DNA of 64,000 nucleotides from an uncultured bacterium (lineage in GTDB: Bacteria > Krumholzibacteriota > Krumholzibacteriia > LZORAL124-64-63). This document shows, one piece after another, positions 1 through 64,000 of the stretch (positions are counted from its first letter, which is position 1; the number at the start of each line of letters is the position of its first letter). The notes under the pieces are model-generated. The model ran no database searches and was not told the DNA's origin. It saw only the letters and a program-made list of their open reading frames with translations. The DNA is taken from NCBI GenBank assembly GCA_903912525.1, contig CAIWHK010000006.1, positions 62,001-126,000 on the forward strand, read 5' to 3'. The position numbers and the translations under genes were made by a program.

Positions 1-1
1 C

Positions 2-238
2 GACGGCGTCATTGCCGACCTGACGGCCAACAAGATCGGCAGTTCGGTGCACTTCATCCCGCTGCACTACCATCCGGTGTTCCGCGAGGCCGGTCGCGAG
101 TTCGCGCCGCGCCTTGGCCAGACCGAGCGCTACTTCGACGAGGCCGTCAGCCTGCCGCTGTTCCCGTCGATGACCGACCAGGAGATCGACGACGTCGTGA
201 CGGTCGTGCGCGAAAGCCTGCGGCTGCGGTGTCGTTGA
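2..238 (+). CDS. DegT/DnrJ/EryC1/StrS-family aminotransferase, C-terminal fragment
   Basis: The gene enters from the left edge; only the last 78 codons are visible. The family consists of PLP-dependent enzymes that transaminate nucleotide-linked keto-sugars during surface-polysaccharide synthesis. The visible part has the typical C-terminal signature: the IPLHYHPVFRE segment around bases 56-90, then SLPLFPSMTDQEIDDVV near the end, which matches the usual LPL(Y/F)P-x-(M/L)-x-(D/E) ending. The catalytic lysine lies outside the window, so substrate cannot be judged. The stop codon overlaps the next start (TGATG), indicating translational coupling with the downstream GNAT-like gene and flippase. 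Confidence 0.85.
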   Translation, partial: DGVIADLTANKIGSSVHFIPLHYHPVFREAGREFAPRLGQTERYFDEAVSLPLFPSMTDQEIDDVVTVVRESLRLRCR

Positions 239-1341
239 TGGGGTCCCGAACGCGTGGCGACGGCGGCCTGCTGATCGAGCGAGCCGCCGTCGCGCCGCCC
301 GACTGGGATGAGCTCGTCGCCGCCGATGGCTCCTCCGACTACCCGCATACAGCGCACTGGACCAACACCGCCGTGGCGACCTGGCCGGGCGCGTCGGCGC
401 TGTGGTTGACGGCGCGACGTGACGGGCGGCTGCTCGGCGGGCTCCCCGCGGTGGCTCAGCGTCTCGGCGGTGGACCGCTGGCCCGGCGCCGGCTCGACAG
501 CAGCCTCGAGGGCACCTCGTGTGGCCCCCTGGCCGCCGCGGACCTGCCCGCCGCGGAGCAGGCGATGCTGGTCTCCGCGCTGCTCGACGCCTACCGCGGC
601 CTGCTTCCCGGACCGCTCGGCGCAGTTACGCTGGCGCTCGGTCCCGAGCGCGAGCGCCGCTTCGGTCCTGCGCTCCTGGCCCACGGCAGTTGGCAGCGGC
701 AGGCCTCGCCGACGGCGGTCATCGACCTCGCGGGTGGGGCGGACGCCGTGTCTGCTGCACGCCTGTCCATGAGCAAGCGCAATGAACGCAACCGGGGCCT
801 GCGGCGCGGCGCCGAAACGGGCCCGTCAGCGGACCCCGCCGACCTGGCCGCCTACTATCCGCTCTACGAAGCTGCTGCTTCCCACTGGGGCGTCCGTCCA
901 ACGCCGTTGCCGTTCCTGCAGGCGCTGCTGGCCGATCCCAGCGGTCGCACGTTCTTCACCTGCGTCCGCCTGGACGGCCGCGTGATCGGCGGTCATCTCA
1001 ACCTGCACCTTGGCGACCGTGTGTTCGCGTGGAACGGCGTGACCGATCCCGCGTTCGCGCGCACGCATTTCCCCGCCACGCTCTGCTTCTGGGGCGACAT
1101 CGTCGAGGCCTGCCGGCGCGGCGCGCGCTGGCTCGACATTGGCGCCAGCGGCGGCAGCGACACCCTTGAAGGCTTCAAGAAGTACTTCGGCGCCGAACTG
1201 CAGGAGCGTGGCTACTACGTGCACGAAGGCGCGGCGCTGCGCCTGGCCCGCCTGGCCCGCGCGCAGGGGCGCCGCGACCCTTCGCACACGCGGTGGCACG
1301 ATGGCCGCACGGGCACGCCCCGCGAAAGCGATGACGCATGA
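238..1341 (+). CDS. GNAT/FemAB-like acyltransferase of a polysaccharide locus
   Basis: This protein of about 367 residues resembles the FemAB/CelD-type GNAT fold (the BioF2-like acetyltransferase group) common in exopolysaccharide loci. The C-terminal half carries the recognisable pattern: a basic SMSKRNERNRGLRR helix, then RTFFTCVRLDGRVIGGHLNLHLGDRVFAWNG, an acyl-CoA-fold strand pair, and near the end GARWLDIGASGGSDTLEGFKKYFGAE, in which the GFKKYFGA block is typical of the family. The likely role is transfer of an acyl or aminoacyl group to a sugar or lipid-linked intermediate; the substrate is unknown. ATG 238 overlaps the preceding stop; GTG 229 is an alternative start in frame. The stop overlaps the flippase start by ATGA. 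Confidence 0.72.
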   Translation: MGSRTRGDGGLLIERAAVAPPDWDELVAADGSSDYPHTAHWTNTAVATWPGASALWLTARRDGRLLGGLPAVAQRLGGGPLARRRLDSSLEGTSCGPLAAADLPAAEQAMLVSALLDAYRGLLPGPLGAVTLALGPERERRFGPALLAHGSWQRQASPTAVIDLAGGADAVSAARLSMSKRNERNRGLRRGAETGPSADPADLAAYYPLYEAAASHWGVRPTPLPFLQALLADPSGRTFFTCVRLDGRVIGGHLNLHLGDRVFAWNGVTDPAFARTHFPATLCFWGDIVEACRRGARWLDIGASGGSDTLEGFKKYFGAELQERGYYVHEGAALRLARLARAQGRRDPSHTRWHDGRTGTPRESDDA

Positions 1342-2720
1342 GGCTGGCAGTCGTCGGCAGCCGCATCCTGATCAGCCGCGTGGGGCAGGTCGCCGCGAAT
1401 GCCGCGGTCGTGGTGCTCATCGCGCAGCGACTGGGACCGGCGGGGCAGGGGCACTACAGCCTGACCGTCGCCGTCACGCTGCTGGCTGCGTCGCTGCTGG
1501 GAGGCGGCATGGGCCTGGCGGCAGTGCCGGCGCTGCGGCAGGGGCGCCTGCGACCCGAACGCCTGATGCGCGCGCAGGTGACCTGGATGACCGCCATGCT
1601 GGTCGTGCTCGCGGGGGCCGCCTCGCTGGCGGCGATGACGGGCGCCGCCGAGGCGTGGCTGGGTCGGCACCTGGGCTGGACGCCGGGCATGGCGCGCCTG
1701 GCTGCGCTGGGCGCCTTCGGCATGCTCGGCTTCGAGATCTTCAGCTACAACCTGCTGGCGCGCGGACGGCTGGTCGTCGGCTCGACAGTGAACGGCGCGC
1801 GGGCTGCGGCGCACCTGGTGCTGGTGGCGGCGCTGACGTTCACCGGCCGGCTCACGTTGGGCTCGGCGGTCGCGGCCTTTGCCGTGGCCCAGCTCGGGGG
1901 ACTGGTTGCGATCACCATCGTCGCGTTGCGCGACCTGCGGCGGCCGGCGCCGGCGCCATCGTCGCCGCCCTCTTCACGCGCAACCGCGGCCGAGCCGACG
2001 CTGCCGGTGCCCGTGCGCGAAGACGACGTGCCCGAGGATCTCGACCGCCGCCCGTTGTGGCTGTTGATCGCATTCAACCTGCGCCACGGCGCGCTCGGCC
2101 AGATGTCGGCTGTCGCCTACTTCCTGCTGCTGCGGTTGGACCAGGGGCTTCTCGAACATTTCCGCGGCGCCGCCGAGGTCGGCATCTACTCGCTGGCCGT
2201 GTACGTGGGGGAGATGCTGTGGCTGCTGCCGGGCGCGCTGACGCCCGTGCTGGTGCACACGTCGGCGGCCGATTCGTCGGACCTGCGGCGTGACCGCACT
2301 GCGGCGCGCGCCGTGCGGTTGGGCGTCGGCCTGACACTCATTGCGGCACTGCCCCTGTACCTGCTCGCCGCGCCGCTGCTGGGGTTGGTCGGCGGCGGCC
2401 AGTACGCCGCGTCGGGCGCATCGCTGCGCGCGCTGCTGCCGGGCATCGTCGCCTTCGCGCCGGGCGTCGTGCTCGCCGGCGACTTCATCGGTCGGGGCCG
2501 ACCGCACTGGAACACGCAGGCCAGTGTGCTGACCGTCATCCTGAATGTGGGCGCCGCGCTGCTGCTGATCCCCGCGCACGGCGCCGTCGGCGCCGCCTGG
2601 GCCAGTTCGCTGGCCTATGCCTGCGGCTCGGTCGTCATGCTGTGGCGGTTCCGGCGGGCGACGGGGATGTCCCTGCGCGGCCTGGTCCTGGGTCGGCACC
2701 GCCGGCAATTGGCCTCCTGA
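1338..2720 (+). CDS. Polysaccharide flippase (Wzx/MATE-like)
   Basis: The product has 460 residues and about a dozen hydrophobic segments, with the family-typical opening of ISRVGQVAANAAVVVLIAQRLGPAGQGHYSL (a first helix followed by the LGPxGxGxY loop). This is the hallmark of the polysaccharide transporter family that flips undecaprenyl-linked oligosaccharide repeats across the inner membrane. A charged, proline-rich loop near residues 205-245 separates the two halves. The gene overlaps the upstream GNAT-like gene by 4 bp and is the last gene of the left locus; a strong hairpin follows at 2757. A second flippase gene lies at 58.8-60.2 kb, so the chromosome has at least two such pathways. Confidence 0.85.
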   Translation: MRLAVVGSRILISRVGQVAANAAVVVLIAQRLGPAGQGHYSLTVAVTLLAASLLGGGMGLAAVPALRQGRLRPERLMRAQVTWMTAMLVVLAGAASLAAMTGAAEAWLGRHLGWTPGMARLAALGAFGMLGFEIFSYNLLARGRLVVGSTVNGARAAAHLVLVAALTFTGRLTLGSAVAAFAVAQLGGLVAITIVALRDLRRPAPAPSSPPSSRATAAEPTLPVPVREDDVPEDLDRRPLWLLIAFNLRHGALGQMSAVAYFLLLRLDQGLLEHFRGAAEVGIYSLAVYVGEMLWLLPGALTPVLVHTSAADSSDLRRDRTAARAVRLGVGLTLIAALPLYLLAAPLLGLVGGGQYAASGASLRALLPGIVAFAPGVVLAGDFIGRGRPHWNTQASVLTVILNVGAALLLIPAHGAVGAAWASSLAYACGSVVMLWRFRRATGMSLRGLVLGRHRRQLAS

Positions 2721-2756
2721 CCCGGCAATCCGCCCTGACAACACGGTTCTGACCCG

Positions 2757-2779
2757 AAAAGGCCCCCACGGGGCCTTTT
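2757..2779. terminator. Symmetrical intrinsic terminator after the flippase gene
   Basis: A perfect 10-bp stem, AAAAGGCCCC / GGGGCCTTTT, encloses a CAC loop. The T tract on one side and the A tract on the other allow termination in both directions. It separates the polysaccharide locus from the dcw promoter region. Confidence 0.85.
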
Positions 2780-2811
2780 CCCATGGGCACATCCCACAGC
2801 TGGACAGGGGG

Positions 2812-2829
2812 TTGTGGAGTTATCCACAA
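2812..2829. promoter_or_regulatory. DnaA-box dyad upstream of mraZ
   Basis: TTGTGGA and TCCACAA form a perfect 7-bp inverted repeat around GTTA. The right half contains TTATCCACA at 2820-2828, an exact match to the high-affinity DnaA box; the left half is a degenerate box in the opposite orientation. The site lies about 30 bp upstream of the predicted -35 element of mraZ, a position from which DnaA could modulate the dcw promoter. No cluster of further boxes is visible, so it does not look like a replication origin. The role is inferred. Confidence 0.45.
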
Positions 2830-2858
2830 GTAACTCCGGAGCACCAAAAAATACCGGA

Positions 2859-2888
2859 TTGACATGGCTGGTGGGGACGGATTATTGT
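2859..2888 (+). promoter_or_regulatory. Predicted sigma70-type promoter for the dcw cluster
   Basis: A perfect -35 hexamer TTGACA (2859-2864) is followed after 18 bp by TATTGT (2883-2888). Transcription would start near 2895, leaving a leader of about 165 nt before the preferred mraZ start. It is the best consensus promoter in the first 20 kb, and the genes from mraZ on are closely spaced. Confidence 0.6.
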
Positions 2889-2894
2889 GCCGCG

Positions 2895-2928
2895 GTGACC
2901 AGTGGGGAAAAAAAGTGAACTGCGGTGA
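2895..2928 (+). promoter_or_regulatory. Possible MraZ operator (GTGA repeats)
   Basis: GTGA occurs at 2895, 2915 and 2925, with spacings of 20 and 10 bp, within the GGTGA/AGTGA contexts just downstream of the promoter; GTGGGGA also occurs at 2871 and 2902. MraZ proteins are known to bind short GTG- or TGGG-containing direct repeats with helical spacing upstream of their own gene. The match is to the general layout only. Confidence 0.3.
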
Positions 2929-2984
2929 TTTCGGAGGTTGATGGCGGGCGCCGACGGATCGGCGACAGCGGGACAGGAGGTCCC

Positions 2985-3029
2985 ATGGCCCGCCATCAAC
3001 CAACCAATCATGATCGAGCCGGGGGATAA
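2985..3029 (+). CDS. Possible 14-codon leader ORF upstream of mraZ
   Basis: ATG 2985 is preceded by an almost perfect ribosome-binding site, AGGAGGT (2975-2981), the strongest in the leader, and opens a 14-codon frame (MARHQPTNHDRAGG) ending with TAA at 3027. It is out of frame with mraZ and ends about 30 nt before the preferred mraZ GTG. It could be a leader peptide that couples translation, or a chance frame beside a Shine-Dalgarno site that serves another purpose. Confidence 0.25.
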   Translation: MARHQPTNHDRAGG

Positions 3030-3060
3030 CGGCCGCCGGGGCCGAACCAGGGGATGCACG

Positions 3061-3534
3061 GTGGACTTCACGCCGACGACAGCTGCCGACGAGGCCTTCG
3101 CCTTCACCTTCCACGGGTCGTACACCCGTGCGGTGGACGGCAAGGGCCGGTTCGCGCTGCCGTTCCGCCTGCGGCAGGCCGGAGCCGACCAGTCCGAAGA
3201 GAAGTACATGGTGTCGCGCGGCGCCGACGGGACGCTGAGCCTGCAGCCGTACGACGTGTGGGTCGCGAACTTCAACCGCCTGCGGAAGCAGCCGCCCAGC
3301 CAGAAGCTGCGCGACTACCTGCGGCGGATGTCGGCCAACAGCTTCCAGGTCGCGGTCGATGCGCAGGGACGCGTCGCGATCGCCCCGGAGCGGCTGGCCG
3401 AATTCGGCATCGACAAGAAGATCACGGTGCTGGGCGTCGGGTCGTACATGGAACTGTGGTCGCCCGAGGCGCTGGCTGCGCGCGACAGCGAACAGGACGG
3501 CGACGCGACGTTCGACGACGAGTTCTTCCGCTGA
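3061..3534 (+). CDS. mraZ: Transcriptional regulator MraZ
   Basis: MraZ is the first gene of most dcw clusters. It encodes a ring-forming AbrB-fold DNA-binding protein that represses its own operon. The diagnostic first motif, FHGSYTRAVDGKGRFALPFRLR, corresponds to the usual F-x-G-x-Y-x-h-x-(L/V)-D-x-K-G-R-h-x-h-P; the second repeat is NSFQVAVDAQGRVAIAPERLAEFGID. GTG 3061 gives 157 residues, close to the family norm, with AGGGG about 8 nt upstream. The frame stays open to TTG 2938/ATG 2941, which would add about 40 residues without family similarity. The C-terminus is acidic (DGDATFDDEFFR). Confidence 0.9.
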   Translation: MDFTPTTAADEAFAFTFHGSYTRAVDGKGRFALPFRLRQAGADQSEEKYMVSRGADGTLSLQPYDVWVANFNRLRKQPPSQKLRDYLRRMSANSFQVAVDAQGRVAIAPERLAEFGIDKKITVLGVGSYMELWSPEALAARDSEQDGDATFDDEFFR

Positions 3535-3753
3535 CCCCGGGTCGGTGGACGAAAACCGGCGGCAGGGAGGCCGGCCGGGCACAGCCGGGCAGCAGGGGCG
3601 CCGAAGGATCGGCGCCCGCCCGGCGACCAGATCCAACAGCGGGCCAGGGCACGGAAAAGCAGATCGGTACACGGCAAGGCGCACAAGAGCGGAACAAGGC
3701 ACACATCACGCGCTGGAAGGCCCACGGACGGGCCATGAAAAGGGAAGGATCCC
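3535..3753. other. Intergenic gap between mraZ and the STAS-like gene
   Basis: No gene is supported in these 219 bp. A GGCGCC...GGCGCC hairpin surrounds GAAGGATC near 3599-3618. The last bases supply AAGGGAAGGA as ribosome-binding site for GTG 3754. I see no convincing promoter or terminator. Confidence 0.5.
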
Positions 3754-4170
3754 GTGACACCGAGAGAGTTGGCCCGGACGTCCCCCTGGCAGGAGGCCGC
3801 CGGCACCCATACGGAGATCGAGATCAGACAGCTTGACCGGACTGTCCGGGTCTCTCTCTCGGGAATCCTCGACCGCGACGGCGTCGACCGGCTGATCAGC
3901 CGTGTGTCGCCGCGCCTGGACCGCCGCGGCTTCCGCATCATCCTCGACGGCACGCGGCTGACCCACCTGGACTACCGCGCCACCGGGGCGCTCATCGCCT
4001 GGAACCGCCGCCTCGGCGCGTTCCGCCACACGTTGTACCTGCACGGCTGGAGCGAATACCTGAAGGCGATCGTGGTCATGGAAGACTGGGATCGCGAGTT
4101 GGGCGCCACGCCGGCGGCGATGTCCGCCTGGCGGCAGCCGGCCGGAGCGCGCTCCGACCTCATGCCATGA
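3754..4170 (+). CDS. STAS-domain-like protein inside the dcw cluster
   Basis: The 138-residue product resembles anti-sigma-factor-antagonist (STAS) domains. A first strand (VRVSLSGILDRDGVDRLISRV) is followed by a second (GFRIILDGTRLTHLDYRATGALIAWNRRL), matching the family order of LxGxLD then hhhDhxxhxxhDSxG. The residue normally phosphorylated, a serine in the D-S-(S/T)-G loop, is replaced: the loop reads LDYRATG, so ordinary SpoIIAA-type switching is doubtful. It lies between mraZ and rsmH, where no STAS gene normally sits, and its stop overlaps the rsmH ATG by 4 bp, so it is translated with the division genes. A GTG start with AAGGGAAGGA upstream is used. The partner is unknown. Confidence 0.6.
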   Translation: MTPRELARTSPWQEAAGTHTEIEIRQLDRTVRVSLSGILDRDGVDRLISRVSPRLDRRGFRIILDGTRLTHLDYRATGALIAWNRRLGAFRHTLYLHGWSEYLKAIVVMEDWDRELGATPAAMSAWRQPAGARSDLMP

Positions 4171-5102
4171 TCTCCGTGCCGCATGTCCCGGTGCTTCGCG
4201 AGGAGACTTTGAGTCTCCTCGCGGCGGGCCCGGGCCGGCGCATCATCGACGGCACCTTCGGATTCGGCGGGCACGCGTCCGGCCTCCTCGAGGCCGGCGC
4301 CGACGTTCTGGGGGTCGACCTGGACGCCATCGCGCAGGCCGCCTGCCGCGACCTGGCCGACCGGCAGCCGAGGCTGCGTTGCCACCACGGCTCGTTCCGC
4401 GACCTGCCGGGCGCGCTGCGCGGCGCCGGCTGGGACGGCGCCGACGGCCTGCTGCTCGACCTGGGTGTCAGCTCGAAGCAGCTGGACGACCCGGCCAAGG
4501 GCTTCAGCTACCGCGCCAACGGCCCGCTGGACCTGCGCTTCGACCAGACCCGGGGCGAGACCGCCGCCGAGCTGCTCGCTTCCCTGGACGAGGCCGCGAT
4601 CGCCGACCTGCTGTGGAAGTGGGGCGAGGAACGCGGCAGCCGCCGCATCGCGCGCGAACTGGTCCGTCGCCGCATCGAGGCCCCGATCGAGACCACGACG
4701 CAGGTGCGCGAGGCCGTGCAGGCGTCGCTGCCGCGCGGGGTCAAGCCCGAGCCCGTGCTCAGCCGCGTGTTCCAGGCCCTGCGCATCGCCGTCAACGACG
4801 AGCTCGGCGCGCTGGCCGAGGTCCTCGCCTCGCTCGAACAGGTCCTGCGGCCGGGTGGGCGCCTGGTCGTCATCTCGTACCACTCGCTCGAGGACCGGCT
4901 CGTCAAGCGGTTCATCGACCGGGAACGGCGTGACTGCGTGTGCCAGCCGGACACGCCGGTCTGCATCTGCGGCCACCATGCGTGGCTGCGCCCGCTGACC
5001 CGCGGCGCCGTCGTCGCCACGGACGCGGAACAGAACATCAACGCGCGGTCGCGCAGCGCCAAGCTGCGGGCCGCGGAAATCATCGGAAGCAACGTCCGTT
5101 GA
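4167..5102 (+). CDS. rsmH: 16S rRNA (cytosine(1402)-N4)-methyltransferase RsmH
   Basis: RsmH (MraW) methylates N4 of C1402 in the decoding centre of 16S rRNA with S-adenosylmethionine. The 311-residue length is normal. Family motifs are all visible: the N-terminal HVPVLREETLSLL, SAM motif I DGTFGFGGH (28-36), DLGVSSKQLD (98-107), GPLDLRFD (119-126), VFQALRIAVNDEL and the C-terminal ISYHSLEDRLVKRF. It overlaps the STAS-like gene by 4 bp and is followed by ftsL after 35 bp, the classical order. No unusual residues are seen. Confidence 0.96.
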   Translation: MISVPHVPVLREETLSLLAAGPGRRIIDGTFGFGGHASGLLEAGADVLGVDLDAIAQAACRDLADRQPRLRCHHGSFRDLPGALRGAGWDGADGLLLDLGVSSKQLDDPAKGFSYRANGPLDLRFDQTRGETAAELLASLDEAAIADLLWKWGEERGSRRIARELVRRRIEAPIETTTQVREAVQASLPRGVKPEPVLSRVFQALRIAVNDELGALAEVLASLEQVLRPGGRLVVISYHSLEDRLVKRFIDRERRDCVCQPDTPVCICGHHAWLRPLTRGAVVATDAEQNINARSRSAKLRAAEIIGSNVR

Positions 5103-5137
5103 ATGGGGGCGGCCGCGGCCGCCCGCAAGGAGACAGC

Positions 5138-5650
5138 ATGCGCAAAGGATCAGGATTTTCGCTGGCTCCCGTCGGTTCCCTGGCCGCCCGCCAGGGGGCG
5201 ACCATGGCCCATCGCCGCCGTGTCATGCGGGGGCGCAAGGGCCTGGTCGCCCTGGGTTTGGTGTCGCTGGCCGCGGTGCTCGCGGCGGCGATCCACGTCT
5301 CCAACGAGGTGACGACGCTGCGTCGTCACATTGCGTCGCTCGAGGCGCTGCGCCGCTGCGCGGACGCCGAAGGCGCGCTGCTGCTGGCCGAATGGAACAA
5401 CCAGACCTCGCTGCCGGTGCTGACGCGCCGTGCCCAGGCGGAACTGGGCCTGGAAGTCGCCGCGACACCCGGGTTGACCCTGATCGCGGTCAGCCACGTG
5501 CCCGACCGGCCGCAGGGTCGCATGGATCGCTTCCTCGGTAATTTCGCCGGCGCCGGCGCCGCGATGGCGGCCGACATGTCGTCCGAGACGACCGAGGGCG
5601 CCATGATCTCCCTCGAACCGGTTCGCCATGAGCCCAAGGAGCGTTCGTGA
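5138..5650 (+). CDS. ftsL: Cell-division protein FtsL-like
   Basis: This is a small single-pass membrane protein (170 residues) between rsmH and ftsI, the fixed position of ftsL. An N-terminal basic stretch (RRRVMRGRKG) is followed by one transmembrane helix (about residues 28-51) and a short coiled coil (NEVTTLRRHIASLEALRR), as expected for FtsL, which with FtsQ and a DivIC/FtsB partner activates FtsWI. FtsL sequences diverge strongly, so the call rests on position and topology. The C-terminal part beyond residue 115 is longer than usual and without recognised motifs. ATG 5138 has AAGGAGA upstream; the stop overlaps the ftsI GTG. Confidence 0.75.
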   Translation: MRKGSGFSLAPVGSLAARQGATMAHRRRVMRGRKGLVALGLVSLAAVLAAAIHVSNEVTTLRRHIASLEALRRCADAEGALLLAEWNNQTSLPVLTRRAQAELGLEVAATPGLTLIAVSHVPDRPQGRMDRFLGNFAGAGAAMAADMSSETTEGAMISLEPVRHEPKERS

Positions 5651-7776
5651 CGCCGCAGGAATCGGCCCAGGTCGGCAGTCGCCGGCTGAAGATCGTCCGT
5701 TTCATCGTCCTGGGTTTCGGGATCCTGCTCGGCCTGCGCGTCGTGCAGGTGCAGGTCTTCGAGCACGACCAGTGGCTGGCGCGCGCCAACGGTCAGTGGT
5801 CGCGCGAGGTCACGATCGAGCCGGAGCGCGGCAATATCTACGATCGCCAGGGGCGGCCGCTGGCCGTCTCGGTGACGACGACCGCCGTGGGCGTGGCGAA
5901 GAAGCTCATGGGTGACGATCCTCGCCTGCTGACCGACCTGGCCATGGTGCTCGAGCGCCCCGAGGCCGAGGTGCGGCAGGCCATCGCCGCCTCCTCGTCG
6001 AAGCACGTCGTGCTGGCGCGTGACGTCGTCCTGAAGGCCGAGCAGCGGGCGCGGCTGCGCCGCTGGTCCGCCATCACGATGGACGACTACTGCAAGCGCT
6101 ACTACCCGACCGACGGCATGGCTGCGAGCCTGGTCGGCTTCTACCGCCAGGACCCGGACGCCGCACGCTCGGCCGGGCTGGAAGCGAGCCTGGAGAAGTA
6201 CCTGGCCGGCAAGCCCGGCCTGGCCAAGGAGATCCAGACGGCGCGGGCGGGCGAGAAGCTCGGTCGCATCATCCTCGAGCAGGCCGTGCACGGGCGGAAC
6301 CTGGTGCTGACGCTCGACTCGGACGTGCAGCAGATCTGCGAGCAGCACCTCGAGGAAGCCGTGAAGACGACCGGCGCCATGAGCGGCTCGGTCCTCGTCA
6401 TGGATCCGACCAACGGCGACGTCCTGGGCGCGGCCAGCTTCCCGATGATGGCCACCCGCAACGGCAGCCACGAGGACGGGGCGGTGTGGAACAACCGCAA
6501 CTTCACCACGACGTTCGAGCCCGGCTCGCTGTTCAAGGTGTTCAGCGGCGCGGCGCTGCTGCACAGCGGCACGATCGACACGACGACGGTGCTGGACTGC
6601 GACAACAACTCGGGCTCGCCGTTCAGGATCAACAACGACAAGAACCACGACTACGGCCGCCTGAACTTCGCCGGCGCCCTGTCCGTGTCCAGCAACGTCT
6701 TCTTCGCCAAGGCCGCGATGCGGATGAAGGACGAGAAGCTCTACACGGAGCTGTCGTCCCTCGGATTCGGCGAGCGCACCGCGTATCCCTACCAGGCGCA
6801 GCCGCGCGGCAGCCTGCGCAAGCCCGAGAAGTGGAACGGCGCCGACAAGCCGTGCATCGCGATCGGCCAGGGCGTGTCGGCGACCGCCGTCCAGCTGGGT
6901 GCGGCCCTGTGCGCCGTGGCCAACGGCGGTACGCTGTACGCGCCGCGTTGCGTGAAGGAAATCCGCAGCCGGGAGGGCGGGGCCATCGAAGAGGTCCAGC
7001 CGGTGGCCGTCCGCCGGGTGATGGCCCCGCCCCTGGCTGAAACGCTGCGCGCGGCGATGGCCCGCGTGGTGCATGAAGGCACGGGCAAGCTCACCCAACT
7101 CGATTGGATCAACAGCGGCGGCAAGACCGGCACGGCGCAGAAGAGCCGCGACGGCCACGGCTACACTGCCGGCGCCTACATGTCGAGCTTCGGCGGCATG
7201 GCGCCGATCAACGACCCGCGCCTGGTGATCCTGGTCGTGCTCGACGAGCCCGACTGGGCGCATCACTACGCGTCGCAGAGTGCGGTGCCGCTGTACCGTG
7301 CAGTGCTCGAGGACATCCGCCGCTGCACGAACCTGCTGAGCGACGTCCCCGGCGGACGCACCGGCGTCGTGGCCCGGCGCGACACGCTGCAGCTGGTCGA
7401 GGTGCCCGACGTGCTGTACCTGCGCGGCGGCCATGCCGACCAGCGGCTGGCCTCGGCGGGCCTGCGCTGCCGCGGCGGCAACCGCGACGGCGTCGTGGTC
7501 GGCCAGATGCCGGCTGCCGGCTCGCACTGCGAGCCCGGGACCACCGTGACGGTGACCATCGCCGGCCGCACCGCCGACTCCCAGCCCGGCCTGGCGCCGG
7601 ACCAGTGCCCCGACTTTACCGGCAAATCCAACCGCGAGATCCGCAGCCTGGCGGCGCGACTGAACCTGCCGGTGATCATCAACGGCGTCGGTTACGCCAG
7701 CGCCCAGGATATCCTTCCCGGCGGACCCCGTCCGTCCGGACCGGTGACGATCACGATGGAGCCGACGTGGAATTGA
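5647..7776 (+). CDS. ftsI: Septal peptidoglycan transpeptidase FtsI (class B PBP) with PASTA domains
   Basis: This is the division transpeptidase that cross-links septal peptidoglycan. The 709 residues contain an N-terminal membrane anchor (about 17-36), a dimerisation segment with RGNIYDRQGRPLAVS, and the penicillin-binding motifs SLFK (294-297), SSN (348-350) and KTGT (493-496). Beyond the enzyme domain lie two PASTA-like repeats (about 575-705; EVPDVLYLRGGHADQRLASAGL and CPDFTGKSNREIRSLAARL). C-terminal PASTA domains make it more like Spo5D/PBP2x-type enzymes than like E. coli FtsI and may bind uncross-linked peptidoglycan. GTG 5647 overlaps the ftsL stop, and the 3' end overlaps murE by 10 bp. 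Confidence 0.95.
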   Translation: MTPQESAQVGSRRLKIVRFIVLGFGILLGLRVVQVQVFEHDQWLARANGQWSREVTIEPERGNIYDRQGRPLAVSVTTTAVGVAKKLMGDDPRLLTDLAMVLERPEAEVRQAIAASSSKHVVLARDVVLKAEQRARLRRWSAITMDDYCKRYYPTDGMAASLVGFYRQDPDAARSAGLEASLEKYLAGKPGLAKEIQTARAGEKLGRIILEQAVHGRNLVLTLDSDVQQICEQHLEEAVKTTGAMSGSVLVMDPTNGDVLGAASFPMMATRNGSHEDGAVWNNRNFTTTFEPGSLFKVFSGAALLHSGTIDTTTVLDCDNNSGSPFRINNDKNHDYGRLNFAGALSVSSNVFFAKAAMRMKDEKLYTELSSLGFGERTAYPYQAQPRGSLRKPEKWNGADKPCIAIGQGVSATAVQLGAALCAVANGGTLYAPRCVKEIRSREGGAIEEVQPVAVRRVMAPPLAETLRAAMARVVHEGTGKLTQLDWINSGGKTGTAQKSRDGHGYTAGAYMSSFGGMAPINDPRLVILVVLDEPDWAHHYASQSAVPLYRAVLEDIRRCTNLLSDVPGGRTGVVARRDTLQLVEVPDVLYLRGGHADQRLASAGLRCRGGNRDGVVVGQMPAAGSHCEPGTTVTVTIAGRTADSQPGLAPDQCPDFTGKSNREIRSLAARLNLPVIINGVGYASAQDILPGGPRPSGPVTITMEPTWN

Positions 7777-9281
7777 CCCTCGCAGCACTGTGCCGCGACG
7801 TGCCGGGCCTGGACGCGAACGCGGCAGGCCCGGCTCCGGTCACGAAGGTGACCGCCGACTCGCGTGAGGCCGGCCCTGGTGTCGTCTTCGTGGCCGTGCG
7901 CGGCTCGAGCGGGGACGGCCATGCCTTTGCCGCCGCCGCCCTGGCCGCCGGCTGTCCGGCCGTCGTCGTCGAGGACCGCGCCGCCGTTCCCGGCGGCGAT
8001 CCCGCACAGGTGCTGGTCGCCGCGGACACGCGCCCGCTGCCCGCGCTGCTGGCGCGGCGGCTGGCCGGCGACCCGGACCGCAGCCTGTGCACGGCCGCGG
8101 TCACCGGCACCAACGGCAAGACCACGACAGCCTTCCTGCTGCGCACGTCGCTGGGCGCGCTGCGCGGGCGCTGCGGGCTGGTCGGGACCATCGAGTACGA
8201 CGATGGACATGCGTGTGTGCCCGCGCCGCTGACGACGCCCGGCGGTCCGGTGTTCTTCGACCTGCTCGGGCGCATGGTGGCCAACGGCTGCCGCGGCGTG
8301 GCGATGGAGCTGTCGTCGCACGCGCTGGACCAGGGGCGCACCGCCGGCCTGGAACTGGATGTCGCGGTGATGACCAACCTGGGCCGCGACCACCTGGACT
8401 ACCACCACGACCTTGGCCAGTACCTGGCGGCCAAGGCACGCATCATCGACCTGCTGCGGCCTGCTCGCGACGGCCAGCCGGAAGGCGCTGTCGTCATCAA
8501 CCGGCAGGACGAACTCCTGCGCACGGTCGACACGAAGGGCCGCCGCGCGCTGGGCTTCGCCGCCGACCCCCGGTTGCCGGCCCATGGGGCCGAGCTGCGG
8601 GTGACGGCCGCCGCGCTGCGCATGGACGGCACGCACCTGGACCTGGACTGGAACGGCCGGACGCTGGCGCTGGACAGCCCCCTGGTCGGCCGCTTCAACG
8701 TGGAGAACCTGACGGCGGCGCTTGCGGCGGGCCTGGCCCTGGGCCACGAACCGCAGGCGTGCTGCGCGGCGCTGGCCGCCGTGCCGCAGGTGCCCGGGCG
8801 CCTCGAGCGCCTGGCGTTGCCGAACGGGGCGATCGCCGTGGTCGACTATGCCCACACGCACGATGCGCTGGCGGCGGTGCTGGGCGCCTGCCGGGAGCTG
8901 ACCGATGGCCGTCTGCTGGCGGTGTTCGGCTGCGGCGGCGACCGCGACCGCGGCAAGCGCCCGCTCATGGGCGCGGTCGTCGCGCGCGACGCCGACCTGG
9001 CCTGGATCACCTCGGACAACCCGCGCAGCGAGGATCCACCGTCGATCTGCGCGCAGATCGCCGAGGGCTTCGCCGCGCAGCCGGACCCGCGCGCGCGCAT
9101 GAGCCGCATCGTCGTGGACCGGCGCAGCGCCATCCATGAAGCGCTCGAAGCGGCCAGGCCCGGCGACATCGTCGTCATCGCCGGCAAGGGCCACGAAGAC
9201 TACCAGCTGATCGGCAAGCAACGACTGGACTTCGACGACCGGCAGGTCGTCCGCGAATGGGTGGAGGCGAACCCCCGATGA
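7767..9281 (+). CDS. murE: UDP-MurNAc-L-Ala-D-Glu:meso-diaminopimelate ligase MurE
   Basis: MurE adds the third stem residue to the peptidoglycan precursor in the cytoplasm. The 504-residue protein has the Mur-ligase P-loop GTNGKTT (114-120), the ELSSHAL motif, a carbamylated-lysine region (YLAAKARI) and the substrate-selecting motif DNPR (417-420) followed by SEDP, which is typical of meso-diaminopimelate enzymes rather than lysine enzymes. GTG 7767 has GGAG five bases upstream and starts inside the end of ftsI; the longer frame to 7104 is only a shadow over ftsI. The stop overlaps the murF ATG by 4 bp. Confidence 0.95.
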   Translation: MELTLAALCRDVPGLDANAAGPAPVTKVTADSREAGPGVVFVAVRGSSGDGHAFAAAALAAGCPAVVVEDRAAVPGGDPAQVLVAADTRPLPALLARRLAGDPDRSLCTAAVTGTNGKTTTAFLLRTSLGALRGRCGLVGTIEYDDGHACVPAPLTTPGGPVFFDLLGRMVANGCRGVAMELSSHALDQGRTAGLELDVAVMTNLGRDHLDYHHDLGQYLAAKARIIDLLRPARDGQPEGAVVINRQDELLRTVDTKGRRALGFAADPRLPAHGAELRVTAAALRMDGTHLDLDWNGRTLALDSPLVGRFNVENLTAALAAGLALGHEPQACCAALAAVPQVPGRLERLALPNGAIAVVDYAHTHDALAAVLGACRELTDGRLLAVFGCGGDRDRGKRPLMGAVVARDADLAWITSDNPRSEDPPSICAQIAEGFAAQPDPRARMSRIVVDRRSAIHEALEAARPGDIVVIAGKGHEDYQLIGKQRLDFDDRQVVREWVEANPR

Positions 9282-10723
9282 GCGCGCAGATCGGCATGAA
9301 CCTGGCCGCGGCGACCGCCGAATTGGCGCGCGCCGGCCTGCTCGGCGGCGTGTTGCAGGGCGGCGACGCGGGCCTGGCGGCCGTGGCGCAGCCGTCGCCT
9401 GATGCGTGCTTCACGGGCGCCTCGCTGGATTCGCGGCGCCTGGGGCCCGGGCAGATGTTCGTCGCGCTGCGTGGCGACAACGTGGACGGCCGGCTGTACG
9501 CGGCCGGCGCGGTGGCGGCCGGGCACTGGGTGCTGACACGCGCCTGGGACGGCCTGGGGGCCGACCCGCTGCCGGGCGCACCGGCGCCTGCGACGGCGGG
9601 CGTACTGCTGGCGACCGACCCGGACGCGGCGCTGGCGGTGCTGGCGTCGGCCCATCGCGCCGGGTTGGCCCGGTTGCGCGTGGTCGGCGTCACCGGCACC
9701 AACGGCAAGACCACGACCAAGGACTTCCTGCGCGCGGCGCTGTCGGGAGCAGGAACCGTCGAGGCGACGACGGGCAACCTCAACAACCGCCTGGGCGTGC
9801 CGCTGACGCTGCTCGGCCTGGGCGGCGACCTGGCATACGCCGTGATCGAGATGGGGGCCTCGGCCGTCGGCGACATCGCGCGCCTGGCCGCGCTGGCGCG
9901 GCCGCATGTCGGCGTCATCACCAATGCCTCGCCGGCGCACCTGGCCGAGTTCGGTTCGCTGGACGGGATCATCCAGGGCAAGGGCGAGATGCTCGACGCG
10001 CTGCCGCCTGACGGCACCGCCGTGCTCAACGCCGACAGCCCCGGCTACGACCGCTGGCTGGCGCGGGCGCGCTGCCGGGTCGTGAGCGTGGGCAAGGACG
10101 CCGGCGACCACCGCTGGACATGGCGGTCGGGCGGACCCGACGAACCCTCGGAACTGGTCCTGGACGGGCGTTCGTGGGAAGTGCCGCTGCCCGGCGAGCA
10201 CAATGGCGCCAACCTGGCGGCGGCCATCCTGGCGGCGCGCGCCGCGGGCGCCGACGACGAGGCCATCGCCCGTGGCCTCAGCGGGTTCCGCGGTTCGCCG
10301 CACCGGGCCGTGCTGCTGAAGATCGGCGGCCGCACGGTGCTTGATGACAGCTACAACGCCAATCCCGGGAGCATGGCCGCCGCGGCCCGCGCGCTGGTGG
10401 CGCTTCCGGGCGGGGGCCGGTCGGTGGCCGTCCTCGGCAAGATGGCCGAGCTGGGCCCCGACGCCGAGGACATCCACCGGCAGACCGGGATGCGTGTCCG
10501 GGAAGCCGGCGTCGAAATGCTGGTGGCGGTCGGGGAAAATGCACGCGGACTTCGTGAAGGCTTTGACGCGGCGGGCGGAGTCGGGCATTATTGCGCATCC
10601 GTCGAAGAGGCCGCAGTGCTGCTGGCGGAGATCACGGCGCCGGGCGACCGCCTGCTGGTGAAGGGCTCGCGCAGCGCCGGCATGGAGCGGCTGTTGGGAC
10701 TGCTGGAAGCGTCCTGCGGCTGA
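9278..10723 (+). CDS. murF: UDP-MurNAc-tripeptide:D-Ala-D-Ala ligase MurF
   Basis: MurF attaches D-alanyl-D-alanine to complete the UDP-MurNAc pentapeptide. The 481 residues include SLDSRRLGPGQMFVALRG near the N-terminus, the P-loop GTNGKTTTKDF (about 140-150), the central EMGAS motif, and DDSYNANPGSM in the C-terminal domain, a strong MurF marker. ATG 9278 overlaps the murE stop (ATGA). The stop codon lies at the start of a short array of 18-bp direct repeats that fills the space before mraY. Confidence 0.95.
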   Translation: MSAQIGMNLAAATAELARAGLLGGVLQGGDAGLAAVAQPSPDACFTGASLDSRRLGPGQMFVALRGDNVDGRLYAAGAVAAGHWVLTRAWDGLGADPLPGAPAPATAGVLLATDPDAALAVLASAHRAGLARLRVVGVTGTNGKTTTKDFLRAALSGAGTVEATTGNLNNRLGVPLTLLGLGGDLAYAVIEMGASAVGDIARLAALARPHVGVITNASPAHLAEFGSLDGIIQGKGEMLDALPPDGTAVLNADSPGYDRWLARARCRVVSVGKDAGDHRWTWRSGGPDEPSELVLDGRSWEVPLPGEHNGANLAAAILAARAAGADDEAIARGLSGFRGSPHRAVLLKIGGRTVLDDSYNANPGSMAAAARALVALPGGGRSVAVLGKMAELGPDAEDIHRQTGMRVREAGVEMLVAVGENARGLREGFDAAGGVGHYCASVEEAAVLLAEITAPGDRLLVKGSRSAGMERLLGLLEASCG

Positions 10724-10792
10724 GGCCGGACTTGATGCTGAGGCCGGACTTGAGGCTGCAGCCGGACTTGAAGCTGCGGCAGGATCTGGGGC
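10722..10792 (+). repeat. 18-bp tandem repeats between murF and mraY
   Basis: Three copies of GAGGCCGGACTTGATGCT-like units occupy 10722-10739, 10740-10757 and 10758-10775, followed by a decayed fourth copy to 10792. The first copy overlaps the murF stop codon. The period is a multiple of three, as in the in-frame arrays of ftsQ and ftsZ. Replication slippage is the probable origin; no function is evident. Confidence 0.85.
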
Positions 10793-10801
10793 AAGGAAGC
10801 C

Positions 10802-11890
10802 ATGTTCTATCATCTGCTGTACCCGCTGCACCAGTACTGGTCGGCGTTCAACGTCTTCAAGTACATCACCTTCCGCTCGGCGTACGCCACGGTCACGGCG
10901 CTCCTCATCTGCTTCCTGCTGGGCGGCTGGGTCATCCGCAAGCTGGCGGCGATGCAGCTGGGCGAGGAGATCCGCGCCGACGGCCCGGCCTCGCACCAGA
11001 AGAAGAAGGGCACCCCGACGATGGGCGGCGTGCTCGTGCTCGGCGCGATCGTCATCTCGACGCTGCTGTGGGCCGACCTCAGCAACCGGTACGTGCTGCT
11101 GGCGCTGCTCAGCACGGTGTGGATGGGCGCCATCGGGTTCATCGACGACTACCTGAAGGTCGTCAAGAAGCGCCCCAAGGGGATGGTCGGCCGCTTCAAG
11201 CTGATCGGCCAGGTCAGCTACGGACTGCTGCTGGGCATCGTGCTGTTGAAGACCGGCGGCGCGGACCCGCTGCTGACGCAGACCGCAGTGCCGTTCCTGA
11301 AGAACTTCCACATCAACTGGGGCCCGTTCTACATCCCGCTCGTCATCCTCGTGGTGACCGGCGCCAGCAACGCGGTCAACCTGACCGACGGGCTGGACGG
11401 CCTGGCCATCGGCCTGAGCGCGCTGGCCTTCGCCGCCTACGCCGTGCTGGCGTACCTGAGCGGCCACTTCGCCTTCGCCCAGTACCTGAACGCGCCGTAC
11501 CTGCCGCACGCCGGCGAGTTGACGGTCTACTGCGCCGCGGTGGTCGGCGCCGCGCTCGGGTTCCTCTGGTTCAACGCGCATCCGGCCCGCGTGTTCATGG
11601 GCGACACGGGCAGCCTGGCCCTCGGCGGCGCGCTCGGCACCGTGGCCATCCTGGTCAAGCGCGAGTTCCTGCTGGTCGTGCTCGGCGGCATGTTCGTCGC
11701 CGAGGCCGTCTCGGTGATGCTGCAGGTCCTGTACTACAAGCGCACGCACGGCAAGCGGCTGTTCAAGATGGCGCCGCTGCATCATCACTTCGAGCTGCTC
11801 GGCTGGTCCGAGACGCAGGTGACGGTCCGGTTCTGGATCATCGGCATCCTGATGCTGCTGCTGGGCATGTCGTCCATCAAGCTGCAGTAG
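10802..11890 (+). CDS. mraY: Phospho-MurNAc-pentapeptide-transferase MraY
   Basis: MraY transfers phospho-MurNAc-pentapeptide to undecaprenyl phosphate, forming lipid I in the inner membrane. The 362-residue polytopic protein has all core motifs: GTPTMGG near residue 75, the Mg-binding [23 protein letters not shown] and the C-terminal [13 protein letters not shown]. Length and hydrophobic profile (about ten helices) are normal. AAGGA precedes the ATG. It lies between murF and murD in the standard dcw order. Confidence 0.97.
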
Positions 11891-11909
11891 GTCGCGACCG
11901 GGAGAGGCC

Positions 11910-13280
11910 ATGCAGTTGCAGGGCAAGCGATGCTGGGTGGTCGGATTGGCGCGCAGCGGCTGCGCCGCCGGGGGCCTGCTGCGCCGCCATGGGGCGAGCG
12001 TGCTGGGCCTCGACGACTCGGACACCGCCACGCTGCACAAGCGATGGGAACGCGAGGAGGTCGCCGCCACGGCGGCCTCCTGCTTCGACGAAGTGCTCGA
12101 CGGCGGCCGCGCCCCGCAGGGCGCCTGGGCCACGCCCGACCTGGTCGTGATCAGCCCGGGCGTGCCGGGCACGCACCCGCGGCTGGCTGCATTGCCGCAG
12201 GGCGCGCCGGTCATCGGTGAACTGGAACTGGGGGCGCGTTTCTGTCGCGCCGTGCCGGTGGCCATCACCGGCACCAACGGCAAGTCGACGACGACCGAGC
12301 TCGTGGCGCACCTGGTGCGCGCGGCGGGCCGGCGCGGCGAGGCGCTGGGCAATGTGGGCCGCCCGCTGTGCCTGGTGGCCGAGGAACTGGAGCCGGACGA
12401 CGTCGCCGTGGTGGAAGTGAGCAGCTTCCAGCTCGAGAGCGTCGACACCTTCCGGCCGCGCGTGGGGGCGGTGCTGAACCTGGCGCCGGACCACCTCGAT
12501 CGCTACCCGGACCTGGCGGCGTACTACGCGGCCAAGCAGCGCCTGGCCGGGCTGGTGCCCGCCGACGGGCTCTTCGTCACGTGGACGCGCTGCCCCGAGG
12601 CGATGGCGTGGCCGACGAAGGCCGCCCGGCTGTGGTACGGTGACGAGGCCGGCGGCGCGGGCGTGTTCTTCCGCGACGGCGTGCTGTGGGCCGGTCGCGA
12701 CGCAGAATCGGCGGCGCCGGTGCTGCCGGAGAGCGAACTGGCCCAGCGGTCGCCGACCAACCGGCTCAACGCGCTGGCGGCGGTCGCGATGGGCCTCGGC
12801 CTGGACCTGCCGCCGGCGGCGATGGCCGAGGGCCTGCGCACGTTCGCCGGCCTGGCCGACCGCCACGAACTGGTGGCCGTGCGCGGCGGCGTGCGGTTCG
12901 TCAACGACACGAAGGCGACCAACGTGCACGCGGTCTGCGCCGGCCTGGCCGACCACCACGGGCAGGTCGTCCTGATCGCCGGCGGCAGCGGCAAGGGCGA
13001 GGACTACGCCCCGCTGCGCGAGGTGATGGGTTCGGTGCGGCACGTCGTGCTGATCGGCGCGGAAGGACCCGCGATCGGTCGCGCGCTGGCGGGCGCTGTC
13101 CCGCTGAGCGAGGCCGCAGACATGGACCAGGCGGTCGCGCTGGCCGCGCGACTGGCCGAGCCGGACGCGACCGTGCTCTTGAGCCCGGCCTGCGCGAGTT
13201 TCGACATGTTCGCCAATTACAAGGCACGCGGGGCGGCATTTGCGGCCGCTGCGCTCAAGGCAGGAGGCCGACGCCCCTAG
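11910..13280 (+). CDS. murD: UDP-MurNAc-L-Ala:D-Glu ligase MurD
   Basis: MurD adds D-glutamate to UDP-MurNAc-L-alanine. The 456-residue protein has an N-terminal Rossmann motif (VVGLARSGCAAGGLL), SPGVPGTHP, the P-loop GTNGKSTTT (about residue 120), EVSSFQLE, the DHLDRY metal and substrate region, and VNDTKATN near residue 330, which is characteristic of MurD. GGGAGAGG precedes the ATG. A 66-bp spacer with GGAGG before ftsW is one of the few larger gaps in this part of the cluster. Confidence 0.96.
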   Translation: MQLQGKRCWVVGLARSGCAAGGLLRRHGASVLGLDDSDTATLHKRWEREEVAATAASCFDEVLDGGRAPQGAWATPDLVVISPGVPGTHPRLAALPQGAPVIGELELGARFCRAVPVAITGTNGKSTTTELVAHLVRAAGRRGEALGNVGRPLCLVAEELEPDDVAVVEVSSFQLESVDTFRPRVGAVLNLAPDHLDRYPDLAAYYAAKQRLAGLVPADGLFVTWTRCPEAMAWPTKAARLWYGDEAGGAGVFFRDGVLWAGRDAESAAPVLPESELAQRSPTNRLNALAAVAMGLGLDLPPAAMAEGLRTFAGLADRHELVAVRGGVRFVNDTKATNVHAVCAGLADHHGQVVLIAGGSGKGEDYAPLREVMGSVRHVVLIGAEGPAIGRALAGAVPLSEAADMDQAVALAARLAEPDATVLLSPACASFDMFANYKARGAAFAAAALKAGGRRP

Positions 13281-13346
13281 GCCCAAAGCCGATGGGGCGC
13301 CGCCCGGGCGGGACGGCCCGGGATCATCACGACCACGGAGGGTCGC

Positions 13347-14531
13347 ATGCAACGCTCAATTCGCGAAGTGATCGGCACGTTCGAGGGCGCCGATCGGTGG
13401 CTCCTGATCTCGACCGGCCTGCTGCTGTTCCTCGGCGTGTTCGAGGTGTACGGCGCCGGCAGCTACAACCGGCAGGGGCTCAGTTCGCCGCTCGGCGAGC
13501 ACTTCATCGTCTTCAAGCACCTGCTGATGATCGGCCTGGGCGGCGCCCTGCTGCTGGTGCTGTCGCACATCGACTACCATGTCTGGCGCCATCCCTGGAT
13601 CAACCGCGGGGCGCTCGGCGGCACGTACATGCTGGTGGCCCTGACGCTGGTCGTCGGCCGCCATGACAGCGCCGGCAACGACGAGATCAACCGCTGGGTC
13701 GGCATCGGCGGGTTCTCGATCCAGCCGGTCGAGATGGCGAAGCTGGCGCTGGTCATGTTCATGGCCGAACGGCTGGCCGCCGGCCGGGGCGGCGTGCGCA
13801 ATACCGGACGCCCGCTGCTGATGACGCTGGCGGCCGGTCCGCTGCTGCTGATGATGATGCTGGCCCTGCAGCCGAATTACGGCAACGTGATGGTCGTGGC
13901 CGGGGTCACCGTGCTGATGCTGTTCGTCACCGCCACGGCCGATCGCTACCTGCGTTGGGTACTGCTCGGCGCGCCCGTGGTCGGGGTGCTGGCCTACGTC
14001 ACCGTTCCGAAGATCCTCCATCGCGTCAACCAGCAGTTCTCCGGCTTGCAGGGCGGCTCGTTCGGCCATCAGGTCGACCAGTCGCTGATCGGCCTCGGCG
14101 CCGGCGGCCCGCGTGGCCTGGGCGTGGGGCAGAGCCACAACAAGTTCTCGTTCCTGCCCGAGGCGCATACCGACTTCATCTACTCGGTGCTGGGCGAGGA
14201 GATGGGCCTGGCCGGTTCGCTCGGCGTCATCGTGCTGCTGATGGTCTTCGTCTGGCGCGGCCTGGTCATCGCGCAGCGGGCGCCCGATCCGTTCGGCCGC
14301 GCGCTCGCCTCGGGCCTGACCGGCGGCCTGGCGATCTACGGCATCACGAACCTGGCGATGGTCACCGGCCTGTTCCCGGTCGTCGGTGTCCCGCTGCCGT
14401 TCGTCAGCTTCGGCGGCACCGCCATGCTGGCGTCGCTGGCCTCGATCGGCCTTTTGCTGAGCATCGACCGCGCCAGCCAGTCCTACCAGATCTGCAAGCG
14501 CCGCTGGACGCGGGGCGGCGGCGTGGCATGA
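13347..14531 (+). CDS. ftsW: SEDS-family septal glycosyltransferase FtsW
   Basis: FtsW polymerises lipid II at the septum together with FtsI. The 394-residue integral membrane protein has about ten helices and SEDS motifs: GGFSIQPVEMAKLALVMFMA, LALQPNYGN, the LIGLGAGGPRGLGVGQSHNKFSFLPEAHTDFIYSVLGEEMG block with its key acidic residue after PEAHT, and the closing GLFPVVGVPLPFVSFGGT. Its place between murD and murG distinguishes it from the paralogue RodA. GGAGG lies before ATG 13347; the stop overlaps murG (ATGA). Confidence 0.95.
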   Translation: MQRSIREVIGTFEGADRWLLISTGLLLFLGVFEVYGAGSYNRQGLSSPLGEHFIVFKHLLMIGLGGALLLVLSHIDYHVWRHPWINRGALGGTYMLVALTLVVGRHDSAGNDEINRWVGIGGFSIQPVEMAKLALVMFMAERLAAGRGGVRNTGRPLLMTLAAGPLLLMMMLALQPNYGNVMVVAGVTVLMLFVTATADRYLRWVLLGAPVVGVLAYVTVPKILHRVNQQFSGLQGGSFGHQVDQSLIGLGAGGPRGLGVGQSHNKFSFLPEAHTDFIYSVLGEEMGLAGSLGVIVLLMVFVWRGLVIAQRAPDPFGRALASGLTGGLAIYGITNLAMVTGLFPVVGVPLPFVSFGGTAMLASLASIGLLLSIDRASQSYQICKRRWTRGGGVA

Positions 14532-15673
14532 GCCAGGGGCGCCTGCGCATCCTGCTGACGGGCGGCGGCACCGGTGGACACGTCTACCCGGGCCTGGCCG
14601 TGGCCGAGCAGTTGCGCAAGCTGGCGCCCGAAGCCGACATCCGCTTCATCGGCACGCGCCGCGGGCTGGAGGCGACGCTGGTGCCCCGTGCCGGGTGGCC
14701 GTTCTCGGCAGTGGCCGCGTCCGGATTCCGCGGCATGGGGATGGTGGCGCGGCTGCGCTTTCTGGTAAACTTCGCGCTCGGCGGCCTCGAGAGCCTGGCG
14801 CTGCTGGCGCGCTGGCGCCCGGCCGTGGTGCTGGGCACCGGCGGCTATGTCAGCGCGCCGGTGATCGCGGCGGCGCGACTGCTGGGCATCACCTGCGCCG
14901 TGCAGGAACAGAACGCGATCCCGGGCTCGGTCAACCGCCTGGTCGGGCGCTGGGCGCGCCGCGCTTACCTGGGCTTCGCCGGCGCGGCAAAGTGGTTCCC
15001 GGCGGGTATCTGCGTGGCCACGGGCAACCCCGTGCGCGGGGCGATGGCGGCGGCGGGCTCGGTTGCGCGGCCGGCGCGCGATGCATCGTCGAACGCGCGT
15101 CACGTGCTGGTCTTCGGGGGCAGCGGCGGGGCGGCGACGCTCAATCGCGCCGTCTGCGCTGCGGCGTCCGGTTGGGACACGAGGCCGGGCCTGACGATGC
15201 TGGTGCAGACGGGCCCGCGCGACCATGCTGCGACGGCCGCCGCGGTGGCCGCCGCCGCGCCGTCGGGCAACCTGGTCGTGGTGCCGTACATCGACGACAT
15301 GGCCACCGAACTGCTGCGCGCCGACCTTGTCGTGTGTCGCGCCGGCGCGATGACGCTGGCCGAACTGCACTGCCTGGGCAAGCCGGCGGTGCTGGTGCCT
15401 TTCCCGCACGCGACGGACGATCATCAGGTGCGCAACGCGCGCGATTGCGAACAGGCGGGCGCCGCGGTGGTCCTGCTGGATGCCGAGTGCGACGGCCCAA
15501 GGCTGGCGGCGGCGGTCGAGTCCCTCCTGGGCGATCCGGCGCGCCTGGCAACCCTGGGCACGGCGGCACACGCGCTGGCGCGTCCGCTTGCGGCGAACGT
15601 CATCGCCGCCGATCTCCTGGCTCTGGCCGGCCATCCCGCCGGTCGCGCCGAACCCGTCCTGACCCGGGGGTGA
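14528..15673 (+). CDS. murG: UDP-GlcNAc:lipid I N-acetylglucosaminyltransferase MurG
   Basis: MurG is the peripheral membrane enzyme that adds GlcNAc to lipid I, giving lipid II. The 381-residue GT28 protein begins with the glycine-rich loop TGGGTGGHVYPGLA (11-24), followed by GTRRGLEATLVP, VLGTGGYVSAPV, the QEQNAIPG motif, and in the C-terminal domain GGSGGAATLNRAV, VVCRAGAMTLAEL and the base-binding PFPHATDDHQVRNA. ATG 14528 overlaps the ftsW stop; the reading frame extends upstream only as a shadow of ftsW. Confidence 0.96.
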   Translation: MSQGRLRILLTGGGTGGHVYPGLAVAEQLRKLAPEADIRFIGTRRGLEATLVPRAGWPFSAVAASGFRGMGMVARLRFLVNFALGGLESLALLARWRPAVVLGTGGYVSAPVIAAARLLGITCAVQEQNAIPGSVNRLVGRWARRAYLGFAGAAKWFPAGICVATGNPVRGAMAAAGSVARPARDASSNARHVLVFGGSGGAATLNRAVCAAASGWDTRPGLTMLVQTGPRDHAATAAAVAAAAPSGNLVVVPYIDDMATELLRADLVVCRAGAMTLAELHCLGKPAVLVPFPHATDDHQVRNARDCEQAGAAVVLLDAECDGPRLAAAVESLLGDPARLATLGTAAHALARPLAANVIAADLLALAGHPAGRAEPVLTRG

Positions 15674-15677
15674 CCGT

Positions 15678-17078
15678 TTGTTCCGCAATACACGGCATAT
15701 CCACCTGGTAGCCATCGGCGGCGTCGGCATGAGCGGCATCGCCGAGGTGCTGCTGAACCTCGGCTTTACCGTCAGCGGCAGCGACCTGCACCGGACGGCG
15801 ACGACCGATCGGCTGGAGAAGCTGGGGGCGCGCATCGACATCGGCCATGCGCCGGACAACATCCGCGGCGCCGATGTCATCGTGCGTTCGTCGGCCGTGA
15901 CCGAGGCCAACTGCGAGGTCATGGCCGCGCGCGCGGCGCGCCTGCCGGTCATCCGCCGCGCCGAGATGCTGGCCGAGTTGATGCGCCTGAAGCACGGGAT
16001 CGCGGTGGCCGGCAGCCACGGCAAGACGACCACCACGACGCTGGTCGCCGCGGTCCTCGAGGCCGGCGGGCTGGACCCGACGGTGATCGTCGGCGGCAAG
16101 ATCCGCGCCATGGGCACGGGCGCCGTGCTGGGCGCCGGGCCGCACCTGGTGGCCGAGGCCGACGAGAGCGACGGCTCGTTCCTGCACCTGACGCCGACGG
16201 TGGCGGTGGTGACGAACATCGACCTCGAACACATTGACCACTATCCCGACCTCGAAACGCTGACCGCGACGTTCCAGGAGTTCCTGCTGCGCGTACCGTT
16301 CTACGGCGCGTGCGTGGTGTGCGTGGACGACCCGCAGGTGCGCGCGCTGCTGCCGCTGATCGAGCGCAAGACGATCACATACGGGTTGTCGCGCGAGGCC
16401 GAGGTGCGCGCCGATCCCGGCACCATCGTCGAGGACGCCGACGGCCAGGAGGCTGTGGTCTGGGCCTTCGGCCGCGAGCTGGGTCCGCTGCGCCTGAAGC
16501 TGCGCGGCCGCCACAACCTGCAGAACTCGCTGGCCGCCGTGGCCGTGGGCCTGGAGCTGGAGATCCCGTTCGCGCGCATCGCGCAGGGTCTCGAGGGCAG
16601 CACCGGCGTGGGCCGGCGCTGCGAGGAATACGGCGAGCACGGCGGCGTGCTGGTCATCGACGACTACGGCCACCACCCGACCGAGATCGGGGCGGTCATG
16701 GCCGTCGCCCGCGGCTTTGGGCGCCCGGTGTCCGTGCTGTTCCAGCCGCACCGCTACTCGCGCACCGAGCGCTTCGCGCACGAATTCGCCGATTCGCTTT
16801 CGGGCGCCGACGCCGTGGGCCTGCTGCCGGTGTACGCGGCGGGCGAAGAGCCGCGGCCGGGCGGCGACAGCGCGACCATCGCCGGGTACCTGCAGGCCAT
16901 GGGCCGCATCGTGGACCTGCTTCCGGGCCACGACGGCATCGCGGCGTGGCTCGATGCGCGTGTGGCCGTCGGCTCGCTGGTGATGACGCTCGGCGCCGGC
17001 GACATCGGCCGCCAGGTCGAGGGCGTCTGCCGGCACCTGGACGGGCGCGCGGCGTCAACGCGGAAAGGCCGCTCGTGA
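15678..17078 (+). CDS. murC: UDP-MurNAc:L-alanine ligase MurC
   Basis: MurC adds the first stem residue, L-alanine, to UDP-MurNAc. Visible motifs in the 466 residues are HLVAIGGVGMSGIAEVL at the N-terminus, the P-loop GSHGKTTTTT (about 112), AEADESDGSF, TNIDLEHIDHY, NLQNSLAAVAVG and DDYGHHPTEI. TTG 15678, 4 bp after murG, is the only sensible start. The usual neighbour murB does not follow; the GTGA overlap leads straight into ftsQ, so murB must lie elsewhere. Confidence 0.96.
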   Translation: MFRNTRHIHLVAIGGVGMSGIAEVLLNLGFTVSGSDLHRTATTDRLEKLGARIDIGHAPDNIRGADVIVRSSAVTEANCEVMAARAARLPVIRRAEMLAELMRLKHGIAVAGSHGKTTTTTLVAAVLEAGGLDPTVIVGGKIRAMGTGAVLGAGPHLVAEADESDGSFLHLTPTVAVVTNIDLEHIDHYPDLETLTATFQEFLLRVPFYGACVVCVDDPQVRALLPLIERKTITYGLSREAEVRADPGTIVEDADGQEAVVWAFGRELGPLRLKLRGRHNLQNSLAAVAVGLELEIPFARIAQGLEGSTGVGRRCEEYGEHGGVLVIDDYGHHPTEIGAVMAVARGFGRPVSVLFQPHRYSRTERFAHEFADSLSGADAVGLLPVYAAGEEPRPGGDSATIAGYLQAMGRIVDLLPGHDGIAAWLDARVAVGSLVMTLGAGDIGRQVEGVCRHLDGRAASTRKGRS

Positions 17079-18388
17079 GTTTCGCTGTCCCCGAACAGGA
17101 TCCGGGTCGTCAGGCCCTGCGCCCCGGACTTCGGCGCGACGCGGTGTTCGCCGTGCGCCGCACGGCGCCGGCGCGGCGGCGTTTCCCGTGGCGGCGCTGG
17201 CTGTTCTCGACGCTTGCGGTCGTTCTGCTGGCGGGCGGCGGCTGGGCCCTGACGCAGAGCGGGCTGTTCTCTGTCGCGCGCATCGAGACCGGCGCCTACC
17301 GCTTCACGGACGAACACCAGTTGAAGGTGGCGCTGTCGCCGCTCCTTGGCCGCAACCTGTGGACCGTGGCCCAGCCAGACCTGGCCGCAGCCGCGACGCG
17401 CCTGCCGTGGGTGCGCGAGGTGTACATGGAGCGTCGCTGGCCGCGTGCCATCGGCGTCGAACTGGTCGAGTGGCGCCCGTTGCTGGTCGTCGCCGAGCCG
17501 GGCGCGCCCCCGGAAGCGCCGACGCTCGTGCTGGTCGACGACGGCCGCGTGCTGCGGTTCCCGGCCGGCATGATGGCCCCGGCACTGCCGGTGCTGACCG
17601 GCGTCGTGGTCGAGCGCAGTGCCGGCGGACCGGCGCGACTGCCGCAGGAACTGGCGCCAGCGGTGCTCGAACTGGTGTCCGCGCTCGAGTCCACGGGGCT
17701 CGACGCCGTGACGCCCGTCGATTTTGTCGTTGCCCGTCCCGACGGTTTCGGTATCGTCCTGTCCAAGGATGCCGACCAGCTGAGCTACGGCACGCTGCTC
17801 GTGGGGCGCGAGGGATTCGCCGATCGCCTGTCCCGCTACATGACCGCGCGCGACCACATCGAGCGCAATCTCGAAATCGACCTGCGCTTCAAGGACCGCC
17901 TGACCGTGCGGCCCCGACCGGTGCAGGAAGGCGAAGAGGGCGAAGAAGGCGAAGAAGGCGGGGATGCCGCGAAGGACGGCGCGGCCACGGCGGCGACCGT
18001 CGCGACGGCGAAACCGGCTGTGAGCAAGCCCGCGGCAACGAAGCCCGCGGCCAAGGCGACGGCGCAACCGGTGAAGAAAGCGGCCGCGAAGCCGGCGGCG
18101 GCGAAAGCCGACGCCCCGAAGAAGGCGGCGCCGAAGAAGACGACGGCCGTCAAGGCTGCGACCGCGAAGAAGACCGACCCGGCCAGGAAGACCGAGCCAG
18201 TGAAAAAGACCGAGCCAGTGAAAAAGACCGAGCAAGTGAAAAAGACCGAGCCAGTGAAAAAGACCGAAGCGACACGGAATCCCACCACGGCGATGAACGC
18301 GGACAACGCTGCCGGTACCGACCGGCGGCACGGGACACACACGACCACCGGCGGGACGGCCATCGCCGCTGCCGGCGCTGCGCAGTGA
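17075..18388 (+). CDS. ftsQ: Cell-division protein FtsQ with a long Lys/Ala/Pro-rich C-terminal tail
   Basis: FtsQ is the bitopic scaffold that links the early divisome to FtsL/FtsB. GTG 17075 overlaps the murC stop. The protein has a short basic cytoplasmic end, one membrane helix (about 36-56), a POTRA domain (LFSVARIETGAYRFTDEHQL to LPWVREVYMERRWP) and the FtsQ beta domain ending near residue 283. It then continues for about 154 unusual residues: an EGEEGEEGEEGG stretch followed by a histone-H1-like tail rich in Lys, Ala, Pro and Thr with repeated VKKTEP units. Ordinary FtsQ proteins stop after the beta domain; at 437 residues this is much longer. By topology the basic tail is periplasmic. 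Adjacent ftsA follows after 10 bp. Confidence 0.88.
   Translation: MSFAVPEQDPGRQALRPGLRRDAVFAVRRTAPARRRFPWRRWLFSTLAVVLLAGGGWALTQSGLFSVARIETGAYRFTDEHQLKVALSPLLGRNLWTVAQPDLAAAATRLPWVREVYMERRWPRAIGVELVEWRPLLVVAEPGAPPEAPTLVLVDDGRVLRFPAGMMAPALPVLTGVVVERSAGGPARLPQELAPAVLELVSALESTGLDAVTPVDFVVARPDGFGIVLSKDADQLSYGTLLVGREGFADRLSRYMTARDHIERNLEIDLRFKDRLTVRPRPVQEGEEGEEGEEGGDAAKDGAATAATVATAKPAVSKPAATKPAAKATAQPVKKAAAKPAAAKADAPKKAAPKKTTAVKAATAKKTDPARKTEPVKKTEPVKKTEQVKKTEPVKKTEATRNPTTAMNADNAAGTDRRHGTHTTTGGTAIAAAGAAQ
18200..18271 (+). repeat. 18-bp tandem repeat encoding VKKTEP in the FtsQ tail
   Basis: Four 18-bp units based on GTGAAAAAGACCGAGCCA run head to tail at 18200, 18218, 18236 and 18254; the second differs by one base and the fourth at its end. 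The copies are nearly identical at DNA level, implying recent slippage-driven expansion of the basic tail. Confidence 0.9.
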
Positions 18389-18398
18389 AGGAGCACGC

Positions 18399-19646
18399 AT
18401 GAGCGACGGAAAGCTGATCGTCACCTGCGATTTCGGGACCACGACGTTCCGCGCCCTGGTGACCGAGGTGGATGAGAACGGCTCGTTCGAAGTCGTCGGC
18501 AGCGCCGAGGAACCCGCGCAGGGCTTCCACGACGGGGATTTCGTCGACCTGGGCGCGGGCGCGGCCTGCATCGCGCGCCTGATCGGCAAGCTGGAGGAGG
18601 CCACCGACATCTTCGTCACCGGCTTCGCCTACAACGTCAGCGGCTCGCACCTGCGTTCTGTGCGCGCGACCGCGCAGCTGCCGATCGGGCCGGGCCCGCG
18701 CCCGATCCGGCAGGCGGATCTCGACGAAGCGCGCTCGCGGGCGAGCACGATGGCCATCCCGTTCGACCACCAGATCCTGTCGGTGACGCCGGTCGAGTAC
18801 GCGGTCGACCGGGTGCGCGGCGTCGTTGACCCGCTCGGTCGCGTCGGCAGCCAACTGGAGATGCAGGCGCACCTGATCACGGGCTCGCGCAGCGTCCTGC
18901 ACAACATCGAGAACGCCATCGCCACGGCAAAATACAAGCCCCTGGCCGAGGAAATCGACGTCATGGCCACGGCCATCGCGCTGCTGACGCCGCGCGACCG
19001 CGCCGAAGGCGTCATGCTCATCGACGTCGGCGGGCACGCCACGAACTGGGCTGTCTACCGCAAGAACGCGCTCATCTCCTGCGGCACCGTGGGCCTGGGC
19101 GGCTGGCACCTGACCAGCGACCTCTCGCACGGCCTGCGCATCCCGCGCGACGAGGCCGAGCAGGTCAAGCGCACGCGCGGCGTCGTGTTGCGCAGCCTGG
19201 TCGACCAGGTGCCCATCGACGTGCTGTTCGACGAGCGCCGGCCCACCGAGACACCGGGCCTGGTGGCGGCGATCCTCGAACCGCGCATGGAGGAGATCTT
19301 CACCTGCGTGAAGGCCGACTACGGCGACCCGCGCGAACTGGCCCTGCTCAAGGCGGGCGTCGTGCTGACCGGCGGCGGCAGCCGCTGCAAGGGCACCGTC
19401 GGCCTGTGCGAAGAGGTCATGGACCTGCCGGTGCGCCGGGCCCACACGCCGGCGTCGCTCAAGGGGGCCGAGGCGCTGCCCGACGGTCAGTGGGCGACGG
19501 CCCTGGGCCTGAGCCTGTGGCTGTCCCACGGCGAAGGCGGGCTGCATGCCGACGAGGAAGCGGCCGGTCGCGGCGGCTGGCTCGGGCGGCTCCGGGGACG
19601 GTTCCGGAAGGCCCAACCTGCGGAGGAGATGGCCGCAGAAGCCTGA
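18399..19646 (+). CDS. ftsA: Actin-like divisome protein FtsA
   Basis: FtsA tethers FtsZ filaments to the inner membrane. The 415 residues have the actin-fold ATPase pattern: phosphate 1 loop VTCDFGTTTFRALV near the N-terminus, phosphate 2 loop MLIDVGGHATNWAVY (about 206-220) and the adenosine motif LTGGGSRCKGTVGL (about 325-338). The 1C-type segment carries the SHLRSVRA and DHQILSVTPVEYAVD regions. The C-terminus, GGWLGRLRGRFRKAQ, is amphipathic and basic, as needed for a membrane-targeting helix. AAGGAG precedes the ATG. ftsZ follows after 210 bp. Confidence 0.95.
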   Translation: MSDGKLIVTCDFGTTTFRALVTEVDENGSFEVVGSAEEPAQGFHDGDFVDLGAGAACIARLIGKLEEATDIFVTGFAYNVSGSHLRSVRATAQLPIGPGPRPIRQADLDEARSRASTMAIPFDHQILSVTPVEYAVDRVRGVVDPLGRVGSQLEMQAHLITGSRSVLHNIENAIATAKYKPLAEEIDVMATAIALLTPRDRAEGVMLIDVGGHATNWAVYRKNALISCGTVGLGGWHLTSDLSHGLRIPRDEAEQVKRTRGVVLRSLVDQVPIDVLFDERRPTETPGLVAAILEPRMEEIFTCVKADYGDPRELALLKAGVVLTGGGSRCKGTVGLCEEVMDLPVRRAHTPASLKGAEALPDGQWATALGLSLWLSHGEGGLHADEEAAGRGGWLGRLRGRFRKAQPAEEMAAEA

Positions 19647-19856
19647 TATCAAAAAATTCCTTGAGGTCGGCGTTGGGGTGTGTTAATGGATTGGCCGGTC
19701 ACGATTTCGACCAGCTAGTCTTGTTGGGATTGCCGTCTAGTTGAATGGCAAGTCCCGCAGCACCGGCGCCGGCCTATTCTTTTGCGCGGCAGAGGGATAC
19801 CTCGCTTTGCGGCCAGCCGGTTGCCATGACCCATCTCAAGGAGGAGGCGGGCGGTC
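19647..19856 (+). other. ftsA-ftsZ intergenic leader with a hairpin
   Basis: This 210-bp gap is unusually long for the cluster. It contains GGGATTGCC (19726-19734) pairing with GGCAAGTCCC (19747-19756), one bulged base, around a 12-nt loop. A weak promoter candidate, TTGAGG (19661) with TAATGG 17 bp downstream, is possible. The end supplies AAGGAGGAGG as ribosome-binding site for ftsZ. An independent ftsZ promoter is plausible but unproven. Confidence 0.4.
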
Positions 19857-22178
19857 ATGATGTTTGAGTTCGCCGAGGAAAACGGGCTCCTGAATACCGA
19901 TCGCCTGGCTGACATCAAGGTCGTGGGCGTTGGTGGGGCCGGCGGCAACGCAGTCGGCCGGATGATCGAGGCGGGGCTGGTTGGCGTCGAATTTTTCGCG
20001 GTGAACACCGACCTCCAGGCCCTCCACGACTCCACCGCACATCGCACCCTCCAGATCGGCGCCCAGCGCACCAAGGGCCTCGGCTCCGGCGGCAACCCGT
20101 CGGTCGGCCGCGCGGCTGCCGAAGAAGACCTGGAACAGATCCGCGAGGCGCTCAACGGCGCCGACATGGTCTTCGTCACCGCCGGCATGGGCGGCGGCAC
20201 GGGCACCGGCGCGGCTCCCGTCATTGCGCAGGTGGCGCGCGAACTCGGCGCGCTGACCGTCGCCATCGTCACCAAGCCGTTCCGCTTCGAGGCCTCGGTC
20301 CGCATGCAGCAGGCGCTCTCGGGCATCGAGGAACTGCGCCGGTCCGTCGACACCCTCATCATCATCCCCAACCAGCGCCTGCTGGAAGTGGTCCCCGCGG
20401 GCACGAGCATGCGCGAGGCGTTCCGCATTGCCGACAACGTGCTCTACGAAGCCACGCGCGGCATCTACGAGATCATCTCGCGCCACGACCACGTGAACCT
20501 CGACTTCGCCGACGTCCGCACGGTCATGAAGGACATGGGCCAGGCGATGATGGGCACCGGCCGCGCCGAGGGCCCGAACCGCGCCGTCGAGGCCGCGCGC
20601 CAGGCGATCAGCTCGCCGCTGCTGGAGAACGTCAACATCCTCGGCAGCCGCGCCGTGCTGGTCAACGTGCTCGGCCGCGAGGTCGGCCTGCAGGACACCG
20701 CCGAAGCGATGGAGTTCATCCAGGACGCCGCCGGCCCGCAGGCGCACGTCATCTTCGGCTACGGCAACGACGAGTCGATGGGCGACCAGTTGCAATTGAC
20801 GGTCATCGCCACCGGCTTCGATGTCGTCTCGACGAGCGAGGAAGTCGCGGCGGCGCAGGCGCGCCTGGCCGCCTCGCTGGCCACGCAGGCGGGCGCCACC
20901 GGCGAGGACGACGATCTGACGCCCGTGGCCGAGACCGAGGTCACCTGGAGCGAGGATACCTGGAGCGGGGACGACGGCGACGTCGTGACCGACGAACTGA
21001 CCGATGAACTGGCCGACGAACTGACCGATGAGCTGGTCGACGAAGCCTTCGACCAGGCTGCCGCCGCCGAGGCCGCCGCCATCGCCGCGGCCGCGGACGA
21101 GGCGCGCCGCCGCGAGGAAGAGGAGCTGCTCGAGCTCGAGGAGCAGCTGCGCCAGCTCGAGGAAGAGGAAGCCCTCGCCGCCGAGGAAGCGCGCCTGCAG
21201 GCCGAAGAAGAGGCCCGCCTGGCCGCCGAAGCCGAGGAAGCGCGCCGGCAGGCCGCGGAAGATGCGCGCCTGGCCGCCGAGGCCGAGGAAGCGCGCCTGC
21301 AGGCCGCGGAAACAGCCCGCCTGGCTGCCGAAGCCGAGGACGCCCGCCGCCTGGCCCAGGCGCAGGCGTTGCGCGAGGCCGAGCAGGCTCGCGAGCGCGC
21401 CGAGCAGGAGGCCCGCATGGCCGGCGAGATGGCCGCCATCGCCGACGCCCGTCGCCTGGCCGCCGAGGATGAAATCCGCCAGCGCGCCGAACAGGAGGCG
21501 CTCGACCGCGCCGACTACGAGGTGCGCCTGCGCGAAGAGATGGAAGCCCGCGTGCGCGAGGAACTCGAGGCGCGCCTGCGGGAGGAGTACGAGGCGCGCA
21601 TCCGCGAGGAGCAGCGCCAGCGCGAACTGGATGAGCAGGAGGCCCTTGAGCTGGCGGCGCAGGAAGCCCGCCTGGCCAAGGAGTTGACGCGCGACTGGGA
21701 CGAGAATCCGGACGACGACCAGGGCGACGACCAGGGCGACGGACGTTTTGCGGAGCTTCCCGAGCCCGAACCGCGCCAGCACGAGTCCATCATTGCGCGT
21801 GATCCCGAGCCGACCCCGAGTCCGGCCCCGGCCCCGGCCAAGAGCGGCTGGTCCCTGCTGCAGGCGATGAAGCGCGTGCAGGGCCGCGTGCCGCAGGATG
21901 TCGACGGCTTCCTGGCGCGCGACCAGGTTGCCGGCGGCGAACCGCGCACGCCCGCGCACGTTGACGCGCCCACACCGAATGAGCGCCCGACCAAGCCGAC
22001 CAACAGCGGCACCAGCGGCTTCCTGACCCCGGTCGGGACGCGCGGCATCGGCGAAGTCGACGTGCCCGACGGCGGGTCCGTGCAGGCGGTGACGCGGTCG
22101 GCAGCGGCCGGCATCGGCCCGGACCACCCGAACGCCGATCTGAGCCAACCGGCCTACACGCGGAAGTACATGGACTGA
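19857..22178 (+). CDS. ftsZ: Tubulin-like FtsZ with a very long helical linker
   Basis: FtsZ is the GTPase that forms the cytokinetic ring. The first 325 residues are a normal GTPase core: VVGVGGAGGNAVGRM (about 23-37), the tubulin signature GGGTGTGAAP (about 111-120), and the T7-loop NLDFADVRTVMKD (about 214-226). The total length of 773 residues is roughly twice the family norm. The excess is a linker of over 400 residues: an acidic stretch (DELTDELADELTDEL), then about 210 residues made almost only of Glu, Ala, Arg and Leu (about 402-611), predicted to be one continuous helix or coiled coil, then a Pro-rich segment. The chain ends with QPAYTRKYMD, which fits the conserved C-terminal peptide that binds FtsA. 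AAGGAGGAGG lies upstream. Confidence 0.93.
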   Translation: MMFEFAEENGLLNTDRLADIKVVGVGGAGGNAVGRMIEAGLVGVEFFAVNTDLQALHDSTAHRTLQIGAQRTKGLGSGGNPSVGRAAAEEDLEQIREALNGADMVFVTAGMGGGTGTGAAPVIAQVARELGALTVAIVTKPFRFEASVRMQQALSGIEELRRSVDTLIIIPNQRLLEVVPAGTSMREAFRIADNVLYEATRGIYEIISRHDHVNLDFADVRTVMKDMGQAMMGTGRAEGPNRAVEAARQAISSPLLENVNILGSRAVLVNVLGREVGLQDTAEAMEFIQDAAGPQAHVIFGYGNDESMGDQLQLTVIATGFDVVSTSEEVAAAQARLAASLATQAGATGEDDDLTPVAETEVTWSEDTWSGDDGDVVTDELTDELADELTDELVDEAFDQAAAAEAAAIAAAADEARRREEEELLELEEQLRQLEEEEALAAEEARLQAEEEARLAAEAEEARRQAAEDARLAAEAEEARLQAAETARLAAEAEDARRLAQAQALREAEQARERAEQEARMAGEMAAIADARRLAAEDEIRQRAEQEALDRADYEVRLREEMEARVREELEARLREEYEARIREEQRQRELDEQEALELAAQEARLAKELTRDWDENPDDDQGDDQGDGRFAELPEPEPRQHESIIARDPEPTPSPAPAPAKSGWSLLQAMKRVQGRVPQDVDGFLARDQVAGGEPRTPAHVDAPTPNERPTKPTNSGTSGFLTPVGTRGIGEVDVPDGGSVQAVTRSAAAGIGPDHPNADLSQPAYTRKYMD
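21213..21365 (+). repeat. 51-bp tandem repeats in the ftsZ linker
   Basis: Three 51-bp units start at 21213, 21264 and 21315. Each encodes 17 residues of the type ARLAAEAEEARRQAAED. Shorter related units flank them. The array explains part of the length of the helical linker and could vary in copy number between strains. Confidence 0.8.
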
Positions 22179-22179
22179 C

Positions 22180-23895
22180 ATGTCCCTGCTGAGCCGAATC
22201 CTGGGTGGTGACGGCAAGGCAAGCGCGCGGGGACTGGCCCTGCTCGAAGAGGGCCGTTTCGGCGAGGCCGCCGACCAGTTGCGCCTGGTCGCGCTCAGCC
22301 CTTCCGGCACGCCCGACGATTCCCTGGCCAGCTACCATTTCCGCCAGGCCCTTGTGGGCGAGGGACGCCGCCTTCTCCGGGGCGGCGAGCCGGCCCGCGC
22401 CGTTTCGTGGCTGGCCGAAGCCGCCGGCCTGTGGCCGCGCTACGCCGATCTCCAGTTCCTGCACGGCGCGTCGATGCTGCTGGGCGATGCCGCCCCGGCC
22501 GACGAATCGCTCGCGGCCGCCCGTCGTTCCCTGCGCCTGAACCCCGATTACGTCGAAGCCCGCCTGCTCGAAGCCGAGTCGCTGCGCCGACTCGAGCGTC
22601 CGCGGGAGGCCGCTGCCGCGCTCGACGCGCTGGTCGAGTCCGGCCGACGCGTCGACCACTGGCTGGTCGCCGAGTTGACGCCCGCCGCGCCCTACACGCC
22701 CGAAACGCTGCCGGCCGATCTGGGCCAACGCCTGGCGCGCGTGACCGGCGGCAGTTCGCCGAAGGAAGAGGTCGCCGCGGCGGTCGCCCTTTGCCGTGCC
22801 GGCCACTGGGTCGACGGCCTGGAGCGCTTCGAGGACCTGGTCGTCCGATTCCCGCGTTATCCCGATTACCGCACGCGGCAGGCCGCCGCGCTGTTCCAGC
22901 TGGGGCGCGGCGACGAGGCCCTGCTGGCTGTCGACGCAGCCCTGGCGCTGAACGAGAATTACCGGCTGGCGCAGGACCTGCGCGGTCTGGTGCTGGTCGA
23001 CCTGCTGCGCGTGCGCGAGGCGCGCGAGCACTTCGAGGCCGTCGATCGCAGTCGCGCGGCGCAGGCGGCGCCGGGCGATGCGGCCGCGGTGCCCCTGCAC
23101 GAGCAGCTGTTCGGCGCCTATGTGCGCGCCCTGGTGACGATGTTGACCGGTGATCCGCAGCGCGCCCTGGCGCTGCTGCCGGCGTCGCCGGAGCTGGGCC
23201 GCGAGTTTGCGCGCGCAGACCTGCTGCGAGCCGCGGCCGAGGATCTGGGCGGGCAGCCTGAGGCCTGCACCCGGCGCCTGGGGCACCTTGCCGAGGCGTG
23301 GCCGGCCGAGCCGTTGTTCCAGCACCTGATGGTCTGCCGGCTGCTGCATGACGGGCGCCTGAAGGAAATGGCGCAGCAGCTCGGGCGCTGGCCGGCGGCG
23401 GTGGCGGCTGACGCGCGGCCGCTCTATCTGGAGAACCTGCTGCGATTGGCGCAGGGCCGTGACCCGGTGGCGCCGGCCGGTTCCGCGCTCGAGGTCGTGG
23501 CGCCGTCGGTGGTGCCGCAGGGCGAGCCCGCGGTCGGTTCGGCGGCCTGGAAACTGCTCGATGCGCGCGCCGCGTTGCGTCGCGGCGATGCGACCTCGGC
23601 GTGGGAGACATGCCAGGCGCTGCAGGCCGCGGGCTGGCTCACCGAGCCGCTCGTCGCGTTGCAGACCGAGACGGCGCTCGCGCTCGGCGGCGGGCCTGCG
23701 TCCGGGTGGACGCCGCCGGCGGTGGCGCCGCTGGCCGGGTTGGCGTCACGCGTGGCATGGCTGCACGCCGAAGGCCGCGGCCAGGACGCCGAGGAACTGG
23801 CGCACTCGGTCGCAACGCTGCATCCGGAGATCGAAGCGGGGTGGTGGCTGTCGGTGAGGTTCTGGCTGGCGCCCATCCGCGCCTGGGTTTCTTAG
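22180..23895 (+). CDS. TPR-repeat protein immediately downstream of ftsZ
   Basis: The function is unknown. The 571-residue protein has no signal peptide and consists of tetratricopeptide-like helical pairs: LLEEGRFGEAADQLRLVAL at the N-terminus, ESLAAARRSLRLNPDYVEARLL (about residues 110-130), and ALFQLGRGDEALLAVDAALALNENYRLAQDLRGLVLVD in the middle. TPR arrays usually bind proteins. The ATG comes 1 bp after the ftsZ stop, so the gene is almost certainly co-translated with ftsZ and may assist divisome assembly; that is inference from position. A tryptophan-containing C-terminus ends the chain. The next gene is on the other strand. Confidence 0.75.
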   Translation: MSLLSRILGGDGKASARGLALLEEGRFGEAADQLRLVALSPSGTPDDSLASYHFRQALVGEGRRLLRGGEPARAVSWLAEAAGLWPRYADLQFLHGASMLLGDAAPADESLAAARRSLRLNPDYVEARLLEAESLRRLERPREAAAALDALVESGRRVDHWLVAELTPAAPYTPETLPADLGQRLARVTGGSSPKEEVAAAVALCRAGHWVDGLERFEDLVVRFPRYPDYRTRQAAALFQLGRGDEALLAVDAALALNENYRLAQDLRGLVLVDLLRVREAREHFEAVDRSRAAQAAPGDAAAVPLHEQLFGAYVRALVTMLTGDPQRALALLPASPELGREFARADLLRAAAEDLGGQPEACTRRLGHLAEAWPAEPLFQHLMVCRLLHDGRLKEMAQQLGRWPAAVAADARPLYLENLLRLAQGRDPVAPAGSALEVVAPSVVPQGEPAVGSAAWKLLDARAALRRGDATSAWETCQALQAAGWLTEPLVALQTETALALGGGPASGWTPPAVAPLAGLASRVAWLHAEGRGQDAEELAHSVATLHPEIEAGWWLSVRFWLAPIRAWVS

Positions 23896-23924
23896 CTGTC
23901 CAATCAGCAATCCTGTTGGCAGAC

Positions 23925-24323
23925 CTACGAACGGCCGGGCGTCCGCGTGGCCAGCAACCGCCGCACTTCATCCGTCAGCGCATCGAGATCGTACGGCTTG
24001 CTCATGTACGAGTCGGCCTGGTACTGGTGGCCGCGCACCTTGTTGCGCTCGTCCTCGCTCGCGGTCAGGATCAGGATCGGCATATCCACCAGTGTCATCA
24101 GGCTGCGCGCCCGCTTGAGGAACCCGAAGCCGTCGAGCACGGGCATCATCAGGTCCAGGATGACGCAGTCCGGCGCCGAAGCCTGCACGGACTGGAAGCC
24201 CTCCAGGCCGTTGACGGCTTCGCGGACGATGAAGTCCTGGCAGGTCAGCTGCATGCGCAGGATGGTGCGCAGGTCAGGGTCGTCCTCGACCACCAGGATT
24301 ACCGGTTTCGCGCTATCGTTCAT
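23925..24323 (-). CDS. Single-domain response regulator (CheY-like receiver)
   Basis: This 132-residue protein is a receiver domain without an output domain. Key residues are present: the acidic pocket VVEDDPD (12-18), phospho-acceptor Asp57 in VILDLMMPVLDG, the switch Thr in ILTASEDE (about 87) and Lys109 in SKPYD. No histidine kinase gene is adjacent, so it is an orphan. The short C-terminal extension LLATRTPGRS carries no recognised domain. It is divergent from the TPR-PpiC gene, with 150 bp between, and convergent with the TPR gene. The start is set by the receiver fold; GGGGGAAG lies upstream. Confidence 0.9.
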   Translation of the reverse strand: MNDSAKPVILVVEDDPDLRTILRMQLTCQDFIVREAVNGLEGFQSVQASAPDCVILDLMMPVLDGFGFLKRARSLMTLVDMPILILTASEDERNKVRGHQYQADSYMSKPYDLDALTDEVRRLLATRTPGRS

Positions 24324-24473
24324 GGCGATTATCTTCCCCCTGTGCATTCCCGACCTCGCAGGCCGGACCCCGGGAACCAGGACCCCCAAGGGATGGTTCT
24401 TGCCCGGGTTATCGACCGCGGAGGCGCCGCCTTGACCGAACAATGCCAGCCAGCCCAGGGGATCGAGTTGCCG

Positions 24474-26021
24474 ATGGATAGCGTTTTCAATGCCATGCGC
24501 GCGGGCCGCCCGGCCGCCCGCCGCGCGTGGCCGCTCCTGCTGGCGCTGGCCCTCGTGCCGAACGCCATCGCCCAAACGCCGCAGGCCCAAACGTCCCCGA
24601 CCCCAGCCCCGGCGGCCGCCCCGGCCCCGGCCGCCCCCAAGGCCCCCGAGCCGTGCCTCCGCGGCCGCGACCTCTACCGCCAGGGCAAGCCCGATGCCGC
24701 CCGCACCGCCCTGCTGGAGTGCCTGGGGGTGCAGGGCGACCGCGTCGAGATCCTGATCCCCCTGGCGGTCATCGCCCTGCAGGCGAACGATGTCGACCAG
24801 GCCCTGCGCTTCGCCGACCGTGCCGTGGTCGCCGGCCCCGAGGACCCCGAGGCCCTCTACTGGGACGGTCGCGCCCTGATGGCCAATGGCCGGACCGACG
24901 ACGCCCGCGCGCGCTGGGAGGCGGGCCTGCAGATCGACACCGGCCACATGGGCATCCTCGAAGGCCTGGCCCGCCTGTCGCTGGCCAAGGGCGATGCGAC
25001 GCACGCCTACCAGTTCCTGATGCAGATGCGCCAACGGGGGATGGACGCGCCCTGGCTGCACCGCCTGCTGGCGGACATCACCGCCGGCCGCGGGCTGTGG
25101 GAGCAGGCGCTGGCCCACCTGAACGACGCCCTGGTGCTCGAGCCGGGCGACGCCACCGACTGGCTGACCGCCTCGGAGCTGGCCATCATGGTCGGCAAGC
25201 AGGACAAGGCGGTGGAGTACTCCCGGCAGGCGGTCAGCCTCAAGCGCGACGCCGCCGGCCTGGGCGGCCTCGGGCAGGCGTTCTTCAGCGCCGACGAGAT
25301 CGATTCCGCGCTGGTCTACCTGCGGCAGGCCGTGGCCGTCGGCGGGGGCAAGCCGCGCATCCGGTTCAACCTGGCCAACGTCCTGGAGATCTCCGGCCAC
25401 GCCGACGAAGCCGGCATCCAGTTCAAGCAATTCCTGAAGGAAGAGCCGAAAGATGCTGTTGGGCACTTCAATTACGCGATCCACCTGCAGAAGCAGGGGC
25501 GGCTCGAAGAGGCCCTCAGCCAGGTCGAACTCGCCGCGGACCTGGATCTTTCGATGACCACGGCGGACGTGGTGCGCATCCAGATCCTGGAGGATCTCGA
25601 ACGCTGGGATGCCGCGATCCAGGCCATCAACTGGCTGAAGAAGAAGGACCCCCGCAGTCAGGCGGAACTGGTCGCCTGGGAGCAGCGCATCCTGGCGCGG
25701 CAGGGCACAGCGGCCAAGGCCGGCCGGGATGTCCGCGACGCCGAGGCCGCGGGCAAGATCCACCTGCTGCACATCGTTCTGGACGACCGGGGATTGCTGG
25801 CGAAGGTGACATCGGAACTGGCGAACGGGATGGATTTCGGCACGCTGGCGGTGCAGTTCTCGAGGGACCCGGCGGCGGCGCGGGGCGGGGACATCGGCTG
25901 GATCAACCCGGACGACATGGTGGAGCCGCTGCGCAGCGCCATCGTCAAGCTGAAGGCAAGTGAAACGAGCCCACCGATCGAATCGATGGGCTTGATTCAC
26001 TTGTTCAAGCGGATTCCCTGA
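24474..26021 (+). CDS. Exported TPR protein with C-terminal PpiC-type prolyl isomerase domain
   Basis: The 515-residue protein begins with a basic region and a hydrophobic signal (RRAWPLLLALALVPNAIAQ), followed by a Pro/Ala-rich linker. The middle (about residues 60-415) is a series of TPR units such as LRFADRAVVAGPEDPEALYWDGRALMANGRTDDAR. The C-terminus (from about 430) matches parvulin rotamases: KIHLLHIVLDDRG, MDFGTLAVQFSRDPAAARGGDIGWI, and SSP-like endings. It probably acts on the periplasmic side as a foldase or chaperone for exported proteins. ATG 24495 is an alternative start, 7 codons in. No operon partner is visible. Confidence 0.8.
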   Translation: MDSVFNAMRAGRPAARRAWPLLLALALVPNAIAQTPQAQTSPTPAPAAAPAPAAPKAPEPCLRGRDLYRQGKPDAARTALLECLGVQGDRVEILIPLAVIALQANDVDQALRFADRAVVAGPEDPEALYWDGRALMANGRTDDARARWEAGLQIDTGHMGILEGLARLSLAKGDATHAYQFLMQMRQRGMDAPWLHRLLADITAGRGLWEQALAHLNDALVLEPGDATDWLTASELAIMVGKQDKAVEYSRQAVSLKRDAAGLGGLGQAFFSADEIDSALVYLRQAVAVGGGKPRIRFNLANVLEISGHADEAGIQFKQFLKEEPKDAVGHFNYAIHLQKQGRLEEALSQVELAADLDLSMTTADVVRIQILEDLERWDAAIQAINWLKKKDPRSQAELVAWEQRILARQGTAAKAGRDVRDAEAAGKIHLLHIVLDDRGLLAKVTSELANGMDFGTLAVQFSRDPAAARGGDIGWINPDDMVEPLRSAIVKLKASETSPPIESMGLIHLFKRIP

Positions 26022-26111
26022 GGCAGTGACCGCGGCGGGGCGGATCCAGAAGGGGCGTCGGGAGGCCTGATCTCGGACGGGCCACCCTGCGGCAGCCCGG
26101 CGAAGCAGGAA

Positions 26112-26303
26112 CTAGACGACCTTCTTGATGGTCCCGGTGCGGATGCAACGCGTGCAAACGTAGGCGCGCCGGACCTTGCCTTCGAGTTCATACTTGATCT
26201 TCTGCAGATTCGGCAACCACCTGTGGCGCGTCAAGTTATGCGCGTGGCTGACACGATTGCCGTACTGGGGGCCCTTGCCGCAGACGGAGCAAACCCTGCT
26301 CAT
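26112..26303 (-). CDS. rpmB: 50S ribosomal protein L28
   Basis: L28 is a small protein of the large ribosomal subunit. The 63 residues begin with [33 protein letters not shown], the typical L28 opening, and end with [17 protein letters not shown]. The two Cys-x-x-Cys pairs (5/8 and 50/53) show the zinc-binding form of L28; organisms often also have a zinc-free paralogue. AGGAGG lies 7 nt before the ATG. It is transcribed away from recG, with a promoter at 26367-26395. Confidence 0.96.
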
Positions 26304-26366
26304 GACCGTAATCCTCCTGCGCGGTGGGCACACCCCCGCGCCAAACGTTGAAATCACAAGTCGCGT

Positions 26367-26395
26367 AATTTAGCATGGCGGGTGAGCCGCTGCAA
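26367..26395 (-). promoter_or_regulatory. Predicted rpmB promoter
   Basis: On the minus strand, TTGCAG (26395-26390) and TAAATT (26372-26367) are separated by 17 bp. Transcription would begin near 26360, about 57 nt before the rpmB ATG. The A+T-rich -10 stands out from the surrounding sequence. Confidence 0.45.
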
Positions 26396-26440
26396 GGAAT
26401 TAGTACTCCGGTCCCCCCGTCGGGCCGGCGCCGGGGGGCC

Positions 26441-28543
26441 ATGTCGACCGTCTTCAATCTGGAAACCCATGTCCAATTCCTCAAGTCGGTGGGGCCGTCC
26501 CGGGCGCGCGCCCTGGACCGGCTGGGGATCACGACCGTGGGCGACCTGCTGGCCCACTACCCGCGGCGTTATTTCGACCGTTCGGCCACCGTCCCCATCG
26601 CCCGGGCCAAACCCGGCGCCGAGGCCACCATCCTGGGCGAGGTCCTGACGGCCGGCGATCGCGGCACCCGCACCGGGGGCAGCCTGCTGACGGTCTCGAT
26701 CGGGGATGACTCGGGGGTGCTCTTCGCCGTCTGGTTCAACCAGAAGTACCTCAAGAACCAGTTCCGCCCCGGCCGAAAGGTGATGGCCAGCGGCCTCATC
26801 CAGCGCCACCAGGGCCGCCTGCAGATGGCCCATCCCGATTTCGAGCTCTTGGATGATCCGTCGGATGCGCCCGAGGCCGGCGCGCCGGCCGGGCTGCACA
26901 CCGGCCGCATGGTGCCGGTGTACGGGCTGACGGCGGGGGTGGGGCAGCACTGGCTGCGCTCGCTGGTCTACCAGTCGCTGGAGCGGCTCGCCGGCCAGAC
27001 GCCGGAGATTTTGCCCGCTGATGTCGTGAAGCGCCGCGCGCTGCCTGCGCGCGAGCAGGCCCTGCGCGACATCCACTTCCCGGCCGACCAGAAGGCGCAG
27101 GCGGCTGCGCGTAACCGCCTGGTGTACGAGGAGCTGTTCACCATCCAGATGCTGATGGCGTTGCGGCGCGAGCACACGCACCGCCAGGCGGGCCTGGCCC
27201 TGGAGAAGCCCGGCGACCTGACGCGCCGCCTGGTCGAGTCGCTGCCGTACTCTTTGACCCGCGCCCAGCGGCGGGTGCTGGCCGAGATCCTGGTCGACCT
27301 GCGCTCGGGCCGCGCCATGCACCGCCTGCTGCAGGGCGACGTGGGCTCGGGCAAGACGCTCGTCGCGTTGATCGCCGCGCTGTTCGTGGTCGAGCAGGGC
27401 TACCAGTCGGTGGTGATGGCGCCCACCGAGGTGCTGGCGCTGCAGCATGGCGCGGTGATGGGCCGGTTGTGCAGCCCGCTGGGCATCACGGTCGAGACCC
27501 TGACCGGCTCGACGCCGGCCGCCAAGCGCCGCGCCGTGCTGGCCGCCGCCGCCGCGGGCGAGTGCGACCTGCTGGTGGGCACGCACGCCGTGCTGGAGGG
27601 CGACGTCCGCCTGCCGCGCCTGGCCCTGGCCGTGGTCGATGAGCAGCACCGCTTCGGCGTGCGGCAGCGCGGCAAGACCGCGACCACCGAGGCCGGCGCC
27701 GCCCACGTGCTGGTGATGAGCGCCACGCCGATCCCGCGGTCGCTGTCCCTGACGCTGTACGGCGATCTCGACCTGTCGCTGATCGACGAGATGCCCGTCG
27801 GCCGCATCCCCATCAAGACCATGCTGGCCCGCGACGGCGACGAGGACGCCATGTGGGAGGAGTGCCGCGCCGAAGTGGCGCGCGGCCGCCAGGTCTACGT
27901 CATCTACCCGGTCATCGAGGAAACGGAGGGCCAGGACCTCAAGGCCGCCACCGTCGAGCACGAGCGCCTGCAGCACGAGGTCTTCCCCGGCACCCGCGTC
28001 GACCTGCTGCACGGCAAGATGAAGTCGAAGGACAAGCAGGCCGTGATGGCCGCGTTCACCGCAGGCGAGGCGCCGGTGCTGGTGGCGACCACGGTTGTCG
28101 AGGTGGGCGTCGACGTGCCGAATGCCACCGCCATGGTCATCCACAATCCCGAGCGCTTCGGGCTGGCGCAGTTGCACCAGTTGCGGGGGCGCATCGGGCG
28201 CGGGCCGGGCGCCTCGCGGTGCTGGTTGTTGTGCGACCGGTTCCTGTCGGAAGAGACCTGGGAGCGCGTGAAGTTCTTCAGCGAGCACGCGGACGGGTTC
28301 GCGCTGGCGGAAGAGGACCTGCGGCTGCGCGGGCCGGGCGATGCCTGGGGCGTGCGGCAGCACGGGGCGCCGGGGTTCCGGCTGGCCAATCCGGTGCGGG
28401 ATGCCGAGCTGGCGAAATTGTGCCGGGATGACGTGGAGGCGGTGCTGAAGGCGGATCCGAAGCTGACGTCGGCGGCCGGGCGCGCGCTGCGCGCGGCGTT
28501 GGAGGCGAGTTGGGCGGGGGCGGTGCCGGTGATGGCGGGGTAG
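26441..28543 (+). CDS. recG: ATP-dependent DNA helicase RecG
   Basis: RecG remodels stalled replication forks and recombination branches. The 700-residue protein has the N-terminal wedge/OB region (FLKSVGPSRARALDRLGITTVGDLLAHYPRRYFDR, then the VSIGDDSGVLFAVWFNQ OB strands), helicase motif I GDVGSGKT (about residue 300), the RecG-type DEQH box (about 399-402, VVDEQHRFGV), motif III MSATPIPRSL and the C-terminal TTVVEVGVDVPNA and RGRIGRG motifs. ATG 26441 is preferred because family similarity begins directly after it; the frame stays open 22 codons further upstream. It is divergent from rpmB. Confidence 0.96.
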   Translation: MSTVFNLETHVQFLKSVGPSRARALDRLGITTVGDLLAHYPRRYFDRSATVPIARAKPGAEATILGEVLTAGDRGTRTGGSLLTVSIGDDSGVLFAVWFNQKYLKNQFRPGRKVMASGLIQRHQGRLQMAHPDFELLDDPSDAPEAGAPAGLHTGRMVPVYGLTAGVGQHWLRSLVYQSLERLAGQTPEILPADVVKRRALPAREQALRDIHFPADQKAQAAARNRLVYEELFTIQMLMALRREHTHRQAGLALEKPGDLTRRLVESLPYSLTRAQRRVLAEILVDLRSGRAMHRLLQGDVGSGKTLVALIAALFVVEQGYQSVVMAPTEVLALQHGAVMGRLCSPLGITVETLTGSTPAAKRRAVLAAAAAGECDLLVGTHAVLEGDVRLPRLALAVVDEQHRFGVRQRGKTATTEAGAAHVLVMSATPIPRSLSLTLYGDLDLSLIDEMPVGRIPIKTMLARDGDEDAMWEECRAEVARGRQVYVIYPVIEETEGQDLKAATVEHERLQHEVFPGTRVDLLHGKMKSKDKQAVMAAFTAGEAPVLVATTVVEVGVDVPNATAMVIHNPERFGLAQLHQLRGRIGRGPGASRCWLLCDRFLSEETWERVKFFSEHADGFALAEEDLRLRGPGDAWGVRQHGAPGFRLANPVRDAELAKLCRDDVEAVLKADPKLTSAAGRALRAALEASWAGAVPVMAG

Positions 28544-28586
28544 GGGCGGGGCTTCACTGCCCCCGTCCTTTACTGCCCAGTCCTTC

Positions 28587-28604
28587 ACTTGCGCCGGCGC
28601 AAGT
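28587..28604. repeat. Perfect copy of the 18-bp palindrome ACTTGCGCCGGCGCAAGT
   Basis: This intergenic copy lies 44 bp after recG and 55 bp before the lipoprotein start. It is identical to the copies at 31085, 35518, 46354 and 46622. No A+T flank or T run accompanies it, so it is not a terminator by itself. Confidence 0.9.
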
Positions 28605-28658
28605 CATAGATTGGCCGTCACGATGGGAATCTTGTCCGTCCGGATTGACGGGAGCCCG

Positions 28659-29435
28659 ATGCGCATGGAAAAACGCGACGCGCGCGCGCCGATCCGGTTG
28701 GCGTTGTTCGCCTGCCTGCTCCTGGTGTCCTGCAACAACACGTTCCAACCGGTCCGCGACGTCAAGCCACCGGTCGCCGACCTGCGCCTGTCCCTGTGGA
28801 ACGCCGAGGAACTGTGCCCGTTCGTCGCGATCTTCTCCGTGAACCCGGTGGGCAGCACCGACGACCGGACCGATTACAACCTGCTCGAGGTCCGGTGGGA
28901 CTTCGACGACGACGGCATCTGGGACTCGGAGTTCGGGCCGCTCGACATGGAGGCGTGGGATCCCGAGATATTGCCGGTTGGCATCTGGACGGCGCGCTGC
29001 GAGGTTCGTGACCTCGGCGGGAACACCGACCAGGCGACGGCATCGATGACGCTGCCGGAGTGGCTGCCCGAGCCGCCGGACATCGCTTCGGGGGAGATGC
29101 TGCTCTCACAGGCCGGCCGGGGATCCGCCCCCGATACGCTGACCGCCGGCCTGGACTTCACCGTCAACGCCTTTCGCCAGGACTGGGTGATCCCGGCGGC
29201 GCAGCACATGATCACGGCGCTCTACATCGACGGTGTCCTGGTCCACGAGACCCCGGCGCTGACGATCAACCCGAACCGGGGCATGTGCCCCCGGTACCTC
29301 AGGAAGGTTGTCGGGGGCATCGCCACGCCCGGCCTGCACGAACTGCAGGTCGTCGTGGACGCGCACCACGAGATCACGGAGACCGACGAAGGCAACAACA
29401 CCACCACGCGGCAGGTCGTCATCGTCGCGCCTTGA
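28659..29435 (+). CDS. Lipoprotein with PKD-like and CARDB-like domains
   Basis: The 258-residue product has a type II signal peptide (LALFACLLLVSCNN) with lipobox LVSC, so it should be lipidated and anchored in a membrane. After it comes a PKD-like strand set (LLEVRWDFDDDGIWDSEFG to WTARCEVRDLGG) and a C-terminal CARDB-like domain ending in LHELQVVVDAHHEITETDEGNNTTTRQVVIV, whose E-x-x-E-x-N-N pattern is characteristic. Such domains mediate surface adhesion or ligand binding; the target is unknown. The gene stands alone; the palindrome at 28587 lies in its upstream region. Confidence 0.7.
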   Translation: MRMEKRDARAPIRLALFACLLLVSCNNTFQPVRDVKPPVADLRLSLWNAEELCPFVAIFSVNPVGSTDDRTDYNLLEVRWDFDDDGIWDSEFGPLDMEAWDPEILPVGIWTARCEVRDLGGNTDQATASMTLPEWLPEPPDIASGEMLLSQAGRGSAPDTLTAGLDFTVNAFRQDWVIPAAQHMITALYIDGVLVHETPALTINPNRGMCPRYLRKVVGGIATPGLHELQVVVDAHHEITETDEGNNTTTRQVVIVAP

Positions 29436-29479
29436 ATCGTACGCGCAGGCCGGCGCCTGCCCCATGGGAGGATGGTCCA

Positions 29480-29974
29480 ATGCTCGAAGATCTTCTCGCA
29501 CCCGGCCTCAGGCTGGTCGTCTGCGGCACCGCCGCCGGCGCCGTGTCCGCGTCGAAGGGCCACTACTATGCCGGCCCCGGCAACCGGTTCTGGCCGACGC
29601 TGTACGAGGTGGGGCTGACGCCCCGCCGCCTGATGCCGCGTGAATACCGCGAAGCGCTGTCGTTCGGCATCGGCCTGACCGATGTGGTGCAGGGCCAGGC
29701 GGGCGGCGACGCGGTGATCGACTTCGGCCGGTTCGATCCGGACGGCCTGCGCGACAAGATCACCCGCCTCAAACCCGCGTTCCTGGTCTTCAACGGGAAG
29801 AAGGCCGCGCAGGTGTTCCTGGACCGCCCGCGCGTGGCGACGGGCCTGCTGCCCGACATGATCGGCGAGACGCAGCTGTTCATCGCACCGTCGACGAGCG
29901 GGGCGGCGAGCGGGTTCTGGAGCATCGAGGAGTGGTGGGAGCTGGCGCGACTGGTGCGCGCGGGAGCGGACTGA
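29480..29974 (+). CDS. mug: Mismatch-specific (Mug/TDG-type) uracil-DNA glycosylase
   Basis: The product excises uracil or related bases from mismatched double-stranded DNA to start base-excision repair. The 164 residues carry the UDG-superfamily pocket region VVCGTAAGAVSASKGHYYAGPGNRFWPTL, in which YAGPGNRFW is typical of the Mug branch, then FGIGLTDVV and the C-terminal intercalation loop region IAPSTSGAASGFW. The first motif is CGTAAG rather than the GINPG of E. coli Mug, a variant seen in part of the family. GGGAGGA precedes ATG 29480. The VOC-family gene follows by 5 bp, suggesting co-transcription. Confidence 0.83.
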   Translation: MLEDLLAPGLRLVVCGTAAGAVSASKGHYYAGPGNRFWPTLYEVGLTPRRLMPREYREALSFGIGLTDVVQGQAGGDAVIDFGRFDPDGLRDKITRLKPAFLVFNGKKAAQVFLDRPRVATGLLPDMIGETQLFIAPSTSGAASGFWSIEEWWELARLVRAGAD

Positions 29975-29979
29975 CCGAC

Positions 29980-30435
29980 ATGGCGATCGAGGCGAAGTAC
30001 GCCCACACGAACATCGTCGCCCGCGACTGGCGCGCGCTGGCGTCGTTTTACGAGCGCGTCCTGGGTTGTGTCCCGGTGCCGCCGGAACGCCACTACACCG
30101 GCACGGCGCTGGAAGCCGGCACGGGCGTGCCCGGGGCAAAACTCGACGGCGTTCACCTGCGCCTGCCGGGCCTTGGCGATGCCGGGCCCACCCTCGAGAT
30201 CTACACCTACACGCCCGGCCTGCCGGGCGCACCCGCGCGCGTGAACCAGCCGGGGTTCGGCCACATCGCGTTCGAGGTTGCCTCGGTCGGGGAGGCGCAG
30301 GCGGAAGTCCTGCGCGAGGGCGGCGCCGCCGTGGGCGAGGTCGTGACGCTGACCACCGCCGCCGGCCGTCAGGTCACCTGGTGTTACGTCACCGACCCTG
30401 AGGGGAACATCATCGAGCTGCAGTCGTGGGCCTGA
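29980..30435 (+). CDS. VOC-superfamily (glyoxalase-like) protein
   Basis: This 151-residue protein has two beta-alpha-beta-beta-beta modules of the vicinal oxygen chelate fold. The first begins with YAHTNIVARDWRALASFYERVLGC, the second with GFGHIAFEVASVGEAQAEVLREGGA, and the end reads CYVTDPEGNIIELQSW, the usual D-P-(E/D)-G-N-x-x-E-L closing. The metal-ligand positions (His in the first module, His/Glu in the second) are present. The substrate is unknown; the family includes glyoxalases, dioxygenases and resistance proteins. It is closely spaced after mug. Confidence 0.85.
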   Translation: MAIEAKYAHTNIVARDWRALASFYERVLGCVPVPPERHYTGTALEAGTGVPGAKLDGVHLRLPGLGDAGPTLEIYTYTPGLPGAPARVNQPGFGHIAFEVASVGEAQAEVLREGGAAVGEVVTLTTAAGRQVTWCYVTDPEGNIIELQSWA

Positions 30436-30470
30436 TGCCCGCGCGCCGCACATCCGGGACGGGGAACGAC

Positions 30471-31001
30471 ATGCGCGCCGGGATCATCACAGCCCTCGTG
30501 CTCCACCTGCTCATGTTCGCGACCGCATTCGCCGCCGAACCCGCCGCACTCCAGCCCTTCGCCTTCCTGGTGGGAGATTGGGCGGCCACCGGTTCGGGCC
30601 AGCCCGGCGAGGGCATCGGCACGGCCGTGTTCATGCGCGACCTGCAGGACAACGTGATCGTGCGGAAGAGCTACGCTGATTATCCGGCCGTCGATGGCAA
30701 GCCCGCCTCGCGCCACGAAGACCTCATGGTCATCCACGCCGCCGGCGACGGTCCCGTGCGCGCGGAATACTACGACAGCGAGGGGCATGTCATCCGCTAC
30801 GTCGTGTCGTCGCCCAAGGCGGGCGAAGCCGTGTTCCTGAGCCCACCGGCGCCGGGGCAGCCGCGGTACCGGCTCAGTTACGCGCTCGCGGCCGAGGGCG
30901 TGTTGAAGGGTGAATTCGCGGTCTCGCCCACGGGTGCGGCCGACGGCTTCAAGCCGAACCTGACCTGGGAATCGCGTAAGGCGACCGGCGGGCCGCGCTA
31001 G
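30471..31001 (+). CDS. Exported protein of unknown function
   Basis: The 176-residue protein starts with a signal peptide (MRAGIITALVLHLLMFATAFAAEP). The mature part, beginning LQPFAFLVGDWAATGSGQPG, has the look of a lipocalin-like or DUF1579-like beta-barrel: a GDW motif near the start, then strands such as VIVRKSYADYP, DLMVIH, VRAEYYDSEGHVIRYVV and YRLSYAL. I cannot assign a ligand. ATG 30471 is chosen because the signal peptide starts there and GGGGA lies upstream; ATG 30435 overlapping the VOC stop is an alternative. Confidence 0.6.
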   Translation: MRAGIITALVLHLLMFATAFAAEPAALQPFAFLVGDWAATGSGQPGEGIGTAVFMRDLQDNVIVRKSYADYPAVDGKPASRHEDLMVIHAAGDGPVRAEYYDSEGHVIRYVVSSPKAGEAVFLSPPAPGQPRYRLSYALAAEGVLKGEFAVSPTGAADGFKPNLTWESRKATGGPR

Positions 31002-31025
31002 GCCGGCCTGGACTTGCCAGTCCGG

Positions 31026-31043
31026 ACTTGCGCCGGCGCAACT
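31026..31043. repeat. Near-perfect copy of the 18-bp palindrome (one mismatch)
   Basis: ACTTGCGCCGGCGCAACT differs from the consensus at one base of the right arm. It lies 24 bp after the exported-protein gene and 59 bp before a second copy, in the gap preceding the ABC transporter genes. Confidence 0.85.
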
Positions 31044-31084
31044 CTCACGATCGCGCGACACATCGACGGCGCCGGCGATCTTCC

Positions 31085-31102
31085 ACTTGCGCCGGCGCAA
31101 GT
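31085..31102. repeat. Perfect copy of the 18-bp palindrome
   Basis: An exact ACTTGCGCCGGCGCAAGT lies 55 bp upstream of the preferred start of the ABC ATPase gene. Together with the copy at 31026 it forms a direct pair with a 59-bp centre-to-centre distance. GACGGCGCCGGCGATC between them shares the central GCGCCGGCG and may be a decayed relative. Confidence 0.9.
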
Positions 31103-31157
31103 CTTCGCCTTCCCTGAGGCGAGACGTCCCACCCCGCACCAGGACCGGTCCCTGCCC

Positions 31158-32103
<946 letters not shown>

Positions 32104-32111
<8 letters not shown>

Positions 32112-33192
32112 CCGCCGCCTGCCTCCGCTTTGGGAACTGACCCTAGCGCGCATCCTCGAATTCGTGCGCGAGCCCGAGGCCGTGTTCTGGGTCTTCGTAT
32201 TCCCGGTGCTGATGGCCGTCGCGCTGGGCATCGCGTTCCGGTCGCAGACCGGGGCGCTGACTTCGGTGGCGCTGCTCGACACGGGGCCGCCCGCCGCGCG
32301 AGCCGAGCTCGAGAAGAAACTACGCACCTCGCCGCGCTTGCAGCTGCGCGTCATGAACGAGGCCGACGCCGCCGTGGCGCTGCGCAAGACGCGCGTCGAG
32401 GTGATCGTCGGGCTGGACCCCAGTGCGCCGCCCGCGCCCGCCGACGGCAGCACGCCGCCCGCACTGGTCTACCAGTTCGACCCCGCGCGGGCCGAGGGCC
32501 GCGCCGCGCGCCTGGTCGTCGACGACGTCGTGCAGCGCGCCTGGGGCCGCCCCGATGCGGTCGCCTCGCGCGACGGCCCGCCACCCACGCGCGGCTCGCG
32601 GTACATCGACTTCCTGATCCCCGGCCTGATCGGCATGAACCTGATGGGCAGCGGCCTGTGGGGCATCGGCTTCTCGGTCGTCAGCGCGCGCGTGAACAAG
32701 CTGCTGAAGCGCTTGGCCGCCACGCCCATGCGGCGGGGCGATTTCCTGGCCTCGATCGCGTTCTCGCGGCTGATCTTCCTCGGCCTCGAGGTGGCGGCCA
32801 TCGCCGGCGCCGGCCGGCTGCTGTTCGGGGTGCGCATCCAGGGCTCGCTGGCCGCGGTGATGCTGGTCTCGCTGCTGGGGGCGCTCAGCTTCGGGGGCAT
32901 CGGCCTGCTGGTGGCCGCCCGGCCGCGCACGATCGAGGCGGTGTCCGGCTGGATGAACCTGGTGCAGCTGCCGATGTGGCTGCTGTCGGGCACGTTTTTC
33001 AGTTACGAGCGTTTCCCGGCTTTTGCGCTGCCCTTCATCCGGATCCTGCCGCTGACGGCGCTGAACGACGCGCTGCGGGGGATCATCAACGACGGGTCGT
33101 CGCTGGCTTCGCTCTGGTCACCCGTGCTGGTGCTGGTGGTGTGGGGTCTGGTAGGATTCGTCGTGTCGGTGCGGATCTTCCGGTGGCAGTAG
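32104..33192 (+). CDS. ABC-2 type permease
   Basis: The 362-residue membrane protein pairs with the upstream ATPase. An N-terminal helix (EAVFWVFVFPVLMAVALGIAF) is followed by an extracytoplasmic domain of about 120 residues and five or six helices in the second half, with the ABC-2 features YIDFLIPGLIGMNLMGSGLWGIGFSVV, KRLAATPMRRGDFL and SGTFFSYERFPAFALPFIRILPLTALNDALR. The transported substrate is unknown; this architecture is common in multidrug and lipid exporters. A secreted barrel-like protein is encoded 9 bp downstream. Confidence 0.87.
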
Positions 33193-33201
33193 GAGGGGAC
33201 C

Positions 33202-34026
33202 ATGGGATGGCGGGGATGGGTGCTTCTGCTGGTCGCGATGACACTGGCGACAGCGGCCCTGGGCGCGGCGCCCGCGGCCTGGACCCACGTGACGGTGCTG
33301 CGGGCCGATGGCGGCCGCCTCGCTGACGTGACCCTGGCCTGGGCGCTGGGCGGCTACCTGCTCGAGGCGAAGTCCGCCGACGGCCAGGTGACCACCCTGA
33401 GCCCCGACCAGGTGCGGCAGGTGCTCAGCTTCGATGAGCGCGACCTGACCGACGAGGTCGGCGCCGCCTGCCCCGCCGACGATATCGACTTCCACCTGCT
33501 CGGCAGCCGCAAGCACGTGCCGTTCCGCTTCGCCCTGATGGCCGATGCGGGCGGGGGCGTGGCGTTGTCCAACGGCAACGGCGGCTCGAAGGCGAACGGC
33601 GCGCTCGTGGCCGGCCTGCGCGTGGGCATCAGTGACCAGCTGCATGCGCGGGTGGGTTTCCGCGGGCAGCATGCCTCCGAGGCGACCTCCGCGGTGGGCG
33701 GCACGATGGCGGCCGACACCGGCGAACTCCTCGTGATGATGGGCATTCGCCTGACCCGCCCGCGCGAGAACAACAACTACGCCTACCTCGAGGCCGGCGT
33801 GTCGCTGGTGCACTATTCCGACCGCTTCGGCGCCGACGGCCGCTCGCTGGCCGACGCGGACCTCGTGACGATCAGCCCCGCGTTGCAGGGCGGCGTGGTG
33901 CTGCCGCTGAACCGGCACGTGGGCGTGGACATCGGCGGCTTCGTGTCCTCGCGCGGCTCGCTCGATGCGGCCGCTGAACAGACGGTGCTCAGCGTGGGGG
34001 CCACCGTTGGGGTGACGCTGCGATGA
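33202..34026 (+). CDS. Probable outer-membrane beta-barrel protein
   Basis: The function is unknown. The 274-residue product has a signal peptide (WVLLLVAMTLATAALGAAPAA), a small N-terminal domain (VTVLRADGGRLADVTL to LSPDQVRQVLSFDE) and then alternating strands such as FRFALMADAGGGVALS, RVGISDQLHARVGFRG, YAYLEAGVSLVHYSD, PALQGGVVLPLNRHVGVDIGGFVSSRGS and a C-terminal VGATVGVTLR, which resembles an outer-membrane porin-like barrel ending in an aromatic-free strand. AGGAGGGG precedes the ATG. It follows the ABC permease closely and overlaps the methyltransferase gene by ATGA. Confidence 0.6.
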   Translation: MGWRGWVLLLVAMTLATAALGAAPAAWTHVTVLRADGGRLADVTLAWALGGYLLEAKSADGQVTTLSPDQVRQVLSFDERDLTDEVGAACPADDIDFHLLGSRKHVPFRFALMADAGGGVALSNGNGGSKANGALVAGLRVGISDQLHARVGFRGQHASEATSAVGGTMAADTGELLVMMGIRLTRPRENNNYAYLEAGVSLVHYSDRFGADGRSLADADLVTISPALQGGVVLPLNRHVGVDIGGFVSSRGSLDAAAEQTVLSVGATVGVTLR

Positions 34027-34763
34027 CCGACGGCTTCAGCAACGTCTACGACGACGCCGACCGCGCCGCCTCGTACGACCAGCTCGAGTACCCGGGCACC
34101 TACCACCTGGCGTTCCGCGACATCCCCGACCTCATCGCGCGGCACGCCGTCGCGCCCACGCGGCGCGCCCTGGACTTCGGCTGCGGCGCCGGCCGCTCGA
34201 CGCGGTTCCTGAAGGCGCACGGCTGGGACGCCTGCGGCGCCGACATCTCCGCCGCGATGCTCGACCTCGCCCGTACCCGTGACCCCGAGGGCGCCTACCG
34301 CCTTGTGCGGGACGGCAACCTGGGCGACGACGTGCAAGGCCCCTTCGACCTGATCCTCTCGGCCTTCACCTTCGACAACATCCCCGGCTGGGAAAAAAAG
34401 GTGGCGCTGATGAGCGCGCTGCGCGAGCGGCTGGGCCCCGGCGGCCGGCTGCTGAACCTGGTCTCATCGCCGGACATCTACAGGCACGAATGGGTGTCGT
34501 TCTCGACGAAGGACTTCCCCGAGAACCGGCAGGCCCGCACCGGCGACCGCGTGCGGATCATCATGCTCGATGTGCCGGACCGGCGGCCGGTGGACGACAT
34601 CCTCTGGGAGCGGGACGCGTATCTGGAGGTCTACCGGCGGGCGGGGATGGGGCGGATCGAGGAGCACCTGCCGCTGGGGCGGCCTGACGATGGGATCGTG
34701 TGGGTCAGCGAGACGGCGGTGGCGCCGTGGGCCATCGATGTGGTGGGAAAGGCGGAGGCATGA
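34023..34763 (+). CDS. Class I SAM-dependent methyltransferase
   Basis: This 246-residue protein carries SAM motif I ALDFGCGAGRSTRFL (about 49-62), the acidic ribose-binding residue in CGADISAAML, motif IV FDLILSAFTFDNIP and a post-motif region LGPGGRLLNLVSS. The rest shows no substrate-specific domain. It starts by an ATGA overlap with the barrel gene and ends by the same overlap with the next secreted protein, so the three form one transcription unit with the ABC transporter. The substrate is unknown. Confidence 0.85.
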   Translation: MTDGFSNVYDDADRAASYDQLEYPGTYHLAFRDIPDLIARHAVAPTRRALDFGCGAGRSTRFLKAHGWDACGADISAAMLDLARTRDPEGAYRLVRDGNLGDDVQGPFDLILSAFTFDNIPGWEKKVALMSALRERLGPGGRLLNLVSSPDIYRHEWVSFSTKDFPENRQARTGDRVRIIMLDVPDRRPVDDILWERDAYLEVYRRAGMGRIEEHLPLGRPDDGIVWVSETAVAPWAIDVVGKAEA

Positions 34764-35503
34764 GGTACGCACGACTTATCGTCATCGGGTTGGCGCTGGG
34801 GCTGTCCGGCGCCGCGTCGGCCAACGGGCCTGAGATCGGCTTCAGCGCGGGCGGCATCTTTCCACTGGCCAGCACCCAGGTCCGGCTGGTGGAGGAGTTC
34901 GTCACCGTGCCGATCGAGGGCGGCGCGGTGCGCTGCCAGTACACGCTCAAGAACCTGGACGAGGCGCCGGCTTCGATCACGATGGGCTTCGTGACGAATG
35001 CCCCGTGGCCACGTCCCGATAATCCGTATGGCGCGCAGTATCGTGCGTCGCATTTCGAGGTGATCCGGGATGGCCGGTCGCTGCCGGTCCGGCTGGAGGC
35101 TCTCGACAAGGACACGTGGGCGTCGTTCATGACGGTGCCGCCGGACTCGTTGCCGGTCTGGACGCTCGATTTCGGGCCGCGCGAGAAAGTCTGGCTCTCG
35201 ATCAGTTATGACGTGCTGCCCTCGGGCGGGTGCGATGGCAGCCACTGCTCGCTCGACATGACCTACTATGCCGCCACGGCGCGGCTGTGGGCGGGAGAGG
35301 TGGGCTACGCCAGCATCCAGTTCACCTTCGGCCGGGTCGCGGCGATCCTGCGCCAGGGCATCCCCGATTGTTCCCCGTATTTCCGGCTGGAGGCCAGCCC
35401 ACCGTTCTACCGGGAGACTGCCGGGGGCATCGCGTGGGAGTACAAGGACTGGGAGCCCGACACCGATTTCAAAGTCCGGATCGATTGGACGGCAGCCAAC
35501 TGA
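34760..35503 (+). CDS. Secreted protein of unknown function
   Basis: The 247-residue protein begins with a signal peptide (RYARLIVIGLALGLSGAASA) and continues with a beta-rich domain: IFPLASTQVRLVEEFVTVPIEGGAVRCQYTLKNLDEAPASITMGF, then ASFMTVPPDSLPVWTLDFGPREKVWLSISYDVLPSGG. The layout recalls proteins with a Ig-like fold that start from LASxxVRLxxE; no enzymatic motif is seen. Two cysteines (CDGSHC) could form a disulfide. The start overlaps the methyltransferase stop; GCGGAGG lies upstream. It is the last gene before the rimP operon leader. Confidence 0.55.
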   Translation: MRYARLIVIGLALGLSGAASANGPEIGFSAGGIFPLASTQVRLVEEFVTVPIEGGAVRCQYTLKNLDEAPASITMGFVTNAPWPRPDNPYGAQYRASHFEVIRDGRSLPVRLEALDKDTWASFMTVPPDSLPVWTLDFGPREKVWLSISYDVLPSGGCDGSHCSLDMTYYAATARLWAGEVGYASIQFTFGRVAAILRQGIPDCSPYFRLEASPPFYRETAGGIAWEYKDWEPDTDFKVRIDWTAAN

Positions 35504-35517
35504 CCTGGCGCAACCGG

Positions 35518-35535
35518 ACTTGCGCCGGCGCAAGT
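35518..35535. repeat. Perfect copy of the 18-bp palindrome
   Basis: An exact copy lies 14 bp after the stop of the secreted-protein gene, in the gap before the rimP operon. The sequence between it and the rimP promoter includes an A+T-rich patch (TTTATCGATAATATG, about 35573-35587) whose role is unclear. Confidence 0.9.
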
Positions 35536-35691
35536 GCCCCCGAATCCCGGTTCGCGGGCCGGATGAGCATTTATCGATAATATGTTGTCATTTATAGGGA
35601 TCCCGTCAGGGCTGCCGGGGGCTGGGCCGCCCACCCCCGAACCCGCCCCAACCCCTGAACTTCCATCCCCAACCCCCCAAACCGATTGCGC

Positions 35692-35720
35692 TTGCTGCAA
35701 AGCACCCTACCGGGTATATT
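35692..35720 (+). promoter_or_regulatory. Predicted promoter of the rimP-nusA-infB operon
   Basis: TTGCTG (35692-35697) and TATATT (35715-35720) are spaced by 17 bp. Transcription would start near 35727, giving an 88-nt leader that contains two terminator-like hairpins before the rimP TTG start. Confidence 0.5.
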
Positions 35721-35736
35721 GGCATCACCCAGAGAC

Positions 35737-35791
35737 CCCACAGCAACGCAGGTGGGCTTTTTGAGGTGGGCTTAACGTCCACTTTTTTTTT
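35737..35791 (+). terminator. Leader attenuator of the rimP-nusA operon (two alternative terminator hairpins)
   Basis: CCCAC (35737-35741) can pair with GTGGG at 35752-35756, which is followed by CTTTTT, or with the second GTGGG at 35766-35770. That second GTGGGC also pairs with GTCCAC (35777-35782) around TTAAC, followed at once by nine Ts. The hairpins are mutually exclusive. Weak leader terminators in front of rimP-nusA are known in Bacillus subtilis, where NusA stimulates termination of its own operon. That this leader works the same way is inference from sequence layout. Confidence 0.5.
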
Positions 35792-35814
35792 AGCCCGATG
35801 GAAGGTGCCCAGAC

Positions 35815-36525
35815 TTGGCCGAACCCGGAACGCCCGAAACAACGCGATTCGAACCCAGGCGGCTCGCTGCCGAGGTCATCGCGTTGCTCGAAGGCGATCT
35901 GACGAGCCAGGGCTTCGAGCTGCTGGACGTCCGCGTGTTCCGGGGCGGCGGTCGCATCACGCTGCGCATCTTCGTCGACCTGCCCGAGGGCGGCATCAAC
36001 CTGGACGAAGTGGCGACTGCGTCGCGCACCGTCAGCATGCTGCTCGAAGAGGCCGACTCCATCGCCGACCCCTACGTGCTGGAAGTCTCGTCGCCCGGTG
36101 TGCGGCGGCCGTTGCGGACCCGGGAACACTACCTGGCCGCGATCGGCAAGCGCATCGAGGTGAAGGTCTCCGTCCCCGACGGTTCCAAGCGGCTGCGGGG
36201 CACGTTGATGGAAGTGGGCGCGTCGTCGGTGACCATCAGGCCGGTGCCGCGTGCCGATACGACGCCCGGCGAGGTGGATGGCGAGGCCCCGAAGCCCGTC
36301 GCGCCGCCGGCCGAGGCGCCGAAGCCGGTCACCCTCATGCTGAACCGGCTGCGCGAGGGCAACCTCGATCCCGAGTTCGATGTGCAGGCGATCATCCACG
36401 CGGACCGCCGGCAGAAGAAGGACGCGAAACAGCAGGAGCGCCGGGAACGCCCGGCGCGACGCAAGGGCCGCCCGAAGAACAAAGACGGCAAGGCCGGCGG
36501 CGGCCCGGACAAGCAGGAGAGTTAG
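35815..36525 (+). CDS. rimP: Ribosome maturation factor RimP
   Basis: RimP assists 30S subunit maturation. The 236-residue protein has the expected N-terminal domain (AAEVIALLEGDLTSQGFELLDVRVFRGGGRITLRIFVDLPEGGINLDEVATASRTV) and the diagnostic PYVLEVSSPGVRRPLRTREHY followed by the SH3-like domain (GKRIEVKV...GTLMEVG). It is longer than the usual 150 residues: a Pro-rich insertion (about 160-180) lies inside the second domain and the C-terminus is a very basic tail (RRQKKDAKQQERRERPARRKGRPKNKDGK). TTG 35815 has GAAGG nine bases upstream. nusA follows after 3 bp. Confidence 0.9.
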   Translation: MAEPGTPETTRFEPRRLAAEVIALLEGDLTSQGFELLDVRVFRGGGRITLRIFVDLPEGGINLDEVATASRTVSMLLEEADSIADPYVLEVSSPGVRRPLRTREHYLAAIGKRIEVKVSVPDGSKRLRGTLMEVGASSVTIRPVPRADTTPGEVDGEAPKPVAPPAEAPKPVTLMLNRLREGNLDPEFDVQAIIHADRRQKKDAKQQERRERPARRKGRPKNKDGKAGGGPDKQES

Positions 36526-36528
36526 CGC

Positions 36529-38019
36529 ATGGACCACAACGTACTGCAGGCCCTGAACGAGATCGCCAGGGAAAAGAACATCGACAAGGCCATCATCATC
36601 GAGTCGCTCGAGGCCGGCCTGCAGTCGGCTGCCCGCAAGAAGCTGGGCGCCGAGGCGAACATCGATGCGAAGGTCGACCCGATGACCGGGGCGATGTCGG
36701 TCGAGATGGTCAAGACGGTGGTCGAGGAAGTCGACGACCCGGATACCGACATCTCGCTGGAAGAGGCGCAGATCGAGTTCGGCGAGGGCGTCGAGCTGGG
36801 CGACGAGCTCCGCTGGCCGCTGGAGGTCGACGAGTTCGGCCGCAACGCCATCCTGGTCGCCAAGCAGATCCTGGTGCAGAAGGTCCGCGAGGCCGAGCGC
36901 GCCCAGATCTACGAGGAATACAAGGACCGCGTGAACGAGATCATCGTGGGCACCGTGCAGCAGGTCGACCGTGGCAACGTGCTGGTCAACCTGGGCCGCA
37001 CCGAGGCCATGATGCCGTTCCGCGAGCAGATCCGCGGCGAGAAGCTGCACCAGGGCAAGACGGTCCGTTGCTTCATCATCGAGGTGCTGGACAACGCCAA
37101 GGGCCCGCAGGTCATCCTGTCGCGCAGCCATCCCGGATTCCTGAAGGCGCTGTTCGAGCAGGAAGTGCCCGAGATCCAGGAGAAGATCGTCGAGATCAAG
37201 GCCGTGGCGCGCGAGCCGGGAACCCGCTCGAAGATCGCCGTGGTCAGCAACGACGACCGCGTGGATCCGGTGGGCAGCTGCGTCGGCATGAAGGGCAGCC
37301 GCGTGCAGGCCGTGACGCGTGAGCTTTCGGGCGAGCGCGTGGACATCGTGCCCTGGAGCGCCGAGCCCAGCCTGATGATCGCCCGTGCGCTGAGCCCGGC
37401 CATCGTCAGCCACATCGAGCTGCATCGCGACCGCAACGAGGCCACGGTCATCGTCGGCGACGACCAGCTCAGCAAGGCGATCGGCAAGGAAGGCAAGAAC
37501 GTCCGCCTGGCCGCCAAGCTGACCGAGTGGAAGATCGACCTCGTCTCGTCGCGCGAGTACGGCATCCGCCAGCGCGTCGTCGACGAGATGACCATGCAGC
37601 TGGCCGAGATGGACGGCGTCACGCCGGAGATCCTGGTGGTGCTTGAGGCCGTGGGCATCGACACCATCGACGCCCTGGCCGATGTCCCTTACGCCACCCT
37701 GGTCGAGCTGCCGGGCATGGACGAGGAGACGGCCGAGAAGCTGCAGACCACGGCCCAGATGACCTCGGACCAGCTGAAGGTGCTGATCGACCGGACGATC
37801 GCCGAGGAGCTGGCCAAGGAAGCCGAGGCCGAGAAGCCGCTGTTCGACGAGTCGGCGCTGACGGACGAAGGCATGCAGTCGGACGAGACGCTGGCTGCGT
37901 TCGAGCAGGGCGATGTGCCCATGCCGGCGGGCGAGCTGTTCAAGGACTTGCCGAAGACCGAGGCCGAAGAGGAAGAACCGAAGGTCAACCCGTTCGCCAA
38001 CACCGAACTGGACGACTAG
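36529..38019 (+). CDS. nusA: Transcription termination/antitermination factor NusA
   Basis: NusA binds RNA polymerase and modulates pausing, termination and antitermination. The 496 residues show the N-terminal polymerase-binding domain (NVLQALNEIAREKNIDKAIIIESLEAGL), the S1 domain (VGTVQQVDRGNVLVNLGRTEAMMP), two KH domains (DPVGSCVGMKGSRVQAVTREL and GKEGKNVRLAAKLTEWKID) and helix-hairpin-helix units (ALADVPYATLVELPGMDEETAEKL). It ends in an acidic tail of about 90 residues. AGGAGAG precedes ATG 36529. The operon context is standard. Confidence 0.97.
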   Translation: MDHNVLQALNEIAREKNIDKAIIIESLEAGLQSAARKKLGAEANIDAKVDPMTGAMSVEMVKTVVEEVDDPDTDISLEEAQIEFGEGVELGDELRWPLEVDEFGRNAILVAKQILVQKVREAERAQIYEEYKDRVNEIIVGTVQQVDRGNVLVNLGRTEAMMPFREQIRGEKLHQGKTVRCFIIEVLDNAKGPQVILSRSHPGFLKALFEQEVPEIQEKIVEIKAVAREPGTRSKIAVVSNDDRVDPVGSCVGMKGSRVQAVTRELSGERVDIVPWSAEPSLMIARALSPAIVSHIELHRDRNEATVIVGDDQLSKAIGKEGKNVRLAAKLTEWKIDLVSSREYGIRQRVVDEMTMQLAEMDGVTPEILVVLEAVGIDTIDALADVPYATLVELPGMDEETAEKLQTTAQMTSDQLKVLIDRTIAEELAKEAEAEKPLFDESALTDEGMQSDETLAAFEQGDVPMPAGELFKDLPKTEAEEEEPKVNPFANTELDD

Positions 38020-38031
38020 TTGGAGCCGACT

Positions 38032-38343
38032 GTGGACGCTGCCCCGCGCGATCCGTCGCGACTGCTGGCGCTGCTGGGCCTGGCCCGCCGCGCGAACAAG
38101 CTGCAGGTGGGGTGGAGCGCGGTGGAGCAGGCCGTCCACCGGAACGAAAGGCCGCTGGTGATCCTGGCGGTCGACATGGGAGCCGGGCAGCGCACACGGG
38201 CGCTGCGGTGGGAACCGGTGCGGGGCTTCGTGGCCGATCAGGTCACGTGCGACGAACTGGCGACGCACCTGGGACGAAACAAGCTCTCGGTCGTGAGTGT
38301 GTGTGATCCGGGTTTCGTCGACGGGATCCGGAAACTGGGGTGA
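38032..38343 (+). CDS. L7Ae/L30e-type RNA-binding protein (YlxQ-like)
   Basis: This small protein (103 residues from GTG 38032) has the L7Ae/L30e pattern LLALLGLARRANKLQVGWSAVEQAV at the N-terminus, HRNERPLVILAVDMGAGQRTRAL in the middle and TCDELATHLGRNKLSVVSVCDPGFV near the end. It lies between nusA and infB, the place of ylxQ in Bacillus. L7Ae-fold proteins bind kink-turn RNA; ylxQ itself has no settled role. GGAG lies 6 nt before the GTG; TTG 38020, directly after the nusA stop, is an alternative. The usual YlxR/RnpM gene is absent. Confidence 0.8.
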   Translation: MDAAPRDPSRLLALLGLARRANKLQVGWSAVEQAVHRNERPLVILAVDMGAGQRTRALRWEPVRGFVADQVTCDELATHLGRNKLSVVSVCDPGFVDGIRKLG

Positions 38344-38407
38344 CGTCAAGGCGCCGGGCCGTATGGGCCGGGCGCGGCGGACACCCCGCTGTCGGAGGTT
38401 TTGCGAG

Positions 38408-41281
38408 TTGCTGAGGAAGCTGCGCGTCTACGAGCTGGGCCGGCACTACGGTGTCGACAGCAAGCAGATCATGGACCTGCTCCTGAAGATGAAGGTGCAG
38501 GCCAAGAGCCATATGAGCGTGCTCGAGGATGATGAAGTGGACAAGGTCCACGCCATCTTCCAGCGCAAGCGTGAGCTTGCGCGCGAGAACTACGCGCGCT
38601 CGCACGGGCTCAACCCCGACCAGTTGAAGAACATGGCGGCCCTCAAGCCGCTCGAGAAGCCTGTCCCGACGGACGAGCCCGAGCCGGAAGTCAAGGTCAC
38701 GAAGAAGAAGGTGACCAAGAAGAAGGTCGCCGGCAAGCCCACGGTGCTGGTCATCAAGAAGGCCGGCCAGGCCACGGCAGTGTCCAAGAAGGCCCAGGCC
38801 GAGAAGGACGCCGTCGAGCAGGCCAAGGAAGCCGATGTCGTGCGCCGCCGCGAGCATCTGGAGAAGCGCGAAGCCGACCTGGCCGCCATGCGTGAAGAGC
38901 ACGCCGTGGCCCGCCAGGTGAAGGCGCGCCTGGTCAAGAAGGCCGACCTGCCGAAGCCCGAAGAGGTTCCGGTGGTCGTCGAGCCGGTCGTGGAAGCCCC
39001 GGTAGTCGAGGCCGTCGAGGTCGAGGCCGGCGCTCCCGAGACACCTGTCACCGAGACGCCCGAGACGCCTGTGACCGAAGGCGAGGCTGCGGCCGAGACT
39101 TCGGCCGCTGCGGCGCCCGCGGGTGCGCCCGGCAAGCCGGCCGGTCCGGCCGGCGCGGGCAGCCCGGCCGATCCGCTGGACGGCCTGGGTCTCAAGAAGA
39201 ACGACGGCTTCAAGGTCGGCGACATCGTGCGCGCGGCCCCGAAGCCGCGGGCCGACGGTACGACGCCCGGGGCGGCGGCCGGCACCGGCGCGGTCAGCAG
39301 CGACTCGGTGCGCGACTCCATCAAGGCGGCCATCGCGCGTCGCCGCGAGGAAGCCGACGCCCGCGAAGCGAACCAGCGCGCCAAGCGCGCCCGCAAGAAG
39401 AAGAAGAAGGTCGATGAAGTCGAGGTGCAGCGCGCGGTCAAGGCGACCATGGCTCAGCTCGGTGGCGCCACAGGCAAGAAGAAGCGGCGCAAGGGCGGAG
39501 AACAGGAAGAAGACGAGACGGTGGAGACCACCCTGCTGAAGCTGACCGAGTTCATCACCGTCCAGGAGCTGGCCGACAAGCTTCAGGTGCGCGCCCAGGA
39601 GCTTATCGGCAAGCTCTTCAGCGTCGGCATCATGGCGACCATCAACCAGCGGCTGGAGAAGTCCAGCATCGAACTGCTGGCGGCCGACTACGACCGCGAG
39701 GTCGAGTTCCTCTCCGAGTACGGCGAGGAAGTGCTCGAGACCGAAGAGGTCAAGGAAGAGGACCTGATGGACCGCCCGCCGGTGGTGACGGTCATGGGTC
39801 ACGTCGACCATGGCAAGACGTCGCTGCTGGATCGTATCCGCAACACGAACGTGATCGCGGGCGAGGCCGGCGGCATCACGCAGCACATCGGCGCCTACAC
39901 CGTGGCGACCGCGAAGGGTCCGATCACCTTCCTGGACACCCCGGGTCACGCGGCGTTCACGGCCATGCGCGCCCGCGGCGCCCAGGTGACGGACATCGTC
40001 ATCCTGATCGTGGCGGCCGACGATCGCGTCATGCCGCAGACGGTCGAGGCCATCTCGCACGCCAAGGCGGCGGGTGTGCCCATGATCGTGGCGATCAACA
40101 AGATCGACCTGCCGGGCTCGCGTCCCGACCTGGTGAAGCACGAGCTGCTGCAGCACGGCATCGCGGTCGAGGAGTTCGGCGGCTCGACGATGATCGCCGA
40201 GATTTCCGCCAAGAAGGGCATCGGCATCGAGAGCCTGCTCGACATGATCCACCTGCAGGCCGAGGTGCTGGAGCTCAAGGCCAGCCCGAAGGGCCCCGCG
40301 CGCGGCATCGTGATCGAGGCCAAGAAGGAGCAGGGCCGCGGCGTCGTGTTCACGGTCCTCGTGGAGCAGGGCACCCTGTCGATGGGCGACAACTTCCTGG
40401 CCGGCATGGTTGACGGCAAGGTCCGCGCCCTGCAGGACGAGCGCGGCAAGACGATGAAGACCGTCAAGCCGGGCGAGCCCTGCGAGGTGCTGGGCGCCTC
40501 GGCGGTGCCCGAGGCCGGCGACCGCTTCTACGTGCTCGAGTCAGAGCGCGAGGCCCGCGACCTGGCGGCCAAGCGCCGCAGCCTGCAGCGCCAGCAGAAG
40601 CTGGTCGGGCCGAAGCAGGTCATCGACCTGGACAACCTGGCCAGCCTGATGAGCGCCGGCGACCTCAAGGAACTGCCGATCATCATCAAGGGCGACGTCG
40701 CCGGTTCGGTGGAAGCCCTGGCCGGCCAGCTCATGGAGCTGAACACGTCCGAAGTGCAGGTCCGCATCATGCACAAGGCCGTGGGCGCGGTTTCGGAATC
40801 CGACGTGCTGCTGGCTGCCAACGTGGGCGCCATGATCATCGGCTTCCACCTGCGTCCGGGCGCTGCGATCCAGGACATGGCCAAGCGGCACAATGTGACC
40901 ATCGAGGTCTTCGACATCATCTACGAGGTCGTCGACACGCTCAAGAAGGCCATGGCCGGCCTGCTCGGCAGCATCAAGCGCGAGGTTTCGACCGGTCGCG
41001 CCCAGGTGCGTGTCGTGTTCCGGATCCCGAAGGTCGGCTCGGTGGCCGGCTCGATGGTGCTGGACGGCGTCATCAAGCGGAACTCGCGGGCGCGCCTGGT
41101 GCGCAACGAGGTCGTGGTCTTCGAGGGCAAGGTCAATTCGCTCAAGCGCTTCAAGGAAGACACCAAGGAAGTGGCGACCGGGTACGAATGCGGTATCGGG
41201 TTGGAGAACTTCTACGACATGGAAGAGGGCGACGTCCTGGAATGCTACGAGATCGAAGAAATCAGACGCACCGAGTTGTAG
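38408..41281 (+). CDS. infB: Translation initiation factor IF-2
   Basis: IF-2 is the GTPase that places initiator tRNA on the ribosome. From TTG 38408 (GGAGG nine bases upstream) the protein has 957 residues. It has an N-terminal IF2_N motif ([24 protein letters not shown]), a long Lys/Glu/Pro/Ala-rich linker to about residue 360, a second IF2_N motif ([25 protein letters not shown]), then the GTPase with G1 GHVDHGKTS (about 464), G3 DTPGHAAF, G4 NKIDLPG and G5 SAKKGIG, and the C-terminal beta-barrel domains. The frame stays open to 38297 without family similarity. Confidence 0.96.
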
Positions 41282-41289
41282 TTCGGTGA

Positions 41290-41359
41290 TGGATGCGACC
41301 GCGGGCAGGCAGTCCTCGGGCCTTTGGCCCTGCGGATAGCCTGCCCGCAGTCGCATCCA
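41290..41359. repeat. Long imperfect inverted repeat (70-nt hairpin) between infB and rbfA
   Basis: TGGATGCGACCGCGGGCAGG with the following C (41290-41310) pairs with its complement at 41339-41359 over 21 positions, with one mismatch. The loop holds a second small stem, GGGCC-TTT-GGCCC (41318-41330). No T run follows, so a simple terminator is unlikely. It could be an RNA processing site, an mRNA stabiliser or a mobile hairpin element. Confidence 0.75.
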
Positions 41360-41427
41360 CCACCAAACTACGCTCGGTCGCCTGATGTTCGATCGCGTGC
41401 AATCGCAGGACGACGGAGGTAATAGAG

Positions 41428-42912
41428 ATGGATCCGTACAGGACCAACAAGATGACGCACGCGATTCTCGAGGTTCTCTCGGAGTTGCTGCAGGCGCACG
41501 TCAAGGATCCGCGCGTGGGGTTCGTCACGCTGGGGGGCGTGAAGCTCAACCGGGACCACTCGGTGGCCGAGGTGTACTTCTCGGTGATGGGCGAAGGGGC
41601 CGACCCGGCGCAGTCGCTGGAGGGTCTCAAGAAGGCCAGGGGTTTCCTGCAGGCGAAGCTGAGCAAGACGCTCGGCATGCGCACGACGCCCGACCTGCGG
41701 TTCGTGTACGACGAGTCGCTGGTGCGCGGCGAGTTGCTCGACGGCCTGCTCGCCGAGCTCAAGGGCAAGGGCGAGTTCCTGACCGAGGCCGAGAAGCGCC
41801 GGCAGCTGTGCCTGGACGACCTGGTGCCGCCCGCGCACCTGCTGACGGCGCTGCGCCTGGCGCGCGTCGTCTGGGTGGTGCCGCACCACAACCCCGATCC
41901 CGACGCGATGGGCGCCGCGCTGGCGCTGGGGCAGGCGCTGCAGGCGATGGGCCGGCAGGCGCGCGTGCTGTCGTATCCGGATCCGGCCGTGGGCCTGACC
42001 GACCTGCCTGGCCACAGCCAGGTGCTGGTCAGCGACAAGGCGCCGGACGCGTTCACCGCCGAGGAGCCCGACACCATCGTGCTGGTGGATTGCCACCGCA
42101 TCGATCGCACCGGCCCGCTCGAAGAGACGCTGGCCCGTTGCGAGACGCGCCTGGCCATTGACCACCACCTGGTCAGCGGGCGCCGCGCGCCGGAGCCAGG
42201 CTGGATCGAAGCGCGCGCCTGCTCGACGTGCACGCTCATCTACCAGGTGATTTCGGAGCTGGCGAAGGGCGATCTCGAGCCGGTCGATGAGGACGTTGAA
42301 GTCGAGGAGGGCGCCGAGGAAGGCGCCGAGGCGTCCGCCGTCGAGGCCGCCGAGCCCGAGGGCGACGCGCCGTTCGACATGACGCTCGACATGGCGACCA
42401 ACCTCTACGCCGGCCTGGTCAACGACACCGGCGGCTTCCGCTTCGACAACACCGTGCCGTTCACCTTCGAGCTGGCGCGCCGCCTGTCGGCGATGGGCGT
42501 CGACACGGCGAAGGTCGCGGCGATGACGTTGCACCGGTACCGGCGCGCGGGCATCGAGCTGATGCAGCGCGTGCTGGCCACGTTCCAGTGGTACGACCAG
42601 GGCCGCATCCTGGTGTTGCACGCCTCGCGCGCGATGATCGAGGAGACCGGCGGCTCGATGGCCGACACCGAGGGCTTCGTGAACATCGCGACGGCCGTCG
42701 ACGGCGTGCGCTTCGTCGTCTTCCTGAAGGAGATCGGCGACGACACCTGGCGCGCCTCGCTGCGCGTGCGCGGCGACGGCGACGTGCAGCAGGTGGCGGC
42801 GCGGTACGGCGGTGGCGGGCATCGCGCCGCGGCGGGGTGCACCATCCAGGGCGTGCACGCCGACATCGTCGACGACCTGGTGGCCCAGCTGGCCGCCATG
42901 CCGCGCGGATGA
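41428..42912 (+). CDS. rbfA: Fusion of ribosome-binding factor A with DHH/DHHA1 nanoRNase/pAp phosphatase
   Basis: The 494-residue protein joins two activities. Residues 1-115 are RbfA, a 30S maturation factor (RTNKMTHAILEVLSELLQAHVKDPRVGFVTLGGVKL; AEVYFSVMG; LRFVYDESL). Residues 140-494 are an NrnA-type DHH/DHHA1 phosphoesterase that degrades oligoribonucleotides of a few bases or 3'-phosphoadenosine 5'-phosphate. Its motifs are VPHHNPDPDAMGAAL (about 150-164), LVDCHR, the DHH triplet (245-247) and GGGGHRAAAG (about 463-472). An acidic insertion (EDVEVEEGAEEGAE, about 290-305) sits between DHH and DHHA1 parts. rbfA and nrnA are often adjacent genes; here there is no stop or start between them. 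GGAGGT precedes ATG 41428. Confidence 0.92.
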   Translation: MDPYRTNKMTHAILEVLSELLQAHVKDPRVGFVTLGGVKLNRDHSVAEVYFSVMGEGADPAQSLEGLKKARGFLQAKLSKTLGMRTTPDLRFVYDESLVRGELLDGLLAELKGKGEFLTEAEKRRQLCLDDLVPPAHLLTALRLARVVWVVPHHNPDPDAMGAALALGQALQAMGRQARVLSYPDPAVGLTDLPGHSQVLVSDKAPDAFTAEEPDTIVLVDCHRIDRTGPLEETLARCETRLAIDHHLVSGRRAPEPGWIEARACSTCTLIYQVISELAKGDLEPVDEDVEVEEGAEEGAEASAVEAAEPEGDAPFDMTLDMATNLYAGLVNDTGGFRFDNTVPFTFELARRLSAMGVDTAKVAAMTLHRYRRAGIELMQRVLATFQWYDQGRILVLHASRAMIEETGGSMADTEGFVNIATAVDGVRFVVFLKEIGDDTWRASLRVRGDGDVQQVAARYGGGGHRAAAGCTIQGVHADIVDDLVAQLAAMPRG

Positions 42913-43883
42913 ACAGCGGGCTGCTGCTGGTCGATAAGCCGGCGGGTGTCACCTCGCACTCCGTGGCGGCGCGCGTCCTGCACGCGATCGCCGACGACTT
43001 CCCCGACCTGCGCGCCCGCAAGAAGCGGGGCGGCGGCCCGGCCACCATGCGTTTCCGCACCGGCCACGCCGGCACGCTCGACCCGCTGGCCACCGGCCTG
43101 CTGCTGGTGCTGCTGGGGCGCGGCAGCCGCCTGACCCCGTTCCTGGTCGGCCTGGACAAGACCTACCTGGCCACGATCCGCTTCGGCGCTTCCACCGACA
43201 CGCTCGACGCCGACGGCGAGGTCACCGCCACGGCGCCGCCGCCGGCTGCGGCCGACGACGTGTTTGCTGTGCTCGACCGCTTCACCGGACCCATCCTGCA
43301 GGTGCCACCCATCTACAGCGCGCTCAAACGCGACGGCAAGACGCTGCACCGCGAGGCGCGCGCCGGCCATGAGGTGGCCGAGCCCGAGCCGCGGCCGGTG
43401 ACCATCCACGGGCTGCGCGTCGTCGCGGCGCGCTGGGACCTGCCGCTGCCGGAACTCGACCTCGAAGTGGATTGCTCGAGCGGCACCTACGTGCGCTCTT
43501 TGGCGCGCGACCTGGCGCTGGCCGCCGGCTCGCTGGGGCACCTGGGCGCGCTGCGGCGCACCGTCGTCGGTCCGTTCGATGTCGCCAACGCCTTCACCGG
43601 CGTGATGGAGGCCCGCGGCGCCGACATGGTGCAGGCCGCCATCCCGCTCGGCCGCGCGCTGCCACACCTGCCGCAGGTGACACTGGATGCCGCTGTCGCC
43701 GCTGCGGTGCGGCAAGGCTGCCAGCCCGACGCTTCGTGGCTGGTTGGCGTCGGCGAGGCGCCGCGCGCCGCGTTGCTGGCCCCGGACGGGGATCTGGTGG
43801 CGGTGGCCGGCCGGATCGAGGATGATGGCTGGCGACTGGAAACCGTGGTGCCGGCCCCGGGAGGCGACCCGTCGTGCGGATGA
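42909..43883 (+). CDS. truB: tRNA pseudouridine(55) synthase TruB
   Basis: TruB makes pseudouridine 55 in the T-loop of tRNAs. The 324 residues include the N-terminal LLLVDKPAGVTSHSV, the catalytic loop GHAGTLDPLATGLL with its aspartate, KTYLATIRFGASTDTLDADGEV, the QVPPIYSALKRDGK motif and CSSGTYVRSLARDL. A short insertion (ARKKRGGGPATM) precedes the catalytic loop. The ATG overlaps the rbfA fusion stop (ATGA), and the 3' end overlaps ribF by 10 bp. Confidence 0.95.
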   Translation: MNSGLLLVDKPAGVTSHSVAARVLHAIADDFPDLRARKKRGGGPATMRFRTGHAGTLDPLATGLLLVLLGRGSRLTPFLVGLDKTYLATIRFGASTDTLDADGEVTATAPPPAAADDVFAVLDRFTGPILQVPPIYSALKRDGKTLHREARAGHEVAEPEPRPVTIHGLRVVAARWDLPLPELDLEVDCSSGTYVRSLARDLALAAGSLGHLGALRRTVVGPFDVANAFTGVMEARGADMVQAAIPLGRALPHLPQVTLDAAVAAAVRQGCQPDASWLVGVGEAPRAALLAPDGDLVAVAGRIEDDGWRLETVVPAPGGDPSCG

Positions 43884-44959
43884 TCCGCCTGAGCGAAAAG
43901 TACGTCGACGAGCTGATCGAGGGTCGCATCGGCCACCGCGGCCCGCACCTGCCGAGCAGCGCGCTGGCCGTCGGCTCGTTCGACGGCCTGCACCGCGGCC
44001 ATCAGGAACTGCTGCGCGGCGTGATGGCCGCGCGCGACCGGTTGCACCTGAGCGCCGGCGCCGTGTTCACGTTCACGCGCCATCCCCGCCAGACGCTCGA
44101 CCCGTCCACGACGCCCTTCCTGCTGACTACCTGGCGCGAGAAGCTGGCCGTCCTGAAGGAGCTCGGCTGCGAGACCGTGATCGCCGCCGACTTCTGCCCG
44201 GCCCTGGCGAAACTCGACTACCGCGAGTTCGTCGGCCGCTTCCTGGTCGGGTACCTCGGCATGAAGCACCTCGTTGCCGGCCATGACGTGCACCTGGGCG
44301 CCGGCCGCCACGGCAACGCGCAGACGCTCGGAGCGCTCGGCGCCGAACTCGGCTTCTCTTTGGAAGTGTTCCCGCCGGTGCGCGAGGGCGGCGTCGTCAT
44401 CAGCAGCTCGGCCATCCGCGACGCGGTCACCGCCGGCGACATGAAGCTGGCCGGCGCCATGCTCGGCCGCCCGTACGCGCTGTGGGGTGAAGTGACGCCC
44501 GGCGATCGTCGCGGCCGCGAACTGGGCTACCCGACCGCGAACCTGGTCCCGCTCGACGCGCTGAAGCTGCTGCCGAAGGTCGGCGTCTACGCCGTGCGCG
44601 TGCAGGTGCCGGGCGATGTGGCGCCTATTGGCGGCCCCGGCCAACTGGCGCGCGTCACCGAAGCGTTGCCCGAGGTCGACCGCAACGGCGACCTGCTGAG
44701 CGCCGCGCCCGGTGACTGGGCCGTTTACGGCGGCATGCTCAATTTCGGCTTCGTGCCCACCTTCCACGGCGGCGGCCTGCCCATCCCGCGCATCGAGGCC
44801 AACATCTTCGGCTTCGAGGGCGACCTGCGCGGCCGCAACATCAAGGTCGACTGGGTCGAGCGCCTGCGCGGCGAGACGACGTTCAATGGTGTGGATGAAC
44901 TGAAGGCGCAGTTGGCGCGCGACGGCGACCAGGCGCGGCGGGTGCTGGGGATCGCGTAG
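43874..44959 (+). CDS. ribF: Bifunctional riboflavin kinase/FAD synthetase RibF
   Basis: RibF phosphorylates riboflavin to FMN and adenylates it to FAD. The N-terminal nucleotidyltransferase part has VGSFDGLHRGHQELL (about 33-47), FTRHPRQ and VVISSSAIRDAV; the C-terminal kinase part has YALWGEVTPGDRRGRELGYPTANL, GVYAVRV, the IEANIFGFEGDLRGRNIKVDWVERLRGE block. The 361 residues are a little longer than usual because of an insertion (GDVAPIGGPGQLARVTEALPEVDRNGDLL) in the kinase domain. GTG 43874 is used here; ATG 43880 is equally possible. It is the last gene of the operon, closed by the terminator at 44981. Confidence 0.94.
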   Translation: MRMIRLSEKYVDELIEGRIGHRGPHLPSSALAVGSFDGLHRGHQELLRGVMAARDRLHLSAGAVFTFTRHPRQTLDPSTTPFLLTTWREKLAVLKELGCETVIAADFCPALAKLDYREFVGRFLVGYLGMKHLVAGHDVHLGAGRHGNAQTLGALGAELGFSLEVFPPVREGGVVISSSAIRDAVTAGDMKLAGAMLGRPYALWGEVTPGDRRGRELGYPTANLVPLDALKLLPKVGVYAVRVQVPGDVAPIGGPGQLARVTEALPEVDRNGDLLSAAPGDWAVYGGMLNFGFVPTFHGGGLPIPRIEANIFGFEGDLRGRNIKVDWVERLRGETTFNGVDELKAQLARDGDQARRVLGIA

Positions 44960-44962
44960 GGG

Positions 44963-44980
44963 AGTTGCGCCGGCGGAAGT
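44963..44980. repeat. Degenerate copy of the 18-bp palindrome
   Basis: AGTTGCGCCGGCGGAAGT differs from the consensus at two positions, one in each arm. It lies between the ribF stop and the terminator stem, directly abutting the latter. Confidence 0.7.
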
Positions 44981-45017
44981 GGGACGCGGGGCGGTCGATC
45001 GCCCCGCGTCCCTTTTT
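44981..45017 (+). terminator. Strong intrinsic terminator of the rimP-ribF operon
   Basis: GGGACGCGGGGCG (44981-44993) pairs perfectly over 13 bp with CGCCCCGCGTCCC (45000-45012) around GTCGAT and is followed by TTTTT. It separates ribF from the convergent cupin gene. Confidence 0.93.
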
Positions 45018-45022
45018 CGTGC

Positions 45023-45409
45023 TTAGCCCTTCATCGCGTCGAGCATGTGGTCCATCACATGGGTGTGTTCGTGCTGGGGGCTGAACAGGACGACCTCGGC
45101 ATCGGCCACCACCCGCACGCTGTGGCCGGGCGGCCAGTAGAAGAGGTCGCTTGCCTTGCACGTGTCGCTCTTCCCGTCGGTGTAGGTCACGACGAGTTCA
45201 CCTGCGATCATGTAGCCCCAATGCGGCGCCTGGCAGGCGTCGTCCTTCAGGCCCTTCAGCAACGGCGAGATGTCCAGGCCGGCGGCGAGCGAGAAATACT
45301 CGCCGCCCATCTTCCCGAACCCGGTGGCGTCACCGAACTCGGTGACCTGGCGCGCGACGGCGCCAGGGACGTTGATCTTCGCGGGGATTTGGTCTTTGGC
45401 GATGCGCAT
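45023..45409 (-). CDS. Cupin-domain protein
   Basis: This 128-residue single-domain cupin has APHWGYMIAGELVVTYTDGK (about 60-79), matching the first cupin motif in relaxed form, and FYWPPGHSVRVVADAEVVLFSP (about 90-111) as the second. The metal-binding set seems reduced: one histidine in the first motif and one in the second. It ends with a His-rich segment (PQHEHTHVMDHML). The family includes small metalloenzymes and sensors, so the function is open. It is convergent with ribF; the 222 bp upstream contain no other gene, only a CAATGAAA/TTTCATTG inverted repeat (45497-45522). Confidence 0.75.
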   Translation of the reverse strand: MRIAKDQIPAKINVPGAVARQVTEFGDATGFGKMGGEYFSLAAGLDISPLLKGLKDDACQAPHWGYMIAGELVVTYTDGKSDTCKASDLFYWPPGHSVRVVADAEVVLFSPQHEHTHVMDHMLDAMKG

Positions 45410-45631
45410 GGAGGAAACCTTTCGGTGGGTTCGCTCAGGTTCGAGAGTTTCCGTGGGGGCAATCTACTGCATGGGGCGTGGCCTCGCGCGACATGACAAT
45501 GAAATTGGATGCATTTTCATTGCATGACTGGGCGGGAAGGCTGGGAATTCTTAACCGAATTCGGCGCTTGCGGTTGTGGTTGTGTTTCGCTAACTTTACG
45601 CCGTCACTTTCCTCCCGGAAACGTGGGCCTC

Positions 45632-46714
45632 ATGACCGCCATCCAACTGCCCGATTTCGCCGCCGGCCGCCTCGCCGCGCAGGTCGATGCCTCGTTGCGC
45701 CAATCCCTGGCCGCCTGCGACCGCGCGCGCGAATGCGCCGTGCTGTGGTTCGCCGAGGTTCAACGGCGCGCGCTCTACCGCGAACTCGGCCATCCCAGCC
45801 TGCAGGTGTACGCCACCGAGGCGCTGGGTTTCAGCCCCAACCGTTATTGGCAGTTCAAGCGACTGGCTGATGACCTCGATCGGTTGCCGGTGCTTTGCGA
45901 AGCCGTCGCGGCTGGCGACATCGGCTGGACCAAGGCGCAGCAGGTGGCGCGCGTGGCGACGCCGGCCACGCAAGAGGCGTGGGTGGGCAAGGCGGTGGCC
46001 ACCGGCCGCCGCGAACTGGAGCGCGAGGTTCGGCAGGCGCGGTGCCAGTTGCGCCGGCGCAAGTCGGGGGCGGTGGTGGCGGCGCCCGAGGCCGTTCCGC
46101 CGGCGACCATCACCCTGCGCGCCGACGGCCTGCAACTGGCCCGCTTCGAGGCGCTCATGGAGAGGGTGCGGAAGCTGCGCCTGGCGGACGCCGACGCGGA
46201 TCGCATGGACCTGGTGTTGGCGGGACTGGAGGCGTTGGTGGCGTCGGCGACAGCGGAGGCAACGCACGCCTCGACGCCTCCCGTGCAGGTCGTCGTGCAC
46301 CAGTGCCCCGATTGCGGCGAGGCCGCGGCGGTCACCAGCCGCGGCGAGCAGCGACTTGCGCCGGCGCAAGTGGCGGCCCTCGCCTGCGACGCGCGCGTGC
46401 GCGAACCGGGAAAGCCGAACCGGGCGACGATCCCGCCTTCAACCAGGGCCAAAGTGCTGGCAAGGGATCGGCACCGCTGCACGACGCCCGGCTGCGGCGC
46501 GACGCGGTTCCTGGAGGTGCATCACGTGGTGGCGCGGGCGGACGGGGGCGGCAACGACATGGAGAACCTGGTCACGTTGTGCTCGCGGTGCCATCGGCAT
46601 CGGCATGAACACGGGAGCGCGACTTGCGCCGGCGCAAGTCGCAATGCATCACGTCACGGCGCGCCCGCGCCGCGGCCGGAATCGGCTACGGTCAGCCGGA
46701 CATCAAAGCGATAA
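45632..46714 (+). CDS. HNH endonuclease (DUF222-like) carrying three copies of the palindrome
   Basis: The 360-residue protein has an N-terminal helical region of the kind found in DUF222/13E12-type proteins (ARECAVLWFAEVQRRALYRELGHPSLQVYATEALGFS), a CPDCG pair near residue 227 and a C-terminal HNH nuclease domain: STRAKVLARDRHRCTTPGCG, FLEVHHVVARADGGGNDMENLVTLCSRCHRHRHEHG. The HH, N and H metal and catalytic residues are present. Three palindrome copies lie inside the gene, at codons 139, 241 and 331, each in a different frame and read as LRRRKS, LAPAQV and TCAGAS. The third comes right after the HNH domain. The last 61 bp overlap the convergent methyltransferase gene. Biological target unknown. 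Confidence 0.83.
   Translation: MTAIQLPDFAAGRLAAQVDASLRQSLAACDRARECAVLWFAEVQRRALYRELGHPSLQVYATEALGFSPNRYWQFKRLADDLDRLPVLCEAVAAGDIGWTKAQQVARVATPATQEAWVGKAVATGRRELEREVRQARCQLRRRKSGAVVAAPEAVPPATITLRADGLQLARFEALMERVRKLRLADADADRMDLVLAGLEALVASATAEATHASTPPVQVVVHQCPDCGEAAAVTSRGEQRLAPAQVAALACDARVREPGKPNRATIPPSTRAKVLARDRHRCTTPGCGATRFLEVHHVVARADGGGNDMENLVTLCSRCHRHRHEHGSATCAGASRNASRHGAPAPRPESATVSRTSKR
46047..46064. repeat. Near-perfect palindrome copy inside the HNH gene (first)
   Basis: AGTTGCGCCGGCGCAAGT, one mismatch from consensus, begins at the second base of a codon and is read as QLRRRKS. It falls in a linker between the N-terminal helical region and the middle of the protein. Confidence 0.88.
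46354..46371. repeat. Perfect palindrome copy inside the HNH gene (second)
   Basis: An exact copy begins at the third base of a codon and is read as RLAPAQV. It lies between the CPDCG pair and the HNH domain. Confidence 0.92.
46622..46639. repeat. Perfect palindrome copy inside the HNH gene (third)
   Basis: An exact copy begins at the first base of a codon and is read as TCAGAS, immediately after the last HNH histidines and 15 bp before the end of the opposing methyltransferase gene. Confidence 0.92.
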
Positions 46715-47457
46715 GTCGCCGCATCATTGCGGGTGAGTCGCTGCATCGATGCGGGCAGGGCTTTCCGGTCATGGAGTCCGGCCAGGATTTCGGATCGCTC
46801 GATCACCGGATACTCGGCGACCAACCCGGCTTCGGCAAACAGGCGGTCCCACTCGCTCAAGCGCAGTCGGTTCACAAACGAGCTGCGATACCAGGTCATG
46901 GCGTTCCAGAGTCTCGTGCTGAAGGCCATGCAGGTCAACCAGCGCTCCTCCGTGGCGAGGTAGTAGTGATCTCGCAGGTCGACGCGCGCAAAGGCGCTGC
47001 CTCCCGGAGCCAGCACCCGGCGCATCTCATTCACCACGGGCCGGGGATGCCGGACGTGTTCCAGGACATCGCACGAGTACACGGCGTCGAAAGTCTGGTC
47101 GGCGAACGGAAGATGCTTTCCGTCGTACAGTTCGATCTCGATGCCATGTTCTCGCGCCGCGTCCTGTTCGCGATAGCGCTGGATATCCAGGCCCACTGCG
47201 CGCGAGGCGCCGGCAGCGCGCATCGCCAGCAGCACGTGCGGCGTCTGGCCGGGGCCGAGTTCGAGAATCCGCTTGCCGACAAACGCATCGGTTCCGCCGG
47301 ATCCTGCGTATCGCGAGATGGTGTCCGTGACACCCTCGTCGTCGCCGTTGCGGCCGGTATGGTGAAAACGAGACAGGACATTGCGCACAGGGGGCACGGC
47401 CATCAGGGCGTTCTGGGCGATATGGCGCATCACGTGCAAAATGGGAACCTCTCTCAA
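46654..47457 (-). CDS. SAM-dependent methyltransferase (class I, methyltransf_11 type)
   Basis: The 267-residue protein has SAM motif I KRILELGPGQTPHVLLAM (about 62-79), the acidic residue in VGLDIQRYRE, motif II/III YDGKHLPFADQTFDAVYSCDVLEHV and APGGSAFARVDLRDH. The C-terminal part (WYRSSFVNRLRLSEWDRLFAEAGL) is typical of sugar- or lipid-modifying methyltransferases in polysaccharide regions. It lies next to a Gfo/Idh-family gene on the same strand with 19 bp between. The 3' end overlaps the HNH gene by 61 bp, tail to tail. Confidence 0.85.
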   Translation of the reverse strand: MREVPILHVMRHIAQNALMAVPPVRNVLSRFHHTGRNGDDEGVTDTISRYAGSGGTDAFVGKRILELGPGQTPHVLLAMRAAGASRAVGLDIQRYREQDAAREHGIEIELYDGKHLPFADQTFDAVYSCDVLEHVRHPRPVVNEMRRVLAPGGSAFARVDLRDHYYLATEERWLTCMAFSTRLWNAMTWYRSSFVNRLRLSEWDRLFAEAGLVAEYPVIERSEILAGLHDRKALPASMQRLTRNDAATYRFDVRLTVADSGRGAGAP

Positions 47458-47476
47458 CAGGGTTGATTGGCCGAAT

Positions 47477-48424
47477 TCAACTCAATTCCTGCCTCGCCAT
47501 CGCCGCCCGGATCGCCAGCGCCACCGCGATGGCCTCGCGCCCCGCCGACGCCGGCACTTCCACCGCGCGCTCGCCACTGACGGCCGCCACGAACGACGCG
47601 ATCTCCTCGAGCAACGGGTCGCACGCCGGGTGCTGCACCACCTGCGGCACCGGCGTCAGCGGCAGCGAGCCGTCGGGGCCGCGCGAGACGACAACGTTCT
47701 CGCGCGTCGCGCAGTCGGCCGCGGCGTAGCCGCCGTCGCTGAACACGCGCACCTTGCGCATGTCCTTCAGCGAGACGCGGCTGGCCGTCAGGTTGGCCGT
47801 CGCGCCGCCGGCGAACTCGAGGCGGGCGTTGGCGATGTCGACGTGGTCGGTCAGCACGTGCGTGCCCGAGGCGCGCACTTCCCGGACGGGCTTGCCGATC
47901 AGGTGCAGGACGATGTCGATGTCGTGGATCATGAGGTCCATCACCACGTCGACGTCGGTGGCGCGCGCCTTGAAGGCGCCCAGGCGGTGCGACTCGATGA
48001 AGCGGGGGTGGGGCGCGTGCTCGCGCAGGAAGCGGATGGCGGGGTTGAAGCGCTCGAGGAACCCGGGCTGCAGGATGAGGCCGCGGGCGGCCGCGGTGGC
48101 CTCCAGCTCGGCGGCCTGGGCGACGTCGCCGGTGACGGGCTTTTCCAGCAGGACATGGATTCCGCGCGCCAGCAGGTCGGCCGTGGTGGCGAAGTGGGCC
48201 TCGTTGGGCGTCACGACCGAGGCCAGGTCCAGGGATACTGGCACCTGGTCCAAGGATGAGCAGGCGTGGGGGGCGCCTGTCTCGTCAGCGACCGCCCGGG
48301 CGCGGTCCAGGTCGACATCGACGACGGCGACCAGATCGACCCCGGCCAAAGAAGCGTACTTCTGGGCGTGGAATCGGCCGAGATAGCCGGCTCCGACGAC
48401 CGCAGCCTTAAGTGGTGTGTTCAT
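47477..48424 (-). CDS. Gfo/Idh/MocA-family NAD(P)-dependent oxidoreductase
   Basis: The 315-residue protein starts with the Rossmann motif AAVVGAGYLGRFHAQKY, followed by VVTPNEAHFATTADLLARGIHVLLEKPVTGDVAQA, where EKP is the family hallmark and its lysine is catalytic. The second domain has DVVMDLMIHDIDIVLHLIG, the usual D-x-x-x-H-D motif. Relatives include sugar-nucleotide dehydrogenases such as UDP-GlcNAc 3-dehydrogenases of lipid A or O-antigen pathways; the neighbouring methyltransferase fits such a role. ATG 48424 is chosen because the Rossmann fold begins there. The gene is divergent from the PAS protein gene. Confidence 0.88.
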   Translation of the reverse strand: MNTPLKAAVVGAGYLGRFHAQKYASLAGVDLVAVVDVDLDRARAVADETGAPHACSSLDQVPVSLDLASVVTPNEAHFATTADLLARGIHVLLEKPVTGDVAQAAELEATAAARGLILQPGFLERFNPAIRFLREHAPHPRFIESHRLGAFKARATDVDVVMDLMIHDIDIVLHLIGKPVREVRASGTHVLTDHVDIANARLEFAGGATANLTASRVSLKDMRKVRVFSDGGYAAADCATRENVVVSRGPDGSLPLTPVPQVVQHPACDPLLEEIASFVAAVSGERAVEVPASAGREAIAVALAIRAAMARQELS

Positions 48425-48543
48425 GGGGCGATTGTAGCTTTCCGGGCACGGCAATTGCCAACACTATCCTGGCCTTGCAACGCACCTGACGACCACTTTT
48501 GGGGAATTTCGGCGGGGCGTTTGCGTTTTGCACAGAGAAAATA

Positions 48544-48584
48544 GCGGATGAAGCAATAAGGATCTCGCTTATTGCTCCGTCCGC
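48544..48584. promoter_or_regulatory. Long dyad between the oxidoreductase and PAS genes
   Basis: GCGGA-TGA-AGCAATAAG and CTTATTGCT-CCG-TCCGC form a 9-bp and a 5-bp stem separated by a 3x3 interior loop, around GATCTCG. The dyad lies in the 215-bp divergent region, about 55 bp upstream of the PAS gene start. It could be an operator or a leader structure; no T run follows. Confidence 0.45.
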
Positions 48585-48639
48585 GGTTATCCTCAGTGGA
48601 GTCTTTTCAGTTCGCTCAGGGACCAGACAGGGGACGGCG

Positions 48640-49647
48640 ATGACACCGGGAGCTCGTGGACAGGGTGGCGCTGCGGACATGATGGGGGCGGCGTCCGTGG
48701 TGGGCGACGAGAATTTCCGCGCGCTTGTCGAGTGCATCTCCGACATCGTCATGATCGGCGATCTCGAAGGCCGCATCATGTATTCCAACCCGGCGACGAC
48801 CGCCGCGCTGGGCTATGACGCCACGGAGTTGAGGGGGATGCACATCCTCGAACTGCATCCTGACTTCGTGCGCGAGGAAGCGGGAAAGATCCTGGCCGAC
48901 ATGTTCGCGGGCGTGCGTGAGTCGTGTCCGCTGCCGCTGTGCCACAAATCCGGCGCCCTGATTCCGGTGGAAACCCGCGTGTGGAAGGGGCGCTGGAACG
49001 GCGCCGAGTGCATCGTGGGGCTGTGCCGCGACCTCAGCCAGGTGCAGGAAGCGTTGCAGAAGTTCGATCGCCTGTTCCGCATGAATCCGGCGCCCATGGC
49101 CGTCAGCAACCTCCCCGACCAGGCCTTCATCGAGGTCAACGACGCCTGGCTCAGGACGCTCGGCTACAGCGAGGAAGAGGTCATCGGGCGGCGCAGCCCC
49201 GACCTGAACCTGTTCGTCGACCATGACGAGCAGCTGCGGGTGGCGACGATGCTGCGGGAGACGGGACGGGTCCGCGACGTCGAACTGCGGGTCCGCGCCA
49301 AGAACGGCCGCATCCTGTTCGGGCTGTTCTCGGGCGAGATCATCGAGAGCCAGGGGAAGTCCTATTTCCTGACCGTCATGAACGACATCACCGAGCGGAA
49401 GAAGATCGAGGCCGAGCGCCACGAGACCATCCGTGAGCTGCGGGCCGCCCTCGGCGAGATCCGTGACCTGCAGGGCATCCTGCCTATCTGCGCCAGCTGC
49501 AAGAAGGTACGTGACGATACGGGGTACTGGGAGCAGGTGGAATCGTACGTCTCCCGGCACACCGGGGCGCAGTTTTCGCACGGTGTCTGCCCCGAGTGCA
49601 TCAAGACCCTGTACCCGGAGTATTCGCGCCAACGCCCCTCGGACTGA
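48640..49647 (+). CDS. Double-PAS sensor protein with C-terminal Cys-rich domain
   Basis: The 335-residue cytoplasmic protein has two PAS domains (about 25-135: LVECISDIVMIGDLEGRIMYSNPATTAALGYDATEL; about 140-265: FRMNPAPMAVSNLPDQAFIEVNDAWLRTLGYSEEEVIG), the second followed by the PAC-type ending FLTVMNDITERKKIEAERHE. A short coiled coil leads to a C-terminal domain with CASCKKVRDDTGYW and GVCPECIKTLYPEY, two Cys-x-x-Cys pairs that probably bind zinc. This ending is common in PAS proteins, but its output is unknown; there is no kinase, GGDEF or DNA-binding domain. ATG 48640 has AGGGGA upstream. The export gene follows after 77 bp. Confidence 0.82.
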   Translation: MTPGARGQGGAADMMGAASVVGDENFRALVECISDIVMIGDLEGRIMYSNPATTAALGYDATELRGMHILELHPDFVREEAGKILADMFAGVRESCPLPLCHKSGALIPVETRVWKGRWNGAECIVGLCRDLSQVQEALQKFDRLFRMNPAPMAVSNLPDQAFIEVNDAWLRTLGYSEEEVIGRRSPDLNLFVDHDEQLRVATMLRETGRVRDVELRVRAKNGRILFGLFSGEIIESQGKSYFLTVMNDITERKKIEAERHETIRELRAALGEIRDLQGILPICASCKKVRDDTGYWEQVESYVSRHTGAQFSHGVCPECIKTLYPEYSRQRPSD

Positions 49648-49654
49648 GGAGCGC

Positions 49655-49683
49655 TTGACCGACCGGTCCCCCTGCGGCATGAT
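49655..49683 (+). promoter_or_regulatory. Predicted promoter of the polysaccharide export operon
   Basis: TTGACC (49655-49660) and CATGAT (49678-49683) are 17 bp apart. Transcription would begin near 49690, giving a leader of about 35 nt before the SLBB exporter gene. Confidence 0.45.
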
Positions 49684-49724
49684 GCCGAAGCCGCGACGGC
49701 AATCGGGCCAGGGAGGGCCCGCCC

Positions 49725-52088
49725 ATGCGCCAATCCCGTTATGCATTGACCGTTCTGGCCGCGTTCGTGGCCATTCTGGCGGCTGTCACGGCTGTCCTGC
49801 CGGCGATTGCCCAGACCCCCGATCCCGCCATGCTGGACGAGGCGGCCCGCCGCACCGGGCTGAGCCGCGAGGAGCTGTTGCGCCGGTATGCGAGTGGCGG
49901 CGCCCCCGGCGCCGCCGTCTCCGGTCCGGCCGCCGAGCCGGTCACCGAACCCGGCCGCACCTCGATCCAGGGCATCGACGACACCAACCCCACCGGCGCC
50001 TGGCGCGACACCGACGTGAACGTCGTGTTGCCCATGTCGCAGGTGCAGGCGCTGCAGGCGCAAGCCACGGCCGCCGATTCGGCGGCCACCGGCGTCAACG
50101 CCACCTTCGGCGCCAGCTTCTTCAGGCTCGATGCCGGCGTGTTCCAGCCGCCCAGCTTCGGGCCGGTGTCGGCGGACTACCGTTTGGGAGTGGGCGACGA
50201 GCTGGTCGTGCACGCGTGGGGCGAGGTCGACTTCCAGATGACGCGCGTCGTGGACCGCGACGGCTGCATCATCCTGCCGCGCACCGGCAAGGTGACCTGC
50301 GCGGGCCGCACGCTGGGCGAGGCCGCGGCCTCGATCCGCGCGCAGCTGGCGCAGAGCCACGCCTCGATTGGCGGCGGCGACAAGGGCAAGGGCGGCACCC
50401 AGGTCGAGGTGACCCTGGGCCAGCTGCGGCCCATCCGCGTCTACGTGATCGGCGAGGCGACGCGGCCCGGCTCGTACCAGCTGAGCTCGGCCTCGACCGT
50501 GCTGACGGCGCTGTACGCGGCGGGCGGCCCGGCCGCGACCGGTTCGTACCGCGACATCCGGCTGATGAGGGGAACGGACGTCGTCGCCCACCTGGACCTG
50601 TACGACTACCTGACCAAGGGCGCGCGCACGGGCGACCGCCTGCTGCAGGAGGGCGACACGGTCTACATCCCGGACCGCCAGCGGCGCGTCCAGATCATCG
50701 GCCCGGTGCGCCGGCCGATGTACTACGAAATGAAGGCCGGCGAGAAGCTGTCCGACCTGCTGGGCTACGCCGGCGGCCTGGCCCCCGAGGCCGTGCCCGA
50801 CCCGGTGCACATCCGCCGCGTGCTGGCGGCCGCCGATCGACGCGACGGCCAGCCGGACCACGTGTTCGTCGACGTGTCATCGAAGGGCAAACCGGTGGAG
50901 CTGCTGGACGGCGACCAGGTCGTCGTCGACGCCATCACCGATCGCCTGGACCGCTACGTCGACGTCAAGGGCAGCGTGAAGGTGCCCGGCCGCTACGAGT
51001 ACCGCGAGGGCCTGACGGTCGCCGACCTGCTGGCGATGGCCGGCGGCCTGTGGCCCGACGCCATGACCGACAAGGCCATCATCGACCGCACGACGCCCGA
51101 GGGCGACCTGCTGTCGGTGACCGTGCCGTTGGACGGCACCGGCGAGCCGGTGCCACTGCAATCGCGCGACATGCTCCACGTGTTCGCGCGCTGGGAGCTC
51201 AAGAGCCGCCCGCAGGTGTTCATCACGGGCGAGGTGTTCGAGCCCGTCCAGCCCCAGTGGCGCGAAGGCATGACTTTGCGCGAACTGGTGCTCAAGGCCG
51301 GCGGCCTCAAAGACAGCGCCAACCTGATGCAGGCCGAGGTGTCGCGCCTGCTGGCCGATGCCGTCGCCAGCACCGACATCACCAAGCGGCCCGAACAGAC
51401 CGTCGACGTCATCCGCGTGCCCCTGGGGGCGGATTTCCTGACCCGCGACGACGGCTTCCTGCTGCAGCCCTACGACCGCATCGCCATCCGCCGCCTGCCG
51501 TGGTGGGAGTTGCAGCAGACCGTCACGCTGCGCGGCGAGGTGTTCTTCCCGGGCCAGTTCAGCCTCGAACGCAAGGACGAGCGCCTGTCCACGCTGATCG
51601 CCCGCGCCGGCGGCCTGCGTCCGGACGCCTACCCCGAGGGCGCGCGCGTGCAGCGCTCGCAGGACAACGTCGGCAACGTGGCCATCAACCTGGCCGAGGC
51701 GCTGGCCAAGCCCGGTTCGGAGCAAGACATCATCCTGCAGGCCGGCGACGAAGTGATCATCCCCGACCGCATGTTCACCGTGAAGGTGGTGGGCGAGGTG
51801 GGCTTCCCCACCAGCCTGGTCTGGGAAGAGGGCAAGAAGATCAACTGGTACGTCGACCGCGCCGGCGGCTACCTGGAGAAATCCGACAAGGGCAAGTCGC
51901 GCGTCGTGTGGCCGAACGGCATGTCGCTGCCCAACAAGGGCGGCTCGAAGGTGATCGCCGGCTCGACGATCATCGTCCCGCGCAAGGCCCCGCCCGAAGG
52001 GGAGAGCACGTTGTCGAAGTTGAAGGAGATCAGCGGGATTTTGGCGGGGTTGGCTACGGTTTGGTTGGTGATTGACCGGACGAATTGA
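49725..52088 (+). CDS. Wza-like polysaccharide export protein with multiple SLBB domains
   Basis: The 787-residue protein has a signal peptide (YALTVLAAFVAILAAVTAVLPAIAQ), a variable N-terminal region, then the Poly_export domain (YRLGVGDELVVHAWGEVDFQMTRVVDRDGCIILPRTGKVTCAGRTLGEA, about 152-200) and a series of SLBB units, seen as IRVYVIGEATRPGSYQL, RVQIIGPVRRPMYYEM, YVDVKGSVKVPGRYEYREG, QVFITGEVFEPVQPQW, TVTLRGEVFFPGQFSL and FTVKVVGEVGFPTSLVW. Such proteins form the outer-membrane channel for capsule or exopolysaccharide. No lipobox is seen, unlike E. coli Wza. A C-terminal hydrophobic helix (ISGILAGLATVWLVI) may anchor it. G+C falls in the last codons, at the border of the low-G+C segment. 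Confidence 0.9.
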   Translation: MRQSRYALTVLAAFVAILAAVTAVLPAIAQTPDPAMLDEAARRTGLSREELLRRYASGGAPGAAVSGPAAEPVTEPGRTSIQGIDDTNPTGAWRDTDVNVVLPMSQVQALQAQATAADSAATGVNATFGASFFRLDAGVFQPPSFGPVSADYRLGVGDELVVHAWGEVDFQMTRVVDRDGCIILPRTGKVTCAGRTLGEAAASIRAQLAQSHASIGGGDKGKGGTQVEVTLGQLRPIRVYVIGEATRPGSYQLSSASTVLTALYAAGGPAATGSYRDIRLMRGTDVVAHLDLYDYLTKGARTGDRLLQEGDTVYIPDRQRRVQIIGPVRRPMYYEMKAGEKLSDLLGYAGGLAPEAVPDPVHIRRVLAAADRRDGQPDHVFVDVSSKGKPVELLDGDQVVVDAITDRLDRYVDVKGSVKVPGRYEYREGLTVADLLAMAGGLWPDAMTDKAIIDRTTPEGDLLSVTVPLDGTGEPVPLQSRDMLHVFARWELKSRPQVFITGEVFEPVQPQWREGMTLRELVLKAGGLKDSANLMQAEVSRLLADAVASTDITKRPEQTVDVIRVPLGADFLTRDDGFLLQPYDRIAIRRLPWWELQQTVTLRGEVFFPGQFSLERKDERLSTLIARAGGLRPDAYPEGARVQRSQDNVGNVAINLAEALAKPGSEQDIILQAGDEVIIPDRMFTVKVVGEVGFPTSLVWEEGKKINWYVDRAGGYLEKSDKGKSRVVWPNGMSLPNKGGSKVIAGSTIIVPRKAPPEGESTLSKLKEISGILAGLATVWLVIDRTN

Positions 52089-52127
52089 CCCGCAATCGGT
52101 TGGAAAAACCTCCGGAGATGTACACGA

Positions 52128-53078
52128 ATGGGGCAGATTCAGCAACCGGATCGCACGCTCGCGGAAGAAATTGGTTTGCTCGCCGGCCTCGTTTGGGCGA
52201 ATCGGTGGCGGCTCTTGCTGATGTTGACAATTACTTTCGTCCTGTCCGCTGCCACAACGTTCCTGCTTCGGCCGCGCTTCACGTCCACCGCAACTGTCCT
52301 CCCAGGAAGCAGTGGGTCGCGGTTGGGCGGCATGTTAGGTGAACTGAGCGCATTTTCAGGGATCGCGGGACTGAATGTCGGGGGCGTGGGTGTAGATATC
52401 TACCCCATAGTTGCGAGAAGCAATACGATAGTGTCACGGGTTCTAGCCACGGATTTCAACGGTAAGACCGTATTGGAAACGTTGCTGGAAGGTGAGACTG
52501 GCGATCCGCAAACCGTTGAGACAATTACACGCGACTTCAAGGCGCGCATTGTCACCTCGAAAGATCTTCGAAGCGGCTCCCTGCGATTCGAGTTCACTCA
52601 CCGGGACCCTGATTTTGCAGCATTTGTCCTGAACACAATCTTGGACAACCTGGAGTCATATTTTCGGGAAACGTCTGGCGTGGAGGCCCGTGAGCAGCGG
52701 CAACTGATCGAGTCTCGAATCGCGACGGTTGCCGGCGAAGTAAGGGTCGCTGAAGACGATCTCAGGGAATTCCGGACAGAGAATCGGGCTGTTCTCTCGT
52801 CTCCACTTCTCGCACTCGAAGAAGGTCGTCTAGTTCGCCAAGTGGAGATCAAGAATAGGATCTACCTCGAGCTGGCTGCCCAGTTGGAAGTGTCTAGGAT
52901 CAGGGAAGCTGGAAGCGTGACCGTTCTCAAAATTCTGGATCGCGCTTCACGGCCGCAGCACAAGTCGTGGCCGCAGCGCAGCCTGATCGTGCTTGTGGCC
53001 GTGTTTTGCGTCGGCGGGTTGTACGTCATCTTCTTGCGCTGGAGATACGCTCATTACATCGATGCGGCTTCAGCATGA
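52128..53078 (+). CDS. Wzz-type chain-length determinant protein
   Basis: This inner-membrane co-polymerase regulates polysaccharide chain length. Its 316 residues have two membrane helices (about 28-47 and 283-304) framing a periplasmic domain. The N-terminal helix and the strand after it (LLLMLTITFVLSAATTFLLRPRFTSTATVLP) match the Wzz domain. A central coiled-coil region (REQRQLIESRIATVAGEVRVAEDDLREF) follows. A Gly-rich loop (GGMLGELSAFSGIAGLNVGGVGVD) is typical of the group. No kinase domain is fused, so regulation by tyrosine phosphorylation would need a separate gene. The stop overlaps the ATP-grasp gene by ATGA. Confidence 0.87.
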   Translation: MGQIQQPDRTLAEEIGLLAGLVWANRWRLLLMLTITFVLSAATTFLLRPRFTSTATVLPGSSGSRLGGMLGELSAFSGIAGLNVGGVGVDIYPIVARSNTIVSRVLATDFNGKTVLETLLEGETGDPQTVETITRDFKARIVTSKDLRSGSLRFEFTHRDPDFAAFVLNTILDNLESYFRETSGVEAREQRQLIESRIATVAGEVRVAEDDLREFRTENRAVLSSPLLALEEGRLVRQVEIKNRIYLELAAQLEVSRIREAGSVTVLKILDRASRPQHKSWPQRSLIVLVAVFCVGGLYVIFLRWRYAHYIDAASA

Positions 53079-54118
53079 AGATTGCCTTGCATTGGCAGGC
53101 GGAGACCTTTGCAGAACGCTGGGAACCGGCGATCCTCGATCGTGGGATCGAATGTGTCCGGGTCTCCGCCTATGATCCCGATTTGTTGGTTCGCCTCCGT
53201 TCGTTTGACCTGTTTCTCTGGAACTGGACCCTGCACGATCCTCGGGCATTGCTTCATGCGCGGAGTCTCTTGGCGGCGGTTGAAGAACAGGGACTTGGGG
53301 TATTCCCAGATCGCCACACCTCCTGGCACTACGATGACAAGGTTGCTCAGAAGTTTCTGTTGGAGTCGGTGGGTGCGCCGATTGTGCCAACACGGGTGCT
53401 TTTTGACGCAGAATCCGCGCACGCGTGGGCTGCAACCGCGTCGTATCCCATGGTTTTTAAGCTCAGGCGTGGGGCTGGTTCCAACAATGTTCGCCTCTTG
53501 CGAAGCCGCGTAGAAGCTGACCGGATTGTGACCCAGATGTTCGGAGCGGGTATGGTGGCCGTGCCCGGCTATCTTACGGACGCAGCAACGAAATTGCGCC
53601 GTATCCACGGACTTGGTGATGTATCTGCGCGTCTGCGGAGGCTGCCCCAATCCATTGCGCATATTGCCCACGAACGTCGACTGGTGGCGCGCGAGAAGGA
53701 CTATGTTCTGTTTCAAGAATACCTGCCCGATAATGGCTTCGATACTAGGATAGTGGTCATTGGAAAGAAGGCGTTCGGAATGAGACGCATGAATCGCCCT
53801 GGGGACTTCCGGGCATCAGGCAGCGGATTTATTGACTATACGGCAGAGGCGATTTCGCCGGAAGCGCTGAAGATCGCTTTTGACGTGTCGCGCAGGTTGC
53901 GGTTTCAGTCGATGGCCTATGACTTCCTTGTGGATACTGAGGGACGGTCCCGGATTTGCGAGATTAGCTATTGTTTCACACCGGGTCAGGTCTATGAACG
54001 ATGTGAAGGGCACTGGGATGAATCGCTTACGTTCCACCCCGGTCATGTTTTTCTTGAGGACGTAATTCTCGATCTGATGATCGGCCTCAGCCAGCGGAAA
54101 GGAACAGGCGTTGCCTAG
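53075..54118 (+). CDS. ATP-grasp ligase-like protein
   Basis: The 347-residue protein has a RimK-like ATP-grasp layout: PMVFKLRRGAGSNNVRLL (about 127-144) as the phosphate-binding strand-loop, VLFQEYLPDNGFDTRIVVIGKKAFGMRRMNR (about 211-241) with the D-x-R pair, and SMAYDFLVDTEGRSRICEISYCF (about 278-300) where the usual E-x-N metal motif reads EIS. ATP-grasp enzymes join a carboxylate to an amine or thiol through an acyl phosphate. In a capsule operon this one may add an amino acid to a sugar acid; that is inference. It overlaps Wzz by 4 bp and the Wzy-like gene by 8 bp. Confidence 0.75.
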   Translation: MKIALHWQAETFAERWEPAILDRGIECVRVSAYDPDLLVRLRSFDLFLWNWTLHDPRALLHARSLLAAVEEQGLGVFPDRHTSWHYDDKVAQKFLLESVGAPIVPTRVLFDAESAHAWAATASYPMVFKLRRGAGSNNVRLLRSRVEADRIVTQMFGAGMVAVPGYLTDAATKLRRIHGLGDVSARLRRLPQSIAHIAHERRLVAREKDYVLFQEYLPDNGFDTRIVVIGKKAFGMRRMNRPGDFRASGSGFIDYTAEAISPEALKIAFDVSRRLRFQSMAYDFLVDTEGRSRICEISYCFTPGQVYERCEGHWDESLTFHPGHVFLEDVILDLMIGLSQRKGTGVA

Positions 54119-55406
54119 GGGCATCTTCCCAGTACAGGCAGTTCCGGTTGGATCACTGGCGCGAGATGATGTTGCGTCACCGATCATCGCTCGGGTGCTA
54201 CTGGTCGCGGTCGCAGTGTGTCTGCCCTGGTCAAGTGATGCCCCAACAGCGATGGGTGCCATCCTTTCTCGCATTTTTGCGGTTGCCCAGGTCCTCACTA
54301 TTCTCTACTGGGCGACGCAAGTGCGCCAACCGTTCGTCCGCGCGCCAGCATCGTTCGGCTTGTTTGTGGTGTTCGTTATGGCTCACACGCTTGTAGTTTA
54401 TGGACTCCTGAGCCCTTCGGAACTGTTTGTCAGCGACTACAGCGCAGCCCTGGGGCAAGAGATGGGGCAAGTAGTTTCGCGGGCTGTGGTGGTTGCGAAG
54501 TTCTTCGGATTTGTTCTGTTCTGCTATGCAGTTGCATCCATAGCGGGGTGCGATGGACACCTAACTCCGATCGGACTGGGCCTCGGAGTCAGCTTGGTCG
54601 CGCTTCTCGCACTGGGTCGCAGCGAACAATTGATTGACGTAAGCGGTCGATACACCGGCGGCTACGCAAATGCAAATGCGTTCGCGGAGGTGTGTGTAGC
54701 TGCACTCTTCTTTAATGTCTATACGCTCTTCCAGACTCGTTCGGGCAGGACTGTGAAGATGGTCGCATTGTTTTTGGTTGCGGCGTCAGCGGGCGGACTA
54801 CTTATGTCGGCCTCCCGAAGCGCATTGATGGCGATTCTCGTCGGCATTTCAGGAGTGTTTGCGGTGGCCAGCGGGAGGCACCGTGTGCTGCTAGTTGCAA
54901 TAACGTTGGCTGCGATTGCTATTGTGATGCTCATTGCACCCCAAAATGCGTTCGAGTTGGTCTACAGGCGAAGCACAGAATCGTTGGTAAATCTCAGATC
55001 GCTGATCTGGGGCGCCTACTTGCAGCAATGGCGCGAGTATGTGCCATTTGGAGTCGGCCTTGGGCGCGAGATGACAACTCTGAGCGGCCCGGTCTTCATG
55101 GATCGGATCTGGCCGCCCCACAATACCGTGCTTCAGGTGACGGTAGCATACGGAGTGCTGGGACCAGTGCTGCTGATGGCATTCATGCTCGCCTGTGTGC
55201 GGCGAGCATGGCGCCGCGCGCGGAGCATCGGGGGCGTCAGTGCTTCGGCCGTGGCTTTGGGTCTGGTGTTGAGTTGGATGACTCTGATGTTTACTGGTGA
55301 CCGCCTAGGTGCCCGCGTCTTCTGGCTCATGTTAGGGATGGTATTCGCAATCTTGGTCACGCATAACGACGCCGGCCAATCAGAGAGACAGGGGAAGGGA
55401 ACATGA
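54111..55406 (+). CDS. O-antigen polymerase/ligase-like membrane protein (Wzy)
   Basis: The 431-residue integral membrane protein has about ten to twelve helices. Features of the Wzy/WaaL group are YTGGYANANAFAEVCVAALFF in one loop, LLMSASRSALMAILVGISGVF, and the large periplasmic loop with FGVGLGREMT and PPHNTVLQVTVAYGVLGPVLL, where the HN pair and the downstream helix are typical. It probably polymerises the lipid-linked repeat units flipped by the Wzx at 58.8 kb, with Wzz setting the length. TTG 54111 is the start in frame with overlap to the ATP-grasp gene; the stop overlaps capA. Confidence 0.82.
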   Translation: MPRGIFPVQAVPVGSLARDDVASPIIARVLLVAVAVCLPWSSDAPTAMGAILSRIFAVAQVLTILYWATQVRQPFVRAPASFGLFVVFVMAHTLVVYGLLSPSELFVSDYSAALGQEMGQVVSRAVVVAKFFGFVLFCYAVASIAGCDGHLTPIGLGLGVSLVALLALGRSEQLIDVSGRYTGGYANANAFAEVCVAALFFNVYTLFQTRSGRTVKMVALFLVAASAGGLLMSASRSALMAILVGISGVFAVASGRHRVLLVAITLAAIAIVMLIAPQNAFELVYRRSTESLVNLRSLIWGAYLQQWREYVPFGVGLGREMTTLSGPVFMDRIWPPHNTVLQVTVAYGVLGPVLLMAFMLACVRRAWRRARSIGGVSASAVALGLVLSWMTLMFTGDRLGARVFWLMLGMVFAILVTHNDAGQSERQGKGT

Positions 55407-56554
55407 GCCGGATCGTGATAGCCGGAGATCTTTACGCAGGCGGTTCCAACGAAGCATTTCTCATGAATGCTGATTGTGATGCGTATGCTGAAGTTAGCGC
55501 AGTGATTCGCTCGGCCGATTTCGCAGTTGCCAATCTGGAAGCGCCTCTTGCAGTCGACGGAGCCGCTCGCCGAAAGCTAGGCCCAAATCTGCGGGCACAT
55601 CCGCAGACGGCGAAAGGCCTGGCAGGCATCGGGATCAGCGCATTCTGTCTCGCCAACAATCACATCATGGACTATGGGGTGGTGGGACTCAACAGCACAA
55701 CGGCCGCCTGCCGGGAGAATTCGATCGCAGTTTTCGGCGCGGGCGCCAATATCGCCGCTGCGGGGAGTCCGGTGATTGCGGAGATTGACGGACTACGCAT
55801 AGGGTTCTTGGGGGTTGCCGAGCATGACGGTGTTGTGGCGACGCGTACGGAGGCTGGGCCTCTGCCCGCGGACCCGATTCTCGTGCACCGATGGATTCTA
55901 GACAATCGTTGTATGATGGATCGCCTTGTTGTGCTGTTGCACGGCAGTTTGGAGCATTTTCCATTTCCGACCCCGCGAGTTAGGGCCTTCTGCCGGTACC
56001 TTGTCGACTGTGGGGCTGATGCAGTCATTTGTCAGCACACGCATATCATCGGTTGCGAGGAACGGTATCGCGACGCGCCAATACTCTATGGCCAGGGCAA
56101 TTTCATGTTCGACTACAAATGCCCGCGGGACACGTGGTGGGTTGGATTGTTGGCCGTTCTGGACTTTGACGATACGGCACCGGCGCAAATGAGCTACCAA
56201 GTGGTGGAAAGTTCGTGTGCGATCGCCGGGGTGCGCCTCGCGGCACCGAGAATGGCAACGGCGGTCATGGATGCCATGAGGTTGCGGTCAATTGCGCTTC
56301 GTGATGAGGACGAATTTGATGCGATCTGGAATCGGCACAGTGCCGATCAGGCGCTCTGGTATCTCAATTGGCTAGATAGCATCCCTGCACTCCTGCGAAA
56401 GGTTGATCGGAGGTTGCATTTGTCGCCGAAGCTGCGCTCTCCTGGACGGCTAGTCAGCCAGCACAACGTGATTGCGTGTGAGAGTCATCGCGAGATGCTC
56501 TTGTCAGCACTCGCGCGCGATAGTGACGATCCGGCGACTGGAAGGCGGAAATGA
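55403..56554 (+). CDS. CapA-family metallophosphatase-like protein
   Basis: The family takes its name from CapA of poly-gamma-glutamate capsules and has a calcineurin-like fold. In these 383 residues the motifs are RIVIAGDLYAGGS at the N-terminus, FAVANLEAPLAV, FCLANNHIMDYG, VVLLHGSLEH and ICQHTHIIGCEERYRDAPILYGQGNFMFD; the Asp, Asn, His and His metal ligands appear in place, with the GHHPH motif changed to CQHTH. No signal peptide is seen. Together with the ATP-grasp gene it hints at an amino-acid-containing or peptide-modified polymer. It overlaps both neighbours by ATGA. Confidence 0.85.
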   Translation: MSRIVIAGDLYAGGSNEAFLMNADCDAYAEVSAVIRSADFAVANLEAPLAVDGAARRKLGPNLRAHPQTAKGLAGIGISAFCLANNHIMDYGVVGLNSTTAACRENSIAVFGAGANIAAAGSPVIAEIDGLRIGFLGVAEHDGVVATRTEAGPLPADPILVHRWILDNRCMMDRLVVLLHGSLEHFPFPTPRVRAFCRYLVDCGADAVICQHTHIIGCEERYRDAPILYGQGNFMFDYKCPRDTWWVGLLAVLDFDDTAPAQMSYQVVESSCAIAGVRLAAPRMATAVMDAMRLRSIALRDEDEFDAIWNRHSADQALWYLNWLDSIPALLRKVDRRLHLSPKLRSPGRLVSQHNVIACESHREMLLSALARDSDDPATGRRK

Positions 56555-57666
56555 GCCAGCGCGATGTTGTGGTGTTTGCCGAGCTCGACTGGGACGGGCT
56601 TCATTGTCAGAGCCATGTCATCGCGCTTGGAATGGCTGCCAGGGGGCATCGCGTCCTGTACGTGAACCGAACCTTGCAGCGATGGCCAACGGTAGACCAT
56701 CTGCGCCGTAGATTGCGCAGGTCGTCTGGAATCAGGGACGCCCGTAGCTATGTGGAACGGCCCTCGAATCTTGATTTCGTTACCCTATTCCATGCGCCGC
56801 CCACGGAATATCTGCGGGGAGTCAATACTGCCTTGGCGCGACGCCAATTGGCCGGATTCAGTCTAATTGATCCTGTAATGATCATCTATGTTCCGAGCTA
56901 TCTAGCGCTTGATGTGGCGTCCGTGCTGGGCGTTGGCGAATATCACTACGTGTGTTATCACAATTTTGACGCCGATAGAGTATTGCCGGATCTCTTGCGA
57001 TCTGAACGTGAAATCGTGGCCAACGCAAGAACGGTCTTTGCCGATTCCGAGTTCTTGCGGGCGCGGATCGCGCGCATGTCTGCTGGACGGCATGTGTATG
57101 CTTCGGAACCTGGGGTTTATTATGAACTTTTCGCGCAGAGTTTTCGTGGCGATGAAGCGGCTCGGCGGCGTCGCATTGCGTATTTCGGAGGTGTGGGGCC
57201 CCATCTGAATATTTCCGCGTACAATGCGCTTGCAGAGCGACATGAGGTGCTTCTGGTCGGAATCGTGGATTCGTCTATTCGCCGCGACCTGTCGCCGCGA
57301 ATTGAAGTGCAGGCGCCGGTGGCGAATCGCGAACTGCCGGGAATTCTGCGCGATGTGGACGTGATAGCGTTGCTATATAGGGATTCGGCCTATATGCGGG
57401 GGGTCATTCCGGCGAAGTTTTATGAATGCTTGGCGACTGGAAAGCCTGTTGTTGTGAGTGGTCTTGCGGAGTTGGACAGGTACCGCGATATCGTGTATGT
57501 CGCGGGCGAAGATCCGGTTGAGGTGTGCGGACTTGTCGCGGGGTTGAATCCGGCGGCCGATGCGTTGAGAGTGCATGCGCGACAAATCTTGGCCAGCCAA
57601 GCTGACTGGTCGCACCGCTTCCGTGATTTCTACGGGACTGTGTTTCCCACGGTGAATCATGGCTAG
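56551..57666 (+). CDS. Glycosyltransferase (GT-B fold, GT4-like)
   Basis: The 371-residue protein has a two-domain GT-B layout. The N-terminal half opens with VVVFAELDWDGLHCQSHVIALGMAARGHRVLYVNR; the C-terminal half has RIAYFGGVGPHLNISAYNALAERHEVLLVGIVD, then RELPGILRDVDVIALLYRDSAYMRGVIPAKFYECLATGKPVVVSGLAEL, the E-x7-E-like nucleotide-sugar region in which KFYECLATGKPVV is characteristic. The sugar is unknown. It overlaps capA by 4 bp and the next glycosyltransferase by 8 bp. The codon use is that of the low-G+C cassette. Confidence 0.82.
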   Translation: MSQRDVVVFAELDWDGLHCQSHVIALGMAARGHRVLYVNRTLQRWPTVDHLRRRLRRSSGIRDARSYVERPSNLDFVTLFHAPPTEYLRGVNTALARRQLAGFSLIDPVMIIYVPSYLALDVASVLGVGEYHYVCYHNFDADRVLPDLLRSEREIVANARTVFADSEFLRARIARMSAGRHVYASEPGVYYELFAQSFRGDEAARRRRIAYFGGVGPHLNISAYNALAERHEVLLVGIVDSSIRRDLSPRIEVQAPVANRELPGILRDVDVIALLYRDSAYMRGVIPAKFYECLATGKPVVVSGLAELDRYRDIVYVAGEDPVEVCGLVAGLNPAADALRVHARQILASQADWSHRFRDFYGTVFPTVNHG

Positions 57667-58813
57667 AGGGCACAGGCGACACATCATTATTCCATTTACC
57701 TATACGAATCCTGACTACTTTGGAGGCATCGAACGCAAGATTCTCATTATCGCGCGTTGGCTGCGCGAAAATTCGAATGTTGATGCGGTCTTGGCACTTA
57801 GTCATGTTGATAGCGAGTTCGGCGACGAGTACCGCAGGCTTGGTCTGGCCGTAGTGCCGTTCCCCGTTGCGCCGCGCGCGGGGTTCGTCAGGCGCGTGCG
57901 CGCCTTGTCTGCATATGTGCAGGAGTTTGATGCAATCGCGATCGAGACGCATCAGTTCCGTGATATGCTGTGCGGCGCAATGGTGCGGCGTTCCCGATCG
58001 GGCCTGCGGCATCTCTACCGCGGCCACACGCATATTGATGGATCCGAAATCCCGAACTGGCGCAATTGCGCTTATCACGCACTGGATTGGGCTGCTCAGG
58101 CCGGAGTCGACCGCTACTGTATGTTGAGCCGCGCGATCGCCGAAGAGTGTATGCGGCGCAGTGGAGTCTCACCGCGGAAAGTCTCTGTCGTTCACAACGG
58201 AATCCATGCCATTGGCCCGCTAAGTGATGTTCGTGGTGGCCCAGCACCTCTTACTCCTGCAATTGCTGTCGTGGGACAGTTTGAGCGCAGAAAGAACCAG
58301 GCAATGGTGGTCAGGGCGATCGCGGAGATGCGGCGCAAGTACGGCTGCGATGTACGTGCCAGGTTTGTAGGCGGCGACCTAGATGGGTACACTGGTGAGG
58401 TGCAACAGTTAGCTGCTGCTCTCGGCGTGAGCGATTTGATGGAATTTGTCGGTGCACGTCCGGAAGTGTACGACATGGTGGGCGCTATTGACGTGCATGT
58501 ACTCGGTTCCGATTTTGAGGGTATTCCGACCAGTATGATCGAAGCAATGAGCATAGCCAAGCTCGTGATCTGTACTGATGTTGGTGGCACGAGCGAGTTG
58601 GTTAGATCTGGCGAAAATGGCATCCTTGTGCGTCCTGGAGATCACTTGGGACTTGCGGAAACAATGCTGCGCGTTTTCTCAACACCAGCCGAGTCGTGGG
58701 TTGCGATGCGTTGGTGCGGGTATGACACGTGGCAGAGCGACTTTGGCGTGGATGCAATGATGCGAGGCATTTGTGATGCGTTTGCACGATGTGGACTTCA
58801 GATTGTCGACTAG
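57659..58813 (+). CDS. Glycosyltransferase family 4
   Basis: The 384-residue GT-B enzyme begins with HIIIPFTYTNPDYFGGIERKILIIARWLREN, where GGIER is the usual donor-domain opening of GT4 proteins. The C-terminal domain has AVVGQFERRKNQAMVVRAIAEM, RFVGGDLDGYTGEVQQLAAALG, LMEFVGARPEVYDMVGAIDVHVLGSDFEGIPTSMIEAMSIAKLVICTDVGGTSELV, including the E-G-x-P-x-x-x-x-E motif. It probably transfers an activated sugar to the lipid-linked repeat. It overlaps the upstream gene by 8 bp and ends in a 4-bp tail-to-tail overlap with the flippase gene. Confidence 0.9.
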   Translation: MARGHRRHIIIPFTYTNPDYFGGIERKILIIARWLRENSNVDAVLALSHVDSEFGDEYRRLGLAVVPFPVAPRAGFVRRVRALSAYVQEFDAIAIETHQFRDMLCGAMVRRSRSGLRHLYRGHTHIDGSEIPNWRNCAYHALDWAAQAGVDRYCMLSRAIAEECMRRSGVSPRKVSVVHNGIHAIGPLSDVRGGPAPLTPAIAVVGQFERRKNQAMVVRAIAEMRRKYGCDVRARFVGGDLDGYTGEVQQLAAALGVSDLMEFVGARPEVYDMVGAIDVHVLGSDFEGIPTSMIEAMSIAKLVICTDVGGTSELVRSGENGILVRPGDHLGLAETMLRVFSTPAESWVAMRWCGYDTWQSDFGVDAMMRGICDAFARCGLQIVD

Positions 58814-60156
58814 CGCCGGCGAAATTCTGCAATGCGGCGCCCGATTTGGACCAGTTCCACCAGGTCGGCGCGTTGGAAGACGATGCAATGCACGAATTTT
58901 GTTGCGCTTGTGCGAGAGAACATTGCGATGAGCATTGCCGTGCTCAATGCGTAGTTCCCGACAAGTGACCACGCGGCCCCTCTTATTCCCATCGGTTTAT
59001 AAAGAGCAAGTAGCAAAGCGGCATTTAGGGCGAGGCCAGCGGCTACGGCCACTGAGATCAATCCGGGTCTATTATGGGCAATCAGGTACGGTTCATAAAC
59101 TTTCCCAATGGAGCGTAGTGCGAACGCTCCGATAATGATCTGGAATAGTGGGACTGACGGCAGGAATGTCTCTGAGAACAGCGCCACAAAGACCGGCCTT
59201 GCAATCAGGAGTGATACAGCAACGCATATTACGCCAATCGCAGATAGCAATCGCCCGGTGCGCATCGCTTGTGCAACGGCTTGATTGGGGGTTTTGGCCA
59301 TCTTCGGGAGTAGCACAGTATAGATCGCGTCGGGAAGTGACATATATTGGATGGCAATCGCGCTGGCTTGACCGTATAGCCCCAATTCTGCGGGCGAAGC
59401 GCAAGCAGCTAGGACAAGTGGACCTAACCTGAAATTGAATTGATTGCCGATCTTTCCGAGATAAAAGCGACCTCCATAGCCGACCAGACTGCGGATTGTA
59501 TTCCAGGTCGGCCAGACGACTGCGGAGTTCCTTCCGCGGGCAAGCCAATAGAGTGCCGCAGAAACGAGTACGAGATCTGCAATGACGATCGATGTGATGG
59601 CTCCCAATGCTCCAGAGCCGAACGCGACGAGGATTGCCGTGGTAAGTGCAAGCACGAGGCATCGGTGGAGCACTTGAGCAGAGGAATACGCGCCGAATCG
59701 CTGCTCTGCTGTTGTCATGGAAAGAGCGGTCTGAGCGGCTAGCGCAGTCGCACCGGCAACTGTTCCCATTGCGAGATCGAGCGGGCGGGCCTTTGTAAGG
59801 AACCCGGACATAAAAGTCGGTTCCCACAGCAGGCAGATTGCCGTCAGCCCCAAGGCCAGCGCCAGGGATGCGATTGTGATGGCCAGTGCAGACGAAATCC
59901 CGTCAGCGAGCCTGACACGGCCCGACGATACGAAGTATAGAGACGATGTGTCGACACCGGGATTGAAGAGAATCATCGTTAGCGATCCCCATAAAAGGGC
60001 CGCCTCATATGTGCCGCGGCCTTCGGGACCAAGCGCTCGCGCGAGAACCACTTGGACGGCCAAAGCGAATACGAGGGTCGCTGCCTTGGCGCCGACAATT
60101 TGCAGAACGCTGCGTAGTGCGCCGTCGCGATGCTCGGAGCGAGTATTATTGGTCAT
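58810..60156 (-). CDS. Oligosaccharide flippase (Wzx-like)
   Basis: The 448-residue protein has about twelve to fourteen membrane helices. The opening LRSVLQIVGAKAATLVFALAVQVVLARALGPEGRGTYEAALLWGS matches the polysaccharide flippase family, with the LGPEGRGxY loop after helix 1. The C-terminal half has VYEPYLIAHNRPGLISVAVAAGLALNAALLLALYKPMGIRGAAWS, another family feature. It should translocate undecaprenyl-linked repeat units for polymerisation by Wzy. It is the distal gene of a three-gene minus-strand unit (glycosyltransferase, beta-propeller, flippase), overlapping the propeller gene by 11 bp. Confidence 0.87.
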   Translation of the reverse strand: MTNNTRSEHRDGALRSVLQIVGAKAATLVFALAVQVVLARALGPEGRGTYEAALLWGSLTMILFNPGVDTSSLYFVSSGRVRLADGISSALAITIASLALALGLTAICLLWEPTFMSGFLTKARPLDLAMGTVAGATALAAQTALSMTTAEQRFGAYSSAQVLHRCLVLALTTAILVAFGSGALGAITSIVIADLVLVSAALYWLARGRNSAVVWPTWNTIRSLVGYGGRFYLGKIGNQFNFRLGPLVLAACASPAELGLYGQASAIAIQYMSLPDAIYTVLLPKMAKTPNQAVAQAMRTGRLLSAIGVICVAVSLLIARPVFVALFSETFLPSVPLFQIIIGAFALRSIGKVYEPYLIAHNRPGLISVAVAAGLALNAALLLALYKPMGIRGAAWSLVGNYALSTAMLIAMFSRTSATKFVHCIVFQRADLVELVQIGRRIAEFRRR

Positions 60157-61429
60157 TGATTGCCTTCTGCAATATCCAGCATCGGCGCGTGCCGGTCATT
60201 ACGGAATCGAAAGAGATCGCAGTACCGAGCGGATGCCATCGAGGATGCAAGTCGCAGCGATTGACTCCGTGAAATACTGGTGGGTGGACTACGGAAGCAA
60301 CTTGATTGATGGCTCCAGTAGTTGGTTCTATACACGCGAGTCGCTGGACGCCGAACTTGTCGGGATAGGTGTCGGTCACAACCATTCCATTGGCGGCGCT
60401 GAAACTCGGATGGCCGTCCGACAAATTGCTGATCTCGGGTGCCGGGTGAGGAAGCGCAGAGGCTGTCGTGGCATCAATGTAGTGGTAGCGATAGCCTGAA
60501 TCCGACTCGCAATAGCAAAACAAGCGGGTGTTGTCGAGCCAGCAATAGTGGGAGATCAGTCCGCCGTCCAGGACGAGGGTAATCGTGTTTGTTGGGATGT
60601 GGAGCACGTACAATCGTGAACTCTGGTGTCGTCTGTTGCCCCAGCGGTGTAGGAATACAAGTCGATCTCCCTGAGGTGAAAATGCGACGTGATTGATCCA
60701 GTGTGTAGCGTGATGGAAAGCAGATCGAGGTGCCGTGCTCATGAGTTCGCTGATAGATATGCGCAGTTCGTAAACACCAGAATCGGTATTCAACAGGAAT
60801 AGGCCGTCATTTTCGGATGGCGGCAATGACTCATTGCTTAGCCGCTGGTAGCCGTACTCCGGCCTGAATGAAGTCAGGCGATCATAATTTATGGATGCGA
60901 AAATCCGTCCGTCGGGGCTGACGCTTTGAACCGGCCGTGTCATTCGATGCAACTCTGCCCCGGTGGTCGATATGATTCTGCAGATCAGTCGACCGTCGAG
61001 GAAGTCATTGAAGGCGATCGCCTCAAAGTCGCCCCACTGGAGCCACTGAAGCATTGCGCCCTGTTGGAGGTTCCAGGCAGCGGAGCTAGCAATCGTCCTG
61101 CGCTCGTGCGTCGAGGCGTCGTACAAAACGATCGATATGCGCTCAGGCTTGGATTTAGCCTCGGATGCATGAACCAAGAACCGACGCCCGTCTGTTGACC
61201 ACGGTGACTTGTCATAGTAGCCGAAGAATGTTTGGCCTTGGTGTTCGGCAACACCTGCCCACTCGGCTGGAGACTGGAGTCTGTACCCTGTGGCAATTTT
61301 GTGGACAAACGAACGTTGTGGTCGTATCGCCCAATTGGCAGCCAGGTATGCACGTTTGGCGAACGCATGCAGTTGGGGAAAGTTTCTTAGGTAGTTGCCC
61401 GCAAGGCGGGCAGTGGATTGATTCGTCAT
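60146..61429 (-). CDS. Beta-propeller (TolB/WD40-like) protein of the polysaccharide locus
   Basis: The function is unknown. The 427-residue protein has no clear signal peptide and shows repeated blade motifs: FGYYDKSPWSTDGRRFLVHAS, PVQSVSPDGRIFASINY, WINHVAFSPQGDRLVFLHRWGNRRHQSSRLYVLHIPT and NLSDGHPSFSAANGMVVTDTYPDKFGVQRLACIE. The order resembles oligogalacturonate-lyase-like or DPP6-like six- to seven-bladed propellers. The position between a GT2 gene and the flippase, overlapping both, ties it to the same pathway. It could be a sugar-modifying enzyme or a scaffold. The start ATG overlaps the GT2 stop by 4 bp. Confidence 0.65.
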   Translation of the reverse strand: MTNQSTARLAGNYLRNFPQLHAFAKRAYLAANWAIRPQRSFVHKIATGYRLQSPAEWAGVAEHQGQTFFGYYDKSPWSTDGRRFLVHASEAKSKPERISIVLYDASTHERRTIASSAAWNLQQGAMLQWLQWGDFEAIAFNDFLDGRLICRIISTTGAELHRMTRPVQSVSPDGRIFASINYDRLTSFRPEYGYQRLSNESLPPSENDGLFLLNTDSGVYELRISISELMSTAPRSAFHHATHWINHVAFSPQGDRLVFLHRWGNRRHQSSRLYVLHIPTNTITLVLDGGLISHYCWLDNTRLFCYCESDSGYRYHYIDATTASALPHPAPEISNLSDGHPSFSAANGMVVTDTYPDKFGVQRLACIEPTTGAINQVASVVHPPVFHGVNRCDLHPRWHPLGTAISFDSVMTGTRRCWILQKAINDQ

Positions 61430-62604
61430 GAGCCGCTAGCCGCCGGAGCGGGGCCGCCAGACGCTACCACTTTGTGCAACTCGAGATTCGTTTGGAAGTT
61501 GCGATGACGTTGCGTGAAGGTGGGTACGGAGATCGCTCCGGCGATGGTTCCAAGGCCATAGACGATATGGATGGGAAGACTGGCCAGTGGCGCGATTAGG
61601 GCATCGAACAAGGTGAGTCTGCCCTCCCGGTAGTCGGCATGCGAGGCTCGCAAGCCTGCGCCACAGTAGAGAACAGCGTAGATGAGCAGTGGCCACCAGG
61701 CACCCGCTAGGGCGCCGATGAGAGCGAGCGCAACCAGGCCCATCACGAGAGCTGCTGGGGCCAAGTGGCGAAATGCCATGCAACCGGGGGCGACTGACAT
61801 GGCCAGTGGCCCCCAATAGCCATTGGAAAACTTCTGTTTGAGAACCGCCTTGAAGGTTGAGCGCATCCTGTACTGTGAACGGACAGCCGGATCCATGTAG
61901 AACTGATATCCGGCCTTCCGCATCCGAAAGTGCATTTCGTTGTCCTGATTGCGTGTCAGGCGTTCGTCAAATAGTCCCACTGCAGCGAACACTGACCGGT
62001 GATATGCGGCGTAGGCGAGTGTGTCGACAAGTCCCGCTGAAACGGGCCGTCGGAATGCCGCCGCACTTCCGCAAAATCTGCTCATTTCCGCTACGCGTGC
62101 CAGTCGACTGATGTTTGAGCTGGACACGGTGGTAACGATTCCTCCGGCGACAAAGTGACCGGTAGCAAGCGCTGTCGCACAGTGATTAAGGAAGTCAGAT
62201 GGCATCCGGCTATGGGCGTCCAATCGCAAGAGGAACGGAAGGGATGCGTTCGAGATTGCAATATTCCAGCCGCATGGCAATGTCCGCCCTTGGTTTTCCA
62301 GCACACGCCACGTGCAGGCTGCATTCGCTCGCAGGCATTCTACTGCTATTTCGCGAGTGCGGTCAGTCGACCCCCCGTCGACAATCAAGACTTCGAACGA
62401 TTCCGGAGGAAAATCCTGCTCGGAAATGTCGAATAGAATGTCACGAATGTAATCAGCAGCATTGTAAGTGACGACGGCGACCGATATCCCGGCACGACCG
62501 GATGGGTCCCAATTCGTTCGGCCGGTTGTCGCTGTTGTCGTCAAAGCGGGGCCCGAGTCGTTCTGGGTGGTCTGACATGCCCCCGTTGTTTGCACCGCGT
62601 TCAT
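61426..62604 (-). CDS. Glycosyltransferase family 2, membrane-bound (ExoA-like)
   Basis: The 392-residue protein has a GT-A domain: ISVAVVTYNAADYIRDILFDISEQDFP (about 40-66), VLIVDGGSTDRTREI with the first Asp, LLRLDAHSRMPSDFLNHC with the D-x-H/D-x-D-like motif, and a late ERLTRNQDNEMHFRMRKAGYQF, the ED/QD-N-E catalytic region. Two to three membrane helices follow (about 285-360), as in ExoA-type enzymes of succinoglycan synthesis. It is the first gene of the minus-strand unit. Its promoter region is occupied by a transposase relic whose reading frame runs antiparallel to a methyltransferase relic. Confidence 0.88.
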   Translation of the reverse strand: MNAVQTTGACQTTQNDSGPALTTTATTGRTNWDPSGRAGISVAVVTYNAADYIRDILFDISEQDFPPESFEVLIVDGGSTDRTREIAVECLRANAACTWRVLENQGRTLPCGWNIAISNASLPFLLRLDAHSRMPSDFLNHCATALATGHFVAGGIVTTVSSSNISRLARVAEMSRFCGSAAAFRRPVSAGLVDTLAYAAYHRSVFAAVGLFDERLTRNQDNEMHFRMRKAGYQFYMDPAVRSQYRMRSTFKAVLKQKFSNGYWGPLAMSVAPGCMAFRHLAPAALVMGLVALALIGALAGAWWPLLIYAVLYCGAGLRASHADYREGRLTLFDALIAPLASLPIHIVYGLGTIAGAISVPTFTQRHRNFQTNLELHKVVASGGPAPAASGS

Positions 62605-62623
62605 AGGCTGCTCGCCCTATGGG

Positions 62624-62755
62624 CAGCCTGCTGGCCTCCGGGGTCGGCGGGAGGAATCCCAAGGAGCTGTGCCGTTTCGCTCGATTGTAAGGCCGCTCCC
62701 ACTGTTCCACCAAGACTTTTGCCTCCGAAACAATGCAAAAGATCTCCCGATTCCG
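62624..62755 (-). pseudogene. IS3-family transposase relic (C-terminal integrase end)
   Basis: About 44 codons read as REIFCIVSEAKVLVEQWERPYNR followed by AKRHSSLGFLPPTPEA. This corresponds to the end of IS3-type transposases, which typically read EAKVLIEQWRxxYNxxRPHSSLGYRPPAPEA. The start, the DDE core and inverted repeats are missing. It lies directly upstream of the GT2 gene, on the same strand, and abuts a methyltransferase fragment on the other strand, as if an insertion had removed the 5' part of that gene. Confidence 0.72.
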
Positions 62756-62767
62756 ATTGGATGCAAT

Positions 62768-62998
62768 CGTCTGGTACGCATCCGGGTCGACAATCCGCGC
62801 AATGGTGATGTCAAAGGAATCAGCGCGCAGGAAGTGCATTCCCTGTTTCCCGGATTCAACCTCGATGTCCGGCGCGTGACCCTGGCGCCTCCGCTGGCCC
62901 GGCGCGCCGCTCCGGCTTCACCGATGATATTCCGGCTTCTGGCGGCCGCTCCTTGGTTGCGGACGCACCTGCTCATTTGGCTGAACCGGCCCGCCTAA
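62768..62998 (+). pseudogene. C-terminal fragment of a SAM-dependent methyltransferase
   Basis: The fragment encodes about 76 residues: LVRIRVDNPRNGDVKGISAQEVHSLF, then LDVRRVTLAPPLARRAAPASPMIFRLLAAAPWLRTHLLIWLNRP and a stop. From memory this matches the closing part of class I methyltransferases common in polysaccharide loci (S-x-x-E-h-x-x-L-F-P-G, then hTLAPPLARxLAP and LLRTHxL). The SAM-binding part is absent and the upstream sequence is the transposase relic, so the gene is dead. The similarity call is moderate. Confidence 0.55.
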
Positions 62999-63332
62999 TA
63001 GCGTCACCTTCCTCGCATTTGTGGCCGACCGATGCTGCAATTTGGCACGTGGTCAGGAATTCCCTCGTGGGGGGTATGAAAACGACCGTTCTGGACTAGG
63101 AATCCGGGGTCGCCGCCCCACCTCAACGGAGCTCAGAACGCGAGATTTCGCTTGCAGATTCCCATAACTCCATACAGAATTGCACCATTGGATATAGCGA
63201 AGGCATCGCTGATTGAATTGCTGGACAGCTGAGGGAGTGGCACCAGCGTTGCATGAATCCCTAAGGAATTCCCGCGCTCGGTCGATATAAAACGGCCGGT
63301 TCGGCGTGGGACATGTCAGGGAAGGGGAGATC
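62999..63332. other. Non-coding gap with a possible second transposase relic
   Basis: This stretch of about 330 bp holds no intact gene. On the minus strand, 63128-63217 reads FNQRCLRYIQWCNSVWSYGNLQAKSR, which recalls the end of integrase-type transposases (FNxxLxxYxxWYNxxRPHxxLxxKSP), but the match is weak. TATAAA at 63286-63291 is a possible -10 element without a good -35. GAAGGGGAGA just before 63333 is the ribosome-binding site of the next gene. Confidence 0.35.
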
Positions 63333-64000
63333 TTGGTTAAGCGAGTTTTTGATGTTTCGGCTTCTGCGATCGGATTGATCGTTTTGTTGCCGCTTATCCT
63401 GGGGATCTCCGCCGCTATCCGCCTGACCAGCCCGGGCCCCATCGTCTTCACGCAGTCCCGCCTCGGCCGCCACGGCCGCCCGTTCCGCATGTACAAGTTC
63501 CGCTCGATGATTGTCGACGCCGACCGCCGCGGTGCCCGCGTCACCGCCGGTGGCGATCCGCGCATCACGCCGGTGGGCCGCCTCCTGCGCCGCACCAAGC
63601 TCGACGAAGTGCCCCAGCTGTGGAACGTCCTGAAGGGCGACATGTCGCTCGTCGGCCCGCGGCCCGAAGTCCCCGAGTTCGCTTCCATGTTCCCGCGCCA
63701 GTACCAGAGGATCCTGAGCGTCAGGCCCGGCATCACGCATCGCACCACGCTGGCCTTCCGCAGCGAAGAAGCGATCCTGGCCGACGACCAGGTGCGCGAG
63801 CCGCGCCGGTTCTACATCGATCGCGTCATGCCGCGCAAGCTGGCCATGTACGAGGAGTGCCTGCGGGATCCTCTGCTGCGCGACATCTGGACCATCCTCG
63901 AGACCGTCTCGCCGTGGAAGTCGACGCCCGCGATGACGGCCGAGCAACTGCTCGACGCCCCGCTGGTGGCCAACGTGCCCGCCTGGTACGAGCCCGCGGC
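63333..64000 (+). CDS. Initiating sugar (undecaprenyl-phosphate) transferase, partial
   Basis: The gene runs off the right edge after 222 codons. It encodes a bacterial sugar transferase that moves a sugar phosphate from a nucleotide sugar to undecaprenyl phosphate and starts repeat-unit synthesis. One N-terminal membrane helix (about 7-30) is followed by TSPGPIVFTQSRLGRHGRPFRMYKFRSM, GDPRITPVGRLLRRTKLDEVPQLWNVLKGDMSLVGPRPEVPEF, the catalytic core of the family. After it, SVRPGITHRTTLAFRSEEAILA replaces the usual PGITGWAQ form. TTG 63333 with GAAGGGGAGA upstream is the start. G+C returns to the chromosomal level within the first 30 codons. Confidence 0.93.
   Translation, partial: MVKRVFDVSASAIGLIVLLPLILGISAAIRLTSPGPIVFTQSRLGRHGRPFRMYKFRSMIVDADRRGARVTAGGDPRITPVGRLLRRTKLDEVPQLWNVLKGDMSLVGPRPEVPEFASMFPRQYQRILSVRPGITHRTTLAFRSEEAILADDQVREPRRFYIDRVMPRKLAMYEECLRDPLLRDIWTILETVSPWKSTPAMTAEQLLDAPLVANVPAWYEPA

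Follow-up and report, generated by a model that had tools for sequence, protein, structure and literature searches.

Dispersed palindromes whose cognate enzyme is known are essentially the case of the REP sequences and RAYTs (REP-associated tyrosine transposases), in which hundreds of short, lineage-specific, mostly intergenic palindromes are paired with an enzyme gene that carries them or is flanked by them (PMC2817692, PMC3116915), and in which the repeat has a GTAG/CGTC-tagged imperfect stem-loop form (PMC3733652). Palindromes of about 16 bp are also the sites, parS and NBS, of the DNA-binding proteins ParB and Noc, which place a recognition helix implicated in specificity in the major groove (PMC7383237). 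Among HNH proteins, the DUF222-HNH proteins (13E12 repeat family, REP13E12 of mycobacteria) are multicopy and repeat-associated (PMC10589994), and fusions of the ParB-CTPase fold to HNH have been listed in a survey without sites or repeats (PMC12704722). HNH homing endonucleases are site-specific enzymes whose gene, or its host intron or intein, interrupts the recognition site, while the Rickettsia palindromic elements (RPEs) are palindromic DNA inside reading frames. Here, we describe a multicopy HNH gene family of a high-GC Candidatus Krumholzibacteriota genome whose product, with a predicted ParB/Noc-like domain, appears to have its own 18-letter palindromic target, scattered through the chromosome and inside the gene itself, with enzyme and target changing together from lineage to lineage.

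The window, a stretch of 64,000 nucleotides from this genome, whose phylum is inferred from the named relatives of the HNH protein, carries on its forward strand an HNH endonuclease gene of 360 codons (45632-46714; PF01844, E-value 5.7e-11). The initial annotation had noticed one palindrome three times in this gene in three reading frames, and this observation is confirmed. The sequence ACTTGCGCCGGCGCAAGT lies at 46046-46065 (copy 1, CAGTTGCGCCGGCGCAAGTC, one arm mismatch), 46353-46372 (copy 2) and 46621-46640 (copy 3). With the start at ATG 45632, the copies fall at codons ~139 (frame 2), ~242 (frame 0) and ~331 in three different frames and are read LRRRKS, LAPAQV and TCAGAS. The window has nine matches with up to three mismatches against 0.03 expected in shuffles. 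They include a decayed copy with three mismatches about 650 bp upstream of the gene (44962-44981), whose orthologues in two congeners (G001 and G002) are closer to the consensus, and solo copies between genes at 28586-28605 (after a recG-like ORF), 31025-31044, 31084-31103 (59 bp from the previous one) and 35517-35536. At 52001-64000 the G+C content falls from ~70% to ~56% with a mostly positive GC skew, possibly a foreign or mobile region. The claim that all copies lie in linkers or just after the HNH domain is only partly right, since copy 1 is at the end of a helix and the start of a gap-rich linker and copy 3 is in a disordered C-terminal tail, but copy 2 sits in a confidently folded strand-helix junction (pLDDT ~96) and aligns to homologues without an indel.

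The palindrome is not a local oddity. Its 16-bp core occurs 171 times in this genome (G000), while the pattern read backwards occurs 0 times, and it occurs 126, 82 and 113 times in the three congeners (G001-G003) and 0 times in 54 more distant relatives; genome-wide statistics rest on such pattern counts and on about 0.75 Mb of retrieved regions. The 157 distinct solo palindromes of the genus have a sharply bounded 18-bp unit, ASTTGCGCC/GGCGCAAST, with little information beyond position 10. Only 2 of 151 pass a coding test that 60% of random positions pass. Coding copies are therefore special to the HNH genes, in which 12 exact cores fall in 11.2 kb, against about 0.44 expected at the genome-wide rate. 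Palindromes are also locally dense in places, as in a cluster of about 18 solo copies in 40 kb (regions L065 and L066, G000:C7:49000-88999) against about one per 25 kb genome-wide, and in four palindromes in a 38-bp tandem spacing (L074:6558-6687, G000:C5); a 60-bp tandem of three lies at the end of and behind the HNH gene in region L060 (4177-4312).

The HNH gene is present in 12 copies in this genome, 5-18 in congeners and up to 26 in other genera. Nearly all genus copies with that region carry the palindrome at codon ~242, and many have it again in the C-terminal tail 267 bp downstream, in a linker near codon 135-160, and 150-250 bp upstream. The initial annotation argued that protein-level selection cannot explain the same DNA in three frames, and a DNA-level constraint or conversion is supported: in 31 paralogues the five codons of copy 2 (CTT GCG CCG GCG CAA) are 97-100% identical, against a mean of 70% at other conserved residues, although CTT makes up 8% of Leu and CAA 25% of Gln codons.

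HNH homologues outside the genus lack this palindrome, apart from two in genus g13 that share its core, but 36 of 46 contain a perfect palindrome of at least 14 bp, almost always in the linker just before the conserved VQIHVHxCPxC (nt 600-770), with 47 palindromes seen against 5.7 expected by local shuffling; the remaining 10 genes have no detectable palindrome. These palindromes are not at the homologous codon 242, as was first supposed, but 25-35 codons upstream, and in several cases the same palindrome recurs about 95-240 bp upstream of the gene. An HNH gene of genome G022 has, besides TTCCCCACGTGGGGAA in its linker, a second, 24-bp palindrome AAAAGTCTAGCCGGCTAGACTTTT near codon 122 (L032:889-912). 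Each palindrome is dispersed in the genome with the matching HNH gene and nearly absent elsewhere: GTCCACCCGGGTGGAC occurs 19 times in G045, GTCCAGACGTCTGGAC 11 times in G005 (10 of them away from HNH genes), GTCCAGCCGGCTGGAC 6 times in G034 and the GGCCCCCCGGGGGGCC type about 28 times in G004. In G004, small ORFs with marginal HTH_ParB matches (C101:1404-1673 and C249:12021-12278), the former contig also holding a GGCCCCCCGGGGGGCC palindrome about 4.5 kb away, are possibly remnants of the same family. The core TTGCGCCGGCGCAA occurs 6 times each in G015 and G030, whose HNH genes carry it, and 0 times in their genus mate G024, whose HNH gene does not. A pattern predicted from the HNH genes of G007, G010 and G027 gave 55, 11 and 18 copies, 3 in G019 of the same genus, and at most 3 in any other genome.

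Palindrome type follows the nuclease clade rather than the genome. On a maximum-likelihood tree of 77 HNH proteins, palindrome type changes 14 times outside the genus against 21.3 in shuffles (0 of 1000 as low), and 3 times in genus g8 against 7.1 (0 of 1000). Within G027 alone, which holds several HNH clades with different palindromes, the signal is weaker (3 changes, 41 of 1000 as low); its copy L075, for instance, shares CCCGCCGGCGGG with the orthologues in G010 and G019.

The protein has a predicted domain that could read palindromes. AlphaFold2 models (pLDDT 86.8 for the whole protein, 92.9 for the N-domain, mostly >90) give an all-helical N-terminal domain (45674-46069, residues 15-146), which Foldseek matches to the Noc DNA-binding domain in complex with its site (6y93_A, TM 0.74 by target length, probability 1.00, E-value 0.15) and to ParB. 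With the N-domain alone, the best 21 PDB matches are all ParB/Noc/Spo0J. However, Foldseek E-values are weak (0.01-0.3) despite probabilities of 0.9-1.0, and sequence support is weak although in line: HTH_ParB (PF17762) is hit in 20 of 58 members (best E-value 0.0022), while an hhalign profile-profile comparison of the family with ParB was not significant, so the ParB claim rests on predicted fold and weak HMM hits. DUF222 (PF02720) matches 19 of 58 members at E<=1 (best 3.2e-6), with a G007 member scoring 25.4 and a G013 member 24.1 against the cut-off of 24.4, and the window protein giving no match. In members of group A3, e.g. L026:1483-2637, DUF222 and the ParB HTH both match the same N-terminal region, suggesting that DUF222 contains a ParB-like HTH. 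Residues 1-14 precede the HTH domain and no ParB CTPase domain was hit. The N-domain is followed by a zinc-ribbon-like module inferred from paired cysteines (CPDC ... CD; 46283-46390, residues 218-253), which contains copy 2, and by the HNH nuclease domain (46436-46609, residues 269-326), in which H297, N312, H321, H325 and C283/C288/C317/C320 are conserved, with H297, N312, C317, C320, H321 and H325 invariant or nearly so. PADLOC hits were to generic HNH domains only.

The putative recognition helix (45836-45883, residues 69-84, PNRYWQFKRLADDLDR) co-varies with the palindrome. The equivalent helix reads NRYWQF with TTGCGCC, xRxGDF with CCCCCC, SRx(D/N/R)DF with GCCCCC and SKxYEF with TCCAxxC. 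Residue 73 ranks 2 of 322 columns for association with half-site base -6, and residues 74, 73 and 71 rank 1, 6 and 7 for base -4. In one HNH clade G73 goes with C at base -6 and D/N/R73 with G in 12 of 12 genes over several changes, and paralogues within G027 pair residue 73 = G with the site CCCCCCGGGGGG and residue 73 = D/N with GCCCCCGGGGGC. This covariation is partly phylogenetic and has exceptions elsewhere, as the HNH genes of regions L012 and L018 have N73 with C.

Several gene boundaries and rearrangements coincide with palindromes, which suggests cutting there. In 35 of 55 paralogue pairs of this genome, DNA homology ends within 3 bp of a palindrome's right edge, usually that of the terminal palindrome corresponding to copy 3, although in the second genome tested, G003, only 16 of 55 pairs do so. 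The left end is ragged, 0-115 bp upstream, which does not fit a classic IS with defined ends on both sides. In G001, one HNH copy (L072:5681-6339) has lost exactly the segment between its codon-135 and codon-242 palindromes, leaving one chimeric palindrome. Two genes of the window (33202-34026 and 34742-35503) are replaced by a palindrome alone between the neighbouring genes in G001 (L095), the first also in G003 (L098); the gene just before the solo copy at 35517-35536 is missing in G001, where the palindrome follows the preceding gene directly. Alignment ends between species coincide with palindromes in both genomes 17 times of 105 (0.06 expected), but this is suggestive only, as the loci were chosen around palindromes and alignments tend to stop there. 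Clean empty sites of solo palindromes were sought twice with orthologous flanks and none was found; nearly all two-sided orthologues share the palindrome, and two apparent 12-14-bp length differences were alignment shifts, so spread of single palindromes is not demonstrated. A plasmid or phage origin gained no support, as no full-length homologue was found on plasmids or phages and only one of 2.9 million viral contigs had the 18-bp palindrome (L304, IMGVR_UViG_3300031853_003355:1037-1054).

We consider it likely, though not certain, that the palindrome is the DNA recognition site of the HNH protein itself, which as a dimer should bind a two-fold symmetric site of about 18 bp (ACTTGCGCC/GGCGCAAGT in this genus). 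Nuclease clades and their sites would have diverged together, so that each genome carries sites that fit its own nucleases, dispersed between genes, inside the nuclease gene and sometimes upstream of it. In the most likely mechanism, the protein binds and at times nicks or cuts at or near the site, and repair from other copies keeps the sites identical, spreads or rearranges DNA at them and ends duplicated nuclease copies at a palindrome, while sites in the gene and upstream of it would also hold expression down. Our computations show the pairing of nuclease and palindrome, their co-diversification, the domain architecture (with the ParB/Noc-like fold as predicted), the boundaries of the site and the association with breakpoints, whereas binding, cutting, repair-driven spread and autoregulation are inferred without biochemical evidence. 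More than 170 cuttable sites should be toxic unless activity is gated, protected or limited to nicking.

The interpretation in the initial annotation is thus partly supported. Its suggestion that nuclease and palindrome belong together, the nuclease perhaps cutting or copying at the palindrome with its own gene as a hot spot, is strongly supported as regards the pairing, and two conditions named beforehand as able to refute it were examined: homologues lacking any palindrome but keeping the residues were found only for copy 2 at protein level, and an absence of any link between nuclease presence and palindrome number was not borne out, as the link is there. Its alternative, insertion of a frame-neutral RPE-like mini-element into tolerant coding sequence, is not supported and appears very improbable. 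Copy 1 sits in a length-variable linker, which leaves that copy compatible with an insertion, and copy 3 in a tail, but copy 2 shows no indel and lies in folded sequence, copies elsewhere avoid coding sequence, and the 18-bp unit is far shorter than RPEs.

The main rival, which we consider unlikely but not negligible, is a purely Noc-like role, in which the protein binds the palindromes as a nucleoid-associated or regulatory factor, sites are kept by selection for position, copies in and upstream of its own gene serve autoregulation, and no cutting or spreading takes place. The ParB/Noc-like domain, the almost exclusively intergenic solos, their stability between species and the sites upstream of some HNH genes agree with it, but the HNH metal and catalytic residues are conserved, the ParB CTPase domain is missing, and the gene is multicopy with duplicated units that often end at a palindrome and with deletions and gene replacement at palindromes. 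It is still less likely that the palindromes are REP-like repeats spread by a RAYT-type or unknown enzyme with the HNH gene as a tolerant or preferred target. Copy number and intergenic placement resemble REPs, yet Y1 transposases (PF01797) are absent from G000, G001 and G003, with one short broken match in G002, the same HNH family carries palindromes in unrelated genera with type following HNH clade, and solos avoid genes, so tolerance does not explain three copies inside one gene. Protein-level conservation or GC-rich chance similarity is refuted, although LAPAQ is nearly invariant in the genus, by the frozen codons including rare CTT and CAA, the three frames, and the 171 genomic copies against 0 for the reversed pattern.

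A more far-reaching possibility, which we hold only tentatively, is a previously undescribed class of selfish repeat system, in which ParB-HTH/HNH (DUF222-like) nucleases each recognise, cut and thereby propagate their own parS-like palindrome through bacterial chromosomes, including into their own genes, with residue-by-base co-evolution of enzyme and site. If so, it would give the large uncharacterised DUF222-HNH family, including the mycobacterial REP13E12 proteins, a molecular function. Our data suggest what DUF222-HNH proteins, a family almost absent from the literature searched, may recognise. They also offer a natural series of nuclease/site pairs, including paralogues in one genome that differ at one helix residue and one site base, for studying how DNA specificity evolves, and raise the puzzle of how a cell tolerates a nuclease with more than 170 sites in its own chromosome.

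Compared with the described systems, we found no account of an HNH family with cognate dispersed palindromes in the open-licence literature searched, which does not exclude a description elsewhere. The domain order is shared with DUF222-HNH proteins, for which no cognate palindrome has been described as far as found, but the window protein itself does not match DUF222. In the reported ParB-CTPase-HNH fusions a ParB-related module is likewise joined to HNH, but there the CTPase fold is the fused module, whereas here only the HTH domain is present. In contrast to HNH homing endonucleases, with which a site-specific HNH enzyme and a proposed repair-driven spread would be shared, the gene holds intact sites inside and beside it instead of interrupting its site, and is neither in an intron nor an intein. 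RPEs share only palindromic DNA inside reading frames, and differ in size, in the lack of an insertion at copy 2 and in that solos here avoid genes. ParB-parS and Noc-NBS resemble the present pair in the predicted fold of the DNA-binding domain and in a palindromic site of about 16 bp, in some clades with a CACGTG or CCCGGG centre, but here an HNH nuclease replaces the ParB CTPase and C-terminal dimerisation domains, and separate genuine ParB genes exist in most of these genomes. The organisation resembles REP/RAYT in its abundant, short, mostly intergenic, lineage-specific palindromes paired with an enzyme gene, but the sites are perfect two-fold 14-20-bp palindromes without the tagged hairpin form and lie inside the coding sequence of a multicopy enzyme, which is an HNH protein with a predicted ParB-like HTH and not a Y1/HUH transposase, and would represent a second, unrelated solution with a nuclease and a ParB-like reader.
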